Assembly (NCBI RefSeq): GCF_024756255.1 | Contig: NZ_JANUHB010000001.1 | Location: forward strand, 868,001-932,000 | DNA from: Massilia agilis | GTDB taxonomy: Bacteria > Pseudomonadota > Gammaproteobacteria > Burkholderiales > Burkholderiaceae_D | Reading direction: 5' to 3' | DNA: 64,000 nucleotides | Shown here: piece after piece, positions 1 to 64,000 of the stretch | Numbering within the stretch: position 1 is the first letter of the stretch | Layout of the letters: every line of letters starts with the position of its first letter | The notes under the pieces: model-generated | Told to the model about the DNA's origin: nothing | The model's input: only the letters and a program-made list of their open reading frames with translations | Databases searched by the model: none | Program-made: the position numbers and the translations under genes

Positions 1-1089
1 CTTGGTCAGGCCCGAGTACGAGAACATGCCGACTTGCTTGCGCACGAAATCAAAGTCGTGGCCGGGCGCCTTGGCCTTGAGCTTTTCGACCAGCGCATCG
101 CGCATCTGCTTGATGCGAACGCGCATGTGGGCCAGTTCGTCTTCCCACAGCTGGCGCAGCTCCGGGGTGGACAGCACGGTTGCCACCACCTTGCCGCCAT
201 GGACCGGCGGGTTGGAGTAGTTGGTGCGCACCACGCGCTTCAGTTGCGACAGCAGGCGTGCCGCCTCTTCCGCGCTCGATGCCACCACCGACAGCGCGCC
301 CACGCGCTCGCCGTACAGCGAGAACGATTTGGAGAACGAGTTCGACACCAGCAGCGGCCCGCCGGCTTGCACAAAGCGGCCGACGACGGCGCCATCTTCG
401 GCGATGCCCGAGCCGAAGCCCTGGTAGGCCATGTCGAGGAACGGAATCAGGCCGCCGGCCTTGACCGCCTCGATCACGGCGCCCCACTGCTCTTGCGTGA
501 GGTCCGCGCCGGTCGGATTATGGCAGCAGGCGTGCAGCACAACGATCGAGCCTTGCGGCATCGACTTGAGCGAGGCGAGCATGCCTTCGAAATTGACACC
601 GTGGGTGGCCGGGTCGTAGTAGGCGTAGTGGTTGACCACGAAGCCGGCGCTTTCGAACAGCGCGCGGTGGTTTTCCCAGCTCGGGTCGCTGATGTACACC
701 TGCGAATCCGGGGCAAAACGCTTGAGGAAGTCGGCGCCGATCTTCAGGCCGCCGGTGCCGCCGAGCGCTTGCACGGTCACGGCACGCTTCTCTTGAATTA
801 CCGGGCTGTTGGCCCCAAATACGAGCTCCTGAACAGCCTTGTCGTACTGCGCCAGGCCTTCGATCGGCAGATAGGTGCGCGGTGCTTGCTGTTCCATCAA
901 TTTGGATTCCGCTTTCTGCACGCATTCGAGCAGCGGCACCTTGCCGTTGTCGTCGTAATACACACCCACACCGAGGTTAATCTTGGCGGGGTTGGTGTCT
1001 GCGTTGAACGCTTCAGTAATACCCAGGATAGGGTCGCGGGGTGCCATGTCGATGGCGCCGAAAAGGCTGGCAGGGGCGGTGGAATTCAT
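1..1089 (-). CDS. Aromatic/aspartate amino acid aminotransferase, 3' end cut by window edge
   Basis: PLP-dependent class I aminotransferase that moves the amino group between aspartate or aromatic amino acids and 2-oxoglutarate in the cytoplasm. Read on the minus strand from ATG at 1089, it gives 363 residues before the window ends; the family is usually about 400 residues, so some 35 C-terminal residues are missing. Visible signatures are the N-terminal NPAKINLGVGVYYDDNG stretch, the HACCHNPTG motif and the PLP-lysine segment NSFSKSFSLYGERVG with K254 as the expected Schiff-base residue. It is divergent from uvrB with a 108-bp gap. TyrB and AspC types cannot be separated with confidence; the overall style is TyrB-like. 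Confidence 0.93.
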   Translation of the reverse strand, partial: MNSTAPASLFGAIDMAPRDPILGITEAFNADTNPAKINLGVGVYYDDNGKVPLLECVQKAESKLMEQQAPRTYLPIEGLAQYDKAVQELVFGANSPVIQEKRAVTVQALGGTGGLKIGADFLKRFAPDSQVYISDPSWENHRALFESAGFVVNHYAYYDPATHGVNFEGMLASLKSMPQGSIVVLHACCHNPTGADLTQEQWGAVIEAVKAGGLIPFLDMAYQGFGSGIAEDGAVVGRFVQAGGPLLVSNSFSKSFSLYGERVGALSVVASSAEEAARLLSQLKRVVRTNYSNPPVHGGKVVATVLSTPELRQLWEDELAHMRVRIKQMRDALVEKLKAKAPGHDFDFVRKQVGMFSYSGLTK

Positions 1090-1106
1090 CGTGTTAAACT
1101 TGGTCG

Positions 1107-1135
1107 TTGGCTGGGGTTTGCAGCGGTTGTATAGA
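1107..1135 (+). promoter_or_regulatory. Possible sigma-70 promoter of uvrB
   Basis: TTGGCT at 1107-1112 and TATAGA at 1130-1135 are separated by 17 bases, and the -10 ends about 62 bases before the uvrB start. The -35 is a weak match. No CTGT-N8-ACAG LexA operator could be found in this divergent region. Confidence 0.35.
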
Positions 1136-1197
1136 CAGCAGCTCCTGCATGTTGCAGTGCCGCAGTCGGACTACCATTCTAGCAAAGGTCTGAAAGC

Positions 1198-3297
1198 ATG
1201 GCAGGCAAGGCAGATTTATCCGTTGCAAACGCACCGGCACCGAACGTCATCACATTCCCGAATTCGCCCTTCAAACTGCACCAGCCGTTTCCGCCTGCAG
1301 GCGACCAGCCGACCGCCATCGCGGGCCTGGTGGAAGGCATCGACGACGGCCTGATGTACCAGACGCTGCTCGGCGTGACCGGTTCGGGCAAGACCTACAC
1401 GATGGCCAACGTGATCGCGCGTTGCGGCCGCCCCGCGATCGTGTTCGCGCCCAACAAAACGCTGGCGGCGCAGCTGTATGCGGAGTTCCGCGAGTTCTTC
1501 CCCGAGAACGCGGTCGAGTACTTCGTCAGCTACTACGACTACTACCAGCCGGAAGCCTACGTGCCGCAGCGCGACCTGTTCATCGAAAAGGACTCGTCGA
1601 TCAACGAGCACATCGAGCAGATGCGCCTGTCGTGCACCAAGTCGCTGATGGAGCGGCGCGATGTGGTGATCGTGGCTACCGTGTCCGCGATCTACGGTAT
1701 CGGTAACCCGAACGAATACCACAAGATGATCCTGACGCTGCGCGCCAAGGACAAGGTGGCGCAGCGCGACGTGATCGCGCGCCTGATCCAGATGCAGTAC
1801 ACGCGCAACGAGATGGACTTCGGCCGCGGCACCTTCCGCGTGCGCGGCGACACCATAGACATCTTCCCGGCGGAGCATGCGGAGCTGGCAATCCGGGTCG
1901 AGATGTTCGACGACGAGATCGAATCGCTTCAGCTGTTCGACCCGCTCACCGGCCGCGTGAAGCAGAAGATCCCGCGCTTTACCGTGTACCCCGGCTCGCA
2001 CTACGTCACGCCGCGCTCCACCGTGCTGCGCGCCGTGGACTCGATCAAGGCCGAGCTGCGCGACCGCCTCGAATTCTTCCACAAGGAAGGCAAGCTGCTG
2101 GAAGCGCAGCGGCTGGAACAGCGCACGCGCTTCGACCTGGAAATGCTGGCCGAAGTGGGCTTCACCAAGGGCATCGAGAACTACTCGCGGCACCTGTCCG
2201 GCTCGATGCCGGGCGAGCCGCCGCCGACGCTGGTGGACTACCTGCCGAAGGACGCGCTGATGTTCATGGACGAGTCGCACGTGCTGGTCGGCCAGCTCAA
2301 CGCGATGTACAACGGCGACCGCTCGCGCAAGGTGAACCTGGTCGATTACGGCTTCCGCCTGCCGTCCGCGCTCGACAACCGCCCGCTCAAGTTCCAAGAA
2401 TTCGAAAGCAAGATGCGGCAGACGGTGTTCGTGTCTGCCACGCCCGCCGACTACGAAAAAGAACACGCCGACAACGTGGTCGAGCAGGTGGTGCGCCCGA
2501 CCGGCCTGGTGGACCCGAAGATCATCGTGCGCCCTGCCCTGTCGCAGGTCGACGACCTGATGAGCGAGATCAGCGACCGCATCGCCAAGGACGAGCGCGT
2601 GCTGGTGACCACGCTGACCAAGCGCATGGCCGAGCAGCTGACCGAGTACCTGTCCGACCACGGCATCAAGGTGCGCTACCTGCACAGCGATATCGACACC
2701 GTGGAGCGGGTGGAGATCCTGCGCGACCTGCGGCTTGGCACCTTCCACGTCCTGGTCGGCATCAACCTGCTGCGCGAGGGCCTGGACCTGCCGGAGGTGT
2801 CGCTGGTGGCGGTGCTGGACGCGGACAAGGAAGGCTTCCTGCGTTCCGAACGTTCGCTGATCCAGACCGTGGGCCGAGCGGCGCGTAACCTGAACGGCGT
2901 GGCAATCCTCTACGCGGACACGATCACCGATTCGATGAAGCGCGCGATCGACGAGACCGAGCGCCGCCGCGCCAAGCAGATCGCCTTCAACGAAGAGCAT
3001 GGCATCACGCCGAAAGGTGTGCAGAAGAAGATCAAGGAGATGATCGACGGCGTCTACAGCGCCGCTGCCGCCAAACAGCGACTTGCGCAAGGAGACGAGG
3101 AGACCGCCAAGGTCGAGGCGATGAGCGAGAAGCAGGTCAGCAAGGAGATCAAGCGGCTCGAAAAGCTCATGGTCGAACACGCGAAGAACCTCGAGTTCGA
3201 AAAGGCGGCGCAGGTGCGGGACCAGCTGCATATGCTCAAGCAGCAGGCGTTTGGCGCGCCGGGGGCGGACAACGTCGTCTCCATGCTCGGAAAATGA
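1198..3297 (+). CDS. uvrB: Excinuclease ABC subunit B
   Basis: Damage-verifying helicase-like subunit of the UvrABC nucleotide excision repair complex. The 699-residue protein has about 22 extra N-terminal residues compared with enterobacterial UvrB. Walker A is GVTGSGKT at residues 59-66. The beta-hairpin that clamps DNA is [12 protein letters not shown] near 112-123. The Walker B/DESH box starts at D358. Helicase motifs [11 protein letters not shown] and QTVGRAARN follow, and a C-terminal UVR domain (about residues 655-690) binds UvrC. It is transcribed alone, opposite to the aminotransferase, and ends just before a palindromic repeat. All expected motifs are intact. Confidence 0.99.
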
Positions 3298-3299
3298 CC

Positions 3300-3397
3300 G
3301 TAGGGTGGGCAGGTCTCCTGCCCACGCGTCCAAGGAACGCCGGACTAGCTGCGCAGCTTCTTGCGGAACGCGTGGGCGGGAAACCCGCCCACCCTAC
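3300..3397. repeat. Composite palindromic intergenic repeat, GTAGGGTGGGC family (copy 1)
   Basis: Two short hairpins in opposite orientation: GTAGGGTGGGCAGG...CCTGCCCACGCG at the left end and CGCGTGGGCGGG...CCCGCCCACCCTAC at the right end, joined by about 40 bases. The outer ends are inverted copies of GTAGGGTGGGC. It lies between the convergent uvrB and peroxidase genes. The right arm supplies the TAG stop codon (3394-3396) of the peroxidase. Related copies are at 45031-45141 and 55783-55811. Confidence 0.85.
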
Positions 3398-4896
3398 CGG
3401 CAGCCCTCGAATTTCAGGAACTGAGGGCCACTGGGCAGCTTGTCCGGCACCAGCTTGCACATCTCGCCGGGCTTGACGCGCTCGTCCAGCAAGCCATTGC
3501 GCAGAAAATCCACCAGGTCGGCAAACTCCTGCTCCGTCAGCGCGACCGCCTTGCCCAGCTTCGGATCGAGGGTTGCGCTCACCTTGTCGACCGGCGCCGT
3601 GCGGCCCACCAGATCAGGCGCCACGCCTGCCTTCGCCGCGTCGTAGTTCTTCAGCGATGCGATCACGTCCAGGTGATGCCGCACCGCGTCCTCCAGCCTC
3701 ACGAATGCCCCGTTGTGGAAGAACGCCGGCTGCACCGCGAGGTTACGCAGCGGCGAAGTGCGGAACTTGTAGCGGTCCCCGATCTCGCCCGTCACCTGCT
3801 CGAGCCCGAAGTCCTCGTTCTCATCGGGCCCGTCGAAGATCGTATTGCCTTTACCTGGGCCGAACGCTGGCGCGATCTGCGGCACGCCGATGTTGTGCAT
3901 CCTGAAGTCGCTGAACATCTCGTTGGATTCGCCCCGCACCCCGTGGCAGGCGACGCAGTTGGCCTTGCCGAAGAAAAGCAGCGCCCCATGCTTTTGCGAG
4001 ACCGTCATCGCACCCGTGTCCCCGCGCGCAAAGCGGTCCAGCGGCGCGTTGGCGCGCACCAGCGTGAACTCGAATTCTGCAATCGCCTTGGCGAACATGT
4101 CGATGTCCACCGGGCCGCCGAACTTCTGCACGTACTCGGGCACCGCGTTCAGCCGCTGGACCACAACGTCCCGGATCGCATCGTTGCGCCATCCGCTCGC
4201 GTCCAGCCCCGGCACGCGCATGCCCTTGCCATCGTCGAACACCTGCAGCCGTGGGTTGATCCCGTCCAGCACACCGGTAAAGCCGGCCGCTTCGTTCAGC
4301 TCCGTTGGCGGCATGTGCGCCTGCGCGACCAGCAGGTGCGGGTACCGGGAATTGTTCGGGCCAAATTTGCTGACACCTTCCGGCAGCGGGAACTGATAGC
4401 CGAGCGCATTGTTGAACGGGTCACCGGACAATGCCGCAAAGCGTCCGTTCCACATCAGCCTGGGATAGAACGCCACATTGACCACCGTCGGCGTGCGCCG
4501 CTGGTTACGCGGGCCAAGCCGGTGCGGCCCGACCAGCAGGTTGCTCTGGATGCCGATCGCCATCGGCTGCGAGTCGCCAAAGCCATTGGTTGGCGCGTGG
4601 CAGCCGGCGCAGGTGTTGTCATTGTGCAGATTCGAGATCCGGTCGAAGAACAACAGCCTGCCCACATCGGCCAGTTTGGGATCGAGCTTGCGGCCAAGGC
4701 GCCGCTCCAGGCTCTCTTCCACCCTGCCGGTAAAGCCCTGCTCGTGCAGCACGGCAGACAGCCTTTCATCGATCGGGTCCCCGGCGGCCGGTTGTGACGT
4801 TCCCCCATCCGGCCCGCCACAACCGGCAAGCAGCACCGCGAGCCATGTCCATATGAAGGCGGGCCGGCGGCCAACTCGTGGCGCCTCTTTTCGCAT
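3394..4896 (-). CDS. Lipoprotein di-heme cytochrome c peroxidase (CcpA/MauG family)
   Basis: Predicted periplasmic, membrane-anchored di-heme peroxidase. The 500-residue protein starts at an ATG preceded by GGGAGA and has a lipoprotein signal ending LLAGC (C26). There are two c-type heme sites, CAGCH at residues 96-100 and CVACH at 314-318, the spacing expected for the two-domain di-heme peroxidase family. The family reduces H2O2 with electrons from small cytochromes, or in MauG-like members oxidises other substrates; which applies here cannot be told. It is monocistronic, with convergent uvrB downstream. At about 500 residues it is longer than classical CcpA (roughly 320-350), so it belongs to the longer subgroup. 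Confidence 0.92.
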   Translation of the reverse strand: MRKEAPRVGRRPAFIWTWLAVLLAGCGGPDGGTSQPAAGDPIDERLSAVLHEQGFTGRVEESLERRLGRKLDPKLADVGRLLFFDRISNLHNDNTCAGCHAPTNGFGDSQPMAIGIQSNLLVGPHRLGPRNQRRTPTVVNVAFYPRLMWNGRFAALSGDPFNNALGYQFPLPEGVSKFGPNNSRYPHLLVAQAHMPPTELNEAAGFTGVLDGINPRLQVFDDGKGMRVPGLDASGWRNDAIRDVVVQRLNAVPEYVQKFGGPVDIDMFAKAIAEFEFTLVRANAPLDRFARGDTGAMTVSQKHGALLFFGKANCVACHGVRGESNEMFSDFRMHNIGVPQIAPAFGPGKGNTIFDGPDENEDFGLEQVTGEIGDRYKFRTSPLRNLAVQPAFFHNGAFVRLEDAVRHHLDVIASLKNYDAAKAGVAPDLVGRTAPVDKVSATLDPKLGKAVALTEQEFADLVDFLRNGLLDERVKPGEMCKLVPDKLPSGPQFLKFEGCR

Positions 4897-4960
4897 TTCG
4901 TTCTCCCTGTTTTGCGCTCTTCGTTGCCATACAGGAAGAATCTATAGTGGTTCGCGAACG

Positions 4961-4994
4961 AAAAAAAAGACGACCCGTCAAAGGTCGTCTCTTT
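4961..4994 (-). terminator. Rho-independent terminator of the PEP-CTERM protease gene
   Basis: On the minus strand an 8-bp stem AGACGACC/GGTCGTCT (4983-4990 with 4968-4975) closes a 7-base loop and is followed by a run of Ts (complement of the A run at 4961-4968). It lies just after the protease stop codon and before the peroxidase start. Confidence 0.85.
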
Positions 4995-5009
4995 TGCAGG
5001 CGAGGCAGA

Positions 5010-6101
5010 TCAAGCAACGCGTCGGCGCGAGCGCAACAACAGCACCGCACCCAGGCCCAGCAGCGCCAGGCTGCCCGGTTCCGGCACGAAAGTGATGCCC
5101 TCGCCTGCGGCGGCGCCAAGGTAGTTTTTGTAGCTGCTCAGCAGAATGCCACCGAAATACGTGCCGAAGGTGCCCGGCGTCTGGCCACTGAAGGTGCCGC
5201 TGAACGTGTTGTTCGCGGCCAGCATCAGCTCGCCGTACATGTTGACGAACGACGGACCGCCCGAGTCGCCACCGCCAATGCCGGACTCGCGGTCGTTCGG
5301 CAGCACGGGGCTGCAGGCGTGGAACAAGCTGCAGAAGGTGTCCTTGCCGTTGCCGTCGAAGTCGGCGTACCAGACTTCGTTGGCGCCGCCCCAGCCCTGC
5401 TCGTCGTTGCCGTCGAACAGGTCCACGTAGTTTTCGCCGGTACGCTTCACGTGGAAGCTGGGGTTGACGTAGTAGCCGTTGACGCCATCGCCCGAGGTGC
5501 CGTAGCCGGCCATGGTGATGTGCGTGCCGGCATTGAGCCGGTTGGCGGCGATCTTGTAGCTGCGGGCCGAGGCCGGGGCGTCCTGGGCCAGCGTGATGAC
5601 GGAGATGTCATCGTTCACGCAAAACGAGTTGATGCCCGGCGGGCAGTAGCCGAAGCCCTGGTAATTCGGGTTCATGTTCACGCTGGAGGCGTTGATGATG
5701 GCGGTGTACTTGTCGCCGGTATTGTTGAACACCACGCGCACCGCGTTGTTCGGCTTTTTCAGGTCGATCACCGTACCGTGGCCGTCGATGTCCACGCAGT
5801 GCCCGGCCGAGACGACGGTGCGCTTGCCGACCAAGGCGCCGGAGCAGATGTACGACAGCTGCTTGCCGCTGGCGTCCGGGTACACGATGTTGATGCTGAC
5901 AACGCCCGAGAAGGCGGACGAGGCCGTGTTCGCGTCCACGTGCGCGGACGGCGAATCGGGCAGCGCGCCCGAGGTGATCAGCGGGGTGAAGTTGCCGTTC
6001 TCAATCGTCGAAGCCTGGGCCGCCAGTGCCAGAGCGGACATCGCACTTGCGGCGACTGCATGACCCATCATTTTTTTGAAGTGGAAATTCAAGGTTTGCA
6101 T
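5010..6101 (-). CDS. Exported trypsin-like serine protease with PEP-CTERM sorting signal
   Basis: Secreted S1-family endopeptidase of 363 residues. A signal peptide covers about residues 1-31 (ends AAQAS). The catalytic triad is visible as H101 (TVVSAGHC), D165 (NDDISVITL) and S280 (GDSGGP). The C-terminus is a PEP-CTERM tripartite signal: VPEP at 339-342, a hydrophobic segment and an RSRRR tail, which in exopolysaccharide-producing Gram-negatives is recognised by an exosortase. A good ribosome site (AAGGA) precedes the ATG. The gene stands alone with its own terminator and a sigma-54-like promoter about 70 bases upstream, which fits the PrsK/PrsR-controlled PEP-CTERM regulon. No exosortase gene is in the window. 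Confidence 0.94.
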   Translation of the reverse strand: MQTLNFHFKKMMGHAVAASAMSALALAAQASTIENGNFTPLITSGALPDSPSAHVDANTASSAFSGVVSINIVYPDASGKQLSYICSGALVGKRTVVSAGHCVDIDGHGTVIDLKKPNNAVRVVFNNTGDKYTAIINASSVNMNPNYQGFGYCPPGINSFCVNDDISVITLAQDAPASARSYKIAANRLNAGTHITMAGYGTSGDGVNGYYVNPSFHVKRTGENYVDLFDGNDEQGWGGANEVWYADFDGNGKDTFCSLFHACSPVLPNDRESGIGGGDSGGPSFVNMYGELMLAANNTFSGTFSGQTPGTFGTYFGGILLSSYKNYLGAAAGEGITFVPEPGSLALLGLGAVLLLRSRRRVA

Positions 6102-6170
6102 TTTTTTTCCTTGTCATTGGTGAGCGTTTCCCGGCTTGATGAGCGCATCTGCCGTACGCGGAACTGACTT

Positions 6171-6190
6171 AAAGCACAAGCTGTGCCAAT
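6171..6190 (-). promoter_or_regulatory. Sigma-54 type -24/-12 promoter of the PEP-CTERM protease
   Basis: On the minus strand the sequence TTGGCACAGCTTGTGCT has GG and GC separated by exactly ten bases, the defining spacing of RpoN promoters (TGGCAC-N5-TTGC). The -12 element lies about 70 bases upstream of the protease ATG. The -24 half is a perfect TTGGCAC; the -12 half is GTGC rather than TTGC. Confidence 0.6.
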
Positions 6191-6217
6191 AGGAAAAAAA
6201 ATGCTTTCTTTCAATGA

Positions 6218-6231
6218 GTTAGCCAGCTAAC
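6218..6231. promoter_or_regulatory. Perfect inverted repeat upstream of the sigma-54 promoter
   Basis: GTTAGC-CA-GCTAAC, a perfect 6+6 palindrome located about 30 bases upstream of the -24 element. It could be a site for an enhancer-binding protein such as PrsR; this is inference from position only. Confidence 0.35.
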
Positions 6232-6277
6232 ACAAGGCAGTAAAAGTGCCGAGTGTAAAGTTTCCCGACACCAAAAC

Positions 6278-6736
6278 TCAGCGCTTGAACATGCGCGGGT
6301 CGAAGCTGAAGGGGCGCACCACCTCGAGCCGCACGCGGTCGTAGGCAGGATGCAGCGGGTTGATGACGAGATTGACTCCCTCGTGCACGATGACCGAAGG
6401 AACGCGCATGTAAAGATGGGAGGCGGACTGCAGGAAACGCGTGCCGAACTCGGCGGCCGGTTGGGAACCAGGTAGCGCGTTCCAGCCCGGTGGCAGTTTG
6501 TGGGCCGGCACGTCCAGGCCGAACGAGGGATCGTCGGGCAGGTCGATTGCAACCAGGACCAGGTTCTGCTCGCCTTCGTCCGCGTGGACGAACTTTTCGA
6601 GCACGCCGAGCTCGGCAGTGGTGGCCGCGTACAGCGCCGGGACGCCAGGCCGGTGCCAGTGGCCCCCGCTTTCCTGTGCGCCCTTGCAGGAACGATCGAG
6701 CGCCGCTTCTTCTATCGCAATACGCCAGCTCCTCAT
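6278..6736 (-). CDS. Orphan RES-domain protein (toxin family, altered Arg)
   Basis: 152 residues, full length for the RES family, whose characterised members are NAD-degrading toxins paired with a Xre/MbcA-like (DUF2384) antitoxin encoded just upstream. Visible family blocks are LYAATTAELGVLEKFVH with the conserved Glu, and the C-terminal MRVPSVIV...NLVINPLHP with the conserved Ser. The Arg of the family's GGRW block is His here (GGHWHRPG). No antitoxin ORF is found in the 196 bases upstream or beyond, where the divergent POT transporter starts. The protein may be an inactivated or repurposed RES domain. GGAGGA lies 13 bases before the ATG. Confidence 0.85.
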   Translation of the reverse strand: MRSWRIAIEEAALDRSCKGAQESGGHWHRPGVPALYAATTAELGVLEKFVHADEGEQNLVLVAIDLPDDPSFGLDVPAHKLPPGWNALPGSQPAAEFGTRFLQSASHLYMRVPSVIVHEGVNLVINPLHPAYDRVRLEVVRPFSFDPRMFKR

Positions 6737-6932
6737 CTTTGGAACAATCCTCCGCTGCGCTCACTCGGGTAGGCCGAGGATACACCCGAGGCTGCGCACG
6801 CCCGCGCACGGATGCCGGGTTGGCGGCCCGCTGCGCTGGTCGTTTCAACATTGCATCTTCAGTTTCTGTCGCGTAGCATCGCACCCATTGCCGCGGGGAC
6901 CCGCGCGGCCCCCATATTGACAAGGGAGACAA

Positions 6933-8441
6933 ATGAAACCTGAAACATTGCCAGCGCGGACCGTCTCGCCGACCCGCTCGTTCATGACGCTCGTGCTGAT
7001 CGAGCTGTGGGAACGCTTCGGCTACTACGGCATGCAAGCGCTGATCGTGTATTACATGGTGCAGCGCCTCGGCTTCAACGACGAGCGTGCGAACCTGGTG
7101 TGGAGCGCGGCAGCGGCACTGATCTACGTGGCGCCGGCGATTGGCGGCTGGATCGGCGACAAGGTGCTGGGCACCAAGCGCACCGCCGTGCTGGGCGCAA
7201 TGATCCTGACCGTTGGCTATGCGCTGATGGCCGTGCCCACCGAGAACACCTGGTTCCTGTTCTGCGCGCTGGGCGTGGTGGTGGTCGGCAACGGCCTGTT
7301 CAAGCCGAACAACGCCAACCTGGTGCGCAAGAACTACGAAGGCGACGACTCGAAGATCGACAGCGCCTTCACGATTTATTACATGTCGGTGAACGTCGGC
7401 TCGACCTTCTCGATGCTGGCCACGCCGTGGATCAAGGACTACGTGAACGCCACCTACGGCGGCGAGCTCGGCTGGCACGTCGCGTTCGCGGTGTGCAGCG
7501 TGGGCCTGGTACTGGGCCTGTTCAACGTGGCGCTGATGCGCCACACGATCCATCATCTCGGCTCGCCGCCGGACCGCGCGCCGCTGGACTACGGCAAGCT
7601 GGCCATGGTGCTGGGCGGTGGCGTGATCGTGGCCGGCGCCTCGGCGGTGATCCTCGAATACCAGGCGCTGGCGCGCGCGTTCGTGTACATCGCCGGCATC
7701 GTGGTGCTGGGCATCTTCGTCCACCTGATCCGCAAGAGTGCCGCCAGCGAGCGTTCGGGCCTGATCGCGGCGCTCGTGCTGACGCTGCAGACCGTGTTCT
7801 TCTTCATCTTCTACCAGCAGATGTCCACCTCGCTGTCGCTGTTCGCGCTGCGTAACGTGGACCTGGACTTCTCGCTGTTCGGCATGCACCTGTTCGACTG
7901 GGCGCCGGCGCAGTTCCAGGCCCTGAACGCGATCTGGATCATGGTGCTCTCGCCGGTGCTGGCGTGGATCTACACCAAGGCCGGCAAGAGCGGCAAGGAC
8001 TTGTCGATCGCGGCCAAGTTCGCGCTCGGCTTTTCGGTGGTGGCGGTCGGCTTCTTCATCTACGGCGTGGCGGGCCAGTTCGCCGTGGGCGGCAAGACTT
8101 CGTCGTGGATCATGATCTGGGGTTACGGCTTCTATTCGCTGGGCGAGCTGCTGGTGTCCGGCCTGGGCCTGGCGATGATTGCGCGCTACGTGCCGGAGCG
8201 CATGAGCGGCTTCATGATGGGCGCTTATTACGTCGGCACCGGCATTTCGCAGTACCTGGGCGGCGTGGTGGCCAACTACGCGAGCGTGCCACAGAACCTG
8301 GTGGACCCGATGCAGACGCTGCCGATCTACACCAGCCTGTTCAACAAACTGGGCATCGGTGCGGTGGCCTGCACCCTGCTCGCGCTGGCCGTGCTGCCGC
8401 TGCTGCGCAAGCTGACTGCGGTGCACCAGTCGCACAGCTAG
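6933..8441 (+). CDS. POT/PTR family peptide:H+ symporter
   Basis: Inner-membrane proton-coupled di/tripeptide importer of the proton-dependent oligopeptide transporter family within the MFS. The 502-residue protein has the signature ELWERFGYYGMQALIVYYM near the N-terminus (the ExxERFxYYG proton and peptide motif) and the PTR2 segment around KPNNANLVRKNY. Hydrophobic segments run through to the C-terminus, consistent with 14 helices. GGGAG precedes the ATG. A GNAT gene follows four bases after the stop, so the two are probably co-transcribed. Closest in style to DtpA/DtpB-like transporters; substrate range cannot be read from the sequence. Confidence 0.95.
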   Translation: MKPETLPARTVSPTRSFMTLVLIELWERFGYYGMQALIVYYMVQRLGFNDERANLVWSAAAALIYVAPAIGGWIGDKVLGTKRTAVLGAMILTVGYALMAVPTENTWFLFCALGVVVVGNGLFKPNNANLVRKNYEGDDSKIDSAFTIYYMSVNVGSTFSMLATPWIKDYVNATYGGELGWHVAFAVCSVGLVLGLFNVALMRHTIHHLGSPPDRAPLDYGKLAMVLGGGVIVAGASAVILEYQALARAFVYIAGIVVLGIFVHLIRKSAASERSGLIAALVLTLQTVFFFIFYQQMSTSLSLFALRNVDLDFSLFGMHLFDWAPAQFQALNAIWIMVLSPVLAWIYTKAGKSGKDLSIAAKFALGFSVVAVGFFIYGVAGQFAVGGKTSSWIMIWGYGFYSLGELLVSGLGLAMIARYVPERMSGFMMGAYYVGTGISQYLGGVVANYASVPQNLVDPMQTLPIYTSLFNKLGIGAVACTLLALAVLPLLRKLTAVHQSHS

Positions 8442-8445
8442 GCCG

Positions 8446-8982
8446 ATGATCCTCGAGACCGCCCGCCTGCGGCTGGTGCCGATGGCCGACGAACACCTCG
8501 ACGGCCTGTCGGCGATGAACAGCGATCCGGCCGTCATGCGTTTCATCACGGGTGAGCCGGAAAGCCGCGAGGCCACGCTCGCCATGATCGGCCGCGTCAA
8601 GCAGCGCTGGGCGGACTGGGGCTTTTCGTGGTGGTCGCTGTTGGAGAAGGACAGCGGCCAGATCATTGGCGCCGGTGGGGTGCAGTACCTCGGCTTTAAT
8701 CCCGCCAATCCCCACGAAATCGGCTGGCGCCTGCGGGCCGACAAGTGGGGCCAGGGCTACGCCTCGGAAGCGGCGCGCTGCATGACCCGGTTCGCGTTCG
8801 AGCAATTGCAAGCGCCGCTGCTGTGCGCGATCTGCCATCCGGACAACCGCAATTCTTCGCGCCTGATGGAACGGCTGGGCATGCGCTACCGCGGCCAGCA
8901 GGAGTGGCACGGCATGCCCACTTCGGTGTACGACATTGCGCGCGAGGCCTGGCTGCGCGCCAATTCCGGCCCCGGGCGCTGA
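8446..8982 (+). CDS. GNAT family N-acetyltransferase (RimJ/RimL-like)
   Basis: 178-residue acetyl-CoA-dependent acetyltransferase. It begins MILETARLRLVPM, the typical start of the RimJ/RimL/YdaF branch. The acetyl-CoA binding segment is GWRLRADKWGQGYASEAA, a variant of the Q/RxxGxG/A loop, followed by the NxxSxRLMERLGM motif that ends the fold. It is tightly linked behind the peptide transporter (4-bp gap). The branch includes ribosomal-protein N-acetyltransferases and antibiotic or small-molecule acetylases, so the substrate is open. Confidence 0.9.
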   Translation: MILETARLRLVPMADEHLDGLSAMNSDPAVMRFITGEPESREATLAMIGRVKQRWADWGFSWWSLLEKDSGQIIGAGGVQYLGFNPANPHEIGWRLRADKWGQGYASEAARCMTRFAFEQLQAPLLCAICHPDNRNSSRLMERLGMRYRGQQEWHGMPTSVYDIAREAWLRANSGPGR

Positions 8983-9002
8983 ACGGCCCTCCCCTCTCGC
9001 CT

Positions 9003-10166
9003 TCAGGTCGGCTGGCTGCGCTGCTCACCGGCAGCCCCGGCCGCAAACCCCGGGGGCATCGCCTGCGGCACTCCGCCCGGCGGCGCGCCTGCAGCGCCAG
9101 GCCCGGCGGCCGGACGGGCCGCCGCTGCGGTCACCTCGGTCCAGGTGCTCAGCACGGCGTGCGCCACCGCCAGCAAGGTGGGCCCGACAAACACGCCGAG
9201 GAGCCCGAAGGCCGCCGCGCCGCCGATCACGCCCAGCAGGATCAGGACGAACGGGATCGGGCTGCTCCTGCCGATGATCAGGGGCTTGAGCACGTTGTCC
9301 ACCCCGATGCCGATCACGAGCGACCACACCACCAGGAACGCCGCCCAGCCGGGCGCGCCCTGCTGCACCAGCCAGATCGCGCCCGGCACCACCACCAGCA
9401 GCGGACCGCCGGGCAGGATCGCCAGCACGAAGGTGATCAGCCCGAGCAGCGCCGGCGACGGCAAGCCGGCGATCCAGTAGCCGATGCCGCACAGCAGCCC
9501 CTGCGCCAGCGAGGTGCCGAGGATGCCGTACACCACGCCTTTCACCGTCGAGCCGATCAGCGTGAGCAGGGCCGGCGCGCGCGCGCCGGCGATGCGCTGC
9601 ATGACCACGAACAGCGCCTTGCCGATCGCGTCGCCGCTCAGGTAAAAGAACATGGCAAACAAGACGCTGACCACCATCAAGCCCAGGCCGGACAGGATCG
9701 CCAGCGCGGCCCCGAGCGCGCCGCGCAGCACCGGCCCGGACAGCTCGCGCAGGCGCGCCACCATCTCCGGATTGCGGGCGGCGATGTCCTGCCAGGCCTG
9801 GTCCAGGCGCGCGCCGACCAGCGGCAAGTGGGTCAGCCAGTCGGGCAGCGGCGGCACGCCGGCGGCGAGGCGCTCCCTGGCCAGCCCGACCAGTTGCGGC
9901 ACCCGGGCCGAGAATGACAGGCCGGCATAGAACAGCGGCAGGATCACGACCAGCAGGATCAGCAGCCCGACCAGTAGCGCGCCCGCCACCCGGTGGCCGT
10001 GCAGCACGCGGGTGAGGCGCTGGAACGGCTGCCAGGTGCAATAGGCCAGGATCGCGCCCCACAGCAGCGCCGTGATGAAGGGCGCGATCACGATCAGCGC
10101 GCCGCCCGCCAGCACCAGCACGGCCACCACGCCGACCACTTGTTCCATCAATCGGTCAAATCGCAC
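9003..10166 (-). CDS. AI-2E family transporter (PerM/YdiK-type permease)
   Basis: Polytopic inner-membrane protein of the AI-2 exporter superfamily; members export the AI-2 signal, exchange ions or act as poorly defined permeases. Several membrane segments are clear, and the family block GVDNVLKPLIIG with the PFVLILLGVIGG helix lies in the C-terminal half. The C-terminal tail is Pro/Ala/Gly-rich. The start is uncertain: a GTG at 10166 has GGAGG four bases upstream, while the first ATG is at 10148. A DosR-like box lies about 62 bases before the GTG. The GNAT gene is convergent downstream with a 20-bp gap. Confidence 0.88.
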   Translation of the reverse strand: MRFDRLMEQVVGVVAVLVLAGGALIVIAPFITALLWGAILAYCTWQPFQRLTRVLHGHRVAGALLVGLLILLVVILPLFYAGLSFSARVPQLVGLARERLAAGVPPLPDWLTHLPLVGARLDQAWQDIAARNPEMVARLRELSGPVLRGALGAALAILSGLGLMVVSVLFAMFFYLSGDAIGKALFVVMQRIAGARAPALLTLIGSTVKGVVYGILGTSLAQGLLCGIGYWIAGLPSPALLGLITFVLAILPGGPLLVVVPGAIWLVQQGAPGWAAFLVVWSLVIGIGVDNVLKPLIIGRSSPIPFVLILLGVIGGAAAFGLLGVFVGPTLLAVAHAVLSTWTEVTAAAARPAAGPGAAGAPPGGVPQAMPPGFAAGAAGEQRSQPT

Positions 10167-10227
10167 GGGACCTCCGTTCGCATCCAGGACGAGAGACGAT
10201 TGTCGTGCCCCGCCCCGCGCCGACAAA

Positions 10228-10244
10228 TTGGACCAAAGCCCAAC
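10228..10244 (-). promoter_or_regulatory. DosR/NarL-like box upstream of the AI-2E gene (site A)
   Basis: TTGGACCAAAGCCCAAC on the plus strand. In the direction of transcription it reads GGGC-TTTG-GTCC, one mismatch from a GGAC-N4-GTCC palindrome. A -10-like GACAAT lies about 26 bases further downstream. It shares its core with sites at 12553, 21584 and 29578. Confidence 0.5.
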
Positions 10245-10253
10245 GCCCTCCCC

Positions 10254-12443
10254 TCATGGCAAGCCCAGGAACAAGTAGATGCTGTGGTGCCCGCCCTTGG
10301 CATGGCCGTAGCCCAGGTAAAGCGGGCCGAGCGGGGTATCGCCGCCAAGGTAGAGCGAGGCGGCCTGCTGCCAGCCCTCGAGGTGGGTCTCGGTGAAGCG
10401 CTCGCGCGCCCTGCCGAACTCGAGCGAGACACCGGCGCGCAGGTCGCCCGACAGGCCCAGCGGCATGCGGCCGATGATCTTTTCGCCGCGCACGCTGAGA
10501 AAGCGGATGTCGCCGGCCAGGATCTGGTTGCGGGCGTAGCCGGACAAGGTGAAGAAGCCGCCCAGGGCGCCGGCGTCGCCGAGCGGCAGCTTGCCCTCCA
10601 GGCGGCGGAAATAGTAGTAGCGGGCATTGACCACGTACGGGTCCCAGGTATGGATGGCGCGCAAGTCGACGCCCAGGCGGCTGTAACCCATGCCCGGATT
10701 CTTGAAATAATTGGCGCTGGCGAACCAGCCGCGCGACGGGAAGAACACGCGGTCGGTCTGGTCCAGGTCGAGCACGGCGTTCCAGCCGCGCAGCGTGACC
10801 TTGCCAGTGGGCAGCGTCGGCGCGCCGGTTTCGATCGAGGTGTCGAGCTTGCGGTACAGCCAGCCGAGGCGGGCCTGGCCGAACACGCCGAAATTCATGC
10901 CGGCGGACAGGAACGCGCGCTTCTGGCGCAGGATGTATTCGGCGATGCGCTGGTCATCCTGGTACACGCGCAGGCGCTCGCGCGACAGCGCCCCGGCCGG
11001 TTCGATGAAGAAGCGCTGGCGCGGATCGAGCGGCTGGTAGAACTCGGTGAACAGGTTGCTGCGCTCGCCCAGCTGCGCGCCCGACAGCCACTCGCCGCCG
11101 TAGCCGTTGACCCACTTGCGGTGGTAGGCGCCGCGCACCTGGAAATCGTTCTGCTTGTCGCCGGCCTCCACGCTCACGCCGAAGCGCAGGTAATCCGGGC
11201 CCCAGCTCTTTTCGACGGGGTTGATGAGCAGGGTATTGCGCCCGGGCGCCACCTGCATCAGGTAGTCGACGCTTTCGAAGTCGCCATCCCCATAAATTCG
11301 CAACAGGTCGCGTTCCAGCACCTGGGTGTCGAGCTGCTGGCCGGGCGAAATCTCGATGTGCTTGGCCACGTTCTCGGGGTTCACGTGGCGCAGCGGCGCA
11401 ATCCGGATCTCGTCCACGCGCGGCAGCGGCGGCAGTGCCGAGCGCAGCTTGTGCGTCCAGGCGGCGTATTGCTGCTCGGTCACCGAATAGCGCCGAAGCT
11501 TGTCGGCCACCGCCAGCGCCGCCGCCCGGCCGCTGGCGGCGCCCTCGCGGAACTTGACGAAATCGGCGGCCGTGATGCCCTCCAGCCCGGGCTTGATATA
11601 CACGTCGCGCGGGCCGATCGTCGCGCGCGAGATCACCGAGTTCTGCTCGGCCAGCACGTTGATCATCTGCCCGGTCACCGCGGCGATCGAATCGACGTCC
11701 TCGGGCCGGGACAGCGGCGAGCCGACGTCCACCGCGATGACCACCTCGGCATTGCAGCGCAGCTTGACTTCGTCGATCGGCAGGTTGTCCACCAGCCCGC
11801 CATCGACCAGCTTCAGGCCGCGGTACGGCACCGGCGAGAGCAGCGCCGGCACCGACATGCTGGCGCGCATTGCCTCGGACAACTGGCCGTCGCGCAGCAC
11901 CACCTTGTTGCCGGTGCCGATGTCGGTGGCCAGGATCGACAACGGCAGCGCCAGGTTCTCGATCTTGCGCTCGCCGCGCTCGGACCCGACCAGCGTGTTG
12001 AAGAACAGCTTGATCTTCTGGCCGCCGACCACGCCGTGCGCCATGCGCAGGCCGTGGTCTGTGACGCCGAACTCCAGGCCCGGATAGTAGGTCTCGGACA
12101 GGCGCCGCTCGCGGTAGTTGGTTTCGGTTTGCGAAGGATTGTCGTCGAACAGGTCGCGCCAGTCGACCGTGCCAAGCCGGGCGAGCATTTGCTGCGGCGT
12201 GAGCCCGCTGGCGTAGGCGCCGGACACCAGCGCGCCCATGCTGGTGCCGGCCACGCAATCGACCGGCACGCGCAACTGGTCGAGCACCTCGAGCACGCCG
12301 ATGTGGGCGGTGCCGCGCGCGCCGCCGCCGCCCAGCACCAGGCCGATGCGCGGGCGCGCCGGCGCTTGCGCACCGGCCGCGCACGGCGCCAGCACGGATG
12401 CGGCGAGCACCAGGAGCAGCAGCTTGTTCAGGGACATGGGCAT
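10254..12443 (-). CDS. Patatin-like phospholipase with Omp85 barrel (type Vd secretion, PlpD-like)
   Basis: 729-residue outer-membrane protein with three parts in order: a signal peptide (about 1-25), a patatin lipase domain, a single POTRA-like domain (from about residue 330) and a C-terminal beta-barrel of the Omp85/BamA type. Patatin motifs are intact: oxyanion loop LGGGGARG, nucleophile elbow GTSMG with S68, and catalytic DGG with D214. This arrangement is that of PlpD of Pseudomonas, a type Vd autotransporter whose lipase is displayed or released and cleaves phospholipids. It is divergent from the DUF3313 gene. An alternative ATG lies two codons downstream; no clear ribosome site distinguishes them. 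Confidence 0.93.
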   Translation of the reverse strand: MPMSLNKLLLLVLAASVLAPCAAGAQAPARPRIGLVLGGGGARGTAHIGVLEVLDQLRVPVDCVAGTSMGALVSGAYASGLTPQQMLARLGTVDWRDLFDDNPSQTETNYRERRLSETYYPGLEFGVTDHGLRMAHGVVGGQKIKLFFNTLVGSERGERKIENLALPLSILATDIGTGNKVVLRDGQLSEAMRASMSVPALLSPVPYRGLKLVDGGLVDNLPIDEVKLRCNAEVVIAVDVGSPLSRPEDVDSIAAVTGQMINVLAEQNSVISRATIGPRDVYIKPGLEGITAADFVKFREGAASGRAAALAVADKLRRYSVTEQQYAAWTHKLRSALPPLPRVDEIRIAPLRHVNPENVAKHIEISPGQQLDTQVLERDLLRIYGDGDFESVDYLMQVAPGRNTLLINPVEKSWGPDYLRFGVSVEAGDKQNDFQVRGAYHRKWVNGYGGEWLSGAQLGERSNLFTEFYQPLDPRQRFFIEPAGALSRERLRVYQDDQRIAEYILRQKRAFLSAGMNFGVFGQARLGWLYRKLDTSIETGAPTLPTGKVTLRGWNAVLDLDQTDRVFFPSRGWFASANYFKNPGMGYSRLGVDLRAIHTWDPYVVNARYYYFRRLEGKLPLGDAGALGGFFTLSGYARNQILAGDIRFLSVRGEKIIGRMPLGLSGDLRAGVSLEFGRARERFTETHLEGWQQAASLYLGGDTPLGPLYLGYGHAKGGHHSIYLFLGLP

Positions 12444-12551
12444 GGCGCGGGGCGCGACGGATCGACCGCGCTACTGTACCGGCCACGGCGGGGCGCACGG
12501 TTGCGCCCGCGCGCCGGGTTGACGCGCATCAAGCCGCAGCGCGGTCGCGCT

Positions 12552-12567
12552 GGGACCAAAGGTCAAT
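12552..12567. promoter_or_regulatory. DosR/NarL-like box between the patatin and DUF3313 genes (site B)
   Basis: GGGACCAAAGGTCAAT, containing GGAC-CAAA-GGTC. It sits 69 bases before the DUF3313 start and about 110 before the divergent patatin start. TACAGT, a possible -10 for the plus-strand gene, lies about 25 bases after it. Confidence 0.5.
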
Positions 12568-12635
12568 GCCAACAATGACGTGCGCGCGTTACAGTGGTCC
12601 CGCAGGCCGCTGTGCAGGCGGCCAAAGGACCGATC

Positions 12636-13322
12636 ATGAAATACTCATCAAGTGCAATCATCGTCACCCTGGCACTGCTCGGCGGCTGCAGCTCGCAGCC
12701 GACCACGACGCAGTCGGGGTTCCTGGGCGACTATTCGCAGCTCAAACCCGCGCCGGACCGTGAGGGGGTGATGCTGTACGTGGACAGGAACACCGACTTC
12801 AAGCCGTACACGAAGCTGATGTTCGATCCGGTCCAGGTGCTGGTGACCCAGCCGAAGGACCAGCCGCCAGTGCCGCCGGATGTGGTGCAGCGGATCGGCG
12901 CGCAGATGCAGCAATCGCTGCAGCGCGCGCTCGCGCCCGAGTACCAGGTCGTCACGCAGCCGGGCCCGGACGTGCTGCGCGTGCGCAGCGCGATTACCGG
13001 GCTGGAAGCGGCCAAGCCACCGGCGGGGGCGGTCGACTACCTCCCGTTCAAGGCGGTCTATAACGTCGGCCGGGAAGCGGCCGGTGGCGGCCCGCGCGTG
13101 GCCGAGATCAAGGCGGAGCTGGAAGTGCTGGACCCGAGCGGCAAGCGGGTGGTGGCGGCCACCGTCACGCGCCGCGGCGACAAGCGCCTGCCGCAGGGCG
13201 ACCAGATCACCTGGGAGGCGCTGCCGCCGATCACCGACTACTGGGCCAGGAATTTCCGCGCGCGCCTGGACGAACTGCGTGGCGTGAAGCCGCCGCCGGT
13301 CGCCGCGAACGAAGCACGCTAG
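12636..13322 (+). CDS. DUF3313 family lipoprotein
   Basis: 228-residue putative lipoprotein of the DUF3313 family, function unknown. The ATG at 12636 is chosen because AAAGGA lies six bases upstream and because it starts a proper lipoprotein signal, MKYSSSAIIV...LLGGC with C18. The family-typical stretch DFKPYTKLMFDPVQV follows, and the second half contains a conserved core around VRSAITGLEAAKPPAG. A frame start 14 codons upstream would spoil the signal peptide. A glycine-zipper gene begins 16 bases after the stop, so the pair is likely an operon. Envelope location is inferred from the lipobox. Confidence 0.88.
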   Translation: MKYSSSAIIVTLALLGGCSSQPTTTQSGFLGDYSQLKPAPDREGVMLYVDRNTDFKPYTKLMFDPVQVLVTQPKDQPPVPPDVVQRIGAQMQQSLQRALAPEYQVVTQPGPDVLRVRSAITGLEAAKPPAGAVDYLPFKAVYNVGREAAGGGPRVAEIKAELEVLDPSGKRVVAATVTRRGDKRLPQGDQITWEALPPITDYWARNFRARLDELRGVKPPPVAANEAR

Positions 13323-13338
13323 ACGCAAGGGGAACGCC

Positions 13339-13806
13339 ATGCAGATCAAACCCGGCGCCGTGGTCCTGCTCGTGCTGGCGCTGCCGTTGGCGGCGCCAGC
13401 GCAGCAGCCGAGCGCCTATCCGAGCAAGGGCCAGTCCACCGCGCAGCAAAACAAGGACGAGGGCGAGTGCCACGTGTGGGCCAGGAACAAGACCGGGGTC
13501 GATCCGGCCGCGCTGGCGGCCAACCCGCCGCCGCAGGAGACCGGACCGGCGGTCGGCGGCGGCGAGCGTGCACGCGGGGCCGCGCGCGGCGCGCTCGGGG
13601 GTGCAGCGATCGGCGCGATCGCCGGGGACACCGGCAAGGGCGCGGCCGTGGGCGCGGTGGGCGGCACGATGCTCGGCGGCCACAGGGCGCGGCAGAACCA
13701 GGCCGCCCGCAACCAGCAATCCCAGCAGCAACAGCAGGGCCAGCTGCAGACCTACAACAACGCGTACGCGGCCTGCATGAAGGGGCGCGGGTACACGCTG
13801 GGGTAG
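13339..13806 (+). CDS. Periplasmic glycine-zipper protein
   Basis: 155-residue secreted protein with a signal peptide ending AAPAQQ (about residue 22). A glycine-zipper segment around residues 78-112 (GALGGAAIGAIAGDTGKGAAVGAVGG) has the GxxxG spacing of outer-membrane-associated YMGG-type proteins. A Gln-rich stretch follows, and the C-terminus YNNAYAACMKGRGYTLG is typical of this family. A ribosome site AAGGGGAA precedes the ATG. It is in an operon with the DUF3313 lipoprotein. Molecular role unknown. Confidence 0.85.
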   Translation: MQIKPGAVVLLVLALPLAAPAQQPSAYPSKGQSTAQQNKDEGECHVWARNKTGVDPAALAANPPPQETGPAVGGGERARGAARGALGGAAIGAIAGDTGKGAAVGAVGGTMLGGHRARQNQAARNQQSQQQQQGQLQTYNNAYAACMKGRGYTLG

Positions 13807-13821
13807 CCGCGATACCACCAA

Positions 13822-13928
13822 CGTCGTCCCCGCGCAGGCGGGGATTCAAAGGCCGCTTGGGCAGCCGCCCGGCGCGCTGCAATCTCGAGGCAAGGCCGGC
13901 ATGGGTCCCCGCCTGCGCGGGGACGAGG
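13822..13928. repeat. Inverted pair of CGTCGTCCCC...GGGGA hairpin repeats (family 2, copy 1)
   Basis: CGTCGTCCCCGCGCAGGCGG at 13822-13841 and its near-perfect inverted partner, CCCGCCTGCGCGGGGACGAGG, at about 13908-13928. Each forms its own hairpin, and the two face each other across about 60 bases between convergent genes. A relative is at 47206-47290. Confidence 0.8.
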
Positions 13929-13957
13929 TGCCTGGTGTTTCCTGCACGACCGCGCGC

Positions 13958-14743
13958 TCAGCGCGGCGGCGCCACCGGCACGTACACCACGCCGTTGTTG
14001 CCGTAACCCGCGGCGTACCACGTCGATCCACAGTTGTAGTATGTCGCCCCGTTGACCGAGGTGGGCGCCACGCTGCATGGCGGCGCCGCCGTCACCGGCG
14101 CGGCGGCCACGACCGTGGTGGTGGACGGGGTGGTGGCAGCGACAGCCGCGCCTCCCACCACGGCGCCGGCCACAAAGCCGGCTGCCGCCGAGCCGCTGTC
14201 CCAGTCGTCGCAATCGTGGCAGCCACCGTAGTGATAGTCACCGTACGCCGCTTGCCGGTTGGACTGTGCCTGCGAGGCGCTCTGCTGCCGGTTGGCCTGC
14301 GCCTGCGAGGCGCTCTGCTGCCGGTTGGCCTGCGATTGCGATGCGCTCTGCTGGCGGTTGGCCTGCGATTGCGATGCGCTCTGCTGCCGGTTGGCCTGCG
14401 ATTGCGACGCGCTCTGCTGCCGTTGTGCCTGCGCTTGCGATGCGTTCTGCTGCCGCTGTCCGGTCCCGCCGGCGCTGGCCGCTTGCTGGCGCCCGCCGCC
14501 GCCCTGTCCCGAGCGCTGGGCGGAGGACGGGGCGTGACCCGATCCGAACCCGCCGCTGGCGGCCGGCCCGGAACGGGAGAAGCCGCCGCCCCCGCCGCCG
14601 CCGGCCGCGCCACGCCCCCCCCCACCGCCGCCACCGCGACCGCCGCCACGCTGGGCCTGCGCCAGCTCGGACAGCCCGAACAGCGCCACACATGCGAGCA
14701 GCGCCCAGCGCGCCCGCCCCGATCGTTTCATCATCGTATTCAT
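13958..14743 (-). CDS. Secreted Gly-rich protein with Q/S/N 11-residue repeats
   Basis: About 261 residues from the ATG at 14743, chosen because GGGAGG lies six bases upstream; an ATG six codons earlier has no ribosome site. A signal peptide (ends AQAQ) is followed by a Gly-rich segment, then six 11-residue repeats (SASQSQANRQQ type) and a C-terminal domain with the short motif NGATYYNCGSTWY. That C-terminal motif recurs in small secreted proteobacterial proteins of the DUF6515-like style. Function unknown. It is the last gene of the RND efflux operon, 20 bases after DUF2092, so an envelope role is plausible but unproven. Confidence 0.75.
   Translation of the reverse strand: MNTMMKRSGRARWALLACVALFGLSELAQAQRGGGRGGGGGGGRGAAGGGGGGGFSRSGPAASGGFGSGHAPSSAQRSGQGGGGRQQAASAGGTGQRQQNASQAQAQRQQSASQSQANRQQSASQSQANRQQSASQSQANRQQSASQAQANRQQSASQAQSNRQAAYGDYHYGGCHDCDDWDSGSAAAGFVAGAVVGGAAVAATTPSTTTVVAAAPVTAAPPCSVAPTSVNGATYYNCGSTWYAAGYGNNGVVYVPVAPPR
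14249..14446 (-). repeat. Six 33-bp tandem repeats coding SASQSQANRQQ units
   Basis: In-frame units of 33 bases inside the Q/S/N repeat protein gene. Three central units are identical at the protein level (SASQSQANRQQ), and the outer ones differ by one or two residues. Copy number could vary by slippage without frameshift. Confidence 0.9.
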
Positions 14744-14763
14744 GCCACCCTCCCGCGTCATTG

Positions 14764-15594
14764 CTAGCGGCCCTTCCCGGCCGCGCGCGCCGCAGCCAGC
14801 TGGGCTTCGAACAATACCTTCTGCGCGCCGGCGGGGAACGCCGGCTGGAACGTCGCAGCGGTGATTGTCGGATTCAGGTTCCAGTCACTGAACTGCGCGC
14901 GAAACTCGGGCTGCCCCGGCTCCTCCTTGTAGGTCAGCACCACGCGCAGCGGCAGCGGCTGCGCGTCGTCACGCACCCAGACCTGGAAGTCCACCGTGTC
15001 GCCGCGCGCGGCCAGGTGGTGCGCGGGCACCCCGAACAGGTCGGTGTGCTCGACGTAATCGATGCTGCGCACGCGCCGCTCCAGCTCCACCGGAAGGCGG
15101 GTGAGCAGCAGCATTGCGAGCGGCACCCGGATGCCAAGGTCGCTCACGAAGTGCACGATGGACTCGTCCAGGCCAGCGGACTGCGGCGCGCTGGCATACA
15201 CTTTGCGCGTCGCATCGATCAGCACCATCTCGGTGCCGGTGAACACTGCCGAGGTGCGGGCACCGTCGCTGCGCAGGGCCTCCACGCGCAGGCGGTCGGG
15301 CCGCTGCACCACGAGCTGGCGCCGCTCGCCGAACTCGATCTTCTGGCCGGATGCCTGCAGCACGTCGTAATTGTTGCTCACTGTCACAGAAAAGCGCGGC
15401 GCTGCGGCCAGGAACGTGGCCATGCGCTGCAGGATCTGCTTGGCCCGCAGCTGGCTTTCGGTTTGCGCGGCGGGCGGCCCCGCCGTTGGCGCGGGCGCAG
15501 CAGCCGGCGGCTGCGGCACCTGCCCGGCGGTGCCTGCCAGCGCCGCGGCCGCCGCCACCGCCATCGCACCGGCTGCAAGATTCACTCGTCTCAT
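14764..15594 (-). CDS. DUF2092 family periplasmic protein
   Basis: 276 residues with a signal peptide (about 1-24) and a proline/alanine-rich linker, then the DUF2092 domain, which is distantly LolA/LolB-like in style. Recognisable blocks are FSVTVSNNYDVLQASGQKIEFGE, the RPDRLRVE strand and the C-terminal PEFRAQFSDWNLNP segment. The family has no established function; the fold suggests binding of a lipid or hydrophobic ligand in the periplasm. It lies ten bases after the efflux outer-membrane gene and so is part of the RND operon, which hints at envelope lipid handling. Confidence 0.85.
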   Translation of the reverse strand: MRRVNLAAGAMAVAAAAALAGTAGQVPQPPAAAPAPTAGPPAAQTESQLRAKQILQRMATFLAAAPRFSVTVSNNYDVLQASGQKIEFGERRQLVVQRPDRLRVEALRSDGARTSAVFTGTEMVLIDATRKVYASAPQSAGLDESIVHFVSDLGIRVPLAMLLLTRLPVELERRVRSIDYVEHTDLFGVPAHHLAARGDTVDFQVWVRDDAQPLPLRVVLTYKEEPGQPEFRAQFSDWNLNPTITAATFQPAFPAGAQKVLFEAQLAAARAAGKGR

Positions 15595-15604
15595 CGTCTT
15601 CTCC

Positions 15605-17032
15605 TCATTGTTGCGCCAGCGGCGTTGCCACCATCCGCTCGGCCTCGGTCACCCAGCCGCCGCCCATCGCCTTGTACAGGTTCACCAGCGAGACGAACAC
15701 GTTGCCCTGGGTTTGGGAATACGCCACCTCGGCGCTGTACAGGTTGCGCTCGGCGTCGAGCACTTCGATATAACTGGTGTAGCCGTTGTCGTAACGCAGC
15801 CGTGCCAGCTCCAGGTAGCGGCGCAGCGTGGCCACCTGCTGTTCCTGGTAGGCGAGCTGCTCGCGCGCCTTGGTGTGCGACACCAGCGAATCGGACACCT
15901 CCCGGAACGCGGTCTGGATCGCCTGCTGGTAGGTCAGCAAGGCCTCGCGCTGCTGGCCCTCGGCGGTCTGCACGCTGCCCGCGATACCGCCGGCGGTGAA
16001 GATCGGCGCGGTGGCCGCGGCGCCGAACGCCCAGGCCTTGTTCGCGCCCTTGAACAGGCCGGAGAACTCGTTGCTGACGGCGCCGAACAGGCCCGTGAGC
16101 GAGATGGTCGGGAAGTATTGCGCGCGCGCCGCGCCGATCTGGGCGTTGGCCGCGACCAGTCGTTGTTCGGCCTGGCGCAGGTCCGGGCGCCGCTCGATCA
16201 GCTGCGACGGCAGCCCCGCGGGCACGGCCGGCAACTGCATGGCCGCCAGCTTGAGGCCTCCCTCGATGGGGCCGGGATTGCGGCCCAACAGCACCGACAG
16301 CGCGTCCTCGGCCTGGCCGATCTGGGCCTGGATCTGCGGGATGGTGACCAGCGAGGCCTCGTAGTCCGACTTGGTCTGGGCCAGCTCCAGCTCGGACACG
16401 GTGCCGCCCTCGAAGCGGTCCTTGAACAGCAGGTAGGACGCGCGGCGCGATGCCACGGTGTCCTGCGCAATTTCGAGCTGGCGATTGAGCTCGCGCAGCG
16501 TGATGTACGACGACGCCACCGACGACACCAGGGTCAGGATGGTCGCGCGCCGCCCCTCTTCGCTGGCCAGCACGTTGGCGCGCGCGGCCTCGGTCTGGCG
16601 CCGGCGCTTGCCGAACACGTCGATCTCCCAGTTCAGCGACAGCGCCGCGTCGTAGGTCTCGATGACCGAGCCGATCGCCCCGGGCGTGAGCGCCCGTTCG
16701 GACGGCGGCAAGCGCTGGCGCTGCCCGTTCAGCTGCGCGCCCACCTGCGGGAACAGGACCGAGCGCGTGCTGACGTACTGGCCGAGGAACTGGTCGATCC
16801 GCGCGGCGGCGATCTTGACGTCCTTGTTCTCATTGAGCGCGATGACGATCAACTGGTCCAGCTGCGGATCGTTGAACTGGCGCCACCAGGCGGTATTGGC
16901 CATGTCCCTCGCAGCGCGGATCTCGAACCGGAACGCGGCCGGCGCGTCCACCGCCGGGCGGCGGTAGTCGGGGCCGACGACGCAACCGGACATGACGGTT
17001 ACGGCCGTGGCCAGCACCAGGGCTTTTCGCAT
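15605..17032 (-). CDS. RND efflux outer membrane lipoprotein (OprM/NodT family)
   Basis: 475-residue outer-membrane channel of a tripartite efflux pump. The lipoprotein signal ends MSGCVVGPDYRRP with C17. Two OEP repeats follow, with the family segments WWRQFNDPQLDQL near the N-terminus and LIERRPDLRQAEQRL in the middle. It starts two bases after the stop codon of the RND permease gene, so the three efflux genes form one transcription unit. Substrates cannot be read from the sequence. Confidence 0.95.
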   Translation of the reverse strand: MRKALVLATAVTVMSGCVVGPDYRRPAVDAPAAFRFEIRAARDMANTAWWRQFNDPQLDQLIVIALNENKDVKIAAARIDQFLGQYVSTRSVLFPQVGAQLNGQRQRLPPSERALTPGAIGSVIETYDAALSLNWEIDVFGKRRRQTEAARANVLASEEGRRATILTLVSSVASSYITLRELNRQLEIAQDTVASRRASYLLFKDRFEGGTVSELELAQTKSDYEASLVTIPQIQAQIGQAEDALSVLLGRNPGPIEGGLKLAAMQLPAVPAGLPSQLIERRPDLRQAEQRLVAANAQIGAARAQYFPTISLTGLFGAVSNEFSGLFKGANKAWAFGAAATAPIFTAGGIAGSVQTAEGQQREALLTYQQAIQTAFREVSDSLVSHTKAREQLAYQEQQVATLRRYLELARLRYDNGYTSYIEVLDAERNLYSAEVAYSQTQGNVFVSLVNLYKAMGGGWVTEAERMVATPLAQQ

Positions 17033-17034
17033 TG

Positions 17035-20000
17035 TTAGTCTCCTTCATGCGGCGCGTGCGGCACGTGCCCGGCAATCCCGCCCGGCGCGGGCAGGCGTTC
17101 GCCGGACTCGCCCGGCGGCGCTTTCCTGCGGCCGAAACGCTCCACCGTGCTCTCGATCACGTAGTAGAACATCGGGATGAAATAGACCGCGATCACGGTG
17201 GCCGCCAGCATCCCGCCGATCACGCCGGTGCCGATCGAAATGCGACTGTTGGCCGACGCGCCGGTCGCGATCGCCAACGGCACGCAGCCAAGGATGAACG
17301 CGATCGATGTCATCACGATCGGGCGCAGCCGCTCGCGCGCGGCGGTCATGGCCGCGTCGTAGAACGACTTGCCCTGCTCCCGGTTGAGCACCGCGAACTC
17401 GAAGATCAGGATCGCGTTCTTGGCCGCCAGCGCGATCAGCATCGTCAGGCCGATCTGGAAGTACACGTCGTTGTTCAGAGCGCGCAGCATCACCGCCACC
17501 AGCGCGCCGAACAGCGCGAACGGCACCGCCATCAGCACGCCGACCGGCAGCGACCATTTCTCGTACTGCGCCGCCAGGATCAGGAACACCATCACCAGAC
17601 CGAACGCGAACACCGAGGTCGAGGTGCTGCCGGCCTGCTTCTCCTCGAACGCTTCGCCGCTCCAGGCCAGCCCGAAGTCGGACGGCAGCGCCTGCGCGCC
17701 GATGCGCTCGAGCGCGGCGATGGCCTGGCCCGAGCTGTAGCCGGGCGCGGCGTTGGCGGTGATCTTCACGGCCGGGAAGTTGTTAAAGCGGGTCATGAGG
17801 TCGGGCCCGGTCACGTAGCGGCTGGTCACGATCGAGGACAGCGGCAGCATCTTGCCGTCCTTGTTGCGCACGTACAGGCGTTCGAGGTCTTCCGGCTGCA
17901 GCCGGTAGCCCGGCTCGGCCTGCAGGATCACCTGCCACAGGCGGCTGCTCTTGATGAACTGCGACACGTACAGCGAGCCGAACATCGTCTGCAGCGTGCC
18001 GTACACGTCTTCCACCGGCACCCCGAGCGTTTCGGCCTTGTCGCGGTCCACGTCCACCATCAGCTGCTGCGAGTTGGCGTTGAAGGTCGCCGTCACGCGC
18101 GCCAGCTCCGGCGCCGCCTTGGCCTTGGCCAGGTAGTCGGCCACGGAGGCGGCCATCTGCTGCACGTTCTTGTCGCCCTTGCTCTGCACCCAGACCTCCA
18201 GGCCGCCGGTGGTGCCCAGGCCCGGGATCGACGGCGGGTTCACCGGCAGGATCACGCCGCGCGGGTCGTTGCCCAGCGCCTTGTAGGCCTGCAGCAGCAC
18301 CGCTTTCGCGTTCTGGCTGCGGATGTTTTCGCTGGAGTAGCGCTCGTCGAAGTCCTTGAACCCGACGAAGAAGGTGCCGGCGTTGTTCTTGTTCTGGTTG
18401 TCGAGCAGGCTGTAGCCGTCGATCACGGCCACGCCCGCCACCGCCGGGTTCGTGACGAAGTAGTCAGACACCCGCTTGCCAACCGCGCCGGTGCGGTCCA
18501 GGCTGGCCGCGTCGGGCATGATGACCGCGCCAAGCAAATAGCCCTGGTCCTCGGGCGGCAGGAAGGCCGTTGGCACTTTCTTGATCATTACCACGGACAG
18601 CGCGATCATGCCTGCAAACAGCAGCAAGGCGAGCACCGAACGCTTGATCATGAAGGCGACACCGCGCGCGTAGCCCTCGGTCATGCGCTCGAAGCTGCGC
18701 TCGAACCAGCGGAAGAACCAGTTCTTCTTGCCATGCGCCGGCTTGAGCAGCAGCGCCGCCAGCGCCGGCGACAGCGTAAGCGCGACCAGGCCCGAGATCA
18801 CCACCGAAATCGCGATCGTGATGGCGAACTGCTTGTACAACTGCCCGGTAATCCCGCCCAGGAAGGCGACCGGCACGAACACCGCGCACAGCACCAGCAC
18901 GATCGCCACCACCGGGCCGGCTACCTCGTCCATTGCGCGCCGGGCCGCTTCTTTCGGGTCGAGCTTGTGCACTGTCATGTTGCGCTCGACGTTTTCGATC
19001 ACCACGATCGCATCATCGACCACGATGCCGATCGCCAGCACCATGCCGAACAGCGTGAGCATGTTGATCGAAAAGCCCAGCGCCTGCATGCCGATGAAGG
19101 TGCCGACGATCGACACCGGCACCGCCAGCACCGGGATCAGCGTCGCCCGCAGGCTCTGCAGGAACAGGTAGACCACCAGCACCACCAGGATCACCGCCTC
19201 GAAGAAAGTCTTGACCACGTCGTGGATCGAGGCGCGCGTGAAGTTGGTGGTGTCCATCACCACCTTGTATTCGATCCCCTCGGGGAACTCCTTCTTCATC
19301 TGGGCCAGCGTCGCCTTGACCTGGTTGGAGACGTCCAGCGCGTTGGCGCCCGGTTGCTGGTACACCGCCATCATCGTGGCCGGCTTGCCCTGGTAAGTGC
19401 CGCGGATCGAGTAGTCCTTCTGGCCCAGCTCGGCGTGGCCGATATCCTTCAGGCGCACGATGGCGGCGCCGCCGCTGGCGGCGCGGATGATGATGTTGTC
19501 GAACTGGGCCGGGTCGGTCATGCGCCCGGCGGTGGTGACGGTGAACGACTGCTCGACCGGCTTGCCGGTCGGGGACTGGCCCAGCCGACCCACCGCGTAC
19601 TGCTGGTTCTGGGCCGCGACCGCGTTCTGCACCTCGGCCGCGGTCACGCCCAGCTGCGCCATGCGGTCGGGCTTGAGCCAGATGCGCATCGCGTAGTCGG
19701 GCGTGCCGAAGATCGCGGTCTGGTTGGCGCCCGGGATGCGCTTCAAGGCGTCCAGCACGTAGATGTTGGCGTAGTTGGCCACGTACACCGGGTCGTAACG
19801 CTCGCTGGGCGAATAGATCGCGATCACCATCATGAACGCCGACGACTTCTTCTGCACCTGCACGCCCTGCGCCGTCACGGCCGAGGGCAGCTGCGGCAGC
19901 GCCAGGTTGACCCGGTTCTGCACATCCACCTGCGCCAGTTCCGGGTCGGTGCCGATCTCGAAGAACACGTTCAGGGTCAGGTTGCCGGTCGACGAGCTCG

Positions 20001-20247
20001 ACGAGTTCATGTAGATCATGTTGTCGGCGCCGTTGACCTGCTGTTCGATCGGGGCGGCCACGTTGTTCGCCACCACGTTGGCGTCCGCGCCCGGGTAGGT
20101 GGCGGACACCGTGATCTGCGGCGGCGTGATGTCCGGGTACTGCGCGACCGGCGACTTGACCATGGCCACCGCGCCCGCAAGCGTGATGATGATCGAGATC
20201 ACCGAGGCGAAGATCGGATGGTCGATGCAGAAGCGGGACACGTTCAT
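17035..20247 (-). CDS. RND efflux permease, HAE1 family (AcrB/MexB-like)
   Basis: 1070-residue inner-membrane proton-driven exporter. It starts MNVSRFCIDHPIFASVISI, typical of HAE1 pumps. The Asp-Asp proton relay is visible in the transmembrane helix GIVVDDAIVVIENVER, and the second-half block LAAKNAILIFEFA marks helix 10. The length matches AcrB-like pumps that export hydrophobic drugs. It follows the adaptor gene by 19 bases and precedes the outer-membrane gene by two. It is placed in HAE1 rather than the metal-exporting HME branch because of the overall similarity to AcrB. Confidence 0.97.
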   Translation of the reverse strand: MNVSRFCIDHPIFASVISIIITLAGAVAMVKSPVAQYPDITPPQITVSATYPGADANVVANNVAAPIEQQVNGADNMIYMNSSSSSTGNLTLNVFFEIGTDPELAQVDVQNRVNLALPQLPSAVTAQGVQVQKKSSAFMMVIAIYSPSERYDPVYVANYANIYVLDALKRIPGANQTAIFGTPDYAMRIWLKPDRMAQLGVTAAEVQNAVAAQNQQYAVGRLGQSPTGKPVEQSFTVTTAGRMTDPAQFDNIIIRAASGGAAIVRLKDIGHAELGQKDYSIRGTYQGKPATMMAVYQQPGANALDVSNQVKATLAQMKKEFPEGIEYKVVMDTTNFTRASIHDVVKTFFEAVILVVLVVYLFLQSLRATLIPVLAVPVSIVGTFIGMQALGFSINMLTLFGMVLAIGIVVDDAIVVIENVERNMTVHKLDPKEAARRAMDEVAGPVVAIVLVLCAVFVPVAFLGGITGQLYKQFAITIAISVVISGLVALTLSPALAALLLKPAHGKKNWFFRWFERSFERMTEGYARGVAFMIKRSVLALLLFAGMIALSVVMIKKVPTAFLPPEDQGYLLGAVIMPDAASLDRTGAVGKRVSDYFVTNPAVAGVAVIDGYSLLDNQNKNNAGTFFVGFKDFDERYSSENIRSQNAKAVLLQAYKALGNDPRGVILPVNPPSIPGLGTTGGLEVWVQSKGDKNVQQMAASVADYLAKAKAAPELARVTATFNANSQQLMVDVDRDKAETLGVPVEDVYGTLQTMFGSLYVSQFIKSSRLWQVILQAEPGYRLQPEDLERLYVRNKDGKMLPLSSIVTSRYVTGPDLMTRFNNFPAVKITANAAPGYSSGQAIAALERIGAQALPSDFGLAWSGEAFEEKQAGSTSTSVFAFGLVMVFLILAAQYEKWSLPVGVLMAVPFALFGALVAVMLRALNNDVYFQIGLTMLIALAAKNAILIFEFAVLNREQGKSFYDAAMTAARERLRPIVMTSIAFILGCVPLAIATGASANSRISIGTGVIGGMLAATVIAVYFIPMFYYVIESTVERFGRRKAPPGESGERLPAPGGIAGHVPHAPHEGD

Positions 20248-20266
20248 GTCAAGGCTCCGGCTGGCG

Positions 20267-21463
20267 CTAGCGCGGCTGCGGCGCGCCAGCGCCGGTGCTG
20301 GCCACCACCGGCGCGGGCGCGAACGTGGTCACCTTCAGCGGCGCGTTCGGCGCCACGCGTCCTGCGCCGTCCACCACCACCCGCTCGCCGCTCTTCAGTC
20401 CGTCGCTGATGAACCACTCGTCGCCGTACCAGTCGCCGACCTCCACCACGCGCTGGCGGGCCTTGCCGTCATTGCCGACCACCCAGACGTAGTGCCCCTT
20501 CGCACCCTGCTGCACGGCGCGCTGCGGAATCCGGATCGCGGCCGGACGGGTCGAGCCATACACGCGGGCGCGCACGAACTGGCCCGGGCGCAGCACCCCA
20601 TCTGGATTCGGCAGTTCGGTGCGCACCAGGAAGGTGCCGGTCGCCGGATCGAAGGACGGCGCGGCAAAGTTGATGTGGCCGCGGTGCGGAAAGATCGAGC
20701 CATCGGCCATCACCACCTCGACCGTGAATTGCAGGTTGGCCGGAAACCTGAGCTTGCCCTTGGCGATCTGGTCGCGGTAGCTCAGCTGCTGGTTCTCGGA
20801 CACACTGAAGTTGACCCAGATCGGGTCGATCTGCGACACCGTCGTCAACAGGCCCTGCTGCCCCACCGTCAGGTAGCTGCCCTCCTGCTGCTTGGCGAAG
20901 CTGGACAGCCCCTTGAGCGGCGAGTAGATCGTGGTGTAGCCCAGGTTGAGGTTGGCCTGGCGCACCTGGCCTTCGGCCGCCAGCACCGCGGCCTGCGACT
21001 CGCGCTCGAAGCCGATGGCGTCGTCCAGCTCCTTCTTGCTGACCGCGTTGCGGGCCGCCAGCGGGCGCACGCGCGCCAGGTTGGCGCTGGCCACCGCGTG
21101 GCGCGCCTTCTGCTGCTCGAGCTGCCCCTGCGCCGACAGCAGCGCCGCCTCGAACGGCTTCCTGTCCATCTGGAACAGCGGCTGGCCGGCGCGCACCATG
21201 TCGCCTTCCGTGTAGAGCCGGCGGTCGAGGAAGCCTTCGACCCGGGCCTGGATTTGTACCTCGCGCGAGCTTTGCGTCTGCGCCACGAATTCGAACTGCA
21301 CCGGCGTGTCGCGCGGCTCGACGGTGAGCGCGCTGACCTGCAGCGGACCGGGTGCCGGCTGCGCCTCCTGCCTGGTGCAGCCGTCCAGCAGGGCGGCAAC
21401 GGCGCCGACGGCAGCCAGCCAGCGCCAGGCGGCAAACGGCGGCGGTAACGATCGACATGTCAT
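20267..21463 (-). CDS. RND efflux periplasmic adaptor (MFP) lipoprotein
   Basis: 398-residue membrane-fusion protein linking the RND permease to the outer-membrane channel. The ATG at 21463 starts a lipoprotein signal ending LLDGC (C29); longer in-frame starts would add non-signal sequence. The barrel-sandwich hybrid domain begins about VQIQARVEGFLDRRLYTEGD, the alpha-hairpin follows with SKKELDDA, and the beta-barrel includes ATGTFLVRTELPNPDG. First gene of the five-gene efflux operon. Two DosR-like sequences lie 85-135 bases upstream. Confidence 0.95.
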   Translation of the reverse strand: MTCRSLPPPFAAWRWLAAVGAVAALLDGCTRQEAQPAPGPLQVSALTVEPRDTPVQFEFVAQTQSSREVQIQARVEGFLDRRLYTEGDMVRAGQPLFQMDRKPFEAALLSAQGQLEQQKARHAVASANLARVRPLAARNAVSKKELDDAIGFERESQAAVLAAEGQVRQANLNLGYTTIYSPLKGLSSFAKQQEGSYLTVGQQGLLTTVSQIDPIWVNFSVSENQQLSYRDQIAKGKLRFPANLQFTVEVVMADGSIFPHRGHINFAAPSFDPATGTFLVRTELPNPDGVLRPGQFVRARVYGSTRPAAIRIPQRAVQQGAKGHYVWVVGNDGKARQRVVEVGDWYGDEWFISDGLKSGERVVVDGAGRVAPNAPLKVTTFAPAPVVASTGAGAPQPR

Positions 21464-21547
21464 GGCATACCCCTGGCCAAACGATTGAGTTGACGTCGCA
21501 GCGGCGCGGCCATACGGGCGCGCAGGTCGGCCGCTTGCGGCCGCAAG

Positions 21548-21562
21548 TTGGGTCCAAGGTAT
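21548..21562. promoter_or_regulatory. Weak second DosR-like half site upstream of the RND operon (site E)
   Basis: TTGGGTCCAAGGTAT contains GGTC-CAAG-GTAT and resembles site D 36 bases away, but with more mismatches. It lies between site D and the adaptor start. Confidence 0.25.
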
Positions 21563-21583
21563 GCCAGTCGGGATTGTCGGGTA

Positions 21584-21598
21584 ATTGGACCTTGGTCT
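21584..21598 (-). promoter_or_regulatory. DosR/NarL-like box upstream of the RND operon (site D)
   Basis: ATTGGACCTTGGTCT; in the transcribed direction AGAC-CAAG-GTCC followed by AAT. It is 121 bases before the adaptor start. Same core as sites at 10228, 12553 and 29578. Confidence 0.5.
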
Positions 21599-21626
21599 TA
21601 GCCGGATGAGCGGCGGCACCGGCGCT

Positions 21627-22643
21627 TCAGCCAAGCAGCCGTGCCGCGCGCTCGAACATGCTCTGCTCGGGCAGCAGCTCGCCGCGCGCGAAGCGCACCA
21701 GCGCGAACGCCCGCTTGCGCGGCGGACTGGCCGGTATGCGCGCCACTTCGAACGTGATGTCGTCGCCCGCCTCGGCGCTGTCATGGGACAGCACGACGTT
21801 CATCTTGTTCAGGCGGACGGTCTTGCGTTCGACATAGATGTGAGCCGCCGGTTCGGCCAGCACGGCGCACAGGTGCCCGAGCTGGCGCTCCAGCGTTTCG
21901 GCACGCACGCCCAGCCCTTCCAGCTCGCGCCCGTTGTCGGCCATCTGCTGGCGCAGGTGCTCCAATTGGGCCGCGCTGGCGCGCGCTTCGTCGCCCAGCG
22001 CCGCGCGCACCCCCACGCCCTGGCGCTCGAGCAGCAGCAATCGCGTCTTGAGCAACGCCTGTTCCTTTTCCAGCTCGCCGCGGCGCTCCTGGTCGGCCGC
22101 AAAGCGCGTCATGCCCTCCAGCGCCAGCTGGTCTACCAGGCGGCGCACGATCTCCTGTCTCAGTTCCAGCTCGGTGCGGCCGCACACGCGCACCTGGTGG
22201 TCGCTGAAGCTGATCGTCTCCTGGATCACGTCGCGGCGCATGGTCTCGCCTTCCAGCGCGACGCCAAGTATGTGCTTCTCGGTCATCGCCATCCCGAGCA
22301 GGGCGTACGCCTCGGGCAGGCCGGGGGAATGGTCAAAGAACGCGCGCAGGTCTTCCGAGCGCGAAAGGACGGGCGCGATGTCATCGGGCGAGGCGAAGAA
22401 CGCATGGATGCTGGGGTCGCCCGCCCACGCCTGCGCGCTCGCTTCGCGCACCGGCGGCACCTCGCGCGCCAGGCCAACCAGGTAGCGCACCGCGATGGCA
22501 ACCGCGGGCGCAAGCCGCGCCTCGGCCTGGCGCAGCATGCGCAGCTGCGGGCAGAACGTGAGCACGCGCGCCACGCCCTCGTCGATGCGGCGCTGCTCGT
22601 CGTGCTCGCGCGAACCGTGCAGTATCTTGTCGAGCAGCCCCAT
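21627..22643 (-). CDS. Uncharacterised coiled-coil protein, last gene of the DUF3141 operon
   Basis: 338-residue cytoplasmic-looking protein with no signal peptide and no family I can name. The N-terminal half is helical (MGLLDKILHG start; RYLVGLAREVPPVR). A heptad-rich coiled coil runs from about residue 185 to 270 (RRGELEKEQALLKTRLLLLER and a following LEHLRQQMADN segment). A basic C-terminus holds SPPRKRAFALVRFARGELL. It starts eleven bases after the RRM gene and closes the eight-gene operon. The domain layout, with a short conserved-looking FSDHQVRVCGRTELELR block, suggests a scaffold or regulatory role; this is a guess. Confidence 0.75.
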   Translation of the reverse strand: MGLLDKILHGSREHDEQRRIDEGVARVLTFCPQLRMLRQAEARLAPAVAIAVRYLVGLAREVPPVREASAQAWAGDPSIHAFFASPDDIAPVLSRSEDLRAFFDHSPGLPEAYALLGMAMTEKHILGVALEGETMRRDVIQETISFSDHQVRVCGRTELELRQEIVRRLVDQLALEGMTRFAADQERRGELEKEQALLKTRLLLLERQGVGVRAALGDEARASAAQLEHLRQQMADNGRELEGLGVRAETLERQLGHLCAVLAEPAAHIYVERKTVRLNKMNVVLSHDSAEAGDDITFEVARIPASPPRKRAFALVRFARGELLPEQSMFERAARLLG

Positions 22644-22654
22644 TGGCGGCCTCC

Positions 22655-22894
22655 CTACATCACCTGTATGTTGATCTTGCGGTTCTTCCAGAACAGGTTC
22701 TGGATGCGGTCGCCGAGCATGCGCAGCTCCTGCGGCGGCGCCTGGTTAAAGGTGAGCAGGACCGCCGGCCGGACGCCGCTGCCGGGGACATGCTCGATCG
22801 CGTCGAACGCCGGAAAGCCGTAGCGCACCAGCAGGTCGCGGATATCGTCGTCGGTGGCGCTGTCGTCCACGTTGCCGATCCAGAGCTGGGCCAT
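22655..22894 (-). CDS. Small single-RRM RNA-binding protein
   Basis: 79 residues, a single RNA recognition motif and almost nothing else. RNP2 is LWIGNV at residues 4-9 and an RNP1-like strand is RPAVLLTF; the aromatic residues common in RNP1 are reduced to one Phe. The start at 22894 gives the normal N-terminal beta strand, seven bases after fabI; an upstream in-frame start at 22927 would add eleven residues overlapping fabI. Small RRM proteins occur widely in bacteria, with cold-shock or unknown roles. Finding one inside a fermentation-type operon is unusual. Confidence 0.8.
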   Translation of the reverse strand: MAQLWIGNVDDSATDDDIRDLLVRYGFPAFDAIEHVPGSGVRPAVLLTFNQAPPQELRMLGDRIQNLFWKNRKINIQVM

Positions 22895-22901
22895 GATCGC
22901 C

Positions 22902-23684
22902 TCATGCCATGATGTGCACGCCGCCATCGACGTACAGCGTCTCGCCCGACATCCGCTTGGCGAACGGTGTGGCCAGGAAGGCGCAGGTGTAGCCGACGTC
23001 CATGATGTCCACCAGCTCGCCCAGCGGCGCGCGCTGGGCGGCCTCGTTGAGCATGCGGTCGAAGTCCTTCAGGCCCGATGCGGCGCGCGTCTGCAGCGGT
23101 CCCGGCGAAATGGCGTGCACACGGATGTGCTTCGGCCCGAGCTCGTACGCGAGGTAGCGCGCCGACGCCTCCAGCGCCGCCTTGATCGGCCCCATCACGT
23201 TGTAGTTGGGGACCACCTTGTCGGCGCCGTAATAGGTCATCGTGAACATGGCGCCGCCGTCCTTCATCAAGGGCGCGCAGCGGCGGGCCAGGCGAATGAA
23301 CGAGTGGCATGACACGTCCATCGCCTGCGCGAAGCCCTGCGCCGAGCAGTTCAGCAGGCCGCCCTGCAGGTCGTCCTTGGGCGCCCATGCCAATGAATGC
23401 ACGAAGATGTCGAGCTTGCCCCATTCCTTTTCGATGCGGTCGAACACGGCATCGATTTCGTCTTCCTTGGCCACGTCCAGTGGCATGAAGATCTTCGACT
23501 CCATCTGCTGCGCCAGCGGTTCCACGTAGCCGCGCGTTTTCTCGTTGACGTAGGTGACGGCGAGCTCGGCGCCTACTTCGCGGAACGCCCTGGCGCAGCC
23601 ATAGGCGATCGAGTGCTCGTTGGCGATGCCCGTCACCAGCGCCTTGGCGCCCGTGAGGATGGGGCGCGGGGTTGCGTTTGTCAT
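22902..23684 (-). CDS. fabI: Enoyl-ACP reductase, FabI-like SDR
   Basis: 260-residue short-chain reductase that reduces the trans-2 double bond of enoyl-ACP (or enoyl-CoA) with NADH. The FabI nucleotide loop is GIANEHSIAYGCARAF at residues 19-34. The catalytic pair is Y161 and K168 in NYNVMGPIKAA, matching the Y-x6-K pattern, with Y151/Y152 nearby. The GPIKA segment differs from the canonical GLAKA of primary FabI, as in the FabI copies found in acyl-phosphate operons. Overlaps the CoA-transferase B gene by four bases (ATGA). It is probably not the cell's main fatty-acid FabI, given its operon. Confidence 0.92.
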   Translation of the reverse strand: MTNATPRPILTGAKALVTGIANEHSIAYGCARAFREVGAELAVTYVNEKTRGYVEPLAQQMESKIFMPLDVAKEDEIDAVFDRIEKEWGKLDIFVHSLAWAPKDDLQGGLLNCSAQGFAQAMDVSCHSFIRLARRCAPLMKDGGAMFTMTYYGADKVVPNYNVMGPIKAALEASARYLAYELGPKHIRVHAISPGPLQTRAASGLKDFDRMLNEAAQRAPLGELVDIMDVGYTCAFLATPFAKRMSGETLYVDGGVHIMA

Positions 23685-24346
23685 GATGTCGCTCCTTCAA
23701 TCTGCATTTGCGGGACCTGCTCCGGCACCACCAGCGATGCCTCGGTGGCGGCCAGCACTTCCGGCACGCTCACGCCCGGCGCGGTCTCGAGCAGGGTCGG
23801 GATGCCGCCGTCGAACGAGATCACGGCCAGCTCGGTGACGACCAGGTCGATGCGCCGCGCGGACGTCAGCGGCAGCGTGCACTGCCGCACGATCTTGGGC
23901 TTGCCCTTGGCGCTGTGCTGCATGGCCACGATCACCCGGCGCGCGCCGGTGACCAGGTCCATCGCACCGCCCATCCCGGGCACCATCTTCCCGGGAATCA
24001 TCCAGTTGGCCAGGTGCCCCTGCTCGTCCACCTGCAAGCCACCGAGCACGGTGACGTCGAGGTGGCCGCCGCGGATCAGGCCAAACGACATCGCGCTGTC
24101 GAAGGTGCAGGCGCCGGGCAGCGCGCTCACGTATTGGCCGGCGGCGTCGGTCAGGTAGGGTTGGCTCATCCCCTCCTCGGGAATCGGTCCGGTGCCGATC
24201 AGGCCATTCTCGGACTGGAAGTAGATGCGCACGCCAGCGGGAACGTAGTTGGCGACCGCGGTGGGAATGCCGATCCCCAGGTTCACCAGCATGCCGGCGG
24301 AAAGCTCGCGTGCGATGCGTTTGGCAATGACGGTCTGTGCGTCCAT
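23681..24346 (-). CDS. 3-oxoacid CoA-transferase subunit B
   Basis: 221-residue beta subunit of a class I CoA-transferase that moves CoA between succinyl-CoA or acetyl-CoA and a 3-oxo or other short-chain acid. The catalytic glutamate is E46 in the SENG motif (YFQSENGLIGTGP). The GIGIP loop and the GGHLDVTVLGGLQVD block are standard. Its partner subunit A lies ten bases upstream. Specificity among acetoacetate, 3-oxoadipate and acetate cannot be settled; the neighbouring kinase and phosphotransacylase favour a short fermentation acid. Confidence 0.93.
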   Translation of the reverse strand: MDAQTVIAKRIARELSAGMLVNLGIGIPTAVANYVPAGVRIYFQSENGLIGTGPIPEEGMSQPYLTDAAGQYVSALPGACTFDSAMSFGLIRGGHLDVTVLGGLQVDEQGHLANWMIPGKMVPGMGGAMDLVTGARRVIVAMQHSAKGKPKIVRQCTLPLTSARRIDLVVTELAVISFDGGIPTLLETAPGVSVPEVLAATEASLVVPEQVPQMQIEGATS

Positions 24347-24356
24347 GGCGGTTCCC

Positions 24357-25001
24357 TTAATGCGCGACCAGGTAGTCGACCAGTACCGCGGGCGTGACCA
24401 CGTGGTCGGGCGAAATCATCCCGACCGGGACGATATGGGCGGCGTCGACGATGACCGTGTCGGCCGCCATCGCGATCACCGGGTTGAAGTTACGCGCCGT
24501 GAACGCATAGGTCAGGTTGCCGTAATAGTCCGACAGGAAGGCCTCGACCAGCGCGAAGTCGGCGCGAATCGGCGTCTCGAGCAGGTACTGCCGGCCATCC
24601 AGTTCGATCTTGCGCTTGCCCTCCTCGGCCAGCGTGTCCACGCCGGTGGCGGTCAGGATGCCGCCCAGGCCGTAACCGCCGGCGCGGATGCGCTCGATCA
24701 GCGTCCCCTGCGGCACCAGTTCGACCTTGATGTCGTTGGCGATCATCTTGCTCTGCGTCTCGGGGTTCAGGCCGATGTGGCTGACCACGAACTGGTCCGC
24801 CGCGCCGGCGGTGACGAGCTTGCCGATGCCGCGCCCCGGGCAACTGGTGTCGTTGGCGATCACGGTCAGGCCGCGCTTGCCCTGCCGGACCAGCTCATCC
24901 ATCAGCCGCTCGGGCGTGCCCACGCCCATGAAGCCGCCCACCATCAGGCTGGCGCCATCCGGAATGAGCGCAACGGCTTTGTCGAGCGCGACGGTCTTCA
25001 T
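24357..25001 (-). CDS. 3-oxoacid CoA-transferase subunit A
   Basis: 214-residue alpha subunit of the class I CoA-transferase. It starts MKTVALDKAVALIPDGAS and contains the family motif GGFMGVGTPERLMDELV near residue 22. The C-terminal block KSKMIANDIK..LVPQGTLIERIRAGG is typical of SCOT/AtoD-type alpha subunits. The ATG overlaps the stop codon of acetate kinase by four bases. It forms a heteromer with the next gene product. A longer in-frame extension upstream lies inside ackA and is rejected. Confidence 0.93.
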   Translation of the reverse strand: MKTVALDKAVALIPDGASLMVGGFMGVGTPERLMDELVRQGKRGLTVIANDTSCPGRGIGKLVTAGAADQFVVSHIGLNPETQSKMIANDIKVELVPQGTLIERIRAGGYGLGGILTATGVDTLAEEGKRKIELDGRQYLLETPIRADFALVEAFLSDYYGNLTYAFTARNFNPVIAMAADTVIVDAAHIVPVGMISPDHVVTPAVLVDYLVAH

Positions 25002-26185
25002 ATCCGCCCCGCCGTGGCGGCCAGCGTATGCCGCGCGATCATCAGCTCCTCGTTGGTCGGCACCACCCACGCGGACACGCGGCTCTCGCCCGTGCTGATG
25101 CGCGGCCCGTCCACCGCGTTGGCGGCAGGGTCGAGCGCCACGCCAAGCCAGCCGGCCAGGCGGCACACGCGGTCGCGGACCAGCGGTGCGTGCTCGCCGA
25201 TCCCGGCTGTGAACACCAGCGCATCGAGCCCTTCCAGCGCCGCGGCCAGCGAGCCGAGCTCGCGCGCGATGCGGTAGATGAACAGCTCCACCGCAAAGCG
25301 CGCGCGCACGTCGTCGCTCTGGAGCAGCACCCGCATGTCGCTGGACAGGCCGGACACGCCCAGCAGGCCCGAGCGCTTGTAGATCAGGTCCTCCACGGTG
25401 CGCGCGTTCATCTGCAGCGCGTCGATCAGGTACAGGATCACGCCCGGGTCCAGGCTGCCGCAGCGCGTGCCCATCGGCAGCCCGTCCACGGCGGTGAAGC
25501 CCATCGTGCTGGCCACGCTGCGCCCGGCCTTGAGCGCGCACATGCTGGCGCCGTTGCCCAGGTGCGCCACCACGGTGCGGCCCGCCGCCGCTTGCGGCGC
25601 CACCTGCGGCAGTGTGCTGGCAATGTACTCGTACGACAGGCCGTGAAAGCCATAGCGGCGCACCCCGCGCGCGGTGATCTCGTGCGGTAGTGCGAAGGCC
25701 TGCGCGGCCTCGGGCTGGCTGCGATGGAAGGCCGTGTCGAAGCAGGCCACCTGGGGCACGTCGGGCCGCGCCTCGAGCAGCACGCGGATCGGCGCGAGAT
25801 TGTGCGGCTGGTGCAGCGGCGCAAGCGGCACCAACGTGGCCAGCCGCTCGAGCACCGCGTGATCGACCAGGGTGGGCGCGTCGAATTCCAGGCCGCCGTG
25901 CACCACCCGGTGCCCGACCGCCACCAGGCGGTGGCCTTCGCGATGATTGCGCAGGAACTCGGCGATGTAGCGGATCGCGCCGGCATGGCCGATCTCGGTG
26001 CCGGAGGGCCAGCGGTTCTCCTCGGTACGGTCGCCGGCCGCGTTGGCCACCTTGAAGTGCGGTTCGGTAAACAGCCCTTCGACCTGCCCTTTCAGCAGCG
26101 GCCTTGGCTCGGCGCCAACGGCTTCGTAGCCGCAGAACTTGATGCTCGATGAGCCGGCGTTCACGACCAGGATGATGTCGGCCAT
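24998..26185 (-). CDS. ackA: Acetate kinase
   Basis: 395-residue kinase that converts acetyl phosphate (or propionyl/butyryl phosphate) and ADP to the acid and ATP. The start MADIILVVNAGSSSIKF carries the N-terminal phosphate-binding motif of the acetate/propionate family. Further motifs are VGHRVVHGG, the catalytic FDTAFH segment and FTAGIGEHAPLVR near the C-terminus. It begins four bases after the phosphate acyltransferase gene, giving an ATP-yielding acyl-CoA to acid pair. The upstream in-frame extension to 26257 lies inside the previous gene and is not used. Confidence 0.96.
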   Translation of the reverse strand: MADIILVVNAGSSSIKFCGYEAVGAEPRPLLKGQVEGLFTEPHFKVANAAGDRTEENRWPSGTEIGHAGAIRYIAEFLRNHREGHRLVAVGHRVVHGGLEFDAPTLVDHAVLERLATLVPLAPLHQPHNLAPIRVLLEARPDVPQVACFDTAFHRSQPEAAQAFALPHEITARGVRRYGFHGLSYEYIASTLPQVAPQAAAGRTVVAHLGNGASMCALKAGRSVASTMGFTAVDGLPMGTRCGSLDPGVILYLIDALQMNARTVEDLIYKRSGLLGVSGLSSDMRVLLQSDDVRARFAVELFIYRIARELGSLAAALEGLDALVFTAGIGEHAPLVRDRVCRLAGWLGVALDPAANAVDGPRISTGESRVSAWVVPTNEELMIARHTLAATAGRI

Positions 26186-26189
26186 CGCG

Positions 26190-27128
26190 TCACCCCATCG
26201 CCTTGCCGGCCTCGCGCCGCTGTTTGGCCACCAGCACCGCGACCGCGCACGAGGCACGCCGCGTCATCGTCGAGTCGGCGCGGCTGGTCAGGATGACCGG
26301 CACCCGTGCGCCGAGCACGATGCCGGCTGCGTCTGCCCCGGCCAGGAACGACAGGCTCTTGGCCAGCATGTTCCCGGCTTCCAGGTCCGGCACCAGCAGC
26401 ACGTTGGCGCGGCCCGCCACGGGCGAATCGATGCCCTTGATGCGCGCCGCCTCCGGGTCGATGGCGTTGTCCAGCGCGAGCGGACCGTCGACCACGGCGC
26501 CGGTCACCTGGTGGCGGTCCACCATCTTGCACAGCGCCGCCGCCTCGATCGTCGAAGGCACCTTCGGGTTCACGGTCTCCATCGCCGACAGGATCGCCAC
26601 CCGCACCTCGGGGAACATCAGCGCATGCCCCAGGTCGATCGCGTTTTGCAGGATGTCCTTTTTCTCTTCCAGGGTGGGCGCAATGTTCACGGCGGCGTCG
26701 GTGATGATCAGGGCGTTCTCATGGCCCGGCACATCCATGACGAAGCAGTGGCTGACCCGGCGGCCGGTGCGCAGCCCTGCATCGCGCCGCACCACCGCGG
26801 CCATCAGCTCGTCGGTATGCAGGCTGCCCTTCATCAGCGCTTCGGCCTTCCCTTCGCGCACCAGCTGCACCGCGCAATCGGCGGCCGCTTCGCTGTACGG
26901 CGCGTCCACCACCTGGTAGTCCGACAGCGACACGCCGCATTCGCCGGCGACCGCCTTGATGCGCTCGGCGGGACCGACCAGGATCGGCGCGATCAGGTTC
27001 AGTTGCGCGGCCTCGACCGCGCCGCAAAGCGAACTCTTGTCGCACGGGTGCACCACGGCGGTCGGCAGCGCCGGCAACGTCTGGCAGTAGTCGATCAGGC
27101 GCTGGTACTTCTCGTGTTTGTTGTCCAT
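26190..27128 (-). CDS. Phosphate acetyl/butyryltransferase family protein
   Basis: 312-residue transferase that exchanges CoA of a short acyl-CoA for phosphate, making acyl phosphate for the downstream kinase. It corresponds to the PTA_PTB domain only, as in phosphotransbutyrylase or the C-terminal half of enoyl-CoA hydratase/phosphate acetyltransferase fusions; the hydratase (MaoC) part is absent. Typical blocks are the GSLHTDELM and VMDVPGHENALIITDAAVN segments. It sits 33 bases after DUF3141 and four before ackA. Whether it prefers acetyl, propionyl or (hydroxy)butyryl groups is not visible. Confidence 0.9.
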   Translation of the reverse strand: MDNKHEKYQRLIDYCQTLPALPTAVVHPCDKSSLCGAVEAAQLNLIAPILVGPAERIKAVAGECGVSLSDYQVVDAPYSEAAADCAVQLVREGKAEALMKGSLHTDELMAAVVRRDAGLRTGRRVSHCFVMDVPGHENALIITDAAVNIAPTLEEKKDILQNAIDLGHALMFPEVRVAILSAMETVNPKVPSTIEAAALCKMVDRHQVTGAVVDGPLALDNAIDPEAARIKGIDSPVAGRANVLLVPDLEAGNMLAKSLSFLAGADAAGIVLGARVPVILTSRADSTMTRRASCAVAVLVAKQRREAGKAMG

Positions 27129-27161
27129 GTCGTTCCCTTTCAGGAGGTTGTGGCGAACGGC

Positions 27162-29477
27162 TCAGCGCACCGCCTGGATGCGCCGCTCCACCGGCGGGCG
27201 CGCGCCCAGCACGGAGCGGATCCGCTCGAGCATGGCAACCTGCTCCTGGCTCGGCCGCACCGCCTGCACGCGCGGGTCCGCGATCAGCTTGTCGAGCAGC
27301 GTGAGCAGCCGGGTCCGGTCGCCGGGGTCCTTCAGCAGGGCCGGCAGCGACAGCAGCGCCTGCTCCGGCTCGTAGCGCGCGATGATCTCCTGCTCGCCCC
27401 GGGTGCGGCGCGCCTGCTCGGGCGGAACCTTGGGCAGGAAGTCGGCGTAATCGCGCGCCAGTTCGTCGATCGTTTCCAGGCGCGACAGCGGCAACGGCTC
27501 GCCGTGCCGCATCAGCAGCACGCCGGCGCGGGCGAAGGCCTCGGCGTAGCCGCCTTGCGTGATCGAGGCGAGCGCCTCCTTCACGTATGGCAGGTCGCGC
27601 GGCTCGACCACCGGCTTGATGCGCGCCGCCTCGGCCTTGTGCTTGTCGGCCAGGTACATCGCGAACATGTTGGCGTACACCCCGAAGAACGCGGCCTCGG
27701 TGGTGGCGTCGCGCATCGCCCGGTACAGCTCGAGCGAGGCGCTCACGAGCTCGGCGCCGATTTCCTCGAGCTGGCGCGCCGGCTTGTCCGCCTCGACCGG
27801 CTTGCGATGCTCGCGCACAGCCTGCGCGGCCGGCCCGAGCCAGGCGAACCACGGGTTCAGGTCCGACATGGCCCAGTGCTGCACGCGCAGCGGGTGGAAC
27901 TGGCGCAGCAGCCGCGCGCTCCAGTCGGACGACTGCGCCTGCACGGCCGGCTGCGCGAACAGCTCATAGGCGCGCTGGGTGAATTCGGACACCGCCTCGA
28001 CCGCCTCGAACGGGCGCTCGTCCACGCGCGAAAAGCGATTGACGCGCGCGTTGATCTCCTCCAGCCGCAGCTCGCGGAACTCGACCTCGTACTCGACCTT
28101 GCCGTCCTCGCCCTTGTGCTCGAGGATGTCCATGCCGTACAGGCCAGGCGGCATGCGCTCGATGGTCTGCAGCACCGACACCAGCTGGGTGTACTCCTTC
28201 TTGGCGACCTTGCCCGACACGAAAATGCCGAGGTGGCCGATGTTCTTGTGCATGAGGCCGACGATCACCTGCCCGCGCGCCTTGATCTCGTCGGTGCTGC
28301 CGTAGATGTCGGCCACCCAATTGAAGGCCTGCTGCGGCGGCGTGATGTTGTCGCCCATCGACGCGAACAGCACGATAGGCACCTTGATGTCGCGCAGGTC
28401 GAAAGCGCTGCCGCCGGCCGACTTCACGTCGCCCGACCACAGCTTGTTCCCGACGAACAGGTTCTTCGTGATGAACTCGATCTCCTCGCGGTTCATCAGG
28501 TAGTAGCCGCCCCACCAGCGTTCAAAGTCGAGGAAGCGCGGCGGCTCCGTGTCGACGTTGGCGTACACCGTGCGGTACTTGCCCCACAGCGAATTGGCCG
28601 GGTTCAGGTTCTCGAAGTTGTAGACCAGCCAGGCGCCGTCGAAGATGCCGTTTCCCTGGTCGGCCGTATAGGACGCGAGCCACGAGCCGCCCAGCATGCC
28701 GCCGGTGTAGCGCATTGGATTGTCGCCCTCGCCCGTGCTCCAGGCGCCGGCCCAGTACGACATCGGCGCGCCGTTGATCAGGATCGGGCCGGTATCTTCC
28801 GGCGACGATGAGCTCAGCATCATCGCGGCCCAGCCGCCCTGGCAGTTGCCGACGATGGCCGGCTTGGGGCTGTCCGGGTGCAGCTGGCGCACCTTGCGCA
28901 CGAACTGCTGCTCGGCGGCGCACACGTCGAGCAGGGTCTGGCCCGGCTCGGGGTCGCGGAAGAAGATCACGAAATACACCGGGTGCCCGGCACGCAGGGC
29001 GACGCCGACCTGGGAGTCGTCCTTGAAGCCGCCGATGCCGGGGCCATGGCCGGCGCGCGGGTCAATGATGAGGTAGGGCCGGCGGCGCGGATCGACCGTC
29101 ACGCCCTCCGGCGGAATGATGCGCACCAGCGCGTAGTTGACCGGGCGGTCGAAGGTGCGCCCGTCCAGCACCATCTCGAACTGGAAGTGCAGCATCGGCT
29201 GCAGGCCGTGCATGGCCTGCTCGACGAAGTTGTTGCCGCGCTGGCGCATCGTGTCCCAGAACAGGATCGAGCGCTGCATGGTGTCGATGGCGTACTGCCA
29301 GGCGCTGGCCGGATCGACGCCGGCCAGCAGCGCCGGCACCCGGCCGTCCTTGCCATCGACAGCGGCGCGCACGCGGTCGCCGAATTCGTTGAGCGCCGTC
29401 TCGGTGCGCTTGCGGTAAAGCAGGCCGATCTTGATGCCGATATCATTGCTGCGCGCTAGCTGGGTTCCTGGATCCAT
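27162..29477 (-). CDS. DUF3141 family alpha/beta hydrolase (PHA-synthase-like, Cys nucleophile)
   Basis: 771-residue protein of the DUF3141 family, sometimes labelled 3-hydroxyalkanoate synthetase-like. An alpha/beta-hydrolase core covers about residues 115-430. The nucleophile elbow is GNCQGG with C212, the G-x-C-x-G box of PhaC enzymes, with D376 (SMGDNITPP) and H415 (GHLGIF) as likely partners. A long helical C-terminal part without clear similarity follows. A ribosome site GAGGTGA precedes the ATG. First gene of an eight-gene operon with phosphotransacylase, kinase, CoA-transferase and FabI, and preceded by a DosR-like box. An acyl-CoA or polyhydroxyalkanoate-related reaction is likely but not shown. 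Confidence 0.88.
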   Translation of the reverse strand: MDPGTQLARSNDIGIKIGLLYRKRTETALNEFGDRVRAAVDGKDGRVPALLAGVDPASAWQYAIDTMQRSILFWDTMRQRGNNFVEQAMHGLQPMLHFQFEMVLDGRTFDRPVNYALVRIIPPEGVTVDPRRRPYLIIDPRAGHGPGIGGFKDDSQVGVALRAGHPVYFVIFFRDPEPGQTLLDVCAAEQQFVRKVRQLHPDSPKPAIVGNCQGGWAAMMLSSSSPEDTGPILINGAPMSYWAGAWSTGEGDNPMRYTGGMLGGSWLASYTADQGNGIFDGAWLVYNFENLNPANSLWGKYRTVYANVDTEPPRFLDFERWWGGYYLMNREEIEFITKNLFVGNKLWSGDVKSAGGSAFDLRDIKVPIVLFASMGDNITPPQQAFNWVADIYGSTDEIKARGQVIVGLMHKNIGHLGIFVSGKVAKKEYTQLVSVLQTIERMPPGLYGMDILEHKGEDGKVEYEVEFRELRLEEINARVNRFSRVDERPFEAVEAVSEFTQRAYELFAQPAVQAQSSDWSARLLRQFHPLRVQHWAMSDLNPWFAWLGPAAQAVREHRKPVEADKPARQLEEIGAELVSASLELYRAMRDATTEAAFFGVYANMFAMYLADKHKAEAARIKPVVEPRDLPYVKEALASITQGGYAEAFARAGVLLMRHGEPLPLSRLETIDELARDYADFLPKVPPEQARRTRGEQEIIARYEPEQALLSLPALLKDPGDRTRLLTLLDKLIADPRVQAVRPSQEQVAMLERIRSVLGARPPVERRIQAVR

Positions 29478-29577
29478 CTGGTCACCTCGACGTCGGGGTA
29501 AGGAAGTGCCGTGCTCGCAGCGGCTGGGCCGCTGGATGTCGGGTACATGGTCTTATCGCGAGGCCACGGCGGCAATG

Positions 29578-29592
29578 CGACCAAAGTCCAAT
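29578..29592 (-). promoter_or_regulatory. DosR/NarL-like box upstream of the DUF3141 operon (site C)
   Basis: CGACCAAAGTCCAAT on the plus strand; in the transcribed direction ATT-GGAC-TTTG-GTCG. It lies about 100 bases before the DUF3141 start. A weak -10 candidate, GATAAG, follows about 21 bases downstream. Confidence 0.5.
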
Positions 29593-29640
29593 GACGCTTG
29601 ACGGGAGTAGCGCGTGAGGGTGGGCTCGCGAGCCCGCGCG

Positions 29641-30471
29641 TCACAGGCGGTACGGCCAGTAATCGGGATCCGATTCGATGTGCTGTTCCAGCCGCGATGG
29701 CGGCAGCCCGGTCAGCGCGCGCAGCTCGCGCGCCATGTGCGCCTGGTCGGCGTAGCCCAGTTCGGCCGCGAGCGCGGCGAGCGTGTCCCCTTCGGCAGCG
29801 CCGCTGCGCAGCGCGTAGACGGCCTCGTTCATGCGCTGCAGGCGGCGCGCCTGCGCCGGCGTCAGCCCCACCTGGGCGCGGTACTGCCGCTGCATCTGGC
29901 GCTCGCCCACGCCAAGGGTGCGCACCGTGGCAGCCAACCCACGCCGGGTTAGCTGGCGCAGGCTTTCGCCGAGGGTGCGGTTCCAGCGCTGGCGCGCGTC
30001 GAGCCAGCGCGGCAGCAGCCATGATTCGATCCACTGCGTTTGCGCAGCCTCGTCCCCTGCCCTGTCCCGCAATGCGGGCTGCCAGTCGTTCCATTCTTCA
30101 AGCAGCCACGACGCTGCGGCTTCGTCCCGGTCCTGCAGCCGCGCAGGCGCCTGTCCGGTCAGCAGCGCGAACGCGTCCGGGTAGAAGATCACGGACACGC
30201 AGCGCAGCGGGGCGAGCGTGACCGAGGTGACGGGCCGGGTGCGTGGACCGAACACGATCCAGTCCGGCATGGGCTTGAGCGCCCCGTCGTCGTCGGCCAG
30301 CACCGCCACATGGCCCTCGGTGAGCATCGTCACGCCGCAGTACACCATGGCCGGGAACCGGTTCAGGCGCGGCTGCGCGGGCGGCCACGGCTCGTCCAGC
30401 GTGGACATGAAGGCGATACCGAACACCGCCTCGGCCAGCTCGCCCGTCGGCACGTGCAGCGAGGTTTTCAT
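29641..30471 (-). CDS. AraC family transcriptional regulator
   Basis: 276-residue regulator with a variable N-terminal sensing domain and a C-terminal AraC-type double helix-turn-helix (about residues 165-265). The second-HTH region is seen as LAAELGYADQAHMARELRALTGLPPS, the hallmark of the family. The ATG at 30471 is preferred over a TTG one codon upstream. It ends 160 bases before the DUF3141 operon start in the same orientation, but promoter-like sequence and a DosR-like box separate them. MarC lies just upstream. Target unknown. Confidence 0.92.
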   Translation of the reverse strand: MKTSLHVPTGELAEAVFGIAFMSTLDEPWPPAQPRLNRFPAMVYCGVTMLTEGHVAVLADDDGALKPMPDWIVFGPRTRPVTSVTLAPLRCVSVIFYPDAFALLTGQAPARLQDRDEAAASWLLEEWNDWQPALRDRAGDEAAQTQWIESWLLPRWLDARQRWNRTLGESLRQLTRRGLAATVRTLGVGERQMQRQYRAQVGLTPAQARRLQRMNEAVYALRSGAAEGDTLAALAAELGYADQAHMARELRALTGLPPSRLEQHIESDPDYWPYRL

Positions 30472-30480
30472 CAATACTGT

Positions 30481-31077
30481 TTACAAGGTTTTGACGAAGG
30501 CGCGCACGCCGCCCAGCAGCATCTCGACCGACATCGCGGTCAGGATCAGGCCCATCAGGCGTTCGAACGCGGTCATCACCTGGGTGCCGAGCAGGCGCTG
30601 CAGGCGGTCCGCGCTCAGGAACACGGCCAGCCACACCACCGCAACGGCACCGAGTGCGGCAACGTGAATCGCGACTTCTTCGGTGGAGTTGGCGGTGAAC
30701 AGCAGCACGGTGGCCAGCGCCGAGGGACCGGCCAGTGCGGGAATCGCCAGCGGCACGATGAACGGCTCGCCCCCTTCGGTGCGGCCCAGCACGCCATCCG
30801 GGTGCGGGAACACCATGCGGATCGCGATCAGGAGCAGGATCACGCTGCCGCCGATGCGCAAGGATACTTCGGTCAGGTTCAGTGCCGCCAGGAAGTGGCG
30901 GCCGAAGAACATGAACAGCAGCAGGAGCAGGAAGGCGATCGCGCATTCGCGCACCACGATGCGCGAGCGGCGCGCGGGCGCGACCGGGTTCAGCGCGCTG
31001 ACGAACAGCGGCACGTTGCCGAACGGGTCTGTCACCAGCAATAGCAGGATGAAGGTCTGGAAAAAGCTTTGAGTCAT
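30481..31077 (-). CDS. MarC family integral membrane protein
   Basis: 198-residue inner-membrane protein with six predicted helices, of the MarC/UPF0056 family. It begins with the typical LLLVTDPFGNVPLFVSAL helix and has the central block PLAIPALAGPSALATVLLF. MarC was once linked to multiple antibiotic resistance, and that link has been withdrawn; some relatives are suggested amino-acid exporters. The ATG at 31077 is chosen over a TTG two codons upstream. It may share a transcript with the AraC gene, whose start is nine bases downstream. Confidence 0.92.
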   Translation of the reverse strand: MTQSFFQTFILLLLVTDPFGNVPLFVSALNPVAPARRSRIVVRECAIAFLLLLLFMFFGRHFLAALNLTEVSLRIGGSVILLLIAIRMVFPHPDGVLGRTEGGEPFIVPLAIPALAGPSALATVLLFTANSTEEVAIHVAALGAVAVVWLAVFLSADRLQRLLGTQVMTAFERLMGLILTAMSVEMLLGGVRAFVKTL

Positions 31078-31145
31078 TGGCAAATCGGCATCGGATGGAA
31101 TCGTCCGATATTAACCGATATGCACGTCTGCTGGCGTGGTGGAAA

Positions 31146-31167
31146 GGCGCCGGCCGATACCGGCGCC
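31146..31167 (-). terminator. Strong hairpin, possible terminator of the 54-residue gene
   Basis: GGCGCCGG (31146-31153) and CCGGCGCC (31160-31167) form an 8-bp stem around a 6-base loop. On the minus strand it is followed only by TTTCC, so termination would be weak. Confidence 0.4.
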
Positions 31168-31173
31168 CTGGAA

Positions 31174-31338
31174 CTACTTCGACTTGGACGACTTGGTCTC
31201 GCCGTGCTCGGCGCGCTGCTTGTTCACGATGCGCGCCGCCACTTCCTTCTCGCGGCCGGGATAGCGGTGTTCCTTCTCAAACTTGTTCTCGAGTTCCTTG
31301 TACTCGCGTTCACGTTTCGGACTGGCTCCGGTAGGCAT
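31174..31338 (-). CDS. Small conserved basic/charged protein (54 residues)
   Basis: Short gene starting at ATG 31338 with the ribosome site AAAGGAG nine bases upstream and ending TAG at 31174-31176. The product begins MPTGASPKREREYKELEN, is rich in Lys, Glu and Arg, includes GREKEVAARIVNKQR and ends in a KSSKSK tail. Small proteins with the block (E)VAARIVNKQRAE occur across proteobacteria and are often named plasmid stabilisation protein without evidence. Likely a soluble, highly helical stress-type or nucleic-acid-binding protein. It reads opposite to the island genes and next to MarC. Confidence 0.8.
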   Translation of the reverse strand: MPTGASPKREREYKELENKFEKEHRYPGREKEVAARIVNKQRAEHGETKSSKSK

Positions 31339-31450
31339 GGCGATCTCCTTTCCAACTCAGATACACGCAGCTTAGACCCGTGACTTCGCCGTTTCTGTGG
31401 GGTAGCGCACGCAATTTAGGAACCAAGCGAAAACTTGCGGAGGGTAGCAG

Positions 31451-31819
31451 ATGACCTATGATGGAGCCGTGAATGCCTTCACCAAACGACTGGAAAACGA
31501 CGTCGCCGCCATCAAGACAGACCTGTCCGTGGTTCGATCGAACTACGCCACGAAGGCAGACCTGAGCGAGGTCGCCAACAGTCTGATCAAATGGATGATT
31601 GCGACCACAATCGGCGTCGTGGCTGCGATGATCAGCATTGCAGTCGGCTTTGTGGCCGTACTCACCTTCCGTCTAGACAACACGTCTCCAAAAGCTGTGG
31701 CGCCCTCGGCCCCAATCGGGATTACGGTCCCTACCCGGTACCGGCCCACGGCCCGCTTCCGAGTGCCCAGCCGGACGGGACCAGATGTAAGAAGGGCACA
31801 GCAGACTCCCTCGAACTAG
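31451..31819 (+). CDS. Small coiled-coil, single-pass membrane protein
   Basis: 122 residues with GGAGGG twelve bases before the ATG. An N-terminal coiled coil (AFTKRLENDVAAIKTDL) leads into one strong membrane helix, about residues 48-75 (WMIATTIGVVAAMISIAVGF). The Arg/Pro-rich tail after VPTRYRP looks unlike a natural end and may come from a frameshift. The layout resembles DUF1640 or XhlA-like small membrane proteins. No function can be assigned. Its stop codon overlaps the antisense CxxCH remnant. Confidence 0.6.
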   Translation: MTYDGAVNAFTKRLENDVAAIKTDLSVVRSNYATKADLSEVANSLIKWMIATTIGVVAAMISIAVGFVAVLTFRLDNTSPKAVAPSAPIGITVPTRYRPTARFRVPSRTGPDVRRAQQTPSN

Positions 31820-31974
31820 CACTTGCCGGTGATATGCGTTTTTGCCGGGTCTGTCGTTAGATAGCGTCCGTTTCCTGTGGTTTTATCGATTCCCGCGAAC
31901 TGTACATCTCCATCGTGATGGCAGCCGCTGCAGTTTTCGAAGTTCTCCAGTATTTTCCTTTCCGAATCACCATT
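31816..31974 (-). pseudogene. Remnant ORF with a CxxCH heme-type motif
   Basis: A 52-codon open frame on the minus strand that follows an in-frame TAA at 31975-31977 and lacks any ATG, GTG or TTG start before the motif. It reads NFENCSGCHHDGDVQFAG in the middle and ends in TGKC. CSGCH is a c-type cytochrome heme signature and could be the 3' end of a lost gene. Chance cannot be excluded. Confidence 0.3.
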
Positions 31975-32152
31975 TTAGGCTGAACTGACAAAAATCAGCA
32001 GCAGATCGTTTGTTCTCCTCGTTAGGTTAAATGCCGGCGTGCTTCGGCTTGCTATGTTACACCTCCAGCGCGATGCGATTCGAACTAAGAATGAGTGCTT
32101 CATGGCAATCGAGTGTTGAGGGCAGTTTGGCAACTAACTGGGGGGATATACA
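31820..32152. other. 333-bp AT-rich intergenic region
   Basis: Besides the antisense CxxCH remnant in its left half, no gene is seen. The right part should hold the promoter of the lectin gene; no clear -35/-10 pair stands out. The strong ribosome site GGGGGGAT at 32140-32147 serves the lectin ATG. Composition is visibly richer in A and T than the flanking chromosome. Confidence 0.5.
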
Positions 32153-33148
32153 ATGCCACTAAAGGAAAAGACTTCTAATTTTCTAGTAGCACTCAGATCA
32201 ATAATGCTTGCAGCAATCTGCTCAGCGGGCTCAGTGGGCTCAGCTGGAAACTATCTTGGCCCGGGCACACAGCTCTATATGGGCCAATCAATAAGATCCT
32301 ATGCTGGCACATATAGCCTAACAATGCAGGCAGACGGTAACCTCGTCATGTATCGCAATGACGGCACTGTACGCTATCGCTTCGCAAAAGGCGGTTGGTT
32401 CGCGGCAATGCAAACTGACGGCAATTTCGTAGAGTACAATGGAATAATGAGCCCCATATGGAACAGCGGAACATGGGGTCATCCGGGATCATTCCTTGCA
32501 GTACAGGACGACGGCAATCTTGTTGTCTATAGCCCAGGCGGGACACCGCTGTGGAACATTGGGGCCGAGCCAGGACCAAAGGATCCACGACTTCAGGCAG
32601 ATGTTGTCGGCCGCGACCTTGATGTAGCAGTCGGGGACTTTCTTGGTCATATCGGCCTGTTTGACGGTGGTGGAAACGTAATCGAGGCCGTCACTAACGA
32701 CGAAGACCAAAACGGCATTCGCATAGTCACCTTAAATCAATTCAAATCCACGACACATAATTTTTGGGGCACCGCGTCCGCCAATATTCCATCAGGTTTT
32801 ACGGAAATTGGCTGCTACCAGATATTCTGCTCTTACGACGGCCGTGATTTCGAGCAACTCCAGATGCGTACCGCCATGGTCAGGTTTGCGCTTCTTGAAC
32901 GACAACTAGGTTCTACCTATACCTTGTCACCGTCGTGGTATTCCGGCACGTGGGACGTATTTCGGTCGCTGCCTGTGCGGGGGTCTTTTCGGTGCGACAG
33001 TTTTGTTGTAGCAACGATGTCAATGCCTGGGCGATACGCGTCACGAACTACGAGCGCGATTAATTGGGAAAATTTCATAAGGACACTCGCCAACTCATAC
33101 ATCAGAACCCCAAACACAGTTTTTGCAAGCCTGACCGCTTATCGCTAG
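32153..33148 (+). CDS. Secreted bulb-type lectin with papain-like (NlpC/P60 superfamily) C-terminal domain
   Basis: 331-residue exported protein. A signal peptide covers about residues 1-31. Residues 34-140 form one bulb-type mannose-binding lectin domain with three QxDxNxVxY sites: MQADGNLVMY (58-67), MQTDGNFVEY (86-95) and VQDDGNLVVY (117-126). Residues 150-331 look like a circularly permuted NlpC/P60/YiiX-type hydrolase: His166 in GDFLGHIGLF comes first and Cys281 in FRCDSFVVAT later. The lectin motif is that of lectin-like bacteriocins (LlpA), which have two lectin domains and no hydrolase. Codon use is AT-richer than the neighbours. A coupled gene follows after 15 bases. The hydrolase call is inference from motif order. 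Confidence 0.78.
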   Translation: MPLKEKTSNFLVALRSIMLAAICSAGSVGSAGNYLGPGTQLYMGQSIRSYAGTYSLTMQADGNLVMYRNDGTVRYRFAKGGWFAAMQTDGNFVEYNGIMSPIWNSGTWGHPGSFLAVQDDGNLVVYSPGGTPLWNIGAEPGPKDPRLQADVVGRDLDVAVGDFLGHIGLFDGGGNVIEAVTNDEDQNGIRIVTLNQFKSTTHNFWGTASANIPSGFTEIGCYQIFCSYDGRDFEQLQMRTAMVRFALLERQLGSTYTLSPSWYSGTWDVFRSLPVRGSFRCDSFVVATMSMPGRYASRTTSAINWENFIRTLANSYIRTPNTVFASLTAYR

Positions 33149-33163
33149 CGACTAGAGGACCAA

Positions 33164-34213
33164 ATGACACCACATTTTCAAGTATGGAAGAAGTCTTTCG
33201 CCATGTGGGCGACAGCAATGTCAACATGTCTTTCGACCCAAACTTTTGCTCAAACTGGCGTCACGGATTTATTGTCGAACAAGTCCGCGAACGACTTATT
33301 TCGCCACTATCAAAACTCGCGCCCAAGCCCTTCGGAAGGACAGCAGCTGCTAATCGGAGTTTTGAACAAGAAATTACCGGTGAATGACGAGAATCTTCGA
33401 GCTGTGAGGGCAAGTTTGGCGAAAGCGCGGGGACGGGAGGATAAGATATTGTTGATAAGAGTGTTGGCGTCCATGTACACACCCGGCGACCGAAGTCCGC
33501 AGAATCTGCTTATCGAGAATGATATCAAGGGACTCGTCGATTCAGCAGATTTAGGCATCGCAAGAGAAGCGGCACTTGAATATTCACGCCTGGGATATCC
33601 ACTTGATCGCTACCAGGTTCTGAAACGTGCGCATGCCGCAAAGGTGTTGGGTGATGACGCCTATTATGGCGAGTTGGCGCACGGTCTACGCCTTTCATCA
33701 CCTGCAGACCAGTCCGAGATGTTGAGAGAGCTTGAGAAAGCGCACAACCAGTTTGCGAACGAAATACTTGCCACCACCTTCGGCGTTCCAAGACTGCTTG
33801 GACAACTAAACCGTGCACACCAGGAAGACGTCTTGAGGCTACTCCTTGACCACGAGCCAGGTTTTCCCATGGCTATCGACAGCTTTGGCTTGGTGGACTC
33901 CGTCAGATATGCCCTGTGGATTAACGCGGTGGCAACAATCGATTCAATGCTAAGCGGCAAGCCATACGCACGAGTGATTATCAGGCGACTGTCGTCCCCG
34001 AGCACCGACCCACGAAAAATCCTTGCTGTCTTCTCCAATCCAGAAGGAAACCGCGTTCTGAAAGAGACGACCGATATTTCGACCTTGTATCAGTTATTAG
34101 AGCGCACTCAGGGTTATTCGTATTCGCTACCCCAAAATGCGACGGTAACGAGCGCAGTAGCGTTGTTTTCAAGTCAACTACGAGCTCTGGGGGCTACACA
34201 AAACAAACCTTGA
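33164..34213 (+). CDS. Secreted helical protein coupled to the lectin gene, function unknown
   Basis: 349 residues. A signal peptide ends about residue 30 (STQTFAQ). The mature part is almost entirely helical with recurring Leu/Ala-rich helices, in the style of HEAT or other alpha-solenoid proteins, and has no catalytic motif I recognise. The ATG follows the lectin stop by 15 bases with its own AGAGGA site, so the two are co-translated. Base composition is AT-rich like the lectin gene. An immunity protein, chaperone or second toxin subunit are all possible; none is shown. Confidence 0.75.
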   Translation: MTPHFQVWKKSFAMWATAMSTCLSTQTFAQTGVTDLLSNKSANDLFRHYQNSRPSPSEGQQLLIGVLNKKLPVNDENLRAVRASLAKARGREDKILLIRVLASMYTPGDRSPQNLLIENDIKGLVDSADLGIAREAALEYSRLGYPLDRYQVLKRAHAAKVLGDDAYYGELAHGLRLSSPADQSEMLRELEKAHNQFANEILATTFGVPRLLGQLNRAHQEDVLRLLLDHEPGFPMAIDSFGLVDSVRYALWINAVATIDSMLSGKPYARVIIRRLSSPSTDPRKILAVFSNPEGNRVLKETTDISTLYQLLERTQGYSYSLPQNATVTSAVALFSSQLRALGATQNKP

Positions 34214-34360
34214 AAAGACCGAAGTCCGCTCGGCCGCATTTTATGAAGGAGTCGCCGACAAGCATTGATTGCGTTGTCGCTCAGCTACTGCCGCTTGGCC
34301 GTGACGCCTCGATCGCTGCGGGAGAACGCGGCGCGCATTGACTTACAGAGGTGACGCTCG

Positions 34361-34393
34361 AAAAAAATCGGGGCAAGCACCCCGATCTTTTTT
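34361..34393 (-). terminator. Rho-independent terminator of the purA/phosphoribosyltransferase unit
   Basis: ATCGGGG (34367-34373) and CCCCGAT (34380-34386) form a 7-bp stem with a 6-base loop. T and A runs on both sides make it usable in both directions, and it lies directly after the phosphoribosyltransferase stop. Confidence 0.85.
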
Positions 34394-34394
34394 A

Positions 34395-34934
34395 TCACTT
34401 TTCGAACTTTTTCAGCCACGCCGACAGCTGGTGCGGGCGCAGGCCGTCGTAGTCCTCGAACGGCTGGTGGATCCACGGGTTGTGCGGCAGCTCTTCCAGG
34501 AAATAGTCCGGCTTGATGGCCGAGCAGCCCTTGACCCAGATGACGGCCGACTTCACGTCGGTCACGTCGGTGTAGTTGTCCTTCAGGTGCTCGCGCACTT
34601 TCTTGAGGGTCACGCCGGAATCGGCCAGGTCATCGACCAGCAGGATCTTGCCGCGCAGCGGGCCCTTGGTCATCGTCATGTACTTGGCGATGTCCAGGTC
34701 GCCCTGCTTGGTGCCCGCCTCTTCGCGGTACGAGCTGGTCGACAGGATCGCCAGCGGCACGTCGAAGATGCGCGAGAACACGTCGCCCGGGCGCACGCCG
34801 CCGCGTGCCAGGCACAGCACCATGTCGAACTGCCAGTTCGATTCATACACCTTGAGCGCCAGGCGCTCGATCAGGCGGTGGTACTCGTCCCAGGATACCC
34901 AAAGGTCGTTGTCGGTCGATACCGGAGTGGTCAT
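34395..34934 (-). CDS. Purine phosphoribosyltransferase (XGPRT/HPRT-like)
   Basis: 179-residue type I phosphoribosyltransferase that joins a purine base to PRPP. The PRPP-binding loop is LVDDLADSG (about 99-107), and the flexible-loop region SSYREEAGT follows strand 3. It is the last gene of the hisZ-purA unit in the order usual for Burkholderiales, which supports a salvage role for guanine, xanthine or hypoxanthine next to AMP synthesis. It ends at a strong terminator. Exact base preference is not visible. Confidence 0.88.
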   Translation of the reverse strand: MTTPVSTDNDLWVSWDEYHRLIERLALKVYESNWQFDMVLCLARGGVRPGDVFSRIFDVPLAILSTSSYREEAGTKQGDLDIAKYMTMTKGPLRGKILLVDDLADSGVTLKKVREHLKDNYTDVTDVKSAVIWVKGCSAIKPDYFLEELPHNPWIHQPFEDYDGLRPHQLSAWLKKFEK

Positions 34935-34958
34935 ATCAGGATTCCCTCTACGTTGTCG

Positions 34959-37438
<2,480 letters not shown>

Positions 37439-37631
37439 GGGCGACTACTACGGGAGTTATTGGACTTCGGACAACTTGAGACGCGCGAGAGGCGCGCGAT
37501 GGCTGCGCCGAATCGACAATTCTAACCGAAAATGCTGCAGTGCAGGCAGGGAAACATTGTTCCCGCAGCGGGTAAGTTGTCAATCTCCCACGTCCCGGCC
37601 CGGTCGCCGCGGGCCCGGACATGGGTCCAGC

Positions 37632-38438
37632 CTAGATGCCTAGCGGCCACTGGTACTTCGGCACCACCGACAGCGTGCTGCCGCTGACGATCAGGATTTC
37701 GCGGTGCGCGACCATCGCGATGTCGTGCGGATCGCCATCGTACCGGGTGATCTTGCCGTTCTCGATGATGTAGAAGCGCACCGGACCGGCCAGCCCGGCG
37801 GTGTTGTCGCGCCCGAGCGGCTGGCCCCACAGCGAGAACCAGTTGCCCAGGTTGTAGTTGCGCGGCGCATCGGCTTCCATGTGGATGATGCCGGTCACGT
37901 CGTGCACGTGCATCTCATAAGCGTGGTAGCAGCCCGCGTGCACCCGCCCTATCCCGTCCGGAAAGCCCAGCCGTTTGCCGTCCTTGTAGATGGAGATGAG
38001 CATGTGCTTGTGCCAGTTTCCGTTGAGCAGGCATTGCACGGTATCCACGGTCTTGCCTGTACCCCACCAGACCGGCCAGGCCGCGGTGTTGTACAGGGTG
38101 CCCTGGACCAGGCCGGTATAGGTGTCGGCCAGCGCGATCGGTTCGCCCAGCGGGTCGGAGGTTGCGCTGGAAACAGCGGCCAGGGTGGCCGGGGCCGGGG
38201 GCGTGGCCGGCTCGGACGAATTGATCGCGCCCAGCAGGTACGGTGGCGGCGCCTGCCCGGTCGGCTGGCCGGAGACGCACACCTGGTCGGGCGGGCCGGA
38301 GTCGGCAAAGGGTGGAGGCGAAGACTGCTGCTTGGCCTGGTCGCTGCCGCCGCACCCGGCCAGCAGCAACAAGGGGATGAACGCAGGAAAGGAAGCCACC
38401 ACGCCGGGCAGCTTGCGCGCCGAGGGAATCGAGAACAT
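37632..38438 (-). CDS. Lipoprotein with His-rich HMLISIYKDG/HVHDVTGIIHME domain
   Basis: 268-residue lipoprotein from ATG 38438, which follows GGAGGAG by nine bases; an in-frame GTG/TTG six codons upstream is less likely. The lipobox is LLLLAGC. A proline/alanine-rich linker leads to a domain with HKHMLISIYKDG, a CYHAYEMHVHDVTGIIHMEA block and an FSLWGQPLGRDN block. This combination of HxHxxDxxGxIHxE and a following WG-QPL motif recurs in uncharacterised secreted proteins of several phyla. The histidines suggest metal binding, which is inference. The gene lies between hflC and hisZ, breaking their usual linkage. Confidence 0.75.
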   Translation of the reverse strand: MFSIPSARKLPGVVASFPAFIPLLLLAGCGGSDQAKQQSSPPPFADSGPPDQVCVSGQPTGQAPPPYLLGAINSSEPATPPAPATLAAVSSATSDPLGEPIALADTYTGLVQGTLYNTAAWPVWWGTGKTVDTVQCLLNGNWHKHMLISIYKDGKRLGFPDGIGRVHAGCYHAYEMHVHDVTGIIHMEADAPRNYNLGNWFSLWGQPLGRDNTAGLAGPVRFYIIENGKITRYDGDPHDIAMVAHREILIVSGSTLSVVPKYQWPLGI

Positions 38439-38644
38439 AGATTTGCTCCTCCACAATGGGTTGTTGTTCCGTGAAGACTTGCTTCACAACCCATCATCGA
38501 GAAATCAAAAATGGAACTTTTGAGCCAATGCCAGAGAACGTAGCGACCTCGACAATAAGTTGAACATGCATCAAGGGCGGCGCCGGATTCTTGCTGAGAA
38601 CAATGTCCAGGTAGAACCAATTCCTCTGCAAAAAGATTTTCGGA

Positions 38645-38673
38645 AAACAAAAAGGCGGCACCTGGCCGCCTTT
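38645..38673 (-). terminator. Rho-independent terminator of the hfq-hflXKC unit
   Basis: AAAGGCGGC (38651-38659) pairs with GCCGCCTTT (38665-38673) around a 5-base loop. On the minus strand it is followed by TTTTTGTTTTCC. It lies about 37 bases after the hflC stop. Confidence 0.88.
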
Positions 38674-38709
38674 GAAGAATCCCGGAAACTGGATGTCCGA
38701 AGAATGTTC

Positions 38710-39585
38710 TTACTTTCCGGAACCTGGGTTCCTGAAGTACTTGAAGAACTCGGAATTGGAATCGATCACCATCACGTCGCCATGGTTCTTGAAGGAGGCG
38801 CGGTAGGCTTCCAGCGAACGGTAGAACTTGTAGAACTCGGGGTTCTTGCCGAACGACTTGGCGTAGATCTCGGAGGCTTTGGCGTCGCCCTCGCCCTTGA
38901 TCTTCTCGGCGTCGCGGTAGGCTTCGGCCAGGATCACGGTGCGCTGGCGGTCGGCGTCGGCCTTGATTTTCTCGGAGTCGGCCGAACCGGTCGAGCGCAG
39001 CTCGTTGGCCACGCGCACGCGCTCGGCCTTCATGCGGTCGAACACGGCGCCGTTGATCTCGTCCACGAAATCGACACGCTTGAGGCGCACGTCGATCACG
39101 TCCAGCCCGAGCGGCTTGGCGCCGGCCTCGACCTTGCCGCGCACCACGTCCATCATCTTGTCGCGTTCGGTCGACACCACCTGGTGCACGGTGCGGCGCG
39201 AGATTTCATCGTTCAACGCCGCCTTGACGATCTGCGCCACGCGGTCGCGCACCTTGCCCTCGTCGCCGCCAAAGCTGACGAAGAAGCCGCGCGGGTCGGC
39301 GATACGCCATTTGACGAAGGCGTCCACCTGCAGGCCCTTCTTCTCGGACGTGGTGTAGCGTTCGCCGTCAGGCGTGTCCAGGGTGAGGATGCGCTTGTCG
39401 AGGTAGACGACATTTTGCAGCGGCGGCGGCAGCTTGAAATGCAGGCCGGGCTCGCTGATGACTTCATGCACTTCGCCAAGCGCGAAGACGATCGCATAGC
39501 GGCGCTGGTCCACGACGAACACGGTCGAGGACAGCAGCATCAGCGCCACGAACAGCGCGACAAATACAGTGACGAGGCGGTTCAT
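38710..39585 (-). CDS. hflC: HflC, FtsH protease modulator (SPFH protein)
   Basis: 291-residue membrane protein with an N-terminal anchor (LVTVFVALFVALMLLSSTVFV) and an SPFH/band 7 domain facing the periplasm. With HflK it forms a cage around FtsH that limits access of membrane substrates. Its ATG overlaps the hflK stop codon by one base (TGATG), so translation is coupled. The C-terminal coiled coil (DSEKIKADADRQRTVILAEA) is typical. It ends before a strong terminator. Confidence 0.97.
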   Translation of the reverse strand: MNRLVTVFVALFVALMLLSSTVFVVDQRRYAIVFALGEVHEVISEPGLHFKLPPPLQNVVYLDKRILTLDTPDGERYTTSEKKGLQVDAFVKWRIADPRGFFVSFGGDEGKVRDRVAQIVKAALNDEISRRTVHQVVSTERDKMMDVVRGKVEAGAKPLGLDVIDVRLKRVDFVDEINGAVFDRMKAERVRVANELRSTGSADSEKIKADADRQRTVILAEAYRDAEKIKGEGDAKASEIYAKSFGKNPEFYKFYRSLEAYRASFKNHGDVMVIDSNSEFFKYFRNPGSGK

Positions 39586-40922
39586 CAGCGGGTCTCCCGG
39601 TCGCGTTGCGATTCGCGGCTACGCGCGTCGCGCTGGCGTACCGATTCGAGGTTCTGCGGTGCTTCCGGCTGCGGCTGGGCCTGCTGCGGCTGGGCTTGCT
39701 GCTGGGCTTGCGGCTGCGCCTGCTGAGGCTGCGCCTGCTGCGCTTGCGGCACCTGCACCGGGCCCGACTTGCTGCCGATGGCGGCATCACGGGCGGCGGT
39801 CTTGTCCATCATCTTGTCCAGCGGCAGGTAGAGCGTGTTGGCGCTCTTGGTGTCCACCAGCACCTTGCTGGCACTGGTGAAGATCTGCTGCATGGTGTCG
39901 ATGTACATGCGGTCGCGGGTGACGGCCGGCGCCTTGGCGTACTGCGAGACCACGGCGTCGAAACGAGCCGCGTTGCCCATCGCGTTCTCGACCACCATCG
40001 AGCGATAGGCCTCGGCTTCCTGGATCACGCCGAAGGCCTGGCCCCGGGCGCGCGGCAGGATGTCGTTGGCATAGCTCTCGCCTTCGTTGCGGGCGCGCGC
40101 GGCGTCCTCGGCCGCCTTGACGGCGTCGTTGAACGCGGCCTGCACCGGCTCGGGCGGCTGGACCGCCTGCATGGTCACGCCGGTGACCTGTGCGCCCAGC
40201 TTGTACTGGTCGAGCAGGCGCTGCATGATCGCGTGGATGTCGCCGGCGATGCGGTCGCGTCCCTGGTAGAGCACGAAGTCCATCTTGTTCTTGCCGACCA
40301 CTTCGCGCGCGGCGCTCTCGGCCACGTGGCGCACGGTGTCGTCCTGGTCGCGCCCGGCGAACAGCCAGGCCACCGGGTCCTTGACCTGGTACTGGACGGC
40401 AAATTGCACATCGACCAGGTTCTCGTCGTCGGTGAGCATCAGCGATTCGGCCGGCTGGCGGTTGCGCACGTTGTTGCGGTAGCCGATCTCTGCGGTGTTG
40501 ACGCGGCCGGTGTTGACGATCTGGTGGGCCTGGATCGGGTAAGGCCAGCGCCAGTTGAAGCCCGGCTTGGCGGTGTGGCTGAGTTTGCCGAAGGTGGTCA
40601 CCACGGCGACCTGCCCTTCCTGCACGATGAAGGCGCCGCTGGCAAACCAGATCAGCGCCACGATGAAGACGATGACGGACGCGGTGATGCCGGCGCCGCG
40701 CATGTCGGGCTTGAACTGCCCGTCACCGCCGCCGGCGCCGCGCTGGCCGAACAAACGGTTCAGGCGGGCGTTGAAGTCGCGCCACAGCTGGTCGAGGTCA
40801 GGCGGGCCTTCGCCGGGACGACGACCTTCCTGGGCCTTGCCTTCTCCTTTGGGATTGTGGCCCCAGCGCGGATCGTTCAACGATGTCTTGATGCCGATTC
40901 TTTTTAGTATTGAAGCAAGCAT
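39585..40922 (-). CDS. hflK: HflK, FtsH protease modulator (SPFH protein)
   Basis: 445-residue partner of HflC. A Gly-rich cytoplasmic N-terminus is followed by a membrane anchor at about residues 78-100 and a band 7 domain. The C-terminal tail from about residue 385 is a low-complexity stretch of Gln, Ala and Pro (QPQQAQPQAQQQAQ) ending in a charged RQRDARSRESQRDRETR segment; such tails vary widely among HflK proteins. It lies between hflX and hflC as in most proteobacteria. Confidence 0.97.
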   Translation of the reverse strand: MLASILKRIGIKTSLNDPRWGHNPKGEGKAQEGRRPGEGPPDLDQLWRDFNARLNRLFGQRGAGGGDGQFKPDMRGAGITASVIVFIVALIWFASGAFIVQEGQVAVVTTFGKLSHTAKPGFNWRWPYPIQAHQIVNTGRVNTAEIGYRNNVRNRQPAESLMLTDDENLVDVQFAVQYQVKDPVAWLFAGRDQDDTVRHVAESAAREVVGKNKMDFVLYQGRDRIAGDIHAIMQRLLDQYKLGAQVTGVTMQAVQPPEPVQAAFNDAVKAAEDAARARNEGESYANDILPRARGQAFGVIQEAEAYRSMVVENAMGNAARFDAVVSQYAKAPAVTRDRMYIDTMQQIFTSASKVLVDTKSANTLYLPLDKMMDKTAARDAAIGSKSGPVQVPQAQQAQPQQAQPQAQQQAQPQQAQPQPEAPQNLESVRQRDARSRESQRDRETR

Positions 40923-40928
40923 ATGCTT

Positions 40929-42122
40929 TTAGTGGGGCCCGACAGGGGTGGAGGATGGAAGGACGTCGCCGGCCTGCGCAAAGCCGCGCGGATCTTCCTG
41001 TTCTTCTGGATACGGCGTCAGGCCGGGCCCGGCGCTTGCTGCCTCGACGATCGCCTCGCGCAGCAGATCGAGGCCCGCGCCACTCTGGGCGCTGATGAAA
41101 ACGCGGCTGATTTTATCATATTCATCACGTTCCACCCCGGGCTCTAGCCCTGCGGCATCAATCTTGTTCCACACCAGGATCTGCGGCACGTGGTCGGCGC
41201 CAATCTCGCGCAGCACGTCGTTGACCTGCTCGATCTGCTCGTTGCGCACGGGCGAGGAGCCGTCCACGACGTGCAGCAGCAGGTCGGCATGGATGGTTTC
41301 CTCCAGCGTGGCGCGGAACGCCGCCACCAGCTGGTGGGGCAGCTCGCGCACGAAGCCGACGGTGTCGGACACCACGACGTTGCCGACCTCGCCGCCCAGG
41401 TACAGGCGGCGGCTGGTGGTGTCGAGCGTGGCGAACAGCTGGTTCGCGACGTACACGCCGGCCTTGGTCAGCGTGTTGAACAGGGTGGACTTGCCGGCGT
41501 TGGTGTAGCCGACCAGCGAGACCGAGAAGGTCTGGTTGCGCCCACGCGAGCGGCGCTGGGTTTCATGTTGCTTGCGCAACTTGGTCAGGCGCGTGCGCAG
41601 CATCTTGACGCGCTCGCCGATCAGGCGGCGGTCGGTCTCGAGCTGGGTTTCGCCAGGGCCGCGCAGGCCGATACCGCCCTTCTGGCGTTCCAGGTGGGTC
41701 CAGCCGCGGATCAGGCGCGTGGCCAGGTGCTGCAACTGGGCCAGCTCGACCTGCAGCTTGCCCTCGTTGGTCTTGGCGCGCTGGGCGAAGATGTCGAGGA
41801 TCAGGCTGGTGCGGTCGACGACCCGCACGTTCAGGCGCCGCTCCAGGTTGCGCTGCTGGGCGGGCGAGAGCGCATGGTTGAAGATGACGATGTCGACCTG
41901 CTCGGCCAGGCAAGCCTGGGCGATCTCGTCGGCCTTGCCGCTGCCCACGAAGTAGGCCGGGTCGGGCGCGGCGCGGCGGGCGGTGATGGTGGTGATCGGG
42001 TCGGCACCGGCGGAACGCGCGAGCAACGACAGCTCATCGAGGCTGGCGGAAAAATCGCCAGCCCCAAAATCGATGCCCACCAGCGCAGCGCGCATGGTGG
42101 AGGTGCCGGGGGCTTCTGCCAT
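40929..42122 (-). CDS. hflX: HflX GTPase (ribosome-associated)
   Basis: 397-residue GTPase that binds the 50S subunit and splits stalled or stress-damaged ribosomes. The N-terminal HflX domain includes the conserved VDRTSLILDIFAQRA segment, and a helical linker has GIGLRGPGETQLETDRR. The G domain follows, with GYTNAGKSTLFN (G1), DTVGFVRELPHQL (G3) and NKID (G4). It starts five bases after hfq, in the common hfq-hflX-hflK-hflC order. Confidence 0.98.
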   Translation of the reverse strand: MAEAPGTSTMRAALVGIDFGAGDFSASLDELSLLARSAGADPITTITARRAAPDPAYFVGSGKADEIAQACLAEQVDIVIFNHALSPAQQRNLERRLNVRVVDRTSLILDIFAQRAKTNEGKLQVELAQLQHLATRLIRGWTHLERQKGGIGLRGPGETQLETDRRLIGERVKMLRTRLTKLRKQHETQRRSRGRNQTFSVSLVGYTNAGKSTLFNTLTKAGVYVANQLFATLDTTSRRLYLGGEVGNVVVSDTVGFVRELPHQLVAAFRATLEETIHADLLLHVVDGSSPVRNEQIEQVNDVLREIGADHVPQILVWNKIDAAGLEPGVERDEYDKISRVFISAQSGAGLDLLREAIVEAASAGPGLTPYPEEQEDPRGFAQAGDVLPSSTPVGPH

Positions 42123-42127
42123 CGGCC

Positions 42128-42364
42128 TTACTCGGCTTCCTGCTCGAGGTTCAGGTTGACGGCGCGGGCCGGGACAACGGTCGAAATGGCGTGTTTGTAC
42201 ACCATTTGGGTGACGGTGTTACGCAGCAGGACCACGTACTGGTCAAAGGACTCGATGTGTCCCTGGAGCTTGATCCCGTTGACCAGGTAGATCGAGACGG
42301 GAACGTGCTCTTTGCGCAAGGCGTTGAGGAATGGGTCTTGTAACAGTTGCCCTTTGTTGCTCAT
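42128..42364 (-). CDS. hfq: RNA chaperone Hfq
   Basis: 78-residue Sm-like hexameric protein that binds sRNAs and mRNAs and helps them pair. It starts [19 protein letters not shown], the canonical Hfq N-terminus. The Sm1 motif is [17 protein letters not shown] and Sm2 is YKHAIST. The C-terminal tail is short (LNLEQEAE), as in many betaproteobacteria. The ATG at 42364 is used; the upstream extension is not Hfq-like. Confidence 0.99.
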
Positions 42365-42500
42365 AAAAGCTCCGTGATGTTGTTGTAGTTTAAAAGTTGA
42401 GGCGACTCGCCGGTTTTCAAGAGGCAAAACCGACGTTCTTTGAAGGCGAAAACAAGCCTACTGTACCCTGTTTTGCCGCCGTTTGTCGTCCTGCTATGGG

Positions 42501-43844
<1,344 letters not shown>

Positions 43845-43853
43845 GTAATTATG

Positions 43854-44999
43854 TTATTCCACCGCGATCGCGGTCACGGTGCCATTCTGCGTTTGAAAAA
43901 TCAGGTTCGAGCCGGCCACGATCGGGCTCGCGGTGATGGCGCTGCCATCGGTCGCCACGCGGGCCAGCAGCTTGCCGTCCTCGCGCGCCAAAAAGTGCAC
44001 GTAGCCCTGGTAGTCGCCCACGGCCACGGCGCGGCCGAACGATACCGGCGTGGACAGTGCGCGGAAGGACAGCTTGTCGTTCTTCCAGGCGCTGGTGCCG
44101 CCGTCGCGGTTGAACGCGTACACCGCGCCCTTGTCGTCGGCGGCGAACACGTACAGCTGGTCCACGGCCACGCCCACTTGCGAGGACAGGTCGCGCGTCC
44201 AGCGTGCCGAGCCGGTGGTGAGGTCGAAGCAGCCCACGCGGCCCTGGTAGGACACGGCGCACACGTCGTTGTCGAACACCACCGGGGCGCCGCCGATGTC
44301 GGTCACGCGCTCCAGTTCAGTGGCGCCGCGCGCCACGCCCACTTCCACCTCCCAGCGCGGGGCGCCGGTGGCGATCAGCAGCGAGGACAGCTTGCCGCCC
44401 GGCTGGGCGATGATCACGTCCTTGTCGTGCACCGCCATGCCCGGCGCCAGGCGCAGGGTCAGCGGCGGCGCCGGGCGCTGCACGGTCCATTTCTTCTCGC
44501 CGGTCTTGGCGTCGAAACCGACGATGCGGTTGTCGATCGAGCGCGCCACCACGATGTCGTGCGCGACCGCCGGGGCCGACAGGATTTCGCTCGACAGCTG
44601 CGCCTTCCACAGCGGCTTGCCGTCCATGTCGAATGCCAGCAGCATGCCCTTGGCGCCGCCCACGGCGATCAGGTTGCCGTCGGTGCCCGGGCCGGCGGTC
44701 AGGTCCATGCCGGCCTTGGTGCGCCAGAGCTCCTTGCCGTTGTCGGCCTGCACGCGCACGATGTTGCCATCGCCGCTGGCCAGCACCACGGTGTTGCCGG
44801 CCAGCGCAGGCGACAGCTCGTAGTTGTTCGATTTGCCGACGCTCAGTTTCCAGCTGGTGCGTGCGGCCATGCTCGCCTTCAGCTCGGTCAGTGCGGCCGG
44901 CTGGTTGCCTTTTGGCTTGGACGCGAACGGGTTCAGGCTCGAGCAACCGGCGATCAGGGCCAGGACGCCAACGCCGACAAGCTTACGTGTAGTGCGCAT
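43854..44999 (-). CDS. bamB: Outer membrane assembly lipoprotein BamB
   Basis: 381-residue eight-bladed beta-propeller (PQQ-type repeats) that belongs to the BAM complex inserting outer-membrane proteins. The lipobox is LIAGCSSLNPF. Repeat motifs such as AVYAFNRDGGTSAWKN and GCFDLTTGSARWTRD are clear. It lies between the YfgM-like gene and der, the standard position. A palindromic repeat separates it from the YfgM-like gene. Confidence 0.97.
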   Translation of the reverse strand: MRTTRKLVGVGVLALIAGCSSLNPFASKPKGNQPAALTELKASMAARTSWKLSVGKSNNYELSPALAGNTVVLASGDGNIVRVQADNGKELWRTKAGMDLTAGPGTDGNLIAVGGAKGMLLAFDMDGKPLWKAQLSSEILSAPAVAHDIVVARSIDNRIVGFDAKTGEKKWTVQRPAPPLTLRLAPGMAVHDKDVIIAQPGGKLSSLLIATGAPRWEVEVGVARGATELERVTDIGGAPVVFDNDVCAVSYQGRVGCFDLTTGSARWTRDLSSQVGVAVDQLYVFAADDKGAVYAFNRDGGTSAWKNDKLSFRALSTPVSFGRAVAVGDYQGYVHFLAREDGKLLARVATDGSAITASPIVAGSNLIFQTQNGTVTAIAVE

Positions 45000-45030
45000 A
45001 TTGTTATTTACCTTGTTGTCTCACGAAGTG

Positions 45031-45141
45031 CGTAGGGTGGGCAGGTTTCCTGCCCACGCGGTGATACGAATCGCTTGCCCAGCCGTTACGGCCGCTCACA
45101 CGGTACGTATCACCGCGTGGGCACAATGTGCCCACCCTACG
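45031..45141. repeat. Composite palindromic repeat, GTAGGGTGGGC family (copy 2)
   Basis: Left hairpin CGTAGGGTGGGCAGG...TGCCCACGCG and right hairpin CGCGTGGGCACAATGTGCCC...CCTACG form a 111-bp inverted structure. The inner arms GCGGTGATACG and CGTATCACCGC also pair. It lies within the operon between bamB and the YfgM-like gene, five bases from the YfgM-like stop. It is longer and more symmetric than the copies at 3300 and 55783. Confidence 0.88.
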
Positions 45142-45145
45142 GGTT

Positions 45146-45814
45146 TCAGGCTGCGGGTTTGGCCGGGGCAGCGGACTGGGCCTGCTGCGGCACACCCAGC
45201 GCGTCGAGCTTGATCTGCACCAGCTGGCGGCCCGGGTTCTTCTGGTCCATGGCATCGAGCGCGGCCTGGTAGGCGGCACGCGCTTCGACGATCTTGTTCT
45301 GCGCGACCAGCACGTCGCCCTTGCGGTCCGCCACTTCAGCCTTGTACTGCGGCAGGAAGTCGCCGGCCAGCAGCTTGAGCGCGTCGTCGTAAGCCTTCTC
45401 GTCCAGCAGCACGCCAGCCAGGCGCAGCTTGGCGATCGACTTGTACTCGTCGTTGCCGTGGTCAACCACCCACTGCAGCTGGGCCTTGGCGGTCTTCAGG
45501 TCGTTCGCGTCGAACGCCGCCTTGGCCGCGCCCAGCGCCGCCATCTGCGCGTAGGTGGTGCCGTCGAACTTGGCTTCGACGTCGGTGGCGATGCGCTGCA
45601 CCTTGGCGTTGTCGTTGGCCTGCAGCGAAGCCTGCAGTTCGTCGTACAGCGCCGACGCTTCCGCTGCTTGCCTGCCCTGGTGCGAAGTCCAGAAGTTGTA
45701 GCCGGCGTAGCCCGCGAGCGCGACGATCAGCACCCAGGTGATCAGGTTGCCATAGGAGGCCCAGAATGCCTTGAAAGTGGCAATCTGTTCTTGTTCTTCG
45801 AGGTCGTATGCCAT
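45146..45814 (-). CDS. YfgM-like tetratricopeptide membrane protein (BamB-associated)
   Basis: 222-residue single-pass inner-membrane protein (UPF0070/DUF2133-like style). It starts MAYDLEEQEQIATFKAFW, then one membrane helix (YGNLITWVLIVALAGYAGY), then a periplasmic TPR-like domain. In E. coli YfgM associates with the SecYEG translocon and periplasmic chaperones. The ATG at 45814 is preferred to a TTG five codons upstream. Between hisS and bamB, its usual place. The C-terminus is rich in Ala, Pro and Gln. Confidence 0.93.
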   Translation of the reverse strand: MAYDLEEQEQIATFKAFWASYGNLITWVLIVALAGYAGYNFWTSHQGRQAAEASALYDELQASLQANDNAKVQRIATDVEAKFDGTTYAQMAALGAAKAAFDANDLKTAKAQLQWVVDHGNDEYKSIAKLRLAGVLLDEKAYDDALKLLAGDFLPQYKAEVADRKGDVLVAQNKIVEARAAYQAALDAMDQKNPGRQLVQIKLDALGVPQQAQSAAPAKPAA

Positions 45815-45853
45815 GTCGGTCTGGTTCAAATAATGGTTGGGTTGGAGGAAATC

Positions 45854-47191
45854 TTACGCGTGGTAGTGCACGTGGTCGTGATCGTGGTCGTGGCCGACGA
45901 TCTGGTCAACCACGAAGTCCACCACATTGTCGAACGGCACACTGGTCTGCTGCTGGCCTTCCTCGCCTTCGCGCAGCGCCTTGACGGCCGCGACGTTGCC
46001 CGCCACCTCGTCGTCGCCCAGGATCACGGCGAACGCGGCGCCCGAAGCGTCGGCTTTCTTCATCTGGCTCTTGAAGCTGCCGGCGCCCTGCGGCGTGGCG
46101 CAGTGCAGCACCACGTCCAGCCCGGCGTCGCGCAGGCGCTCGGCCAGGATGAAGGCGCGCATCTGGGCTTCGCTTCCCTGGTGCACCATGTACACGTCGC
46201 ACTGGCTCGGCGCGGCGGGCTCGCCGGCCGACTTCATCAGCTCGATCAAGCGCTCGATGCCCATTGCAAAGCCCACGCCCGGCGTTGCCTTGCCGCCGAA
46301 GGTCTCGATCAGCGGGTCGTAGCGCCCGCCCGCGCACACGGTGCCCTGCGCGCCCAGTTCGTCGGTGACCCACTCGAACACGGTGCGGTTGTAATAGTCC
46401 AGGCCGCGCACCAGGCGCGGGTTGACGGTGTACTGGACATTATTGGCGTCCAGGATCTTTTTCAAGCCCTCGAAGTGCGCAAGCGACTCCTCGCCCAGGT
46501 ATTCGAGCAGCTTGGGCGCCTGGTTGACCAGGTCCTGCATCTTGGGGTTCTTGGTGTCCAGGATGCGCAGCGGGTTGGCGTGCAGGCGGCGCTTGGCTTC
46601 CTCGTCGAGCTGGTCGATGTTCGCTTCGAAGTAGGCGATCAGGTCGGCGCGGTGGCGGTTGCGCTCTTCGGCGTTGCCGATCGAATTCAGCTCCAGGCGG
46701 ATGCCTTCCAGGCCCAGGTCATCCCACAGGCGGCGGCACAGCATGATGAGCTCGGCATCGATGTCCGGGCCACTGAAACCGATGGCCTCGGCGCCGAACT
46801 GGAAGAACTGGCGGTAGCGGCCGCGCTGCGGACGCTCGTGGCGGAACATCGGGCCCTTGTACCACAGGCGCTTGGGACCGTCGTAAGCGAGGTTGTGCTC
46901 GATCACGGCGCGCACCACGCCGGCGGTGCCTTCCGGACGCAGGGTCAGCTGGTCGCCGTTCATCGAGTCCTCGAAGGAGTACATTTCCTTTTCGACGATG
47001 TCGGTGACGGCGCCGATCGCGCGCGCGAACAGGCGCGTTTCCTCGACGATCGGGGTGACGATCTTCTGGTAGCCGTAGCTCTTGAGGATGGTCTCGGCGG
47101 TGTTTTCGAACAGCTCCCACAGCGGCGCGTCGGCCGGGAGGATGTCGTTCATGCCTTTGATGGCTACAATTTTCTCTTTTTTCTCGGACAT
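45854..47191 (-). CDS. hisS: Histidyl-tRNA synthetase with His-rich C-terminal tail
   Basis: 445-residue class II synthetase that charges tRNA-His. Class II motif 2 is the [18 protein letters not shown] segment; the histidine-specific blocks are [15 protein letters not shown] and the motif 3 region [11 protein letters not shown]. The ATG at 47191 begins [19 protein letters not shown], the standard start. The extreme C-terminus ends [13 protein letters not shown], a His/Asp run after the anticodon-binding domain that most HisRS proteins lack. It is in the ispG-hisS-yfgM-bamB-der unit. Confidence 0.97.
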
Positions 47192-47205
47192 TTTGTACTT
47201 TCCCT

Positions 47206-47290
47206 CGTCGCCCCGATGAAAATCGGGGCCCATGCTGAGTATCCGGCGTCGGCAAACTCAGCATGGGTCCCGGCTTTCGCCGGGACGACG
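47206..47290. repeat. Inverted CGTCGTCCC...GGGACCCATGCTGAGT hairpin pair (family 2, copy 2)
   Basis: Left arm CGTCGCCCCGATG (47206-47218), CGGGGCCCATGCTGAGT to 47240, then right arm ACTCAGCATGGGTCCCGG from 47256 to CGGGACGACG at 47290. The outer 35 bases form an imperfect inverted repeat, each half with its own hairpin. It lies between ispG and hisS, inside the operon. Confidence 0.8.
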
Positions 47291-47294
47291 ATTT

Positions 47295-48569
47295 TTAGGC
47301 TGCGGACTCGAGTTGAGTCCCGTAATTCTTTTTCACGTAATCCAGCACAATCTGCTGGAACTCTTCCACGATGCGCTCGCCGCGCAGCGTCGCCACTTTA
47401 TGGCCGTCGACAAACACCGGCGCGGCCGGCGATTCGCCGGTGCCCGGCAGGCTGATGCCGATGTTGGCATGCTTCGATTCGCCCGGCCCGTTGACGATGC
47501 AGCCCATCACGGCCACGTTCATCGCTTCCACGCCAGGGTAGGACTTCTTCCACTCGGGCATTTGCTCGCGCAGGAAGGTCTGGATGTTGTCGGCCAGTTC
47601 CTGGAACACGGTCGAGGTGGTGCGGCCACAACCCGGGCAGGCGATCACCATCGGCGCGAACTTGCGCAGGCCCATGGTCTGCAGGATTTCCTGCGCCACC
47701 ACCACTTCCTTGGTGCGGTCGCCGCCCGGCTCGGGGGTCAGCGAAATGCGGATCGTGTCGCCGATGCCTTCCTGCAGCAGCACCGACAGCGCCGCGGTCG
47801 AGGCGACGATGCCCTTGCTGCCCATGCCCGCTTCGGTCAGGCCCAGGTGCAGCGCGTAGTCGCAGCGCTTGGCCAGCTCGCGGTACACGGCGATCAGGTC
47901 CTGCACACCGGACACCTTGCACGACAGGATGATCTTGTCGCCGGCAAGGCCCAGCTGCTCGGCGCGCTGGGCGTTTTCGATGGCGGAAGTGACCAGCGCC
48001 TCGTACATCACCACCTGTGCACTCCACGGCTGCGCGCGGGCAGCGTTTTCGTCCATGATGCGCGCCAGCAGCGACTGGTCCAGGCTGCCCCAGTTCACGC
48101 CAATGCGCACCGGCTTGTCGTACTGGATGGCCGCCTCGATCATCTGGGCGAACTGGCTGTCGCGCTTGGCGCCCTGCCCCACGTTGCCGGGGTTGATGCG
48201 GTATTTCGACAGCGCCTTGGCGCACTCCGGAAAATCACGCAGGAGCAGGTGGCCGTTGTAGTGGAAGTCGCCCACCAGCGGCACGTCCACGCCCATCTTG
48301 TCGAGCTGTTCGCGGATTGCCGGCACGGCCGCCGCCGCTTCCGGCGTGTTGACTGTGATGCGCACCACCTCGGAGCCGGCGCGCGCCAGTTCCTTCACCT
48401 GGATCGCGGTGGCGATCGCATCGGCCGTGTCGGTATTGGTCATCGACTGCACCAGCACCGGGGCGTCGCCGCCGACCCAGACCGTGCGCGCGCCATGCGA
48501 CACCGCGACGGCGCGGCTCTTGCGGCGTGGCAGCGGGCCCGAGGCAATAGGCGTGTTCGAAGAAGTCAT
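47295..48569 (-). CDS. ispG: 4-hydroxy-3-methylbut-2-enyl diphosphate synthase (flavodoxin)
   Basis: 424-residue iron-sulfur enzyme of the MEP isoprenoid pathway, converting MEcPP to HMBPP. The TIM-barrel part begins [17 protein letters not shown]. The 4Fe-4S ligands are seen in the [12 protein letters not shown] motif and the later GCIVNGPGE motif. The length is that of the proteobacterial type with an insertion between barrel and cluster domains. Located between rodZ and hisS, the usual order. Confidence 0.98.
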
Positions 48570-48580
48570 GCTTTCCTCTG

Positions 48581-49576
48581 TTACTTCAGGGAGACGCGCG
48601 CGATGGTCTTACCGGGCAGCATGGGCAGCTCGACGGCGCTGCCGCGCAGGGACGCGCTGACGCCTTTCGGGTTGCCGACGGTGACGGTGACCGGCTGCTC
48701 GACCGTCACGCTTTCCGTGCTGCCTGCCTTGACCAGGCGCGAAATCAGGTTCTTGCCGTCCGCCGTGCGCACCTGGATCCAGGAATCCTCGCGCACGTTC
48801 AGTACCAGCGAATTGGGGCCGACGGCGGTTTCGGTGGCGGCCTGCACCGGTTGCTGCAGCGCTGCCGGCTGGGCGGCGGCAGGCTGCGCGGCAGCGGACG
48901 GGCCGCCGGTGGCGCCTGGCGCCGCGGCCGGGGCGGCCGGCGCAGTGCCTGGCTGCGCCTCGCCACTGGGGGCCGGCGGATTCTGGCCCGGCACCGAAAT
49001 CAGCGGCACGTCAGGCTTTTGCGCCGGCTCGCTCGCGCTGCCCGGGGGCACGCTGGCCGGCGCCGGCAGGACGGTGGTGCTGGCCGGCGAGCCGGAGGGC
49101 GCCTCGCCGACGGTGGAACGGAAGACGCCCAGGTGCCAGGCGGCGGCCGCGGCAGCCATCACGGCGACGGCGGCCGCGATCCAGCCGACCGGCAGGCTGC
49201 TGCGCTTGCCGTGCAGCGGAAAGCGCGACGACTCCGAGAACGTGGCCGGCTTTTCGCGCCGCACCGGGGCCGTGTTGACGGCGGTCTCCGGGGTGTCTAT
49301 CGCGATCATCGCCACCAGCGGCGCGGCGTCGAGCCTGAGGATCTTGGCGTACGCGCGCACGAAGCCGCGCACCACGGCCGGGCTGGGCAGCGAGGCGTAG
49401 TCGCCTGCTTCCAGCGCCACCACCTGGCGCGGCGCCAGCTTGAGCTGGTCGGCCACCTGTTCCACGGTCCAGCCCATCGCTTCGCGCTGGGCCGCCAATG
49501 CCTTGCCTGGCACGCCGTTCGGGATTTCGGGCGTTGCCGGCTGATCTGCCCGCTCACTCATTGTCGTCTCACTCAT
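48581..49576 (-). CDS. rodZ: RodZ-like helix-turn-helix membrane protein (DUF4115)
   Basis: 331-residue protein with an N-terminal RodZ-type HTH ([21 protein letters not shown]..), a membrane helix at about residues 125-145 ([16 protein letters not shown]), a long Pro/Ala-rich periplasmic linker and a C-terminal DUF4115 domain ([14 protein letters not shown]). RodZ links MreB to the cell-wall elongation machinery. The ATG at 49576 overlaps the pilW stop; a second ATG at 49561 is possible. It lies between pilW and ispG as expected. Confidence 0.92.
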
Positions 49577-50368
49577 CAAATGCCCCGCGCTGGAAGGCAG
49601 CGAACTCGGGCGAACCGGGGAAGCGACGGCGCAGTTGCCCGGCCAGGCTCGCCTCCAGGTTGCGGTCGCCCAACTTGCGCTCGACACGCAGCGCGAGCCA
49701 CAGCGCGTCTGCCGACAGCGTATCGAGTTTCGCCGTCTCCGTCAGGCGGTTAACGAAAAAACCGGCGCGCACGTAGTCGCGCTTTTCATAATAGACCCGT
49801 GCGAGCCCTGTGTTCACGACCGGCAGGTCCGGTGCGATACGCAGCGCGTCCAGCAGATAGCGTTCGGCCGCATCGCGGTCTTTGTTCTTCAGGCTGCAGG
49901 TGCCGGCGTTGACCAGGGCCGACAGCGGCGACTGGTAATGCGGGTTCTTCAGCGCCGCCTCGAAATACGGGATCGCCTGCGCCGGCTTGCCGGCGGCATT
50001 GCACAGGAACGAGCCGTAGTTGTTGGCGATGTCCGGGCTGTGCGGCGCCAGCTTGAGCGCGCGCTGGAAATTTTCCTCGGCCAGGCCGTTCTCGCCCATG
50101 GAGCTGTAGATCAGGCCGCGCATGCCGTAGGCGTCGGCCGACTGCGGGTAGATCGCGATGGCCTGCTTGACCTCGTCGAGCGCGATCTCGAACTTGCCGT
50201 CCTGGTAGTAGCCGACCGCCAGCTGCAGGCGGATGCCGGCGCGCTTTTCGGCCGCGGTCTGGTCCGACGCGGTCTTGAGCTCGCCTTTCTCGGCGCTCGG
50301 GCCGCCCGCGCACGCGGCCAGCAGGCCGAGCGCGACGATGGCGGCGGCGCGCTTGAGGAGCGCGGCGC

Positions 50369-50372
<4 letters not shown>
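49569..50372 (-). CDS. pilW: Type IV pilus biogenesis lipoprotein PilW/PilF
   Basis: 267-residue TPR lipoprotein that helps PilQ secretin multimerise in the outer membrane. The start is a TTG at 50372, overlapping the rlmN stop (TTGA), with GGAG eight bases upstream. It is the only start that gives the lipoprotein signal [20 protein letters not shown]. Four or more TPR units follow, for example [20 protein letters not shown] and [16 protein letters not shown]. Order rlmN-pilW-rodZ-ispG is conserved in beta- and gammaproteobacteria. Confidence 0.93.
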
Positions 50373-51538
<1,166 letters not shown>

Positions 51539-51555
51539 TTGTTTCCTAAAGTATT

Positions 51556-51586
51556 ACAAAAGCCGCCCGCGGCTGCGGGCGGTTTT
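51556..51586 (-). terminator. Rho-independent terminator after ndk
   Basis: CCGCCCGC (51563-51570) and GCGGGCGG (51575-51582) form a stem with a 4-base loop. On the minus strand it is followed by a TTTTG run. It lies 30 bases downstream of the ndk stop and just upstream of rlmN. Confidence 0.88.
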
Positions 51587-51614
51587 ACGGCTTGTTACAG
51601 CTACGGCGCTGTGA

Positions 51615-52040
51615 TTAGCGCGAGTAGACGTTCAGGGCCGGGAAGTAGTAGGCGATTTCCACGGCAGCGGTTTCAGCCGCGTCCGAACCGTGCACGGCGT
51701 TCGCGTCGATCGAGTCGGCGAAGTCGGCGCGGATGGTGCCCTTGTCGGCCTTCTTCGGGTCGGTGGCGCCCATCAGTTCGCGGTTCTTGGCGATGGCGTT
51801 TTCGCCTTCCAGCACTTGGATCATGACCGGGCCCGAGACCATGAAGTCAACCAGGTCCTTGAAGAACGGACGCTCCTTGTGGACGGCGTAGAAGCCTTCG
51901 GCTTCAGCGCGCGACAGCTGCGCCATGCGGGCAGCGACGATCTTCAGGCCAGCGCCTTCGAAGCGGCTGTAGATTTGGCCGATCACGTTTTTTGCAACAG
52001 CGTCTGGTTTGATGATCGACAGGGTGCGTTCAATTGCCAT
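51615..52040 (-). CDS. ndk: Nucleoside diphosphate kinase
   Basis: 141-residue enzyme that transfers the gamma phosphate of ATP to other NDPs. The standard start [18 protein letters not shown] is used; the longer frame is rejected. The phosphohistidine motif is [13 protein letters not shown], with the conserved active-site His. The length is that of a tetrameric bacterial Ndk. It stands ahead of rlmN but is separated from it by a terminator. Confidence 0.99.
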
Positions 52041-52254
52041 GTAAAAACTCCAATAAAAAGAATGGTTTAAATCGAGATGTTGAGAACTCAATCAACCTTT
52101 GATTTTACCATACATCCCCCGGATCACCGATATTGCCCTGCCGTCAAGCAAAGTGTTACAGTTGGGGGCGCCGCGCTCCCGCCTGTCACACCCGTGTCAG
52201 CAACCGGTGGTAAGCTGGGCGGGAAGCGTCACCAACCAACAAACCGGAGGCATC

Positions 52255-52938
52255 ATGATCCCAAGCATCCAAAACAGTTACGACATTACCGGCGCCCGGG
52301 CCACGCGGCACAAGGTGCTGCGCAACACCTACTGGCTGCTGGCGCTGTCGATGGTCCCGACCGTGCTGGGCGCGATCATCGGCGTGACCATGCACGTGCC
52401 GGTCCTACGCGGCGGCATGGGCTTCTTGCTGTTCATGCTGATCGCGTTCGGCTTCATCGCCGCCATCGAAAAAACCAAGGAATCGGCGGCCGGCGTGGCC
52501 GTGCTGCTGGCATTCACCTTCTTCATGGGGCTGATGCTCACGCCGCTGCTGACCTACACCCTGCGCTATGCCAATGGCCCGGCGCTGATCATGACGGCAT
52601 TCGGCGGCACCGCCTGCGTGTTCGCGGTCATGGCCAGCATTGCCACCGTGTCCAAGCGCGACTTTTCGGGCCTGTCCAGCTGGCTGACGGCCGGCGTGAT
52701 CGTGCTGCTGCTGGCGGCCGTGGCCAACATCTTCCTTGGCCTGACGGCACTGCAGCTGGTGATTTCGGTGCTGGCGATCGGCATTTTCTCGGCCTTCATC
52801 CTGTTCGACGTGCAGCGCATCGTCAACGGCGGCGAAACCAATTACATCACCGCCACCCTGTCGATCTACCTGGACGTGTACAACATCTTCACCAGCCTGC
52901 TGCAACTGCTGGGCTTTACCGCCGGCAGCCGCGACTGA
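52255..52938 (+). CDS. Bax inhibitor-1/YccA family membrane protein
   Basis: 227-residue seven-helix inner-membrane protein of the BI-1/TMBIM family. In E. coli YccA blocks FtsH-mediated degradation of jammed translocons. GGAGG lies four bases before the ATG at 52255. The C-terminal block DVQRIVNGGETNYITATLSIYLDVYN is the family signature with the conserved Asp. It is divergent from ndk and ends at a clear terminator. The short distance from the hfl genes is of interest because HflKC and YccA both act on FtsH. Confidence 0.93.
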   Translation: MIPSIQNSYDITGARATRHKVLRNTYWLLALSMVPTVLGAIIGVTMHVPVLRGGMGFLLFMLIAFGFIAAIEKTKESAAGVAVLLAFTFFMGLMLTPLLTYTLRYANGPALIMTAFGGTACVFAVMASIATVSKRDFSGLSSWLTAGVIVLLLAAVANIFLGLTALQLVISVLAIGIFSAFILFDVQRIVNGGETNYITATLSIYLDVYNIFTSLLQLLGFTAGSRD

Positions 52939-52961
52939 CGCGCGCCCGCTCCCCCTCTTTG

Positions 52962-52986
52962 CGCCCGGCCCTGGCCGGGCGTTTTA
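52962..52986 (+). terminator. Rho-independent terminator of the YccA-like gene
   Basis: CGCCCGGC (52962-52969) and GCCGGGCG (52974-52981) form an 8-bp stem with a 4-base loop, followed by TTTT. It overlaps the end of the convergent LysR gene. Confidence 0.85.
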
Positions 52987-53892
52987 ATTGAAATCGGGGT
53001 CGGCCCCGAACAATTCCAGCACCCACTGCGAAAACGCCCTCACCTTGGGCGCCGCCAGCCGGCTGTCGCGGTACATGAGCGAGACCGGCATCGGCGTCGG
53101 GCGCGACTGCGCGAGCACTTCGACCAGCCGGCCCTGCGCCAGGTGTTCCCGGACCTGGTAAGCGCCCGCCTGGATCAGCCCGCAGCCGGCCAGGCCGCAC
53201 AGCACATTGGCGTCGGCATCGTTGACTCCCACCGTCGCCTTTGCATCGACCTTGACCACCTCGCTGCCGACCACGAAATCCCAGTCCAGCGGCCGCCCGG
53301 TGCGCCCGGAGAAATAGACCACCAGGTCGTGCCCGGCCAAGTCGGCGATGCTGCGCGGGGTGCCGCGCCGCGCCAGGTACTCGGGTGAGGCGCAGGTGAC
53401 AAAGCGCATCTGACCAAGCGGGCGCGCCACCAGCGTCGAGTCGTGCGGCTGGCCGACGCGCAGCGCGCAATCGATCCCCTCCTGCGCGAGGTCGGCCACG
53501 CGGTTGCTCACGCTGAGCATGAGTTCGATCTCGGGATAGGCAGCGCGGAATGCCCCCAGCCGCGGCAGCACCACGTTGCGGGCCAACGCGCCCGGCATGT
53601 CCACACGCAACAGCCCGCGCGGCCGCTGCGTGCCCAGCTGGCGCATGGCCTCGTCGGCGCTCTCCACCGCCGCCAGGATCTCGACGCAGCGGCGATAGTA
53701 CTCCTCGCCCTCCGGCGTGGGCGACACGCGCCGCGTTGTCCGCTGCAGGAGCTTGGCCTGCAGGTGCGATTCGAGGCGCTGCACCGTCGCGGTCACCGCG
53801 GAGCGCGGCAAGTTGAGCGTTTCGGCCGCTTTCGAAAAACTGCGCGCTTCAACGATGCGCGCGAAGACAGTCATGGCACGCAGGCGATCCAT
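52984..53892 (-). CDS. LysR family transcriptional regulator
   Basis: 302-residue regulator. The N-terminal winged HTH runs MDRLRAMTVFARIVEARSFSKAAETL with the recognition helix near PRSAVTATVQRLE; the C-terminal effector domain starts about residue 90. The ATG at 53892 is preferred to a GTG two codons upstream. Divergent from an MFS transporter, the classical arrangement of a LysR gene and its target. A perfect inverted repeat lies 12 bases upstream and is the likely auto-regulatory site. The ligand is not visible. Confidence 0.95.
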   Translation of the reverse strand: MDRLRAMTVFARIVEARSFSKAAETLNLPRSAVTATVQRLESHLQAKLLQRTTRRVSPTPEGEEYYRRCVEILAAVESADEAMRQLGTQRPRGLLRVDMPGALARNVVLPRLGAFRAAYPEIELMLSVSNRVADLAQEGIDCALRVGQPHDSTLVARPLGQMRFVTCASPEYLARRGTPRSIADLAGHDLVVYFSGRTGRPLDWDFVVGSEVVKVDAKATVGVNDADANVLCGLAGCGLIQAGAYQVREHLAQGRLVEVLAQSRPTPMPVSLMYRDSRLAAPKVRAFSQWVLELFGADPDFN

Positions 53893-53903
53893 AGCCACCC
53901 TTT

Positions 53904-53920
53904 GTTCACATAAAGTGAAC
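53904..53920. promoter_or_regulatory. LysR-type operator (perfect inverted repeat)
   Basis: GTTCAC-ATAAA-GTGAAC, a perfect 6+6 palindrome with a 5-base centre, contains the T-N11-A pattern of LysR boxes. It lies 12 bases before the LysR start and 80 before the MFS start, so it fits autorepression plus control of the divergent gene. Confidence 0.65.
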
Positions 53921-53999
53921 TCTATTATCCATTCTAAGCCGATTATTTGCTATCACATTTCCAATAGACTGGTTTCCAGTCAACCATGAGGAGCTGATC

Positions 54000-55229
54000 G
54001 TGAACCAACTGATAGCAAACCGGCCGGCTGGCGCCGTAGTCGAGCCAGGCATCGCACAAGGAATGGTCCGCTTGCTCGCCGTTGCGGCGGGCATGATTGT
54101 CGCCAACCTGTATTACGCCCAGACGCTGGTCGGCCCGATCAGCGCGTCCACCGGGCTGTCGCCGGGCGCGGCCGGGCTGGTCGTCACGCTGACCCAGCTT
54201 GGCTATTGCCTGGGCCTGCTGTTCATCGTTCCGCTGGGCGACCGGCTTGAGAACCGGCGCATGATCGTGACCGGCATTGCCTTCACCTCCGCCGCGCTGG
54301 CCGCCGCCGCGCTGGCACAGTCGGCCCTGGTGTTCCTGCTGGCGGCGCTGTGCATCGGCCTTGGCGCCGTGGTCGCCCAGGTCCTGGTGCCTTTCGCGGC
54401 CCACCTGGCGCCGCAAGCGAGCCGCGGCGAGATCGTCGGCAAGGTCGTCAGCGGCCTGCTGCTGGGCATCATGCTGGCCCGCCCCCTCGCCAGCCTGGTG
54501 GCCGGCTATGCGGGCTGGCATGCCGTCTTTGCCGGCGCGGCCGTCGCGCTGGTGGGCCTTGCGCTGGTCCTGCACCACAAGCTGCCGCAACGCTTGCCCG
54601 TGGCGGGACCGGCCTACCCGCAGCTGATCAAGTCGCTGTGGCACCTGTTCGCCACCACGCCGGTGCTGCGCCGCCGCGCCGCCTACCACGCCGCCTTGTT
54701 CGGTGCCTTCAGCCTGTTCTGGACCACTGCGCCGCTGTACCTGCAAGGGCCTGGCTTGCACCTGTCGCAGACCGGCATCGCCGTGTTCGCGCTGGTCGGC
54801 ATGGCGGGGGCGGTGGCCTCGCCGGTGGCGGGGCGCCTGGCCGATGCCGGGCACACGCGGATTGCGACAGGGGTTGCGCTATCGCTGGGTACGGTGAGCT
54901 TCGTGTTGCCGATGCTGGCGCCGGCCTCGCGCCCGGTGTCGCTGGCCCTGATGGTGGCGGCGTCGATCTTGCTGGACATGGGGGTCGCGGCCAACCTGGT
55001 GCTCGGCCAGCGCGCCATCTACACGCTGGGCGCCGAGGTGCGCAGCCGCCTGAACGGCATCTACTTTGCGCTGTTCTTCGCCGGCGGTGCGGCCGGATCG
55101 TCGATCGGCGGGTGGATCTACGCAACCCATGGCGCCACCGGCGCAATGGCCGTCGGCATGGCCTTGTGCGCACTCGGCCAGGCCTACTGGGTGACGGAAC
55201 GAGGCACCGCGAACCCGCGCGCCGCCTGA
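54000..55229 (+). CDS. MFS transporter (AraJ/YdhP-type, DHA1-like)
   Basis: 409-residue inner-membrane major facilitator with 12 predicted helices. GAGGAG lies seven bases before the GTG start at 54000, so GTG is favoured over an ATG 21 codons later. The MFS signature between helices 2 and 3 is GDRLENRRMIVTG. The first helix region has AGMIVANLYYAQTLVGPI. Controlled in all likelihood by the divergent LysR. This family exports sugars, drugs or amino acids, so the substrate is open. Confidence 0.93.
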   Translation: MNQLIANRPAGAVVEPGIAQGMVRLLAVAAGMIVANLYYAQTLVGPISASTGLSPGAAGLVVTLTQLGYCLGLLFIVPLGDRLENRRMIVTGIAFTSAALAAAALAQSALVFLLAALCIGLGAVVAQVLVPFAAHLAPQASRGEIVGKVVSGLLLGIMLARPLASLVAGYAGWHAVFAGAAVALVGLALVLHHKLPQRLPVAGPAYPQLIKSLWHLFATTPVLRRRAAYHAALFGAFSLFWTTAPLYLQGPGLHLSQTGIAVFALVGMAGAVASPVAGRLADAGHTRIATGVALSLGTVSFVLPMLAPASRPVSLALMVAASILLDMGVAANLVLGQRAIYTLGAEVRSRLNGIYFALFFAGGAAGSSIGGWIYATHGATGAMAVGMALCALGQAYWVTERGTANPRAA

Positions 55230-55288
55230 CTGTCCATTATGGGACCGGTCGCGCATCGGGCGGCGGGTAACAGGACTGGAGGTGGCAG

Positions 55289-55786
55289 ATGAACAAGCGC
55301 ACACTGGCCGTCTTTGCGGGCGGCATCTTCGCAGCCGGCCTTGCACTGGCCCAGCCCGGGCCAAGCGGCCAGCCCGGACCCGGCGGCCAGCCCGGGCCAC
55401 AAGGCGGCCGCGGCTGGGGCAACCATGGCATGATGGACGGCTACGGCGGCTACGGCGGCGGCATGATGGGGCCGGGCATGATGGGCGGGTTCGGGTGGCG
55501 CAACATTCCCGACCTGACCGCCGACCAGCGCAGCAAGATCGAAGCCATCCGGCGCGATTTGCGCAACCGGCAGTTCGCGCTGATGGACCAGATGCACGAC
55601 CAGATGCATGGCACGCCGTTCTATCGCAACGGCCAGTTCGACGAGCAGGCAGTGCGGCGCGCCTACGATTCGACCGAAAAGCTGCGGCGGCAGATGTTCG
55701 AAAATGCGCTGGATGCGCACAAGCGCATGGATGCGTTGCTGACGCCGGCGCAGCGCCAGCAGCTGGCGCGGCAGTCTAGCTCGTAG
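55289..55786 (+). CDS. Spy/CpxP-like periplasmic LTxxQ protein
   Basis: 165-residue exported protein. A signal peptide ends around ALAQPG. A Gly/Pro/Met-rich stretch (MMGPGMMGGFG) precedes two LTxxQ-type motifs, LTADQRSKI and LTPAQRQQL, the mark of the Spy/CpxP chaperone family. The Met-rich linker may bind copper, as in some relatives. GGAGG lies seven bases before the ATG. The TAG stop lies inside a GTAGGGTGGGC palindromic repeat. Confidence 0.88.
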   Translation: MNKRTLAVFAGGIFAAGLALAQPGPSGQPGPGGQPGPQGGRGWGNHGMMDGYGGYGGGMMGPGMMGGFGWRNIPDLTADQRSKIEAIRRDLRNRQFALMDQMHDQMHGTPFYRNGQFDEQAVRRAYDSTEKLRRQMFENALDAHKRMDALLTPAQRQQLARQSSS

Positions 55787-55811
55787 GGTGGGCAGATTCT
55801 GCCCACCCTAC
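55783..55811. repeat. Single palindromic repeat, GTAGGGTGGGC family (copy 3)
   Basis: GTAGGGTGGGCAGA and its exact inverse TCTGCCCACCCTAC with one base between them. It lies between the convergent Spy-like and rlmD genes, two bases before the rlmD stop, and may serve as a bidirectional terminator. It supplies the TAG stop of the Spy-like gene (55784-55786). Confidence 0.88.
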
Positions 55812-55813
55812 CC

Positions 55814-57166
55814 TTATGCCTGCTGTTCGGCGAGCTCGAACACGCCGATCGATTCGACGTGCGAGGTGTGCGGGAACATGTTGGCAATGCCGGCCTTGCG
55901 CATCACGTAGCCGGCGCGGTGCACCAGGATGCCGGCGTCGCGCGCGAGCGTGGACGGGCTGCACGAGACGTACACGATGCGGCGCGGCAGCAGTTCTGGC
56001 TGGGTTTCCTTCAGCTCGGCCAGCGCCAGCGCCAGCGCCACGGCGCCGTCGCGCGGCGGGTCGATCAGCATGCGGTCGAACTTGCCCAGCGCAACGAGGT
56101 CGTCCCTCGTCACTTCGAACAGGTTGCGCGTGTAGAAGGTGGTCTTTTCCGACACGCCATTGGCCTTGGCGTTCTCCAGCGCGCGCGTGGTGAGCGCGGT
56201 GCTGCCTTCGATGCCGACCACTTCGCGTGCCTGCGTGGCCAGCGGCAGCGTGAAGTTGCCCAGGCCGCAGAACAGGTCGGCCACGCGCTCGCCCGGCTGC
56301 ACGTCCAGCAGGCGCAGCGCCTTGGACACCAGCACCCGGTTGATCTGGTGGTTCACCTGGGTGAAGTCGGTCGGCTTGAACGGCATCCGGATGCCGAACT
56401 CGGGCAGCGTGTAGAACAGCTCCTTATCTGCCGGATAGAACGGATAGACCGTGTCGGGACCCTTCGGCTGCAGCCACCACTGGATGTTCCACTGGTCGGC
56501 AAAGGCCTTGATCAGCTCCTCGTCCTGCGGCGTGAGTGGCGCCATGTTGCGCATCACGAGCGCCGTGGTTTCCTCGCCCACCGCCACCTCGATCTGCGGC
56601 ATCTGGGTGTAGATCGACAGCGCGCGCACCATGTCACGCAGCGGCACCAGCAGCTGGGCCACATGCGGCGGCAGGATGTGGCACTGGGTCATGTCGGCCA
56701 CGTAGGACGAGTGCTTTTCGTGAAAGCCGACCAGCACCGTTTCCTTCTTGGCCACGTAACGGACCGACAGCCGCGCGCGGTAGCGGTAGCCCCAGGTCGG
56801 GCCTTGCAGCGGGCGCATGATGTTCTCGGCCTTGACCTTGCCAAGGTGCCACAGGTTGTCTTCCAGCACGCGCTGCTTGATGGCGACCTGGGCCGTGGGC
56901 TCGAGGTGCTGCATCGAGCAGCCGCCGCAGTTGTCGAAGTGCTGGCACTTGGGCTCGACCCGCATCGACGAGGCGCGGCGCAAGGTGACCAGCCGGCCCG
57001 ACTCCCAGTTCTTCTTCTTGCGCAGGGTCTCGAAACTGACACGTTCTCCCGGCAGCGCGCCTTCGACGAAAATCACCTTGCCCGGCGTGCCGTCCTCGTT
57101 GTCGAGGTGGCCAACGCCGCGCGCTTCCATGTCGAGGGCTTTAATGTCGATGAAGGTTTCTTGCAT
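55814..57166 (-). CDS. rlmD: 23S rRNA (uracil-1939-C5)-methyltransferase RlmD
   Basis: 450-residue SAM enzyme that makes m5U1939 in 23S rRNA. An N-terminal TRAM domain (ARGVGHLDNEDGTPGKVIFVE) precedes the iron-sulfur cysteines in CQHFDNCGGCSMQH. The SAM-binding region has VADLFCGLGNFTLPLA, and the nucleophile Cys is in the YVSCSPSTLARD block. Its 3' end faces the Spy-like gene across a palindromic repeat. Confidence 0.97.
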   Translation of the reverse strand: MQETFIDIKALDMEARGVGHLDNEDGTPGKVIFVEGALPGERVSFETLRKKKNWESGRLVTLRRASSMRVEPKCQHFDNCGGCSMQHLEPTAQVAIKQRVLEDNLWHLGKVKAENIMRPLQGPTWGYRYRARLSVRYVAKKETVLVGFHEKHSSYVADMTQCHILPPHVAQLLVPLRDMVRALSIYTQMPQIEVAVGEETTALVMRNMAPLTPQDEELIKAFADQWNIQWWLQPKGPDTVYPFYPADKELFYTLPEFGIRMPFKPTDFTQVNHQINRVLVSKALRLLDVQPGERVADLFCGLGNFTLPLATQAREVVGIEGSTALTTRALENAKANGVSEKTTFYTRNLFEVTRDDLVALGKFDRMLIDPPRDGAVALALALAELKETQPELLPRRIVYVSCSPSTLARDAGILVHRAGYVMRKAGIANMFPHTSHVESIGVFELAEQQA

Positions 57167-57294
57167 GTGAGTGAAGACTGGAAATCAAACTGCCAAACGC
57201 CACGCACCGCCCTCCCATGGCCGGGAACGGCGGTGACGAGCATGGTTGATCGGGCGGGAGGAACGCAGGGCTCAAGCCAACCGCAAACCGGGGA

Positions 57295-58308
57295 TCATAG
57301 CAAGGAATCGCGCACGACGCCACGGGCGGCCATGGCCCGCTTGAGCTTGACGAGCGCCTCTTGCTGGATCTGGCGCACGCGCTCGCGCGTCACGCCCATC
57401 TCCTCGGCCAGGGTCTCGAGGGTGGCCGGGTCGTCGTTGTCCAGGCCAAAGCGGCGCATGACGACCACCCGCTGCTTGTCGGGCAGCTTGGCCAGCCAGT
57501 CGCGCACCAGCGCGGTCATTTCATGCTGCTCGGCGCGCGTGTCGGGGCTATCGTCCGTTTCGCCGGGCAGCATGTCCATCAGGCTCGACTGCGGATCGTT
57601 GTCCAGCGGCGCGTCGAGCGAGGTGGCGTGCTCGGACAGCGCCAGGATGTCCTGCACCTCTTCCACCGGGCGCCCGACCAGGCTGGCGATGTCTTCGCTG
57701 GAGGCGTCCTTGCCGTTGTGGCGCTGCGCTTCGAGGTGGTACTTGGCGCGCAGTATCTGGTTGAGTTCGCGCACCATGTGCACCGGCAGGCGCACGGTGC
57801 GCGCCTGGTTCATGATCGCCCGTTCGATGCTCTGGCGTATCCACCAGGTGGCATAGGTGGAGAACCGGAAGCCGCGCTCGGGCTCGAACTTGTCGATGGC
57901 GCGCATCAGGCCGATGTTGCCTTCCTCGATCATGTCGAGCAGCACGACCCCGCGGTTGATGTAGTGCTTGGCGATCGACACCACCAGCCGCAGGTTGTGT
58001 TCGATCATTTTCTGGCGCGCGGCAAAGTCGCCGGCCTTGGCCAGGGTGGCGTAGTGCGCCTCCTCGGTGGCCGACAGCAGCGGGCGCGAGCCGATCTGGT
58101 TCAGGTAGTGCTGGGTGGTGTCGGTGGACAACTCGGCGGCGAGCATCTTCTTGAGCTCGTCCACGCTTTCGAGCACGACATTGCCCTCGGGCCCCTGCTC
58201 GCCCGGCTCGGCGGCGGGCGCGCTGCCGTCCGCATCGAGCAACACGTCGTCGAGCGGCTCGTCCGGGGTGTCGTCCGAGGCGTCGTGCTCCAGATGCGGC
58301 TGCGTCAT
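57295..58308 (-). CDS. rpoS: Stationary-phase sigma factor RpoS
   Basis: 337-residue sigma-70 family protein for general stress and stationary phase. Region 1.2/2 begins about [31 protein letters not shown]. Region 2.4 is [29 protein letters not shown], and region 4.2 is the [20 protein letters not shown] helix-turn-helix. The acidic N-terminus ([24 protein letters not shown]) is longer than in enterics. It follows nlpD by nine bases; in relatives the main rpoS promoter lies inside nlpD. Confidence 0.97.
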
Positions 58309-58317
58309 TGGCCCTCC

Positions 58318-59214
58318 TTAACGGCTGGGCAAGAACCTCGTGGGGTCGACTGGCTTGCCCTGCTGGCGGATTTCGAAATGCAGTTTGACCGAATCGGCGT
58401 CGGTATCGCCCATCTCGGCGATGACCTGGCCTTTGCTGACGGTGTCACCCTCTTTGACCACGATCGCGCGGTTGTGGGCATAAGCCGACAGCAACGTGTT
58501 GCTGTGTTTGACGATCACGAGATTACCATAACCACGGATGCCGCTGCCGGCATACATCACCTTTCCTGCGCCCGCCGCCATCACCTGCTGCCCGGCCCTG
58601 CCGGCAATATCGATGCCCTTGTTCTTGCCGTCATCAAAGGTGGCGACAATCTTGCCGTTGGCCGGCCACATCCAGCTCAGGCGCTCGTCGTCGTTGGCGG
58701 TGACGATGGTGCCGGGCGCGGGGCCGGAGGCCACGTTCTCGGCCTTTTCGTTCCTGTCCGGTTTGACCGCCTCGGCCACGTTCGTTTCCTGGCGCTTGGG
58801 CACGACCTTGCGCGACGGCGTCTGGCCGGCCTTCTCGGGCATCTGGACCGGGTTGGTCTGGACGCCGGCGACGCGGTCAGGCGGGCTCACCCGCAGCACC
58901 TGTCCGACCTTAATATCGTCCGGATCGGCGAGGTTGTTCCACGTCACGATGTCGCGGTAGTTCTGGCCATGGTCAAGCGCGATGCGCAGCAGCGTATCGC
59001 CCTTGCGCACGGTATAGGAACCACGCGCATCCGGCTTGGATTCCTCGCTGGCGGCGGCCGGCGCCGGTGCCGGCGCGGCCGGTTTCACGGGGTGGTGGGC
59101 GGATTGCACCGGGCGGTCGATGACCGGGGCCTGGCGCGTCGGCGTGCTGCAGGCGGCGAGCAGGCCGAGGGTGAGGGTCAACAGGGCTAGGCGTGGTAAT
59201 TGTTTCATTCTCAT
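58318..59214 (-). CDS. nlpD: NlpD-like lipoprotein, degenerate LytM activator
   Basis: 298-residue lipoprotein with lipobox LLAAC (C22), one LysM domain (SYTVRKGDTLLRIALDHGQ, about residues 66-110) and a C-terminal LytM/M23 domain. The first zinc-ligand block, HxGxD in active peptidases, reads NKGIDIAG here, so a ligand His is missing, while LHFEIR is kept. That matches NlpD of enterics, which does not cut peptidoglycan but activates the amidase AmiC. The start at 59214 (MRMKQ) has no strong ribosome site; 59208 is an alternative. Confidence 0.93.
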   Translation of the reverse strand: MRMKQLPRLALLTLTLGLLAACSTPTRQAPVIDRPVQSAHHPVKPAAPAPAPAAASEESKPDARGSYTVRKGDTLLRIALDHGQNYRDIVTWNNLADPDDIKVGQVLRVSPPDRVAGVQTNPVQMPEKAGQTPSRKVVPKRQETNVAEAVKPDRNEKAENVASGPAPGTIVTANDDERLSWMWPANGKIVATFDDGKNKGIDIAGRAGQQVMAAGAGKVMYAGSGIRGYGNLVIVKHSNTLLSAYAHNRAIVVKEGDTVSKGQVIAEMGDTDADSVKLHFEIRQQGKPVDPTRFLPSR

Positions 59215-59236
59215 CTTGTCTAGAGTCGTGCAAGAG

Positions 59237-60280
59237 TCAGGCGGTGCCTGGGCGCAGCGGGACGAAATGGCAGGATTCGAGCGTTTCGCTGGCCCATTCG
59301 TGGGGCCCGATGCGCGTGATGCGTTGCAGTTGCTGGTTCTGGGCGCCGACCGGCGCCACCAGGCGTCCGCCGATGGCGAGCTGCTCGAGCAGGGCGCGCG
59401 GCACTTCCAGCCCGGCCGCGGCCAGGATGATGCCGTCGAACGGCGCGGCCTGGGGCAGTCCCAGCATACCATCGCCATATTGCAATCGAATGTTGGAAAT
59501 GCGCAAGGGGCGCAGGTTGGTCTTGGCCAGTTCGTGCAGGGGCTTGATGCGCTCGATCGAGTACACCTCGCCGGCAACGCAGGACAGCACCGCGGCCTGG
59601 TAGCCGCAGCCGGTGCCGATCTCGAGCACCTTGCCGAGCTGGCCACCCTCGCCCATCGCCTCGATCATGCGGGCCACGATGTACGGCTGGGAAATGGTCT
59701 GGTTGTGGCCGATGGGCAGCGAGGCGTCGATGTAAGCCTGGGCCGACAGGGCCGGCTCGATGAACATGTGGCGCGGTACGGCTTCGAGTGCGGCCAGCAC
59801 CTTGTGGTCCTTGACCCCGCGCCGGGCCACGCCGGCGGCCATTGCGCGGCGCAAGGCCTCGGTGGCCTGCAGGTCCGAACGCGGCGCCACCGTGGCCGAC
59901 TGGGCAAACGCCCCCTGCCGGACGGGCGCCGCCGGCGCGCCAAAGCCGGGCGCACGCTGCGGCACGGGCGCCGGCTGCGGGAATGCAGCGCCGCGCAGCG
60001 GCACCGGGGCGGCCTGGGGGAACGCGGCCACGCGCGGCGCGGCGCGTGGCGGCTGGACGGCAGCGGCGGCGCGCGGGGCAGCCGGCTGGGCGTACGCCGG
60101 CGCGCGCACGGTCGCTTCCTGTTGATACGAAGCGCGCACGGGGCCGGCCTGGCCGGCGGTGCGGGCGTTCTGCGTGGCGGTCTGCGGGGTGGCCACCACC
60201 CGGGCCGGCTCGGCAGGCTTGCGGGCGGGGCCGGTCACCGAGGACAGCGGCAACGGGAAATTGCTGCGCTCCTTCTTCAC
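59237..60280 (-). CDS. pcm: Protein-L-isoaspartate O-methyltransferase with long N-terminal extension
   Basis: 347-residue enzyme; the usual Pcm is about 210 residues. The repair methyltransferase occupies roughly residues 135-347, with SAM motif [14 protein letters not shown] and the isoaspartyl block [30 protein letters not shown]. It methylates damaged isoaspartyl residues so they can return to Asp. Residues 1-130 are low-complexity Ala/Pro/Gln with no clear domain; the reading frame there is uninterrupted. It overlaps the surE stop by four bases, in the order surE-pcm-nlpD-rpoS. Confidence 0.95.
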
Positions 60281-61014
60281 GGCAGCTCCTGCGCCAGGCG
60301 CTCGAGCTGGCTCTTGTGGGTCAGGTCGATCTGCAGCGGCGTCAGCGACACCTGGCCCTGGGCGGTGGCATGGAAATCGGTGCCCTCGCCCGCATCGCGG
60401 CAGGCGCCGGGCGCGCCGATCCAGAATATCTCGCGGCCGCGCGGGTCCTGCGACCGGATCACGGGTTCGGCCTGGTGGCGGCGGCCCAGGCGCGTGGCCA
60501 CCAGCTTGCCGAGCTGCTCGTAGGGCAGGTTCGGAATATTCACGTTCAGCAGGAACGGCGAGGGCAAGGCGTCGAAGCGGCGCAGCACGATCTCGCGCGC
60601 CACGCGCGCTGCCGCATCGATATGTTCCCAGCCGGGATTGACTTGCGAGAAAGCGATCGCCGGGATGCCAAACAGGTAGGCCTCGGTGGCCGCGGCGACA
60701 GTGCCCGAGTACAGCGTGTCGTCGCCCATGTTCTGGCCGTTGTTGATGCCCGAGACGACCAGGTCGGGCCGGTAGTCGAGCAGGCCGGTCAGGGCCACGT
60801 GCACGCAGTCGGTGGGGGTGCCGTTGACGAAATAAAAACCGTTGGCGGCCCGGTTGACCGACAGCGGGCGGTCGAGCGACAACGAGTTGGAAGCGCCCGA
60901 ACGATTGCTGTCCGGCGCCACCACGACGATCTCGGCGATGTCCGCGAGCGCCCCGGCCAGCGCGTTGATGCCGGGTGCGAGATAGCCGTCGTCGTTACTG
61001 ATAAGGATACGCAT
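60277..61014 (-). CDS. surE: 5'/3'-nucleotidase SurE
   Basis: 245-residue metal-dependent phosphatase acting on nucleoside monophosphates and short polyphosphate. It starts [19 protein letters not shown], with the NDD metal motif, and has the conserved [16 protein letters not shown] segment, the [12 protein letters not shown] block and [21 protein letters not shown]. It heads the stress block that ends in rpoS. About 146 bp separate it from the KGGVGR ATPase gene upstream. Confidence 0.97.
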
Positions 61015-61160
61015 ACCCCAGATTTTACCTGAAGCAATGCCCGCATCGCTCGCCTGCCTCCAACATTAATTTACATTTGGGTCTCCAGCTTTACCGTTCA
61101 GAAACGTTTTGCACCATGTTGCGGCGCTGCGCCGGCGCCCCGCGCTGCCCCGGACACCGC

Positions 61161-63587
61161 TCACCGCATCGCCATCGGCCGCCCCGCCGCCGCCTCGATC
61201 AGGGCGCCCTCGAGCGACGAGGCGTAGTCCTGCGTGAACGCGAGCGCCGCGTCCATGTCGCCGTCTTGCATGTACACGCGCTTGATCATGGCCACGCCGC
61301 GCTGGCGCAGGGGATGCGAGACGCTCAGGCGCAAAATCGGCTTGCGCAGGCTGTCGGCCAGGGCCCGGGCCTCGCGCGGGCTGCTGTCCATCATCTTTTG
61401 CAGCTGCGCCAGCCTGTCGTCGAGCGATTCGCCAACGCCCAGGTCGCGCCGGTCGCCAGGCCCGCCGCGCTGGCCCGGCAAGGCGCTGTGCGGGTCATGC
61501 GGCCCGGATGAGATGGCGCGCAGCCGGTTGAACTGCTGCACGCTCTCCTCGAGCTTGCGCGCGTCCACGCTATGCCCCTGGCTCGACAGCGTGGCGGCCA
61601 GCAGTTTTTTGCTGCGCAAGGTTTCCTGGTCGTCCATCCCGTGGATACGTTCCTGCAGATTGACCACATGCTGCTGCAGCCGCCGCGCCTCTTCCAGGTC
61701 GCCCTGCTGGCTGAGCGTGGAGGCCAGCCGCATCTGGATGCTCAGCGTGTCCGGGTGTTCCGAGCCAAAGCGCCGCTCGCGGGCCCGGGCCAGCGCCTCC
61801 TGCATCCTGCGCACGGCGTCCAAGTCGCCCTGGGCCGCGAAGATCTCGGCCAGCCTCTCGCGCGCCTGCAGGGTTGCCGCCCCGTCCGGGCCGGCGTGCT
61901 TCTCGCGCGCGCGCACCACCTCTTCCTGCAGCTTGCGCGCGTTGGCCAGGTCACCCAGCTCGCACAACAGCGAGGCCAGTTGCTGGGTGCAGCGCAGCGT
62001 ATCCTCGTGTTCGGTGCCGAGCAGGCGCTGGCGCCCTTCCAGCACGCGCTCGTACACCATGCGCCCCCGGCTCAGCTCGCCCTGGCGGGTCAGGGTCTCG
62101 GCTTGCCCGGCCAGGCTGTCAAGGGTTGCCATGTGCCCGCGCCCGAAGTGCTGTTCGCAGGCTTGCGTGATCTGCTCGTGCAGCTTGAGCGCGCGTTCGA
62201 ACTCGCCCAGCTGCGACAGCGTGGCCGCCAGCGCCGAACGGGCAGCCAGCGTTTCGGGGTGGTCGGCGCCGGCCATGCGCTGGCAGTCGTCCACCAGGGT
62301 CTGGATCATGAACTGCGCCTCGTGCAGCTTGCCGGAATCGCGCAGCAGCGTGGCCAGCGCGGCGCGGCTGGCGCGCGTTTCGGCATGGTCGGCGCCGAGC
62401 ACGCGCTGGCGCAAGCCGATGCTCTCTTCCAGGCACTCCTGCGCCAGGCGCTCGCGCCCCTGGCGCTGGTAGATCCCGGCCAGCGCGGCCAGGTCGCGCG
62501 CCAGCGGCACCGCCGCTTCGGTGGCGATGCCGTCGCGGAAGGCGGTGCGCGCCGCGTCGATCGATGCCAGCAGTTCGACTTCGGCGCGCGACTGCCACGG
62601 CAGCCGGCCCGGCACGATCCAGTCGAGCAGGGTTTCCAGCGTGCGGGTGAGCGAGAAGCGATCGGCATCGCGCTCGGGCACCAGGCCCAGGTGCTCGCCG
62701 CCGACGGTGGCATTCGTCTGCTGCAGCTGCACTTCGTCGAGATAGCTGTCGAGCGAGAGCCGCGACACGCCATAGCAGGCGCGCAGCAGCTTTTCCAGCA
62801 TTGGCTGGTAGCCCGGCACGCCCTTGTGCGGATCGCCGCGCCGCCACAGCAGGCGCCGCTCGCAGTCGCCGCTGTCGATGGCGTATGGCACCGGGTACAC
62901 CAGCAGCGGGCGCTGCTCGTCCTCGTGCGTGCAGCGGTAGTCGATGGCGCGCGTGACCACGCCGCTCATGCCCTCGATGCTGCGGGGGTTGGGCGTGAAC
63001 AGCGCCACCAGTTTGTCCGGCAGCAGCGTGGTGCACACCGACACGGCGGCCGAGCGCCCGCCGCGCGCGTCGATCAGTACATGCTGGAACTGGCGCGTCA
63101 GGTGGGTGGCAAAGCTGCGAAACAGCGCCGGGCAGTCGGCAAACAGGCCGTCCCAGTCCATGCGGTCGGCACGCTCGCCATAGGTATCGTCGAAGCGGCC
63201 GGCGCGCATCAGGTACAGCGGGCGGCTTTCGTCAACGCGTTCGACATAGCTCTCCCAGTCGATTGCCTCCAGCGCCAGCCGCGCGCGCTCCTCGTCCGGC
63301 TCGTCGGCGTGGGTGTGCGCCAGGCCTTGCAGCTGCTCGCGGCAGGCATCGAAGTATTCGAGCAGGCCGGGCCGGTCGTCGTGCCGCGCGAACAGGTGGT
63401 GCAGGCCGGGCGCCTCGGTATCCCAATCGATCATCAGCACCGGAACGGTGGCGTTCTGGCGGCTCGCCAGCAGCATGGCCATGCTGGACAAGGTCACGCT
63501 GCGCGCGGTGCCGCTTTCGAATGAGTAGAACGTGGTGACCTCGCCCGGCGCGGCAATCGGCGGCAGCGTAATGCGGTTGATTTCCAT
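61161..63587 (-). CDS. KGGVGR-family ATPase with TPR repeats and degraded P-loop
   Basis: 808-residue protein from ATG 63587, which has GAGGAGC six bases upstream and starts right after the TIR gene. Residues 17-220 are a MinD/ParA-like domain of the KGGVGR family: the P-loop segment FYSFESGTARS sits at 20-30 where the family has FYSFKGGVGR[ST], and the family hallmarks DWDTEAPGL (54-62), VLIDARGGRS (170-179) and LFTPNPRSIEG follow. Lys and one Gly of the signature are lost. From about 370 to 700 there are many kinesin-light-chain-type TPR units such as TLAARSALAATLSQLGEFERAL. Such ATPase-TPR proteins occur in biological-conflict modules. The partner upstream is TIR-like. Confidence 0.88.
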   Translation of the reverse strand: MEINRITLPPIAAPGEVTTFYSFESGTARSVTLSSMAMLLASRQNATVPVLMIDWDTEAPGLHHLFARHDDRPGLLEYFDACREQLQGLAHTHADEPDEERARLALEAIDWESYVERVDESRPLYLMRAGRFDDTYGERADRMDWDGLFADCPALFRSFATHLTRQFQHVLIDARGGRSAAVSVCTTLLPDKLVALFTPNPRSIEGMSGVVTRAIDYRCTHEDEQRPLLVYPVPYAIDSGDCERRLLWRRGDPHKGVPGYQPMLEKLLRACYGVSRLSLDSYLDEVQLQQTNATVGGEHLGLVPERDADRFSLTRTLETLLDWIVPGRLPWQSRAEVELLASIDAARTAFRDGIATEAAVPLARDLAALAGIYQRQGRERLAQECLEESIGLRQRVLGADHAETRASRAALATLLRDSGKLHEAQFMIQTLVDDCQRMAGADHPETLAARSALAATLSQLGEFERALKLHEQITQACEQHFGRGHMATLDSLAGQAETLTRQGELSRGRMVYERVLEGRQRLLGTEHEDTLRCTQQLASLLCELGDLANARKLQEEVVRAREKHAGPDGAATLQARERLAEIFAAQGDLDAVRRMQEALARARERRFGSEHPDTLSIQMRLASTLSQQGDLEEARRLQQHVVNLQERIHGMDDQETLRSKKLLAATLSSQGHSVDARKLEESVQQFNRLRAISSGPHDPHSALPGQRGGPGDRRDLGVGESLDDRLAQLQKMMDSSPREARALADSLRKPILRLSVSHPLRQRGVAMIKRVYMQDGDMDAALAFTQDYASSLEGALIEAAAGRPMAMR

Positions 63588-63595
63588 ATTGCTCC

Positions 63596-64000
63596 TCATT
63601 TTTTTGGAAAAGTTAGAACCGGTTGTTCTCGCCACTCGGGTGGGACATCGGGGAGCACGAACTGGTTGCAATCATGTCCCGGCGGCATGTTCTTTTTCTG
63701 GAGCTGGTAGTGATTGGCGATTCGTTTGACGATCTTGTCGATGTCGGGCAAGAAATCGGGGTTCGATTTCAGGTCGGCGGTCGCCATCGTGAAATGGGAA
63801 AAGTCCACGTACAGGCTCGATTGCGTGATCTGCGGCGGCAGCTTGTCCGGATGCTGGGTCATGATCACGGGGATGATCAGGTGGCTCGGCAGTTCGTACC
63901 AGGCGGCGCGCTCTTCTTCGAGCTTGCGCATGGCGGCGTATTCGCGCCGTGTGTAGGCGTGCGCCTCGTACTTCGGGGTGTAGATGAGGATCATGCACAC
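63596..64000 (-). CDS. TIR-domain protein (FxsC-like), 5' part beyond the window
   Basis: The 134 C-terminal residues in view belong to a TIR fold: CMILIYTPKYEAHAYTRREY matches the segment that ends a TIR domain (SRCMLVVYTPKYFESPYCRREY style), followed by the LIIPVIM strand and the VDFSHF segment. This is the type found beside FxsC/KGGVGR ATPases, some of which are NAD-degrading or nucleotide-handling effectors. The catalytic Glu would lie upstream and cannot be checked. It ends eight bases before the ATPase ATG, so the two genes form one operon. The true start is outside the window. Confidence 0.82.
   Translation of the reverse strand: MCMILIYTPKYEAHAYTRREYAAMRKLEEERAAWYELPSHLIIPVIMTQHPDKLPPQITQSSLYVDFSHFTMATADLKSNPDFLPDIDKIVKRIANHYQLQKKNMPPGHDCNQFVLPDVPPEWREQPVLTFPKK

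What the first reader, a model, noticed from the sequence alone, without database searches (positions are those of the whole stretch)
21627..29477. Eight-gene operon joining DUF3141, phosphotransacylase, acetate kinase, CoA-transferase, FabI, an RRM protein and a coiled-coil protein
Gaps are 33, 4, -4, 10, -4, 7 and 11 bases, so this is one transcript. The enzymes can carry an acyl-CoA to acyl-phosphate, acid and ATP, with CoA recycling by the transferase and an enoyl reductase as electron sink. With the PhaC-like DUF3141 it may drain reserve or acyl-CoA pools when oxygen is short. The chain of reactions and the purpose are inference.
Basis: partly seen in the sequence, partly recalled or inferred. 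Interest (0 to 1): 0.7.

Follow-up and report, generated by a model that had tools for sequence, protein, structure and literature searches.

The report
Acyl-phosphate operon with RRM–coiled-coil tail
The eight adjacent genes are real and form a longer version of an energy-metabolism operon already known from rhizobia, with two extra proteins of unknown job that recur as a pair beside other energy genes in related bacteria.

Summary
In detail: eight co-directional genes at 21627-29477 (minus strand) with exactly the stated gaps, all under purifying selection against the nearest relative. The core DUF3141-pta-ackA-fabI is a known arrangement: it lies intact on two rhizobial plasmids examined, and papers describe its S. 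meliloti relative as co-transcribed and phosphate-starvation (PhoB) induced; in NGR234 bacteroids pta and ackA rise more than 100-fold. Low oxygen is plausible but not shown: FNR-like sites precede the operon in some relatives, not here, and no good Pho box was found here either. The window's version is extended by a CoA-transferase pair (Massilia and one Rhodocyclaceae genome) and, at the 3' end, by a single-domain RRM-fold protein plus a coiled-coil protein. That pair is the new part. It follows fabI in many Burkholderiales and polyphosphate kinase 2 in a few, so it may be a portable accessory of ATP-forming or storage enzymes, though the coiled-coil gene often occurs without the RRM gene. 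Profile and model support the RRM fold, but RNP1 aromatics are missing, so RNA binding should not be assumed. DUF3141 keeps a PhaC-like Cys-Asp-His triad. Verdict: a new variant of a known operon; moderate interest.

The parts
27162..29477 (-). DUF3141 protein, 771 aa; PhaC-like alpha/beta-hydrolase with Cys212-Asp376-His415
   Evidence: Pfam PF11339 826.1 bits; triad at >=97% in 41 homologues; profile alignment to a PhaC set
26190..27128 (-). Pta, short phosphotransacylase, 312 aa
   Evidence: PRK11890 534.6 bits, cut-off 413
24998..26185 (-). AckA-type acetate/propionate kinase, 395 aa
   Evidence: TIGR00016 363.7 bits, cut-off 293.4; best model PRK07058 452.7, cut-off 486 not met
24357..25001 (-). 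CoA-transferase subunit A, 214 aa
   Evidence: TIGR02429 210.4 bits, cut-off 128.5; best model PRK09920 287.2, cut-off 315 not met
23681..24346 (-). CoA-transferase subunit B, 221 aa
   Evidence: TIGR02428 299.4 bits, cut-off 243.55
22902..23684 (-). FabI enoyl-ACP reductase, 260 aa
   Evidence: PRK07533 444.6 bits, cut-off 337
22655..22894 (-). single-domain RRM-fold protein, 79 aa, acidic, RNP1 aromatics missing
   Evidence: family alignment A6 vs PDB RRMs E 5.1e-10; model b-a-b-b-a-b, pLDDT 87.8; column counts
21627..22643 (-). coiled-coil protein, 338 aa: N-terminal helices, beta hairpin, helical hairpin, C-terminal strands
   Evidence: model pLDDT 87.8; relatives at 66 named loci
29478..29640 (-). 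intergenic region, presumed promoter; in the 400 bases upstream no FNR site within 3 mismatches and no Pho box within 4
29641..30471 (-). AraC-family regulator, neighbour upstream, kept in M. solisilvae (89%); possible regulator
   Evidence: Pfam HTH_18; L129 synteny
15605..21463 (-). membrane-fusion, RND and outer-membrane efflux genes downstream, 163 bases after the operon; neighbours, syntenic in M. solisilvae and in three PPK2-rrm-cc loci

Best explanation
A stress-induced operon for drawing ATP from acyl-CoA, extended by added functions. Pta and AckA turn acetyl-CoA (possibly other short acyl-CoAs) into acyl-phosphate, then ATP and acid. DUF3141, a PhaC-like Cys-Asp-His enzyme, handles hydroxyacyl-CoA or reserve polymer upstream. 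FabI is an accessory enoyl reductase. The CoA-transferase moves CoA between acetyl-CoA and acetoacetate or a similar 3-oxoacid, linking polymer breakdown to Pta-AckA. The rrm-cc pair is an accessory that serves ATP-forming and storage-polymer enzymes, more likely by binding proteins than RNA. Shown: gene content, order, conservation, triad, predicted folds. Inferred: co-transcription here, substrates, direction of flux, inducer, and every role given to rrm-cc.
For: DUF3141-pta-ackA-fabI is intact on S. medicae pSymA and in NGR234; all three partners lie within 9 kb on the same strand in 10 of 21 full-length DUF3141 loci, the window included. PMC8231600 describes the S. meliloti ORF-pta-ack-fabI as co-transcribed and PhoB up-regulated (passages). 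NGR234 AckA 118/182-fold and Pta 166/228-fold in bacteroids (passages). B. phymatum and R. mesoamericanum genes for Pta, AckA and FabI induced about 2-fold by root exudate (passages). Triad. rrm directly follows fabI in 22 of 50 rrm loci and PPK2 in 4 of 50 (L074 and L134 placed by eye; in L086 and L156 fabI is in pieces). PPK2 confirmed by Pfam at the five loci scanned.
Against: No enzyme here has been assayed. The published inducer is phosphate stress; the window has no good Pho or FNR site, and Pho-like sites were not enriched in relatives. 22 of 31 sampled genomes of the genus lack any FabI of 42% identity or more, so the operon is optional. In the search that used rrm alone, 14 of 22 places follow neither fabI nor PPK2; three of the eight that do were among the four seeds of the query. 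42 of 66 named cc loci show no rrm in the fetched stretch, 8 of them on stretches under 15 kb. ctfAB with ack and rrm occurs in only 3 of those 66.
Confidence: 0.55

Rival explanations
1. Low-oxygen fermentation of reserve polymer: hydroxybutyryl-CoA from PHB goes through crotonyl-CoA to butyryl-CoA (FabI as the reductase), then butyrate and ATP.
For: Pta resembles the butyryltransferase model (301.8 bits) far more than TIGR00651 pta (82.8); the genome has a class I PHA synthase elsewhere; bacteroid induction; FNR-like sites in 7 of 21 close homologues against 2.05-2.46 in control windows.
Against: Butyryltransferase cut-off 410.5 not met; FabI scores as an ordinary enoyl-ACP reductase; no FNR site in the window or L129; the like-placed, identical sites in L183 and L086 are not independent; no excess in more distant homologues.
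Confidence: 0.15
2. Phosphate-stress operon: the point is to recover phosphate-ATP balance, or to set acetyl-phosphate as a signal, under PhoB, not to ferment.
For: PhoB control of the S. meliloti relative, as reported; rrm or rrm-cc also sits beside polyphosphate kinase 2.
Against: No Pho box within 4 mismatches upstream in the window and no enrichment in relatives.
Confidence: 0.2
3. rrm and cc belong to the downstream efflux system or are hitchhikers, with no part in the acyl-CoA chemistry.
For: rrm-cc precedes membrane-fusion, RND and outer-membrane efflux genes in the window, L129, L134, L050, L111 and L112; 42 of 66 named cc loci have no rrm found.
Against: The rrm start lies 11-70 bases after the last fabI sense codon in the linked loci listed, also in five stretches with no RND or partner gene recognised (L115, L119, L148, L150, L160).
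Confidence: 0.2

Closest known systems
Sinorhizobium meliloti ORF-pta-ackA-fabI operon (Summers et al. 1999; paper not held; known to me here through passages of PMC8231600 and PMC5789663)
   Same: Same four core genes in the same order in the relatives S. medicae and NGR234
   Different: No ctfAB, rrm or cc found in those two stretches; phosphate control is not visible at the window's promoter
phaC-pta-ack-fabI clusters of Burkholderia sensu lato, groups D1/D2 (PMC8231600, passages)
   Same: Pta, AckA and FabI beside a PHA-synthase-like gene
   Different: That review treats the first gene as phaC, at only 2-24% identity to the S. meliloti ORF; the window has DUF3141 and extra genes
Burkholderia cenocepacia low-oxygen-activated (lxa) locus (PMC6127331, passages)
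   Same: Holds a putative phosphate acetyl/butyryl transferase (BCAM0298) and an acetoacetyl-CoA reductase (BCAM0296)
   Different: Stress-protein island with other companions; ours was not compared with it gene by gene
AB-Elavl, single-RRM protein of Acinetobacter baumannii (PMC9313427, PDB 7qzp)
   Same: Small stand-alone bacterial RRM; among the Foldseek matches of the model
   Different: [quoted passage not shown] ours is acidic, lacks RNP1 aromatics and sits in metabolic operons

Membership tests
DUF3141-pta-ackA-fabI operon type | The four genes co-directional in this order | tested here: met
   Order holds, with ctfAB inserted between ackA and fabI
DUF3141-pta-ackA-fabI operon type | Phosphate-starvation/PhoB control | tested here: inconclusive
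   Best Pho-box match has 5 mismatches; expression not testable
PHA synthase (PhaC) | Cys-Asp-His catalytic triad | tested here: met
   C212, D376, H415 at >=97% of 41; Cys and Asp aligned to PhaC, His outside the aligned block, so the His is inferred
PHA synthase (PhaC) | Class I or III PhaC model cut-off | tested here: not met
   30.2 of 365.3 and 27.6 of 622.65 bits; the genome's other gene, L002, passes class I at 705.8
Phosphate butyryltransferase | TIGR02706 cut-off | tested here: not met
   301.8 of 410.5 bits
Phosphate acetyltransferase TIGR00651 | Curated cut-off | tested here: not met
   82.8 of 311.2 bits
Phosphate acetyltransferase PRK11890 | Curated cut-off | tested here: met
   534.6 of 413 bits
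RRM fold | beta-alpha-beta-beta-alpha-beta fold and RRM profile | tested here: met
   Model, Foldseek 50 PDB hits at E<=0.001, family profile 5.1e-10; the window's own protein has no Pfam match
RNA-binding RRM | RNP1 aromatic residues | tested here: not met
   Aromatic in 1 and 2 of 43 at the two positions; the motif itself is recalled
RNA-binding RRM | Binds RNA | not testable with these tools
   Needs an assay
lxa locus | Universal stress proteins and lxa gene order | not tested
   Window genes were not compared with the lxa locus

The most novel reading that the evidence does not exclude
The rrm-cc pair is a portable scaffold or regulator that docks onto ATP-forming and storage-polymer enzymes (acyl-phosphate route here, polyphosphate kinase 2 elsewhere), using an RRM fold turned from RNA to protein binding, and so ties two different emergency ATP sources together.
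Probability: 0.27. Interest if true: 0.65.

Novelty: new variant of a known kind. Interest (0 to 1): 0.42.

Why it matters
The four-gene core is found in alpha- and betaproteobacteria, is strongly induced in one symbiosis, and its first gene still carries a 'function unknown' name. The added cassette gives a concrete handle: an uncharacterised RRM-fold protein and an uncharacterised coiled-coil protein that recur beside two kinds of ATP-forming enzymes can be pulled down or deleted. If they bind those enzymes, bacteria have a shared organiser for emergency ATP.

Tried and rejected
FNR, sigma-54 and Pho sites upstream: FNR-like sites exceeded controls in close homologues (7 of 21; 0 of 100 shuffles; 1 of 500 random and 2 of 200 GC-matched trials reach it) but are absent from the window, and FNR-like matches are over-abundant in this window in general (21 against 7.34 in shuffles), so oxygen control is not claimed. 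Sigma-54 and Pho were not convincing.

The idea that the operon FabI is the sole essential reductase: the own genome shows one close FabI, but 22 of 31 sampled genomes of the genus lack any of 42% identity or more, so I take it as accessory. Which enoyl reductase they use instead was not found: a FabV-domain search returned nothing, but its control rang nowhere and shows nothing.

Fold of the coiled-coil protein: Foldseek gave no PDB or viral match at E<=0.001. VIA-align matched chiefly the helical hairpin, residues about 172-270, at levels common for coiled coils.

A first iterative rrm profile was contaminated by out-of-frame ORFs overlapping fabI; it was rebuilt with trimmed domains and only that version is used for rrm. 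My 'YSC84' label for the window gene 12594-13322 was wrong (it is DUF3313) and is not used. A first 'own PhaC' was a wrong frame; the PhaC comparison rests.

Papers: (five terms, at least four needed) found none joining RRM, Burkholderia, Pta, enoyl reductase and polyphosphate kinase; DUF3141 appears in three held papers, none with acetate kinase. This covers only the held library.
Full report
What is there. Eight minus-strand genes fill 29477 down to 21627: DUF3141 (771 aa), Pta (312), AckA (395), CoA-transferase A (214) and B (221), FabI (260), a 79-aa protein ('rrm') and a 338-aa protein ('cc'). Gaps are 33, 4, -4, 10, -4, 7 and 11 bases. Six match curated families; rrm and cc match none on their own. 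Between the window and Massilia solisilvae (L129) dN/dS is 0.158, 0.049, 0.130, 0.086, 0.185, 0.048, 0.185 and 0.197 in gene order. G400, in the same genus as the window's genome, shares a contig with the M. solisilvae record, which places the window in that genus.

The core is known. Annotated S. medicae pSymA has DUF3141, phosphate acetyltransferase, acetate kinase and FabI in a row. NGR234 has the same four, found by translated search at 45, 64, 55 and 57% identity. The review PMC8231600 (passages) says that an ORF-pta-ack-fabI unit of S. meliloti is co-transcribed and up-regulated in phosphate starvation through PhoB. PMC5789663 (passages) reports that genes encoding Pta, AckA and FabI in B. 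phymatum and R. mesoamericanum rise about 2-fold with root exudate. PMC3732241 (passages) gives AckA NGR_b13640 118- and 182-fold and Pta NGR_b13630 166- and 228-fold up in bacteroids; that these tags are the pair next to DUF3141 is inferred from map position, since the record held has no annotation.

How common. Of 150 genomes of the order, the window's own included, 18 have a full-length DUF3141 (E below 1e-200), 21 pass the Pfam cut-off and 53 have any match at E<=0.001, most of them weak and confined to the stretch shared with PhaC. Among the 21 full-length loci examined (20 fetched plus the window, several on short contigs), fabI lies within 9 kb on the same strand in 13, pta in 12, ack in 12, ctfA in 3, cc in 2 and rrm in 2; all of pta, ack and fabI in 10.

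The eight-gene form. It recurs complete in L129 (M. solisilvae; the same contig as G400), in L216 (G415, same genus) and, with DUF3300-DUF2950 between rrm and cc, in L130 (a Rhodocyclaceae MAG). L134 (a Massilia MAG, same contig as G419) shows ack to cc before its stretch ends, and G413 (L214) has the unit without a detected rrm. Several Paraburkholderia loci and Eleftheria terrae have DUF3141-pta-ack-fabI-rrm-cc without ctfAB. In the genus sample, FabI of 42% identity or more occurs in 9 of 31 genomes, so the unit is patchy.

The rrm-cc pair. A family profile finds rrm in 50 of the fetched loci, the window included. It directly follows fabI in 22 of 50 and PPK2 in 4 of 50 (three of these four one genus), and the next recognised gene is cc in 27 of 50 (L074 and L134 placed by eye; in L086 and L156 fabI is in pieces). 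PPK2 was confirmed by Pfam at 305-326 bits in these four loci and L053. Many of the 50 were chosen by searching for cc. The search with the rrm alignment alone (399 genomes, 21 with a match, 22 places) gives 4 of 22 after fabI, 4 of 22 after PPK2 and 14 after neither. Three of those eight are seeds of the query; without seeds it is 3 and 2 of 19. Only the gene families in my query set could be recognised. Of 66 named cc loci, 24 have rrm, 14 have pta, ack, fabI and rrm, 3 have ctfAB with ack and rrm, and 42 show no rrm, 8 of the 42 on stretches under 15 kb. PPK2 also precedes cc without rrm in L053. Elsewhere rrm-cc follows Pqi/Mce-like or SulP-like genes, named by eye from sequence.

What rrm is. 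Alignment A6 matches PDB RRM proteins at 5.1e-10; 11 of 43 members, not the window's, match Pfam RRM_1, and 8 of 43 RRM_occluded. The model (pLDDT 87.8) has strand-helix-strand-strand-helix-strand order and 50 Foldseek matches at E<=0.001, mostly RRMs. At the two RNP1 aromatic positions only 1 and 2 of 43 are aromatic, at the RNP2 position 9 of 43; a Trp before the last strand is kept in 35 of 43; pI is 5.07. The RNP motifs are recalled. AB-Elavl, whose RNP2 (ILVRNL) also lacks an aromatic, still binds RNA weakly (passages), so RNA binding is unlikely but not excluded.

What cc is. The model (pLDDT 87.8, pTM 0.80) has N-terminal helices, a long beta hairpin (111-155), a helical hairpin (158-263) and C-terminal strands. 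No whole-protein match was found.

DUF3141. Cys212, Asp376 and His415 are at >=97% of 41 sequences. Profile alignment to nine PhaC-like proteins (probability 96.1) puts GNCQGG on GFCVGG and the Asp on Asp; the His lies outside the aligned block. PhaC class cut-offs are far from met. It is PhaC-like but not a member of those classes. The genome also has a class I PHA synthase (L002; 705.8 bits, cut-off 622.65), another acetate kinase and two other PTA_PTB genes, so the operon is an additional set.

Regulation. FNR-like sites (two mismatches or fewer) lie within 400 bases upstream in 7 of 21 close homologues; dinucleotide shuffles give 1.14 (0 of 100 reach 7), random same-locus windows 2.05 (1 of 500), GC-matched 2.46 (2 of 200). 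Two of the seven (L183, L086) have the same site at nearly the same place, and neither the window nor L129 has one. The window's best FNR match has 4 mismatches and its best Pho match 5. More distant homologues show no excess (4 of 19 against 2.78, 30 of 100 reach it). An AraC-family gene 163 bases upstream, kept in M. solisilvae, is a candidate regulator.

Verdict. Observation confirmed. Chemistry plausible from families. Low oxygen possible but not shown. New are the conserved RRM-fold/coiled-coil accessory and, in Massilia and one Rhodocyclaceae genome, the CoA-transferase insertion.

Noticed in passing
L050, L111, L112, L084: PPK2-rrm(-cc) gene clusters, with membrane-fusion, RND and outer-membrane efflux genes behind in the first three: rrm sits 21-31 bases after polyphosphate kinase 2.
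   Followed up: partly
L086 (Paraburkholderia sp. PGU19 plasmid), 14309-17782: The operon is disrupted: an IS5 transposase lies between pta and a fabI fragment; rrm still follows.
   Followed up: no
L140 (P. ultramafica): pta-ack-fabI-rrm-cc with only a DUF3141 fragment in front and a separate DUF3141 on the other strand.
   Followed up: no
L182 (Cupriavidus respiraculi): Rearranged unit: DUF3141-fabI-cc-pta-ack-rrm, same members in another order.
   Followed up: no
L130, L131, L132, L135, L138, L143, L145, L147, L149, L163, L164: A DUF3300-DUF2950 gene pair recurs near rrm-cc, in L130 between rrm and cc.
   Followed up: partly
window 31339-34394: Low-GC stretch (56.6% in 32001-36000) between the MarC region and purA-like genes (named by eye); its ORF 32153-33148 looks lectin-like by eye but has no Pfam match.
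   Followed up: no
L217, L218, L219 (same genus): pta-ack-fabI without a detected DUF3141, with a weaker rrm-family match (E about 4e-9 to 5e-8) at or just after the end of fabI.
   Followed up: no
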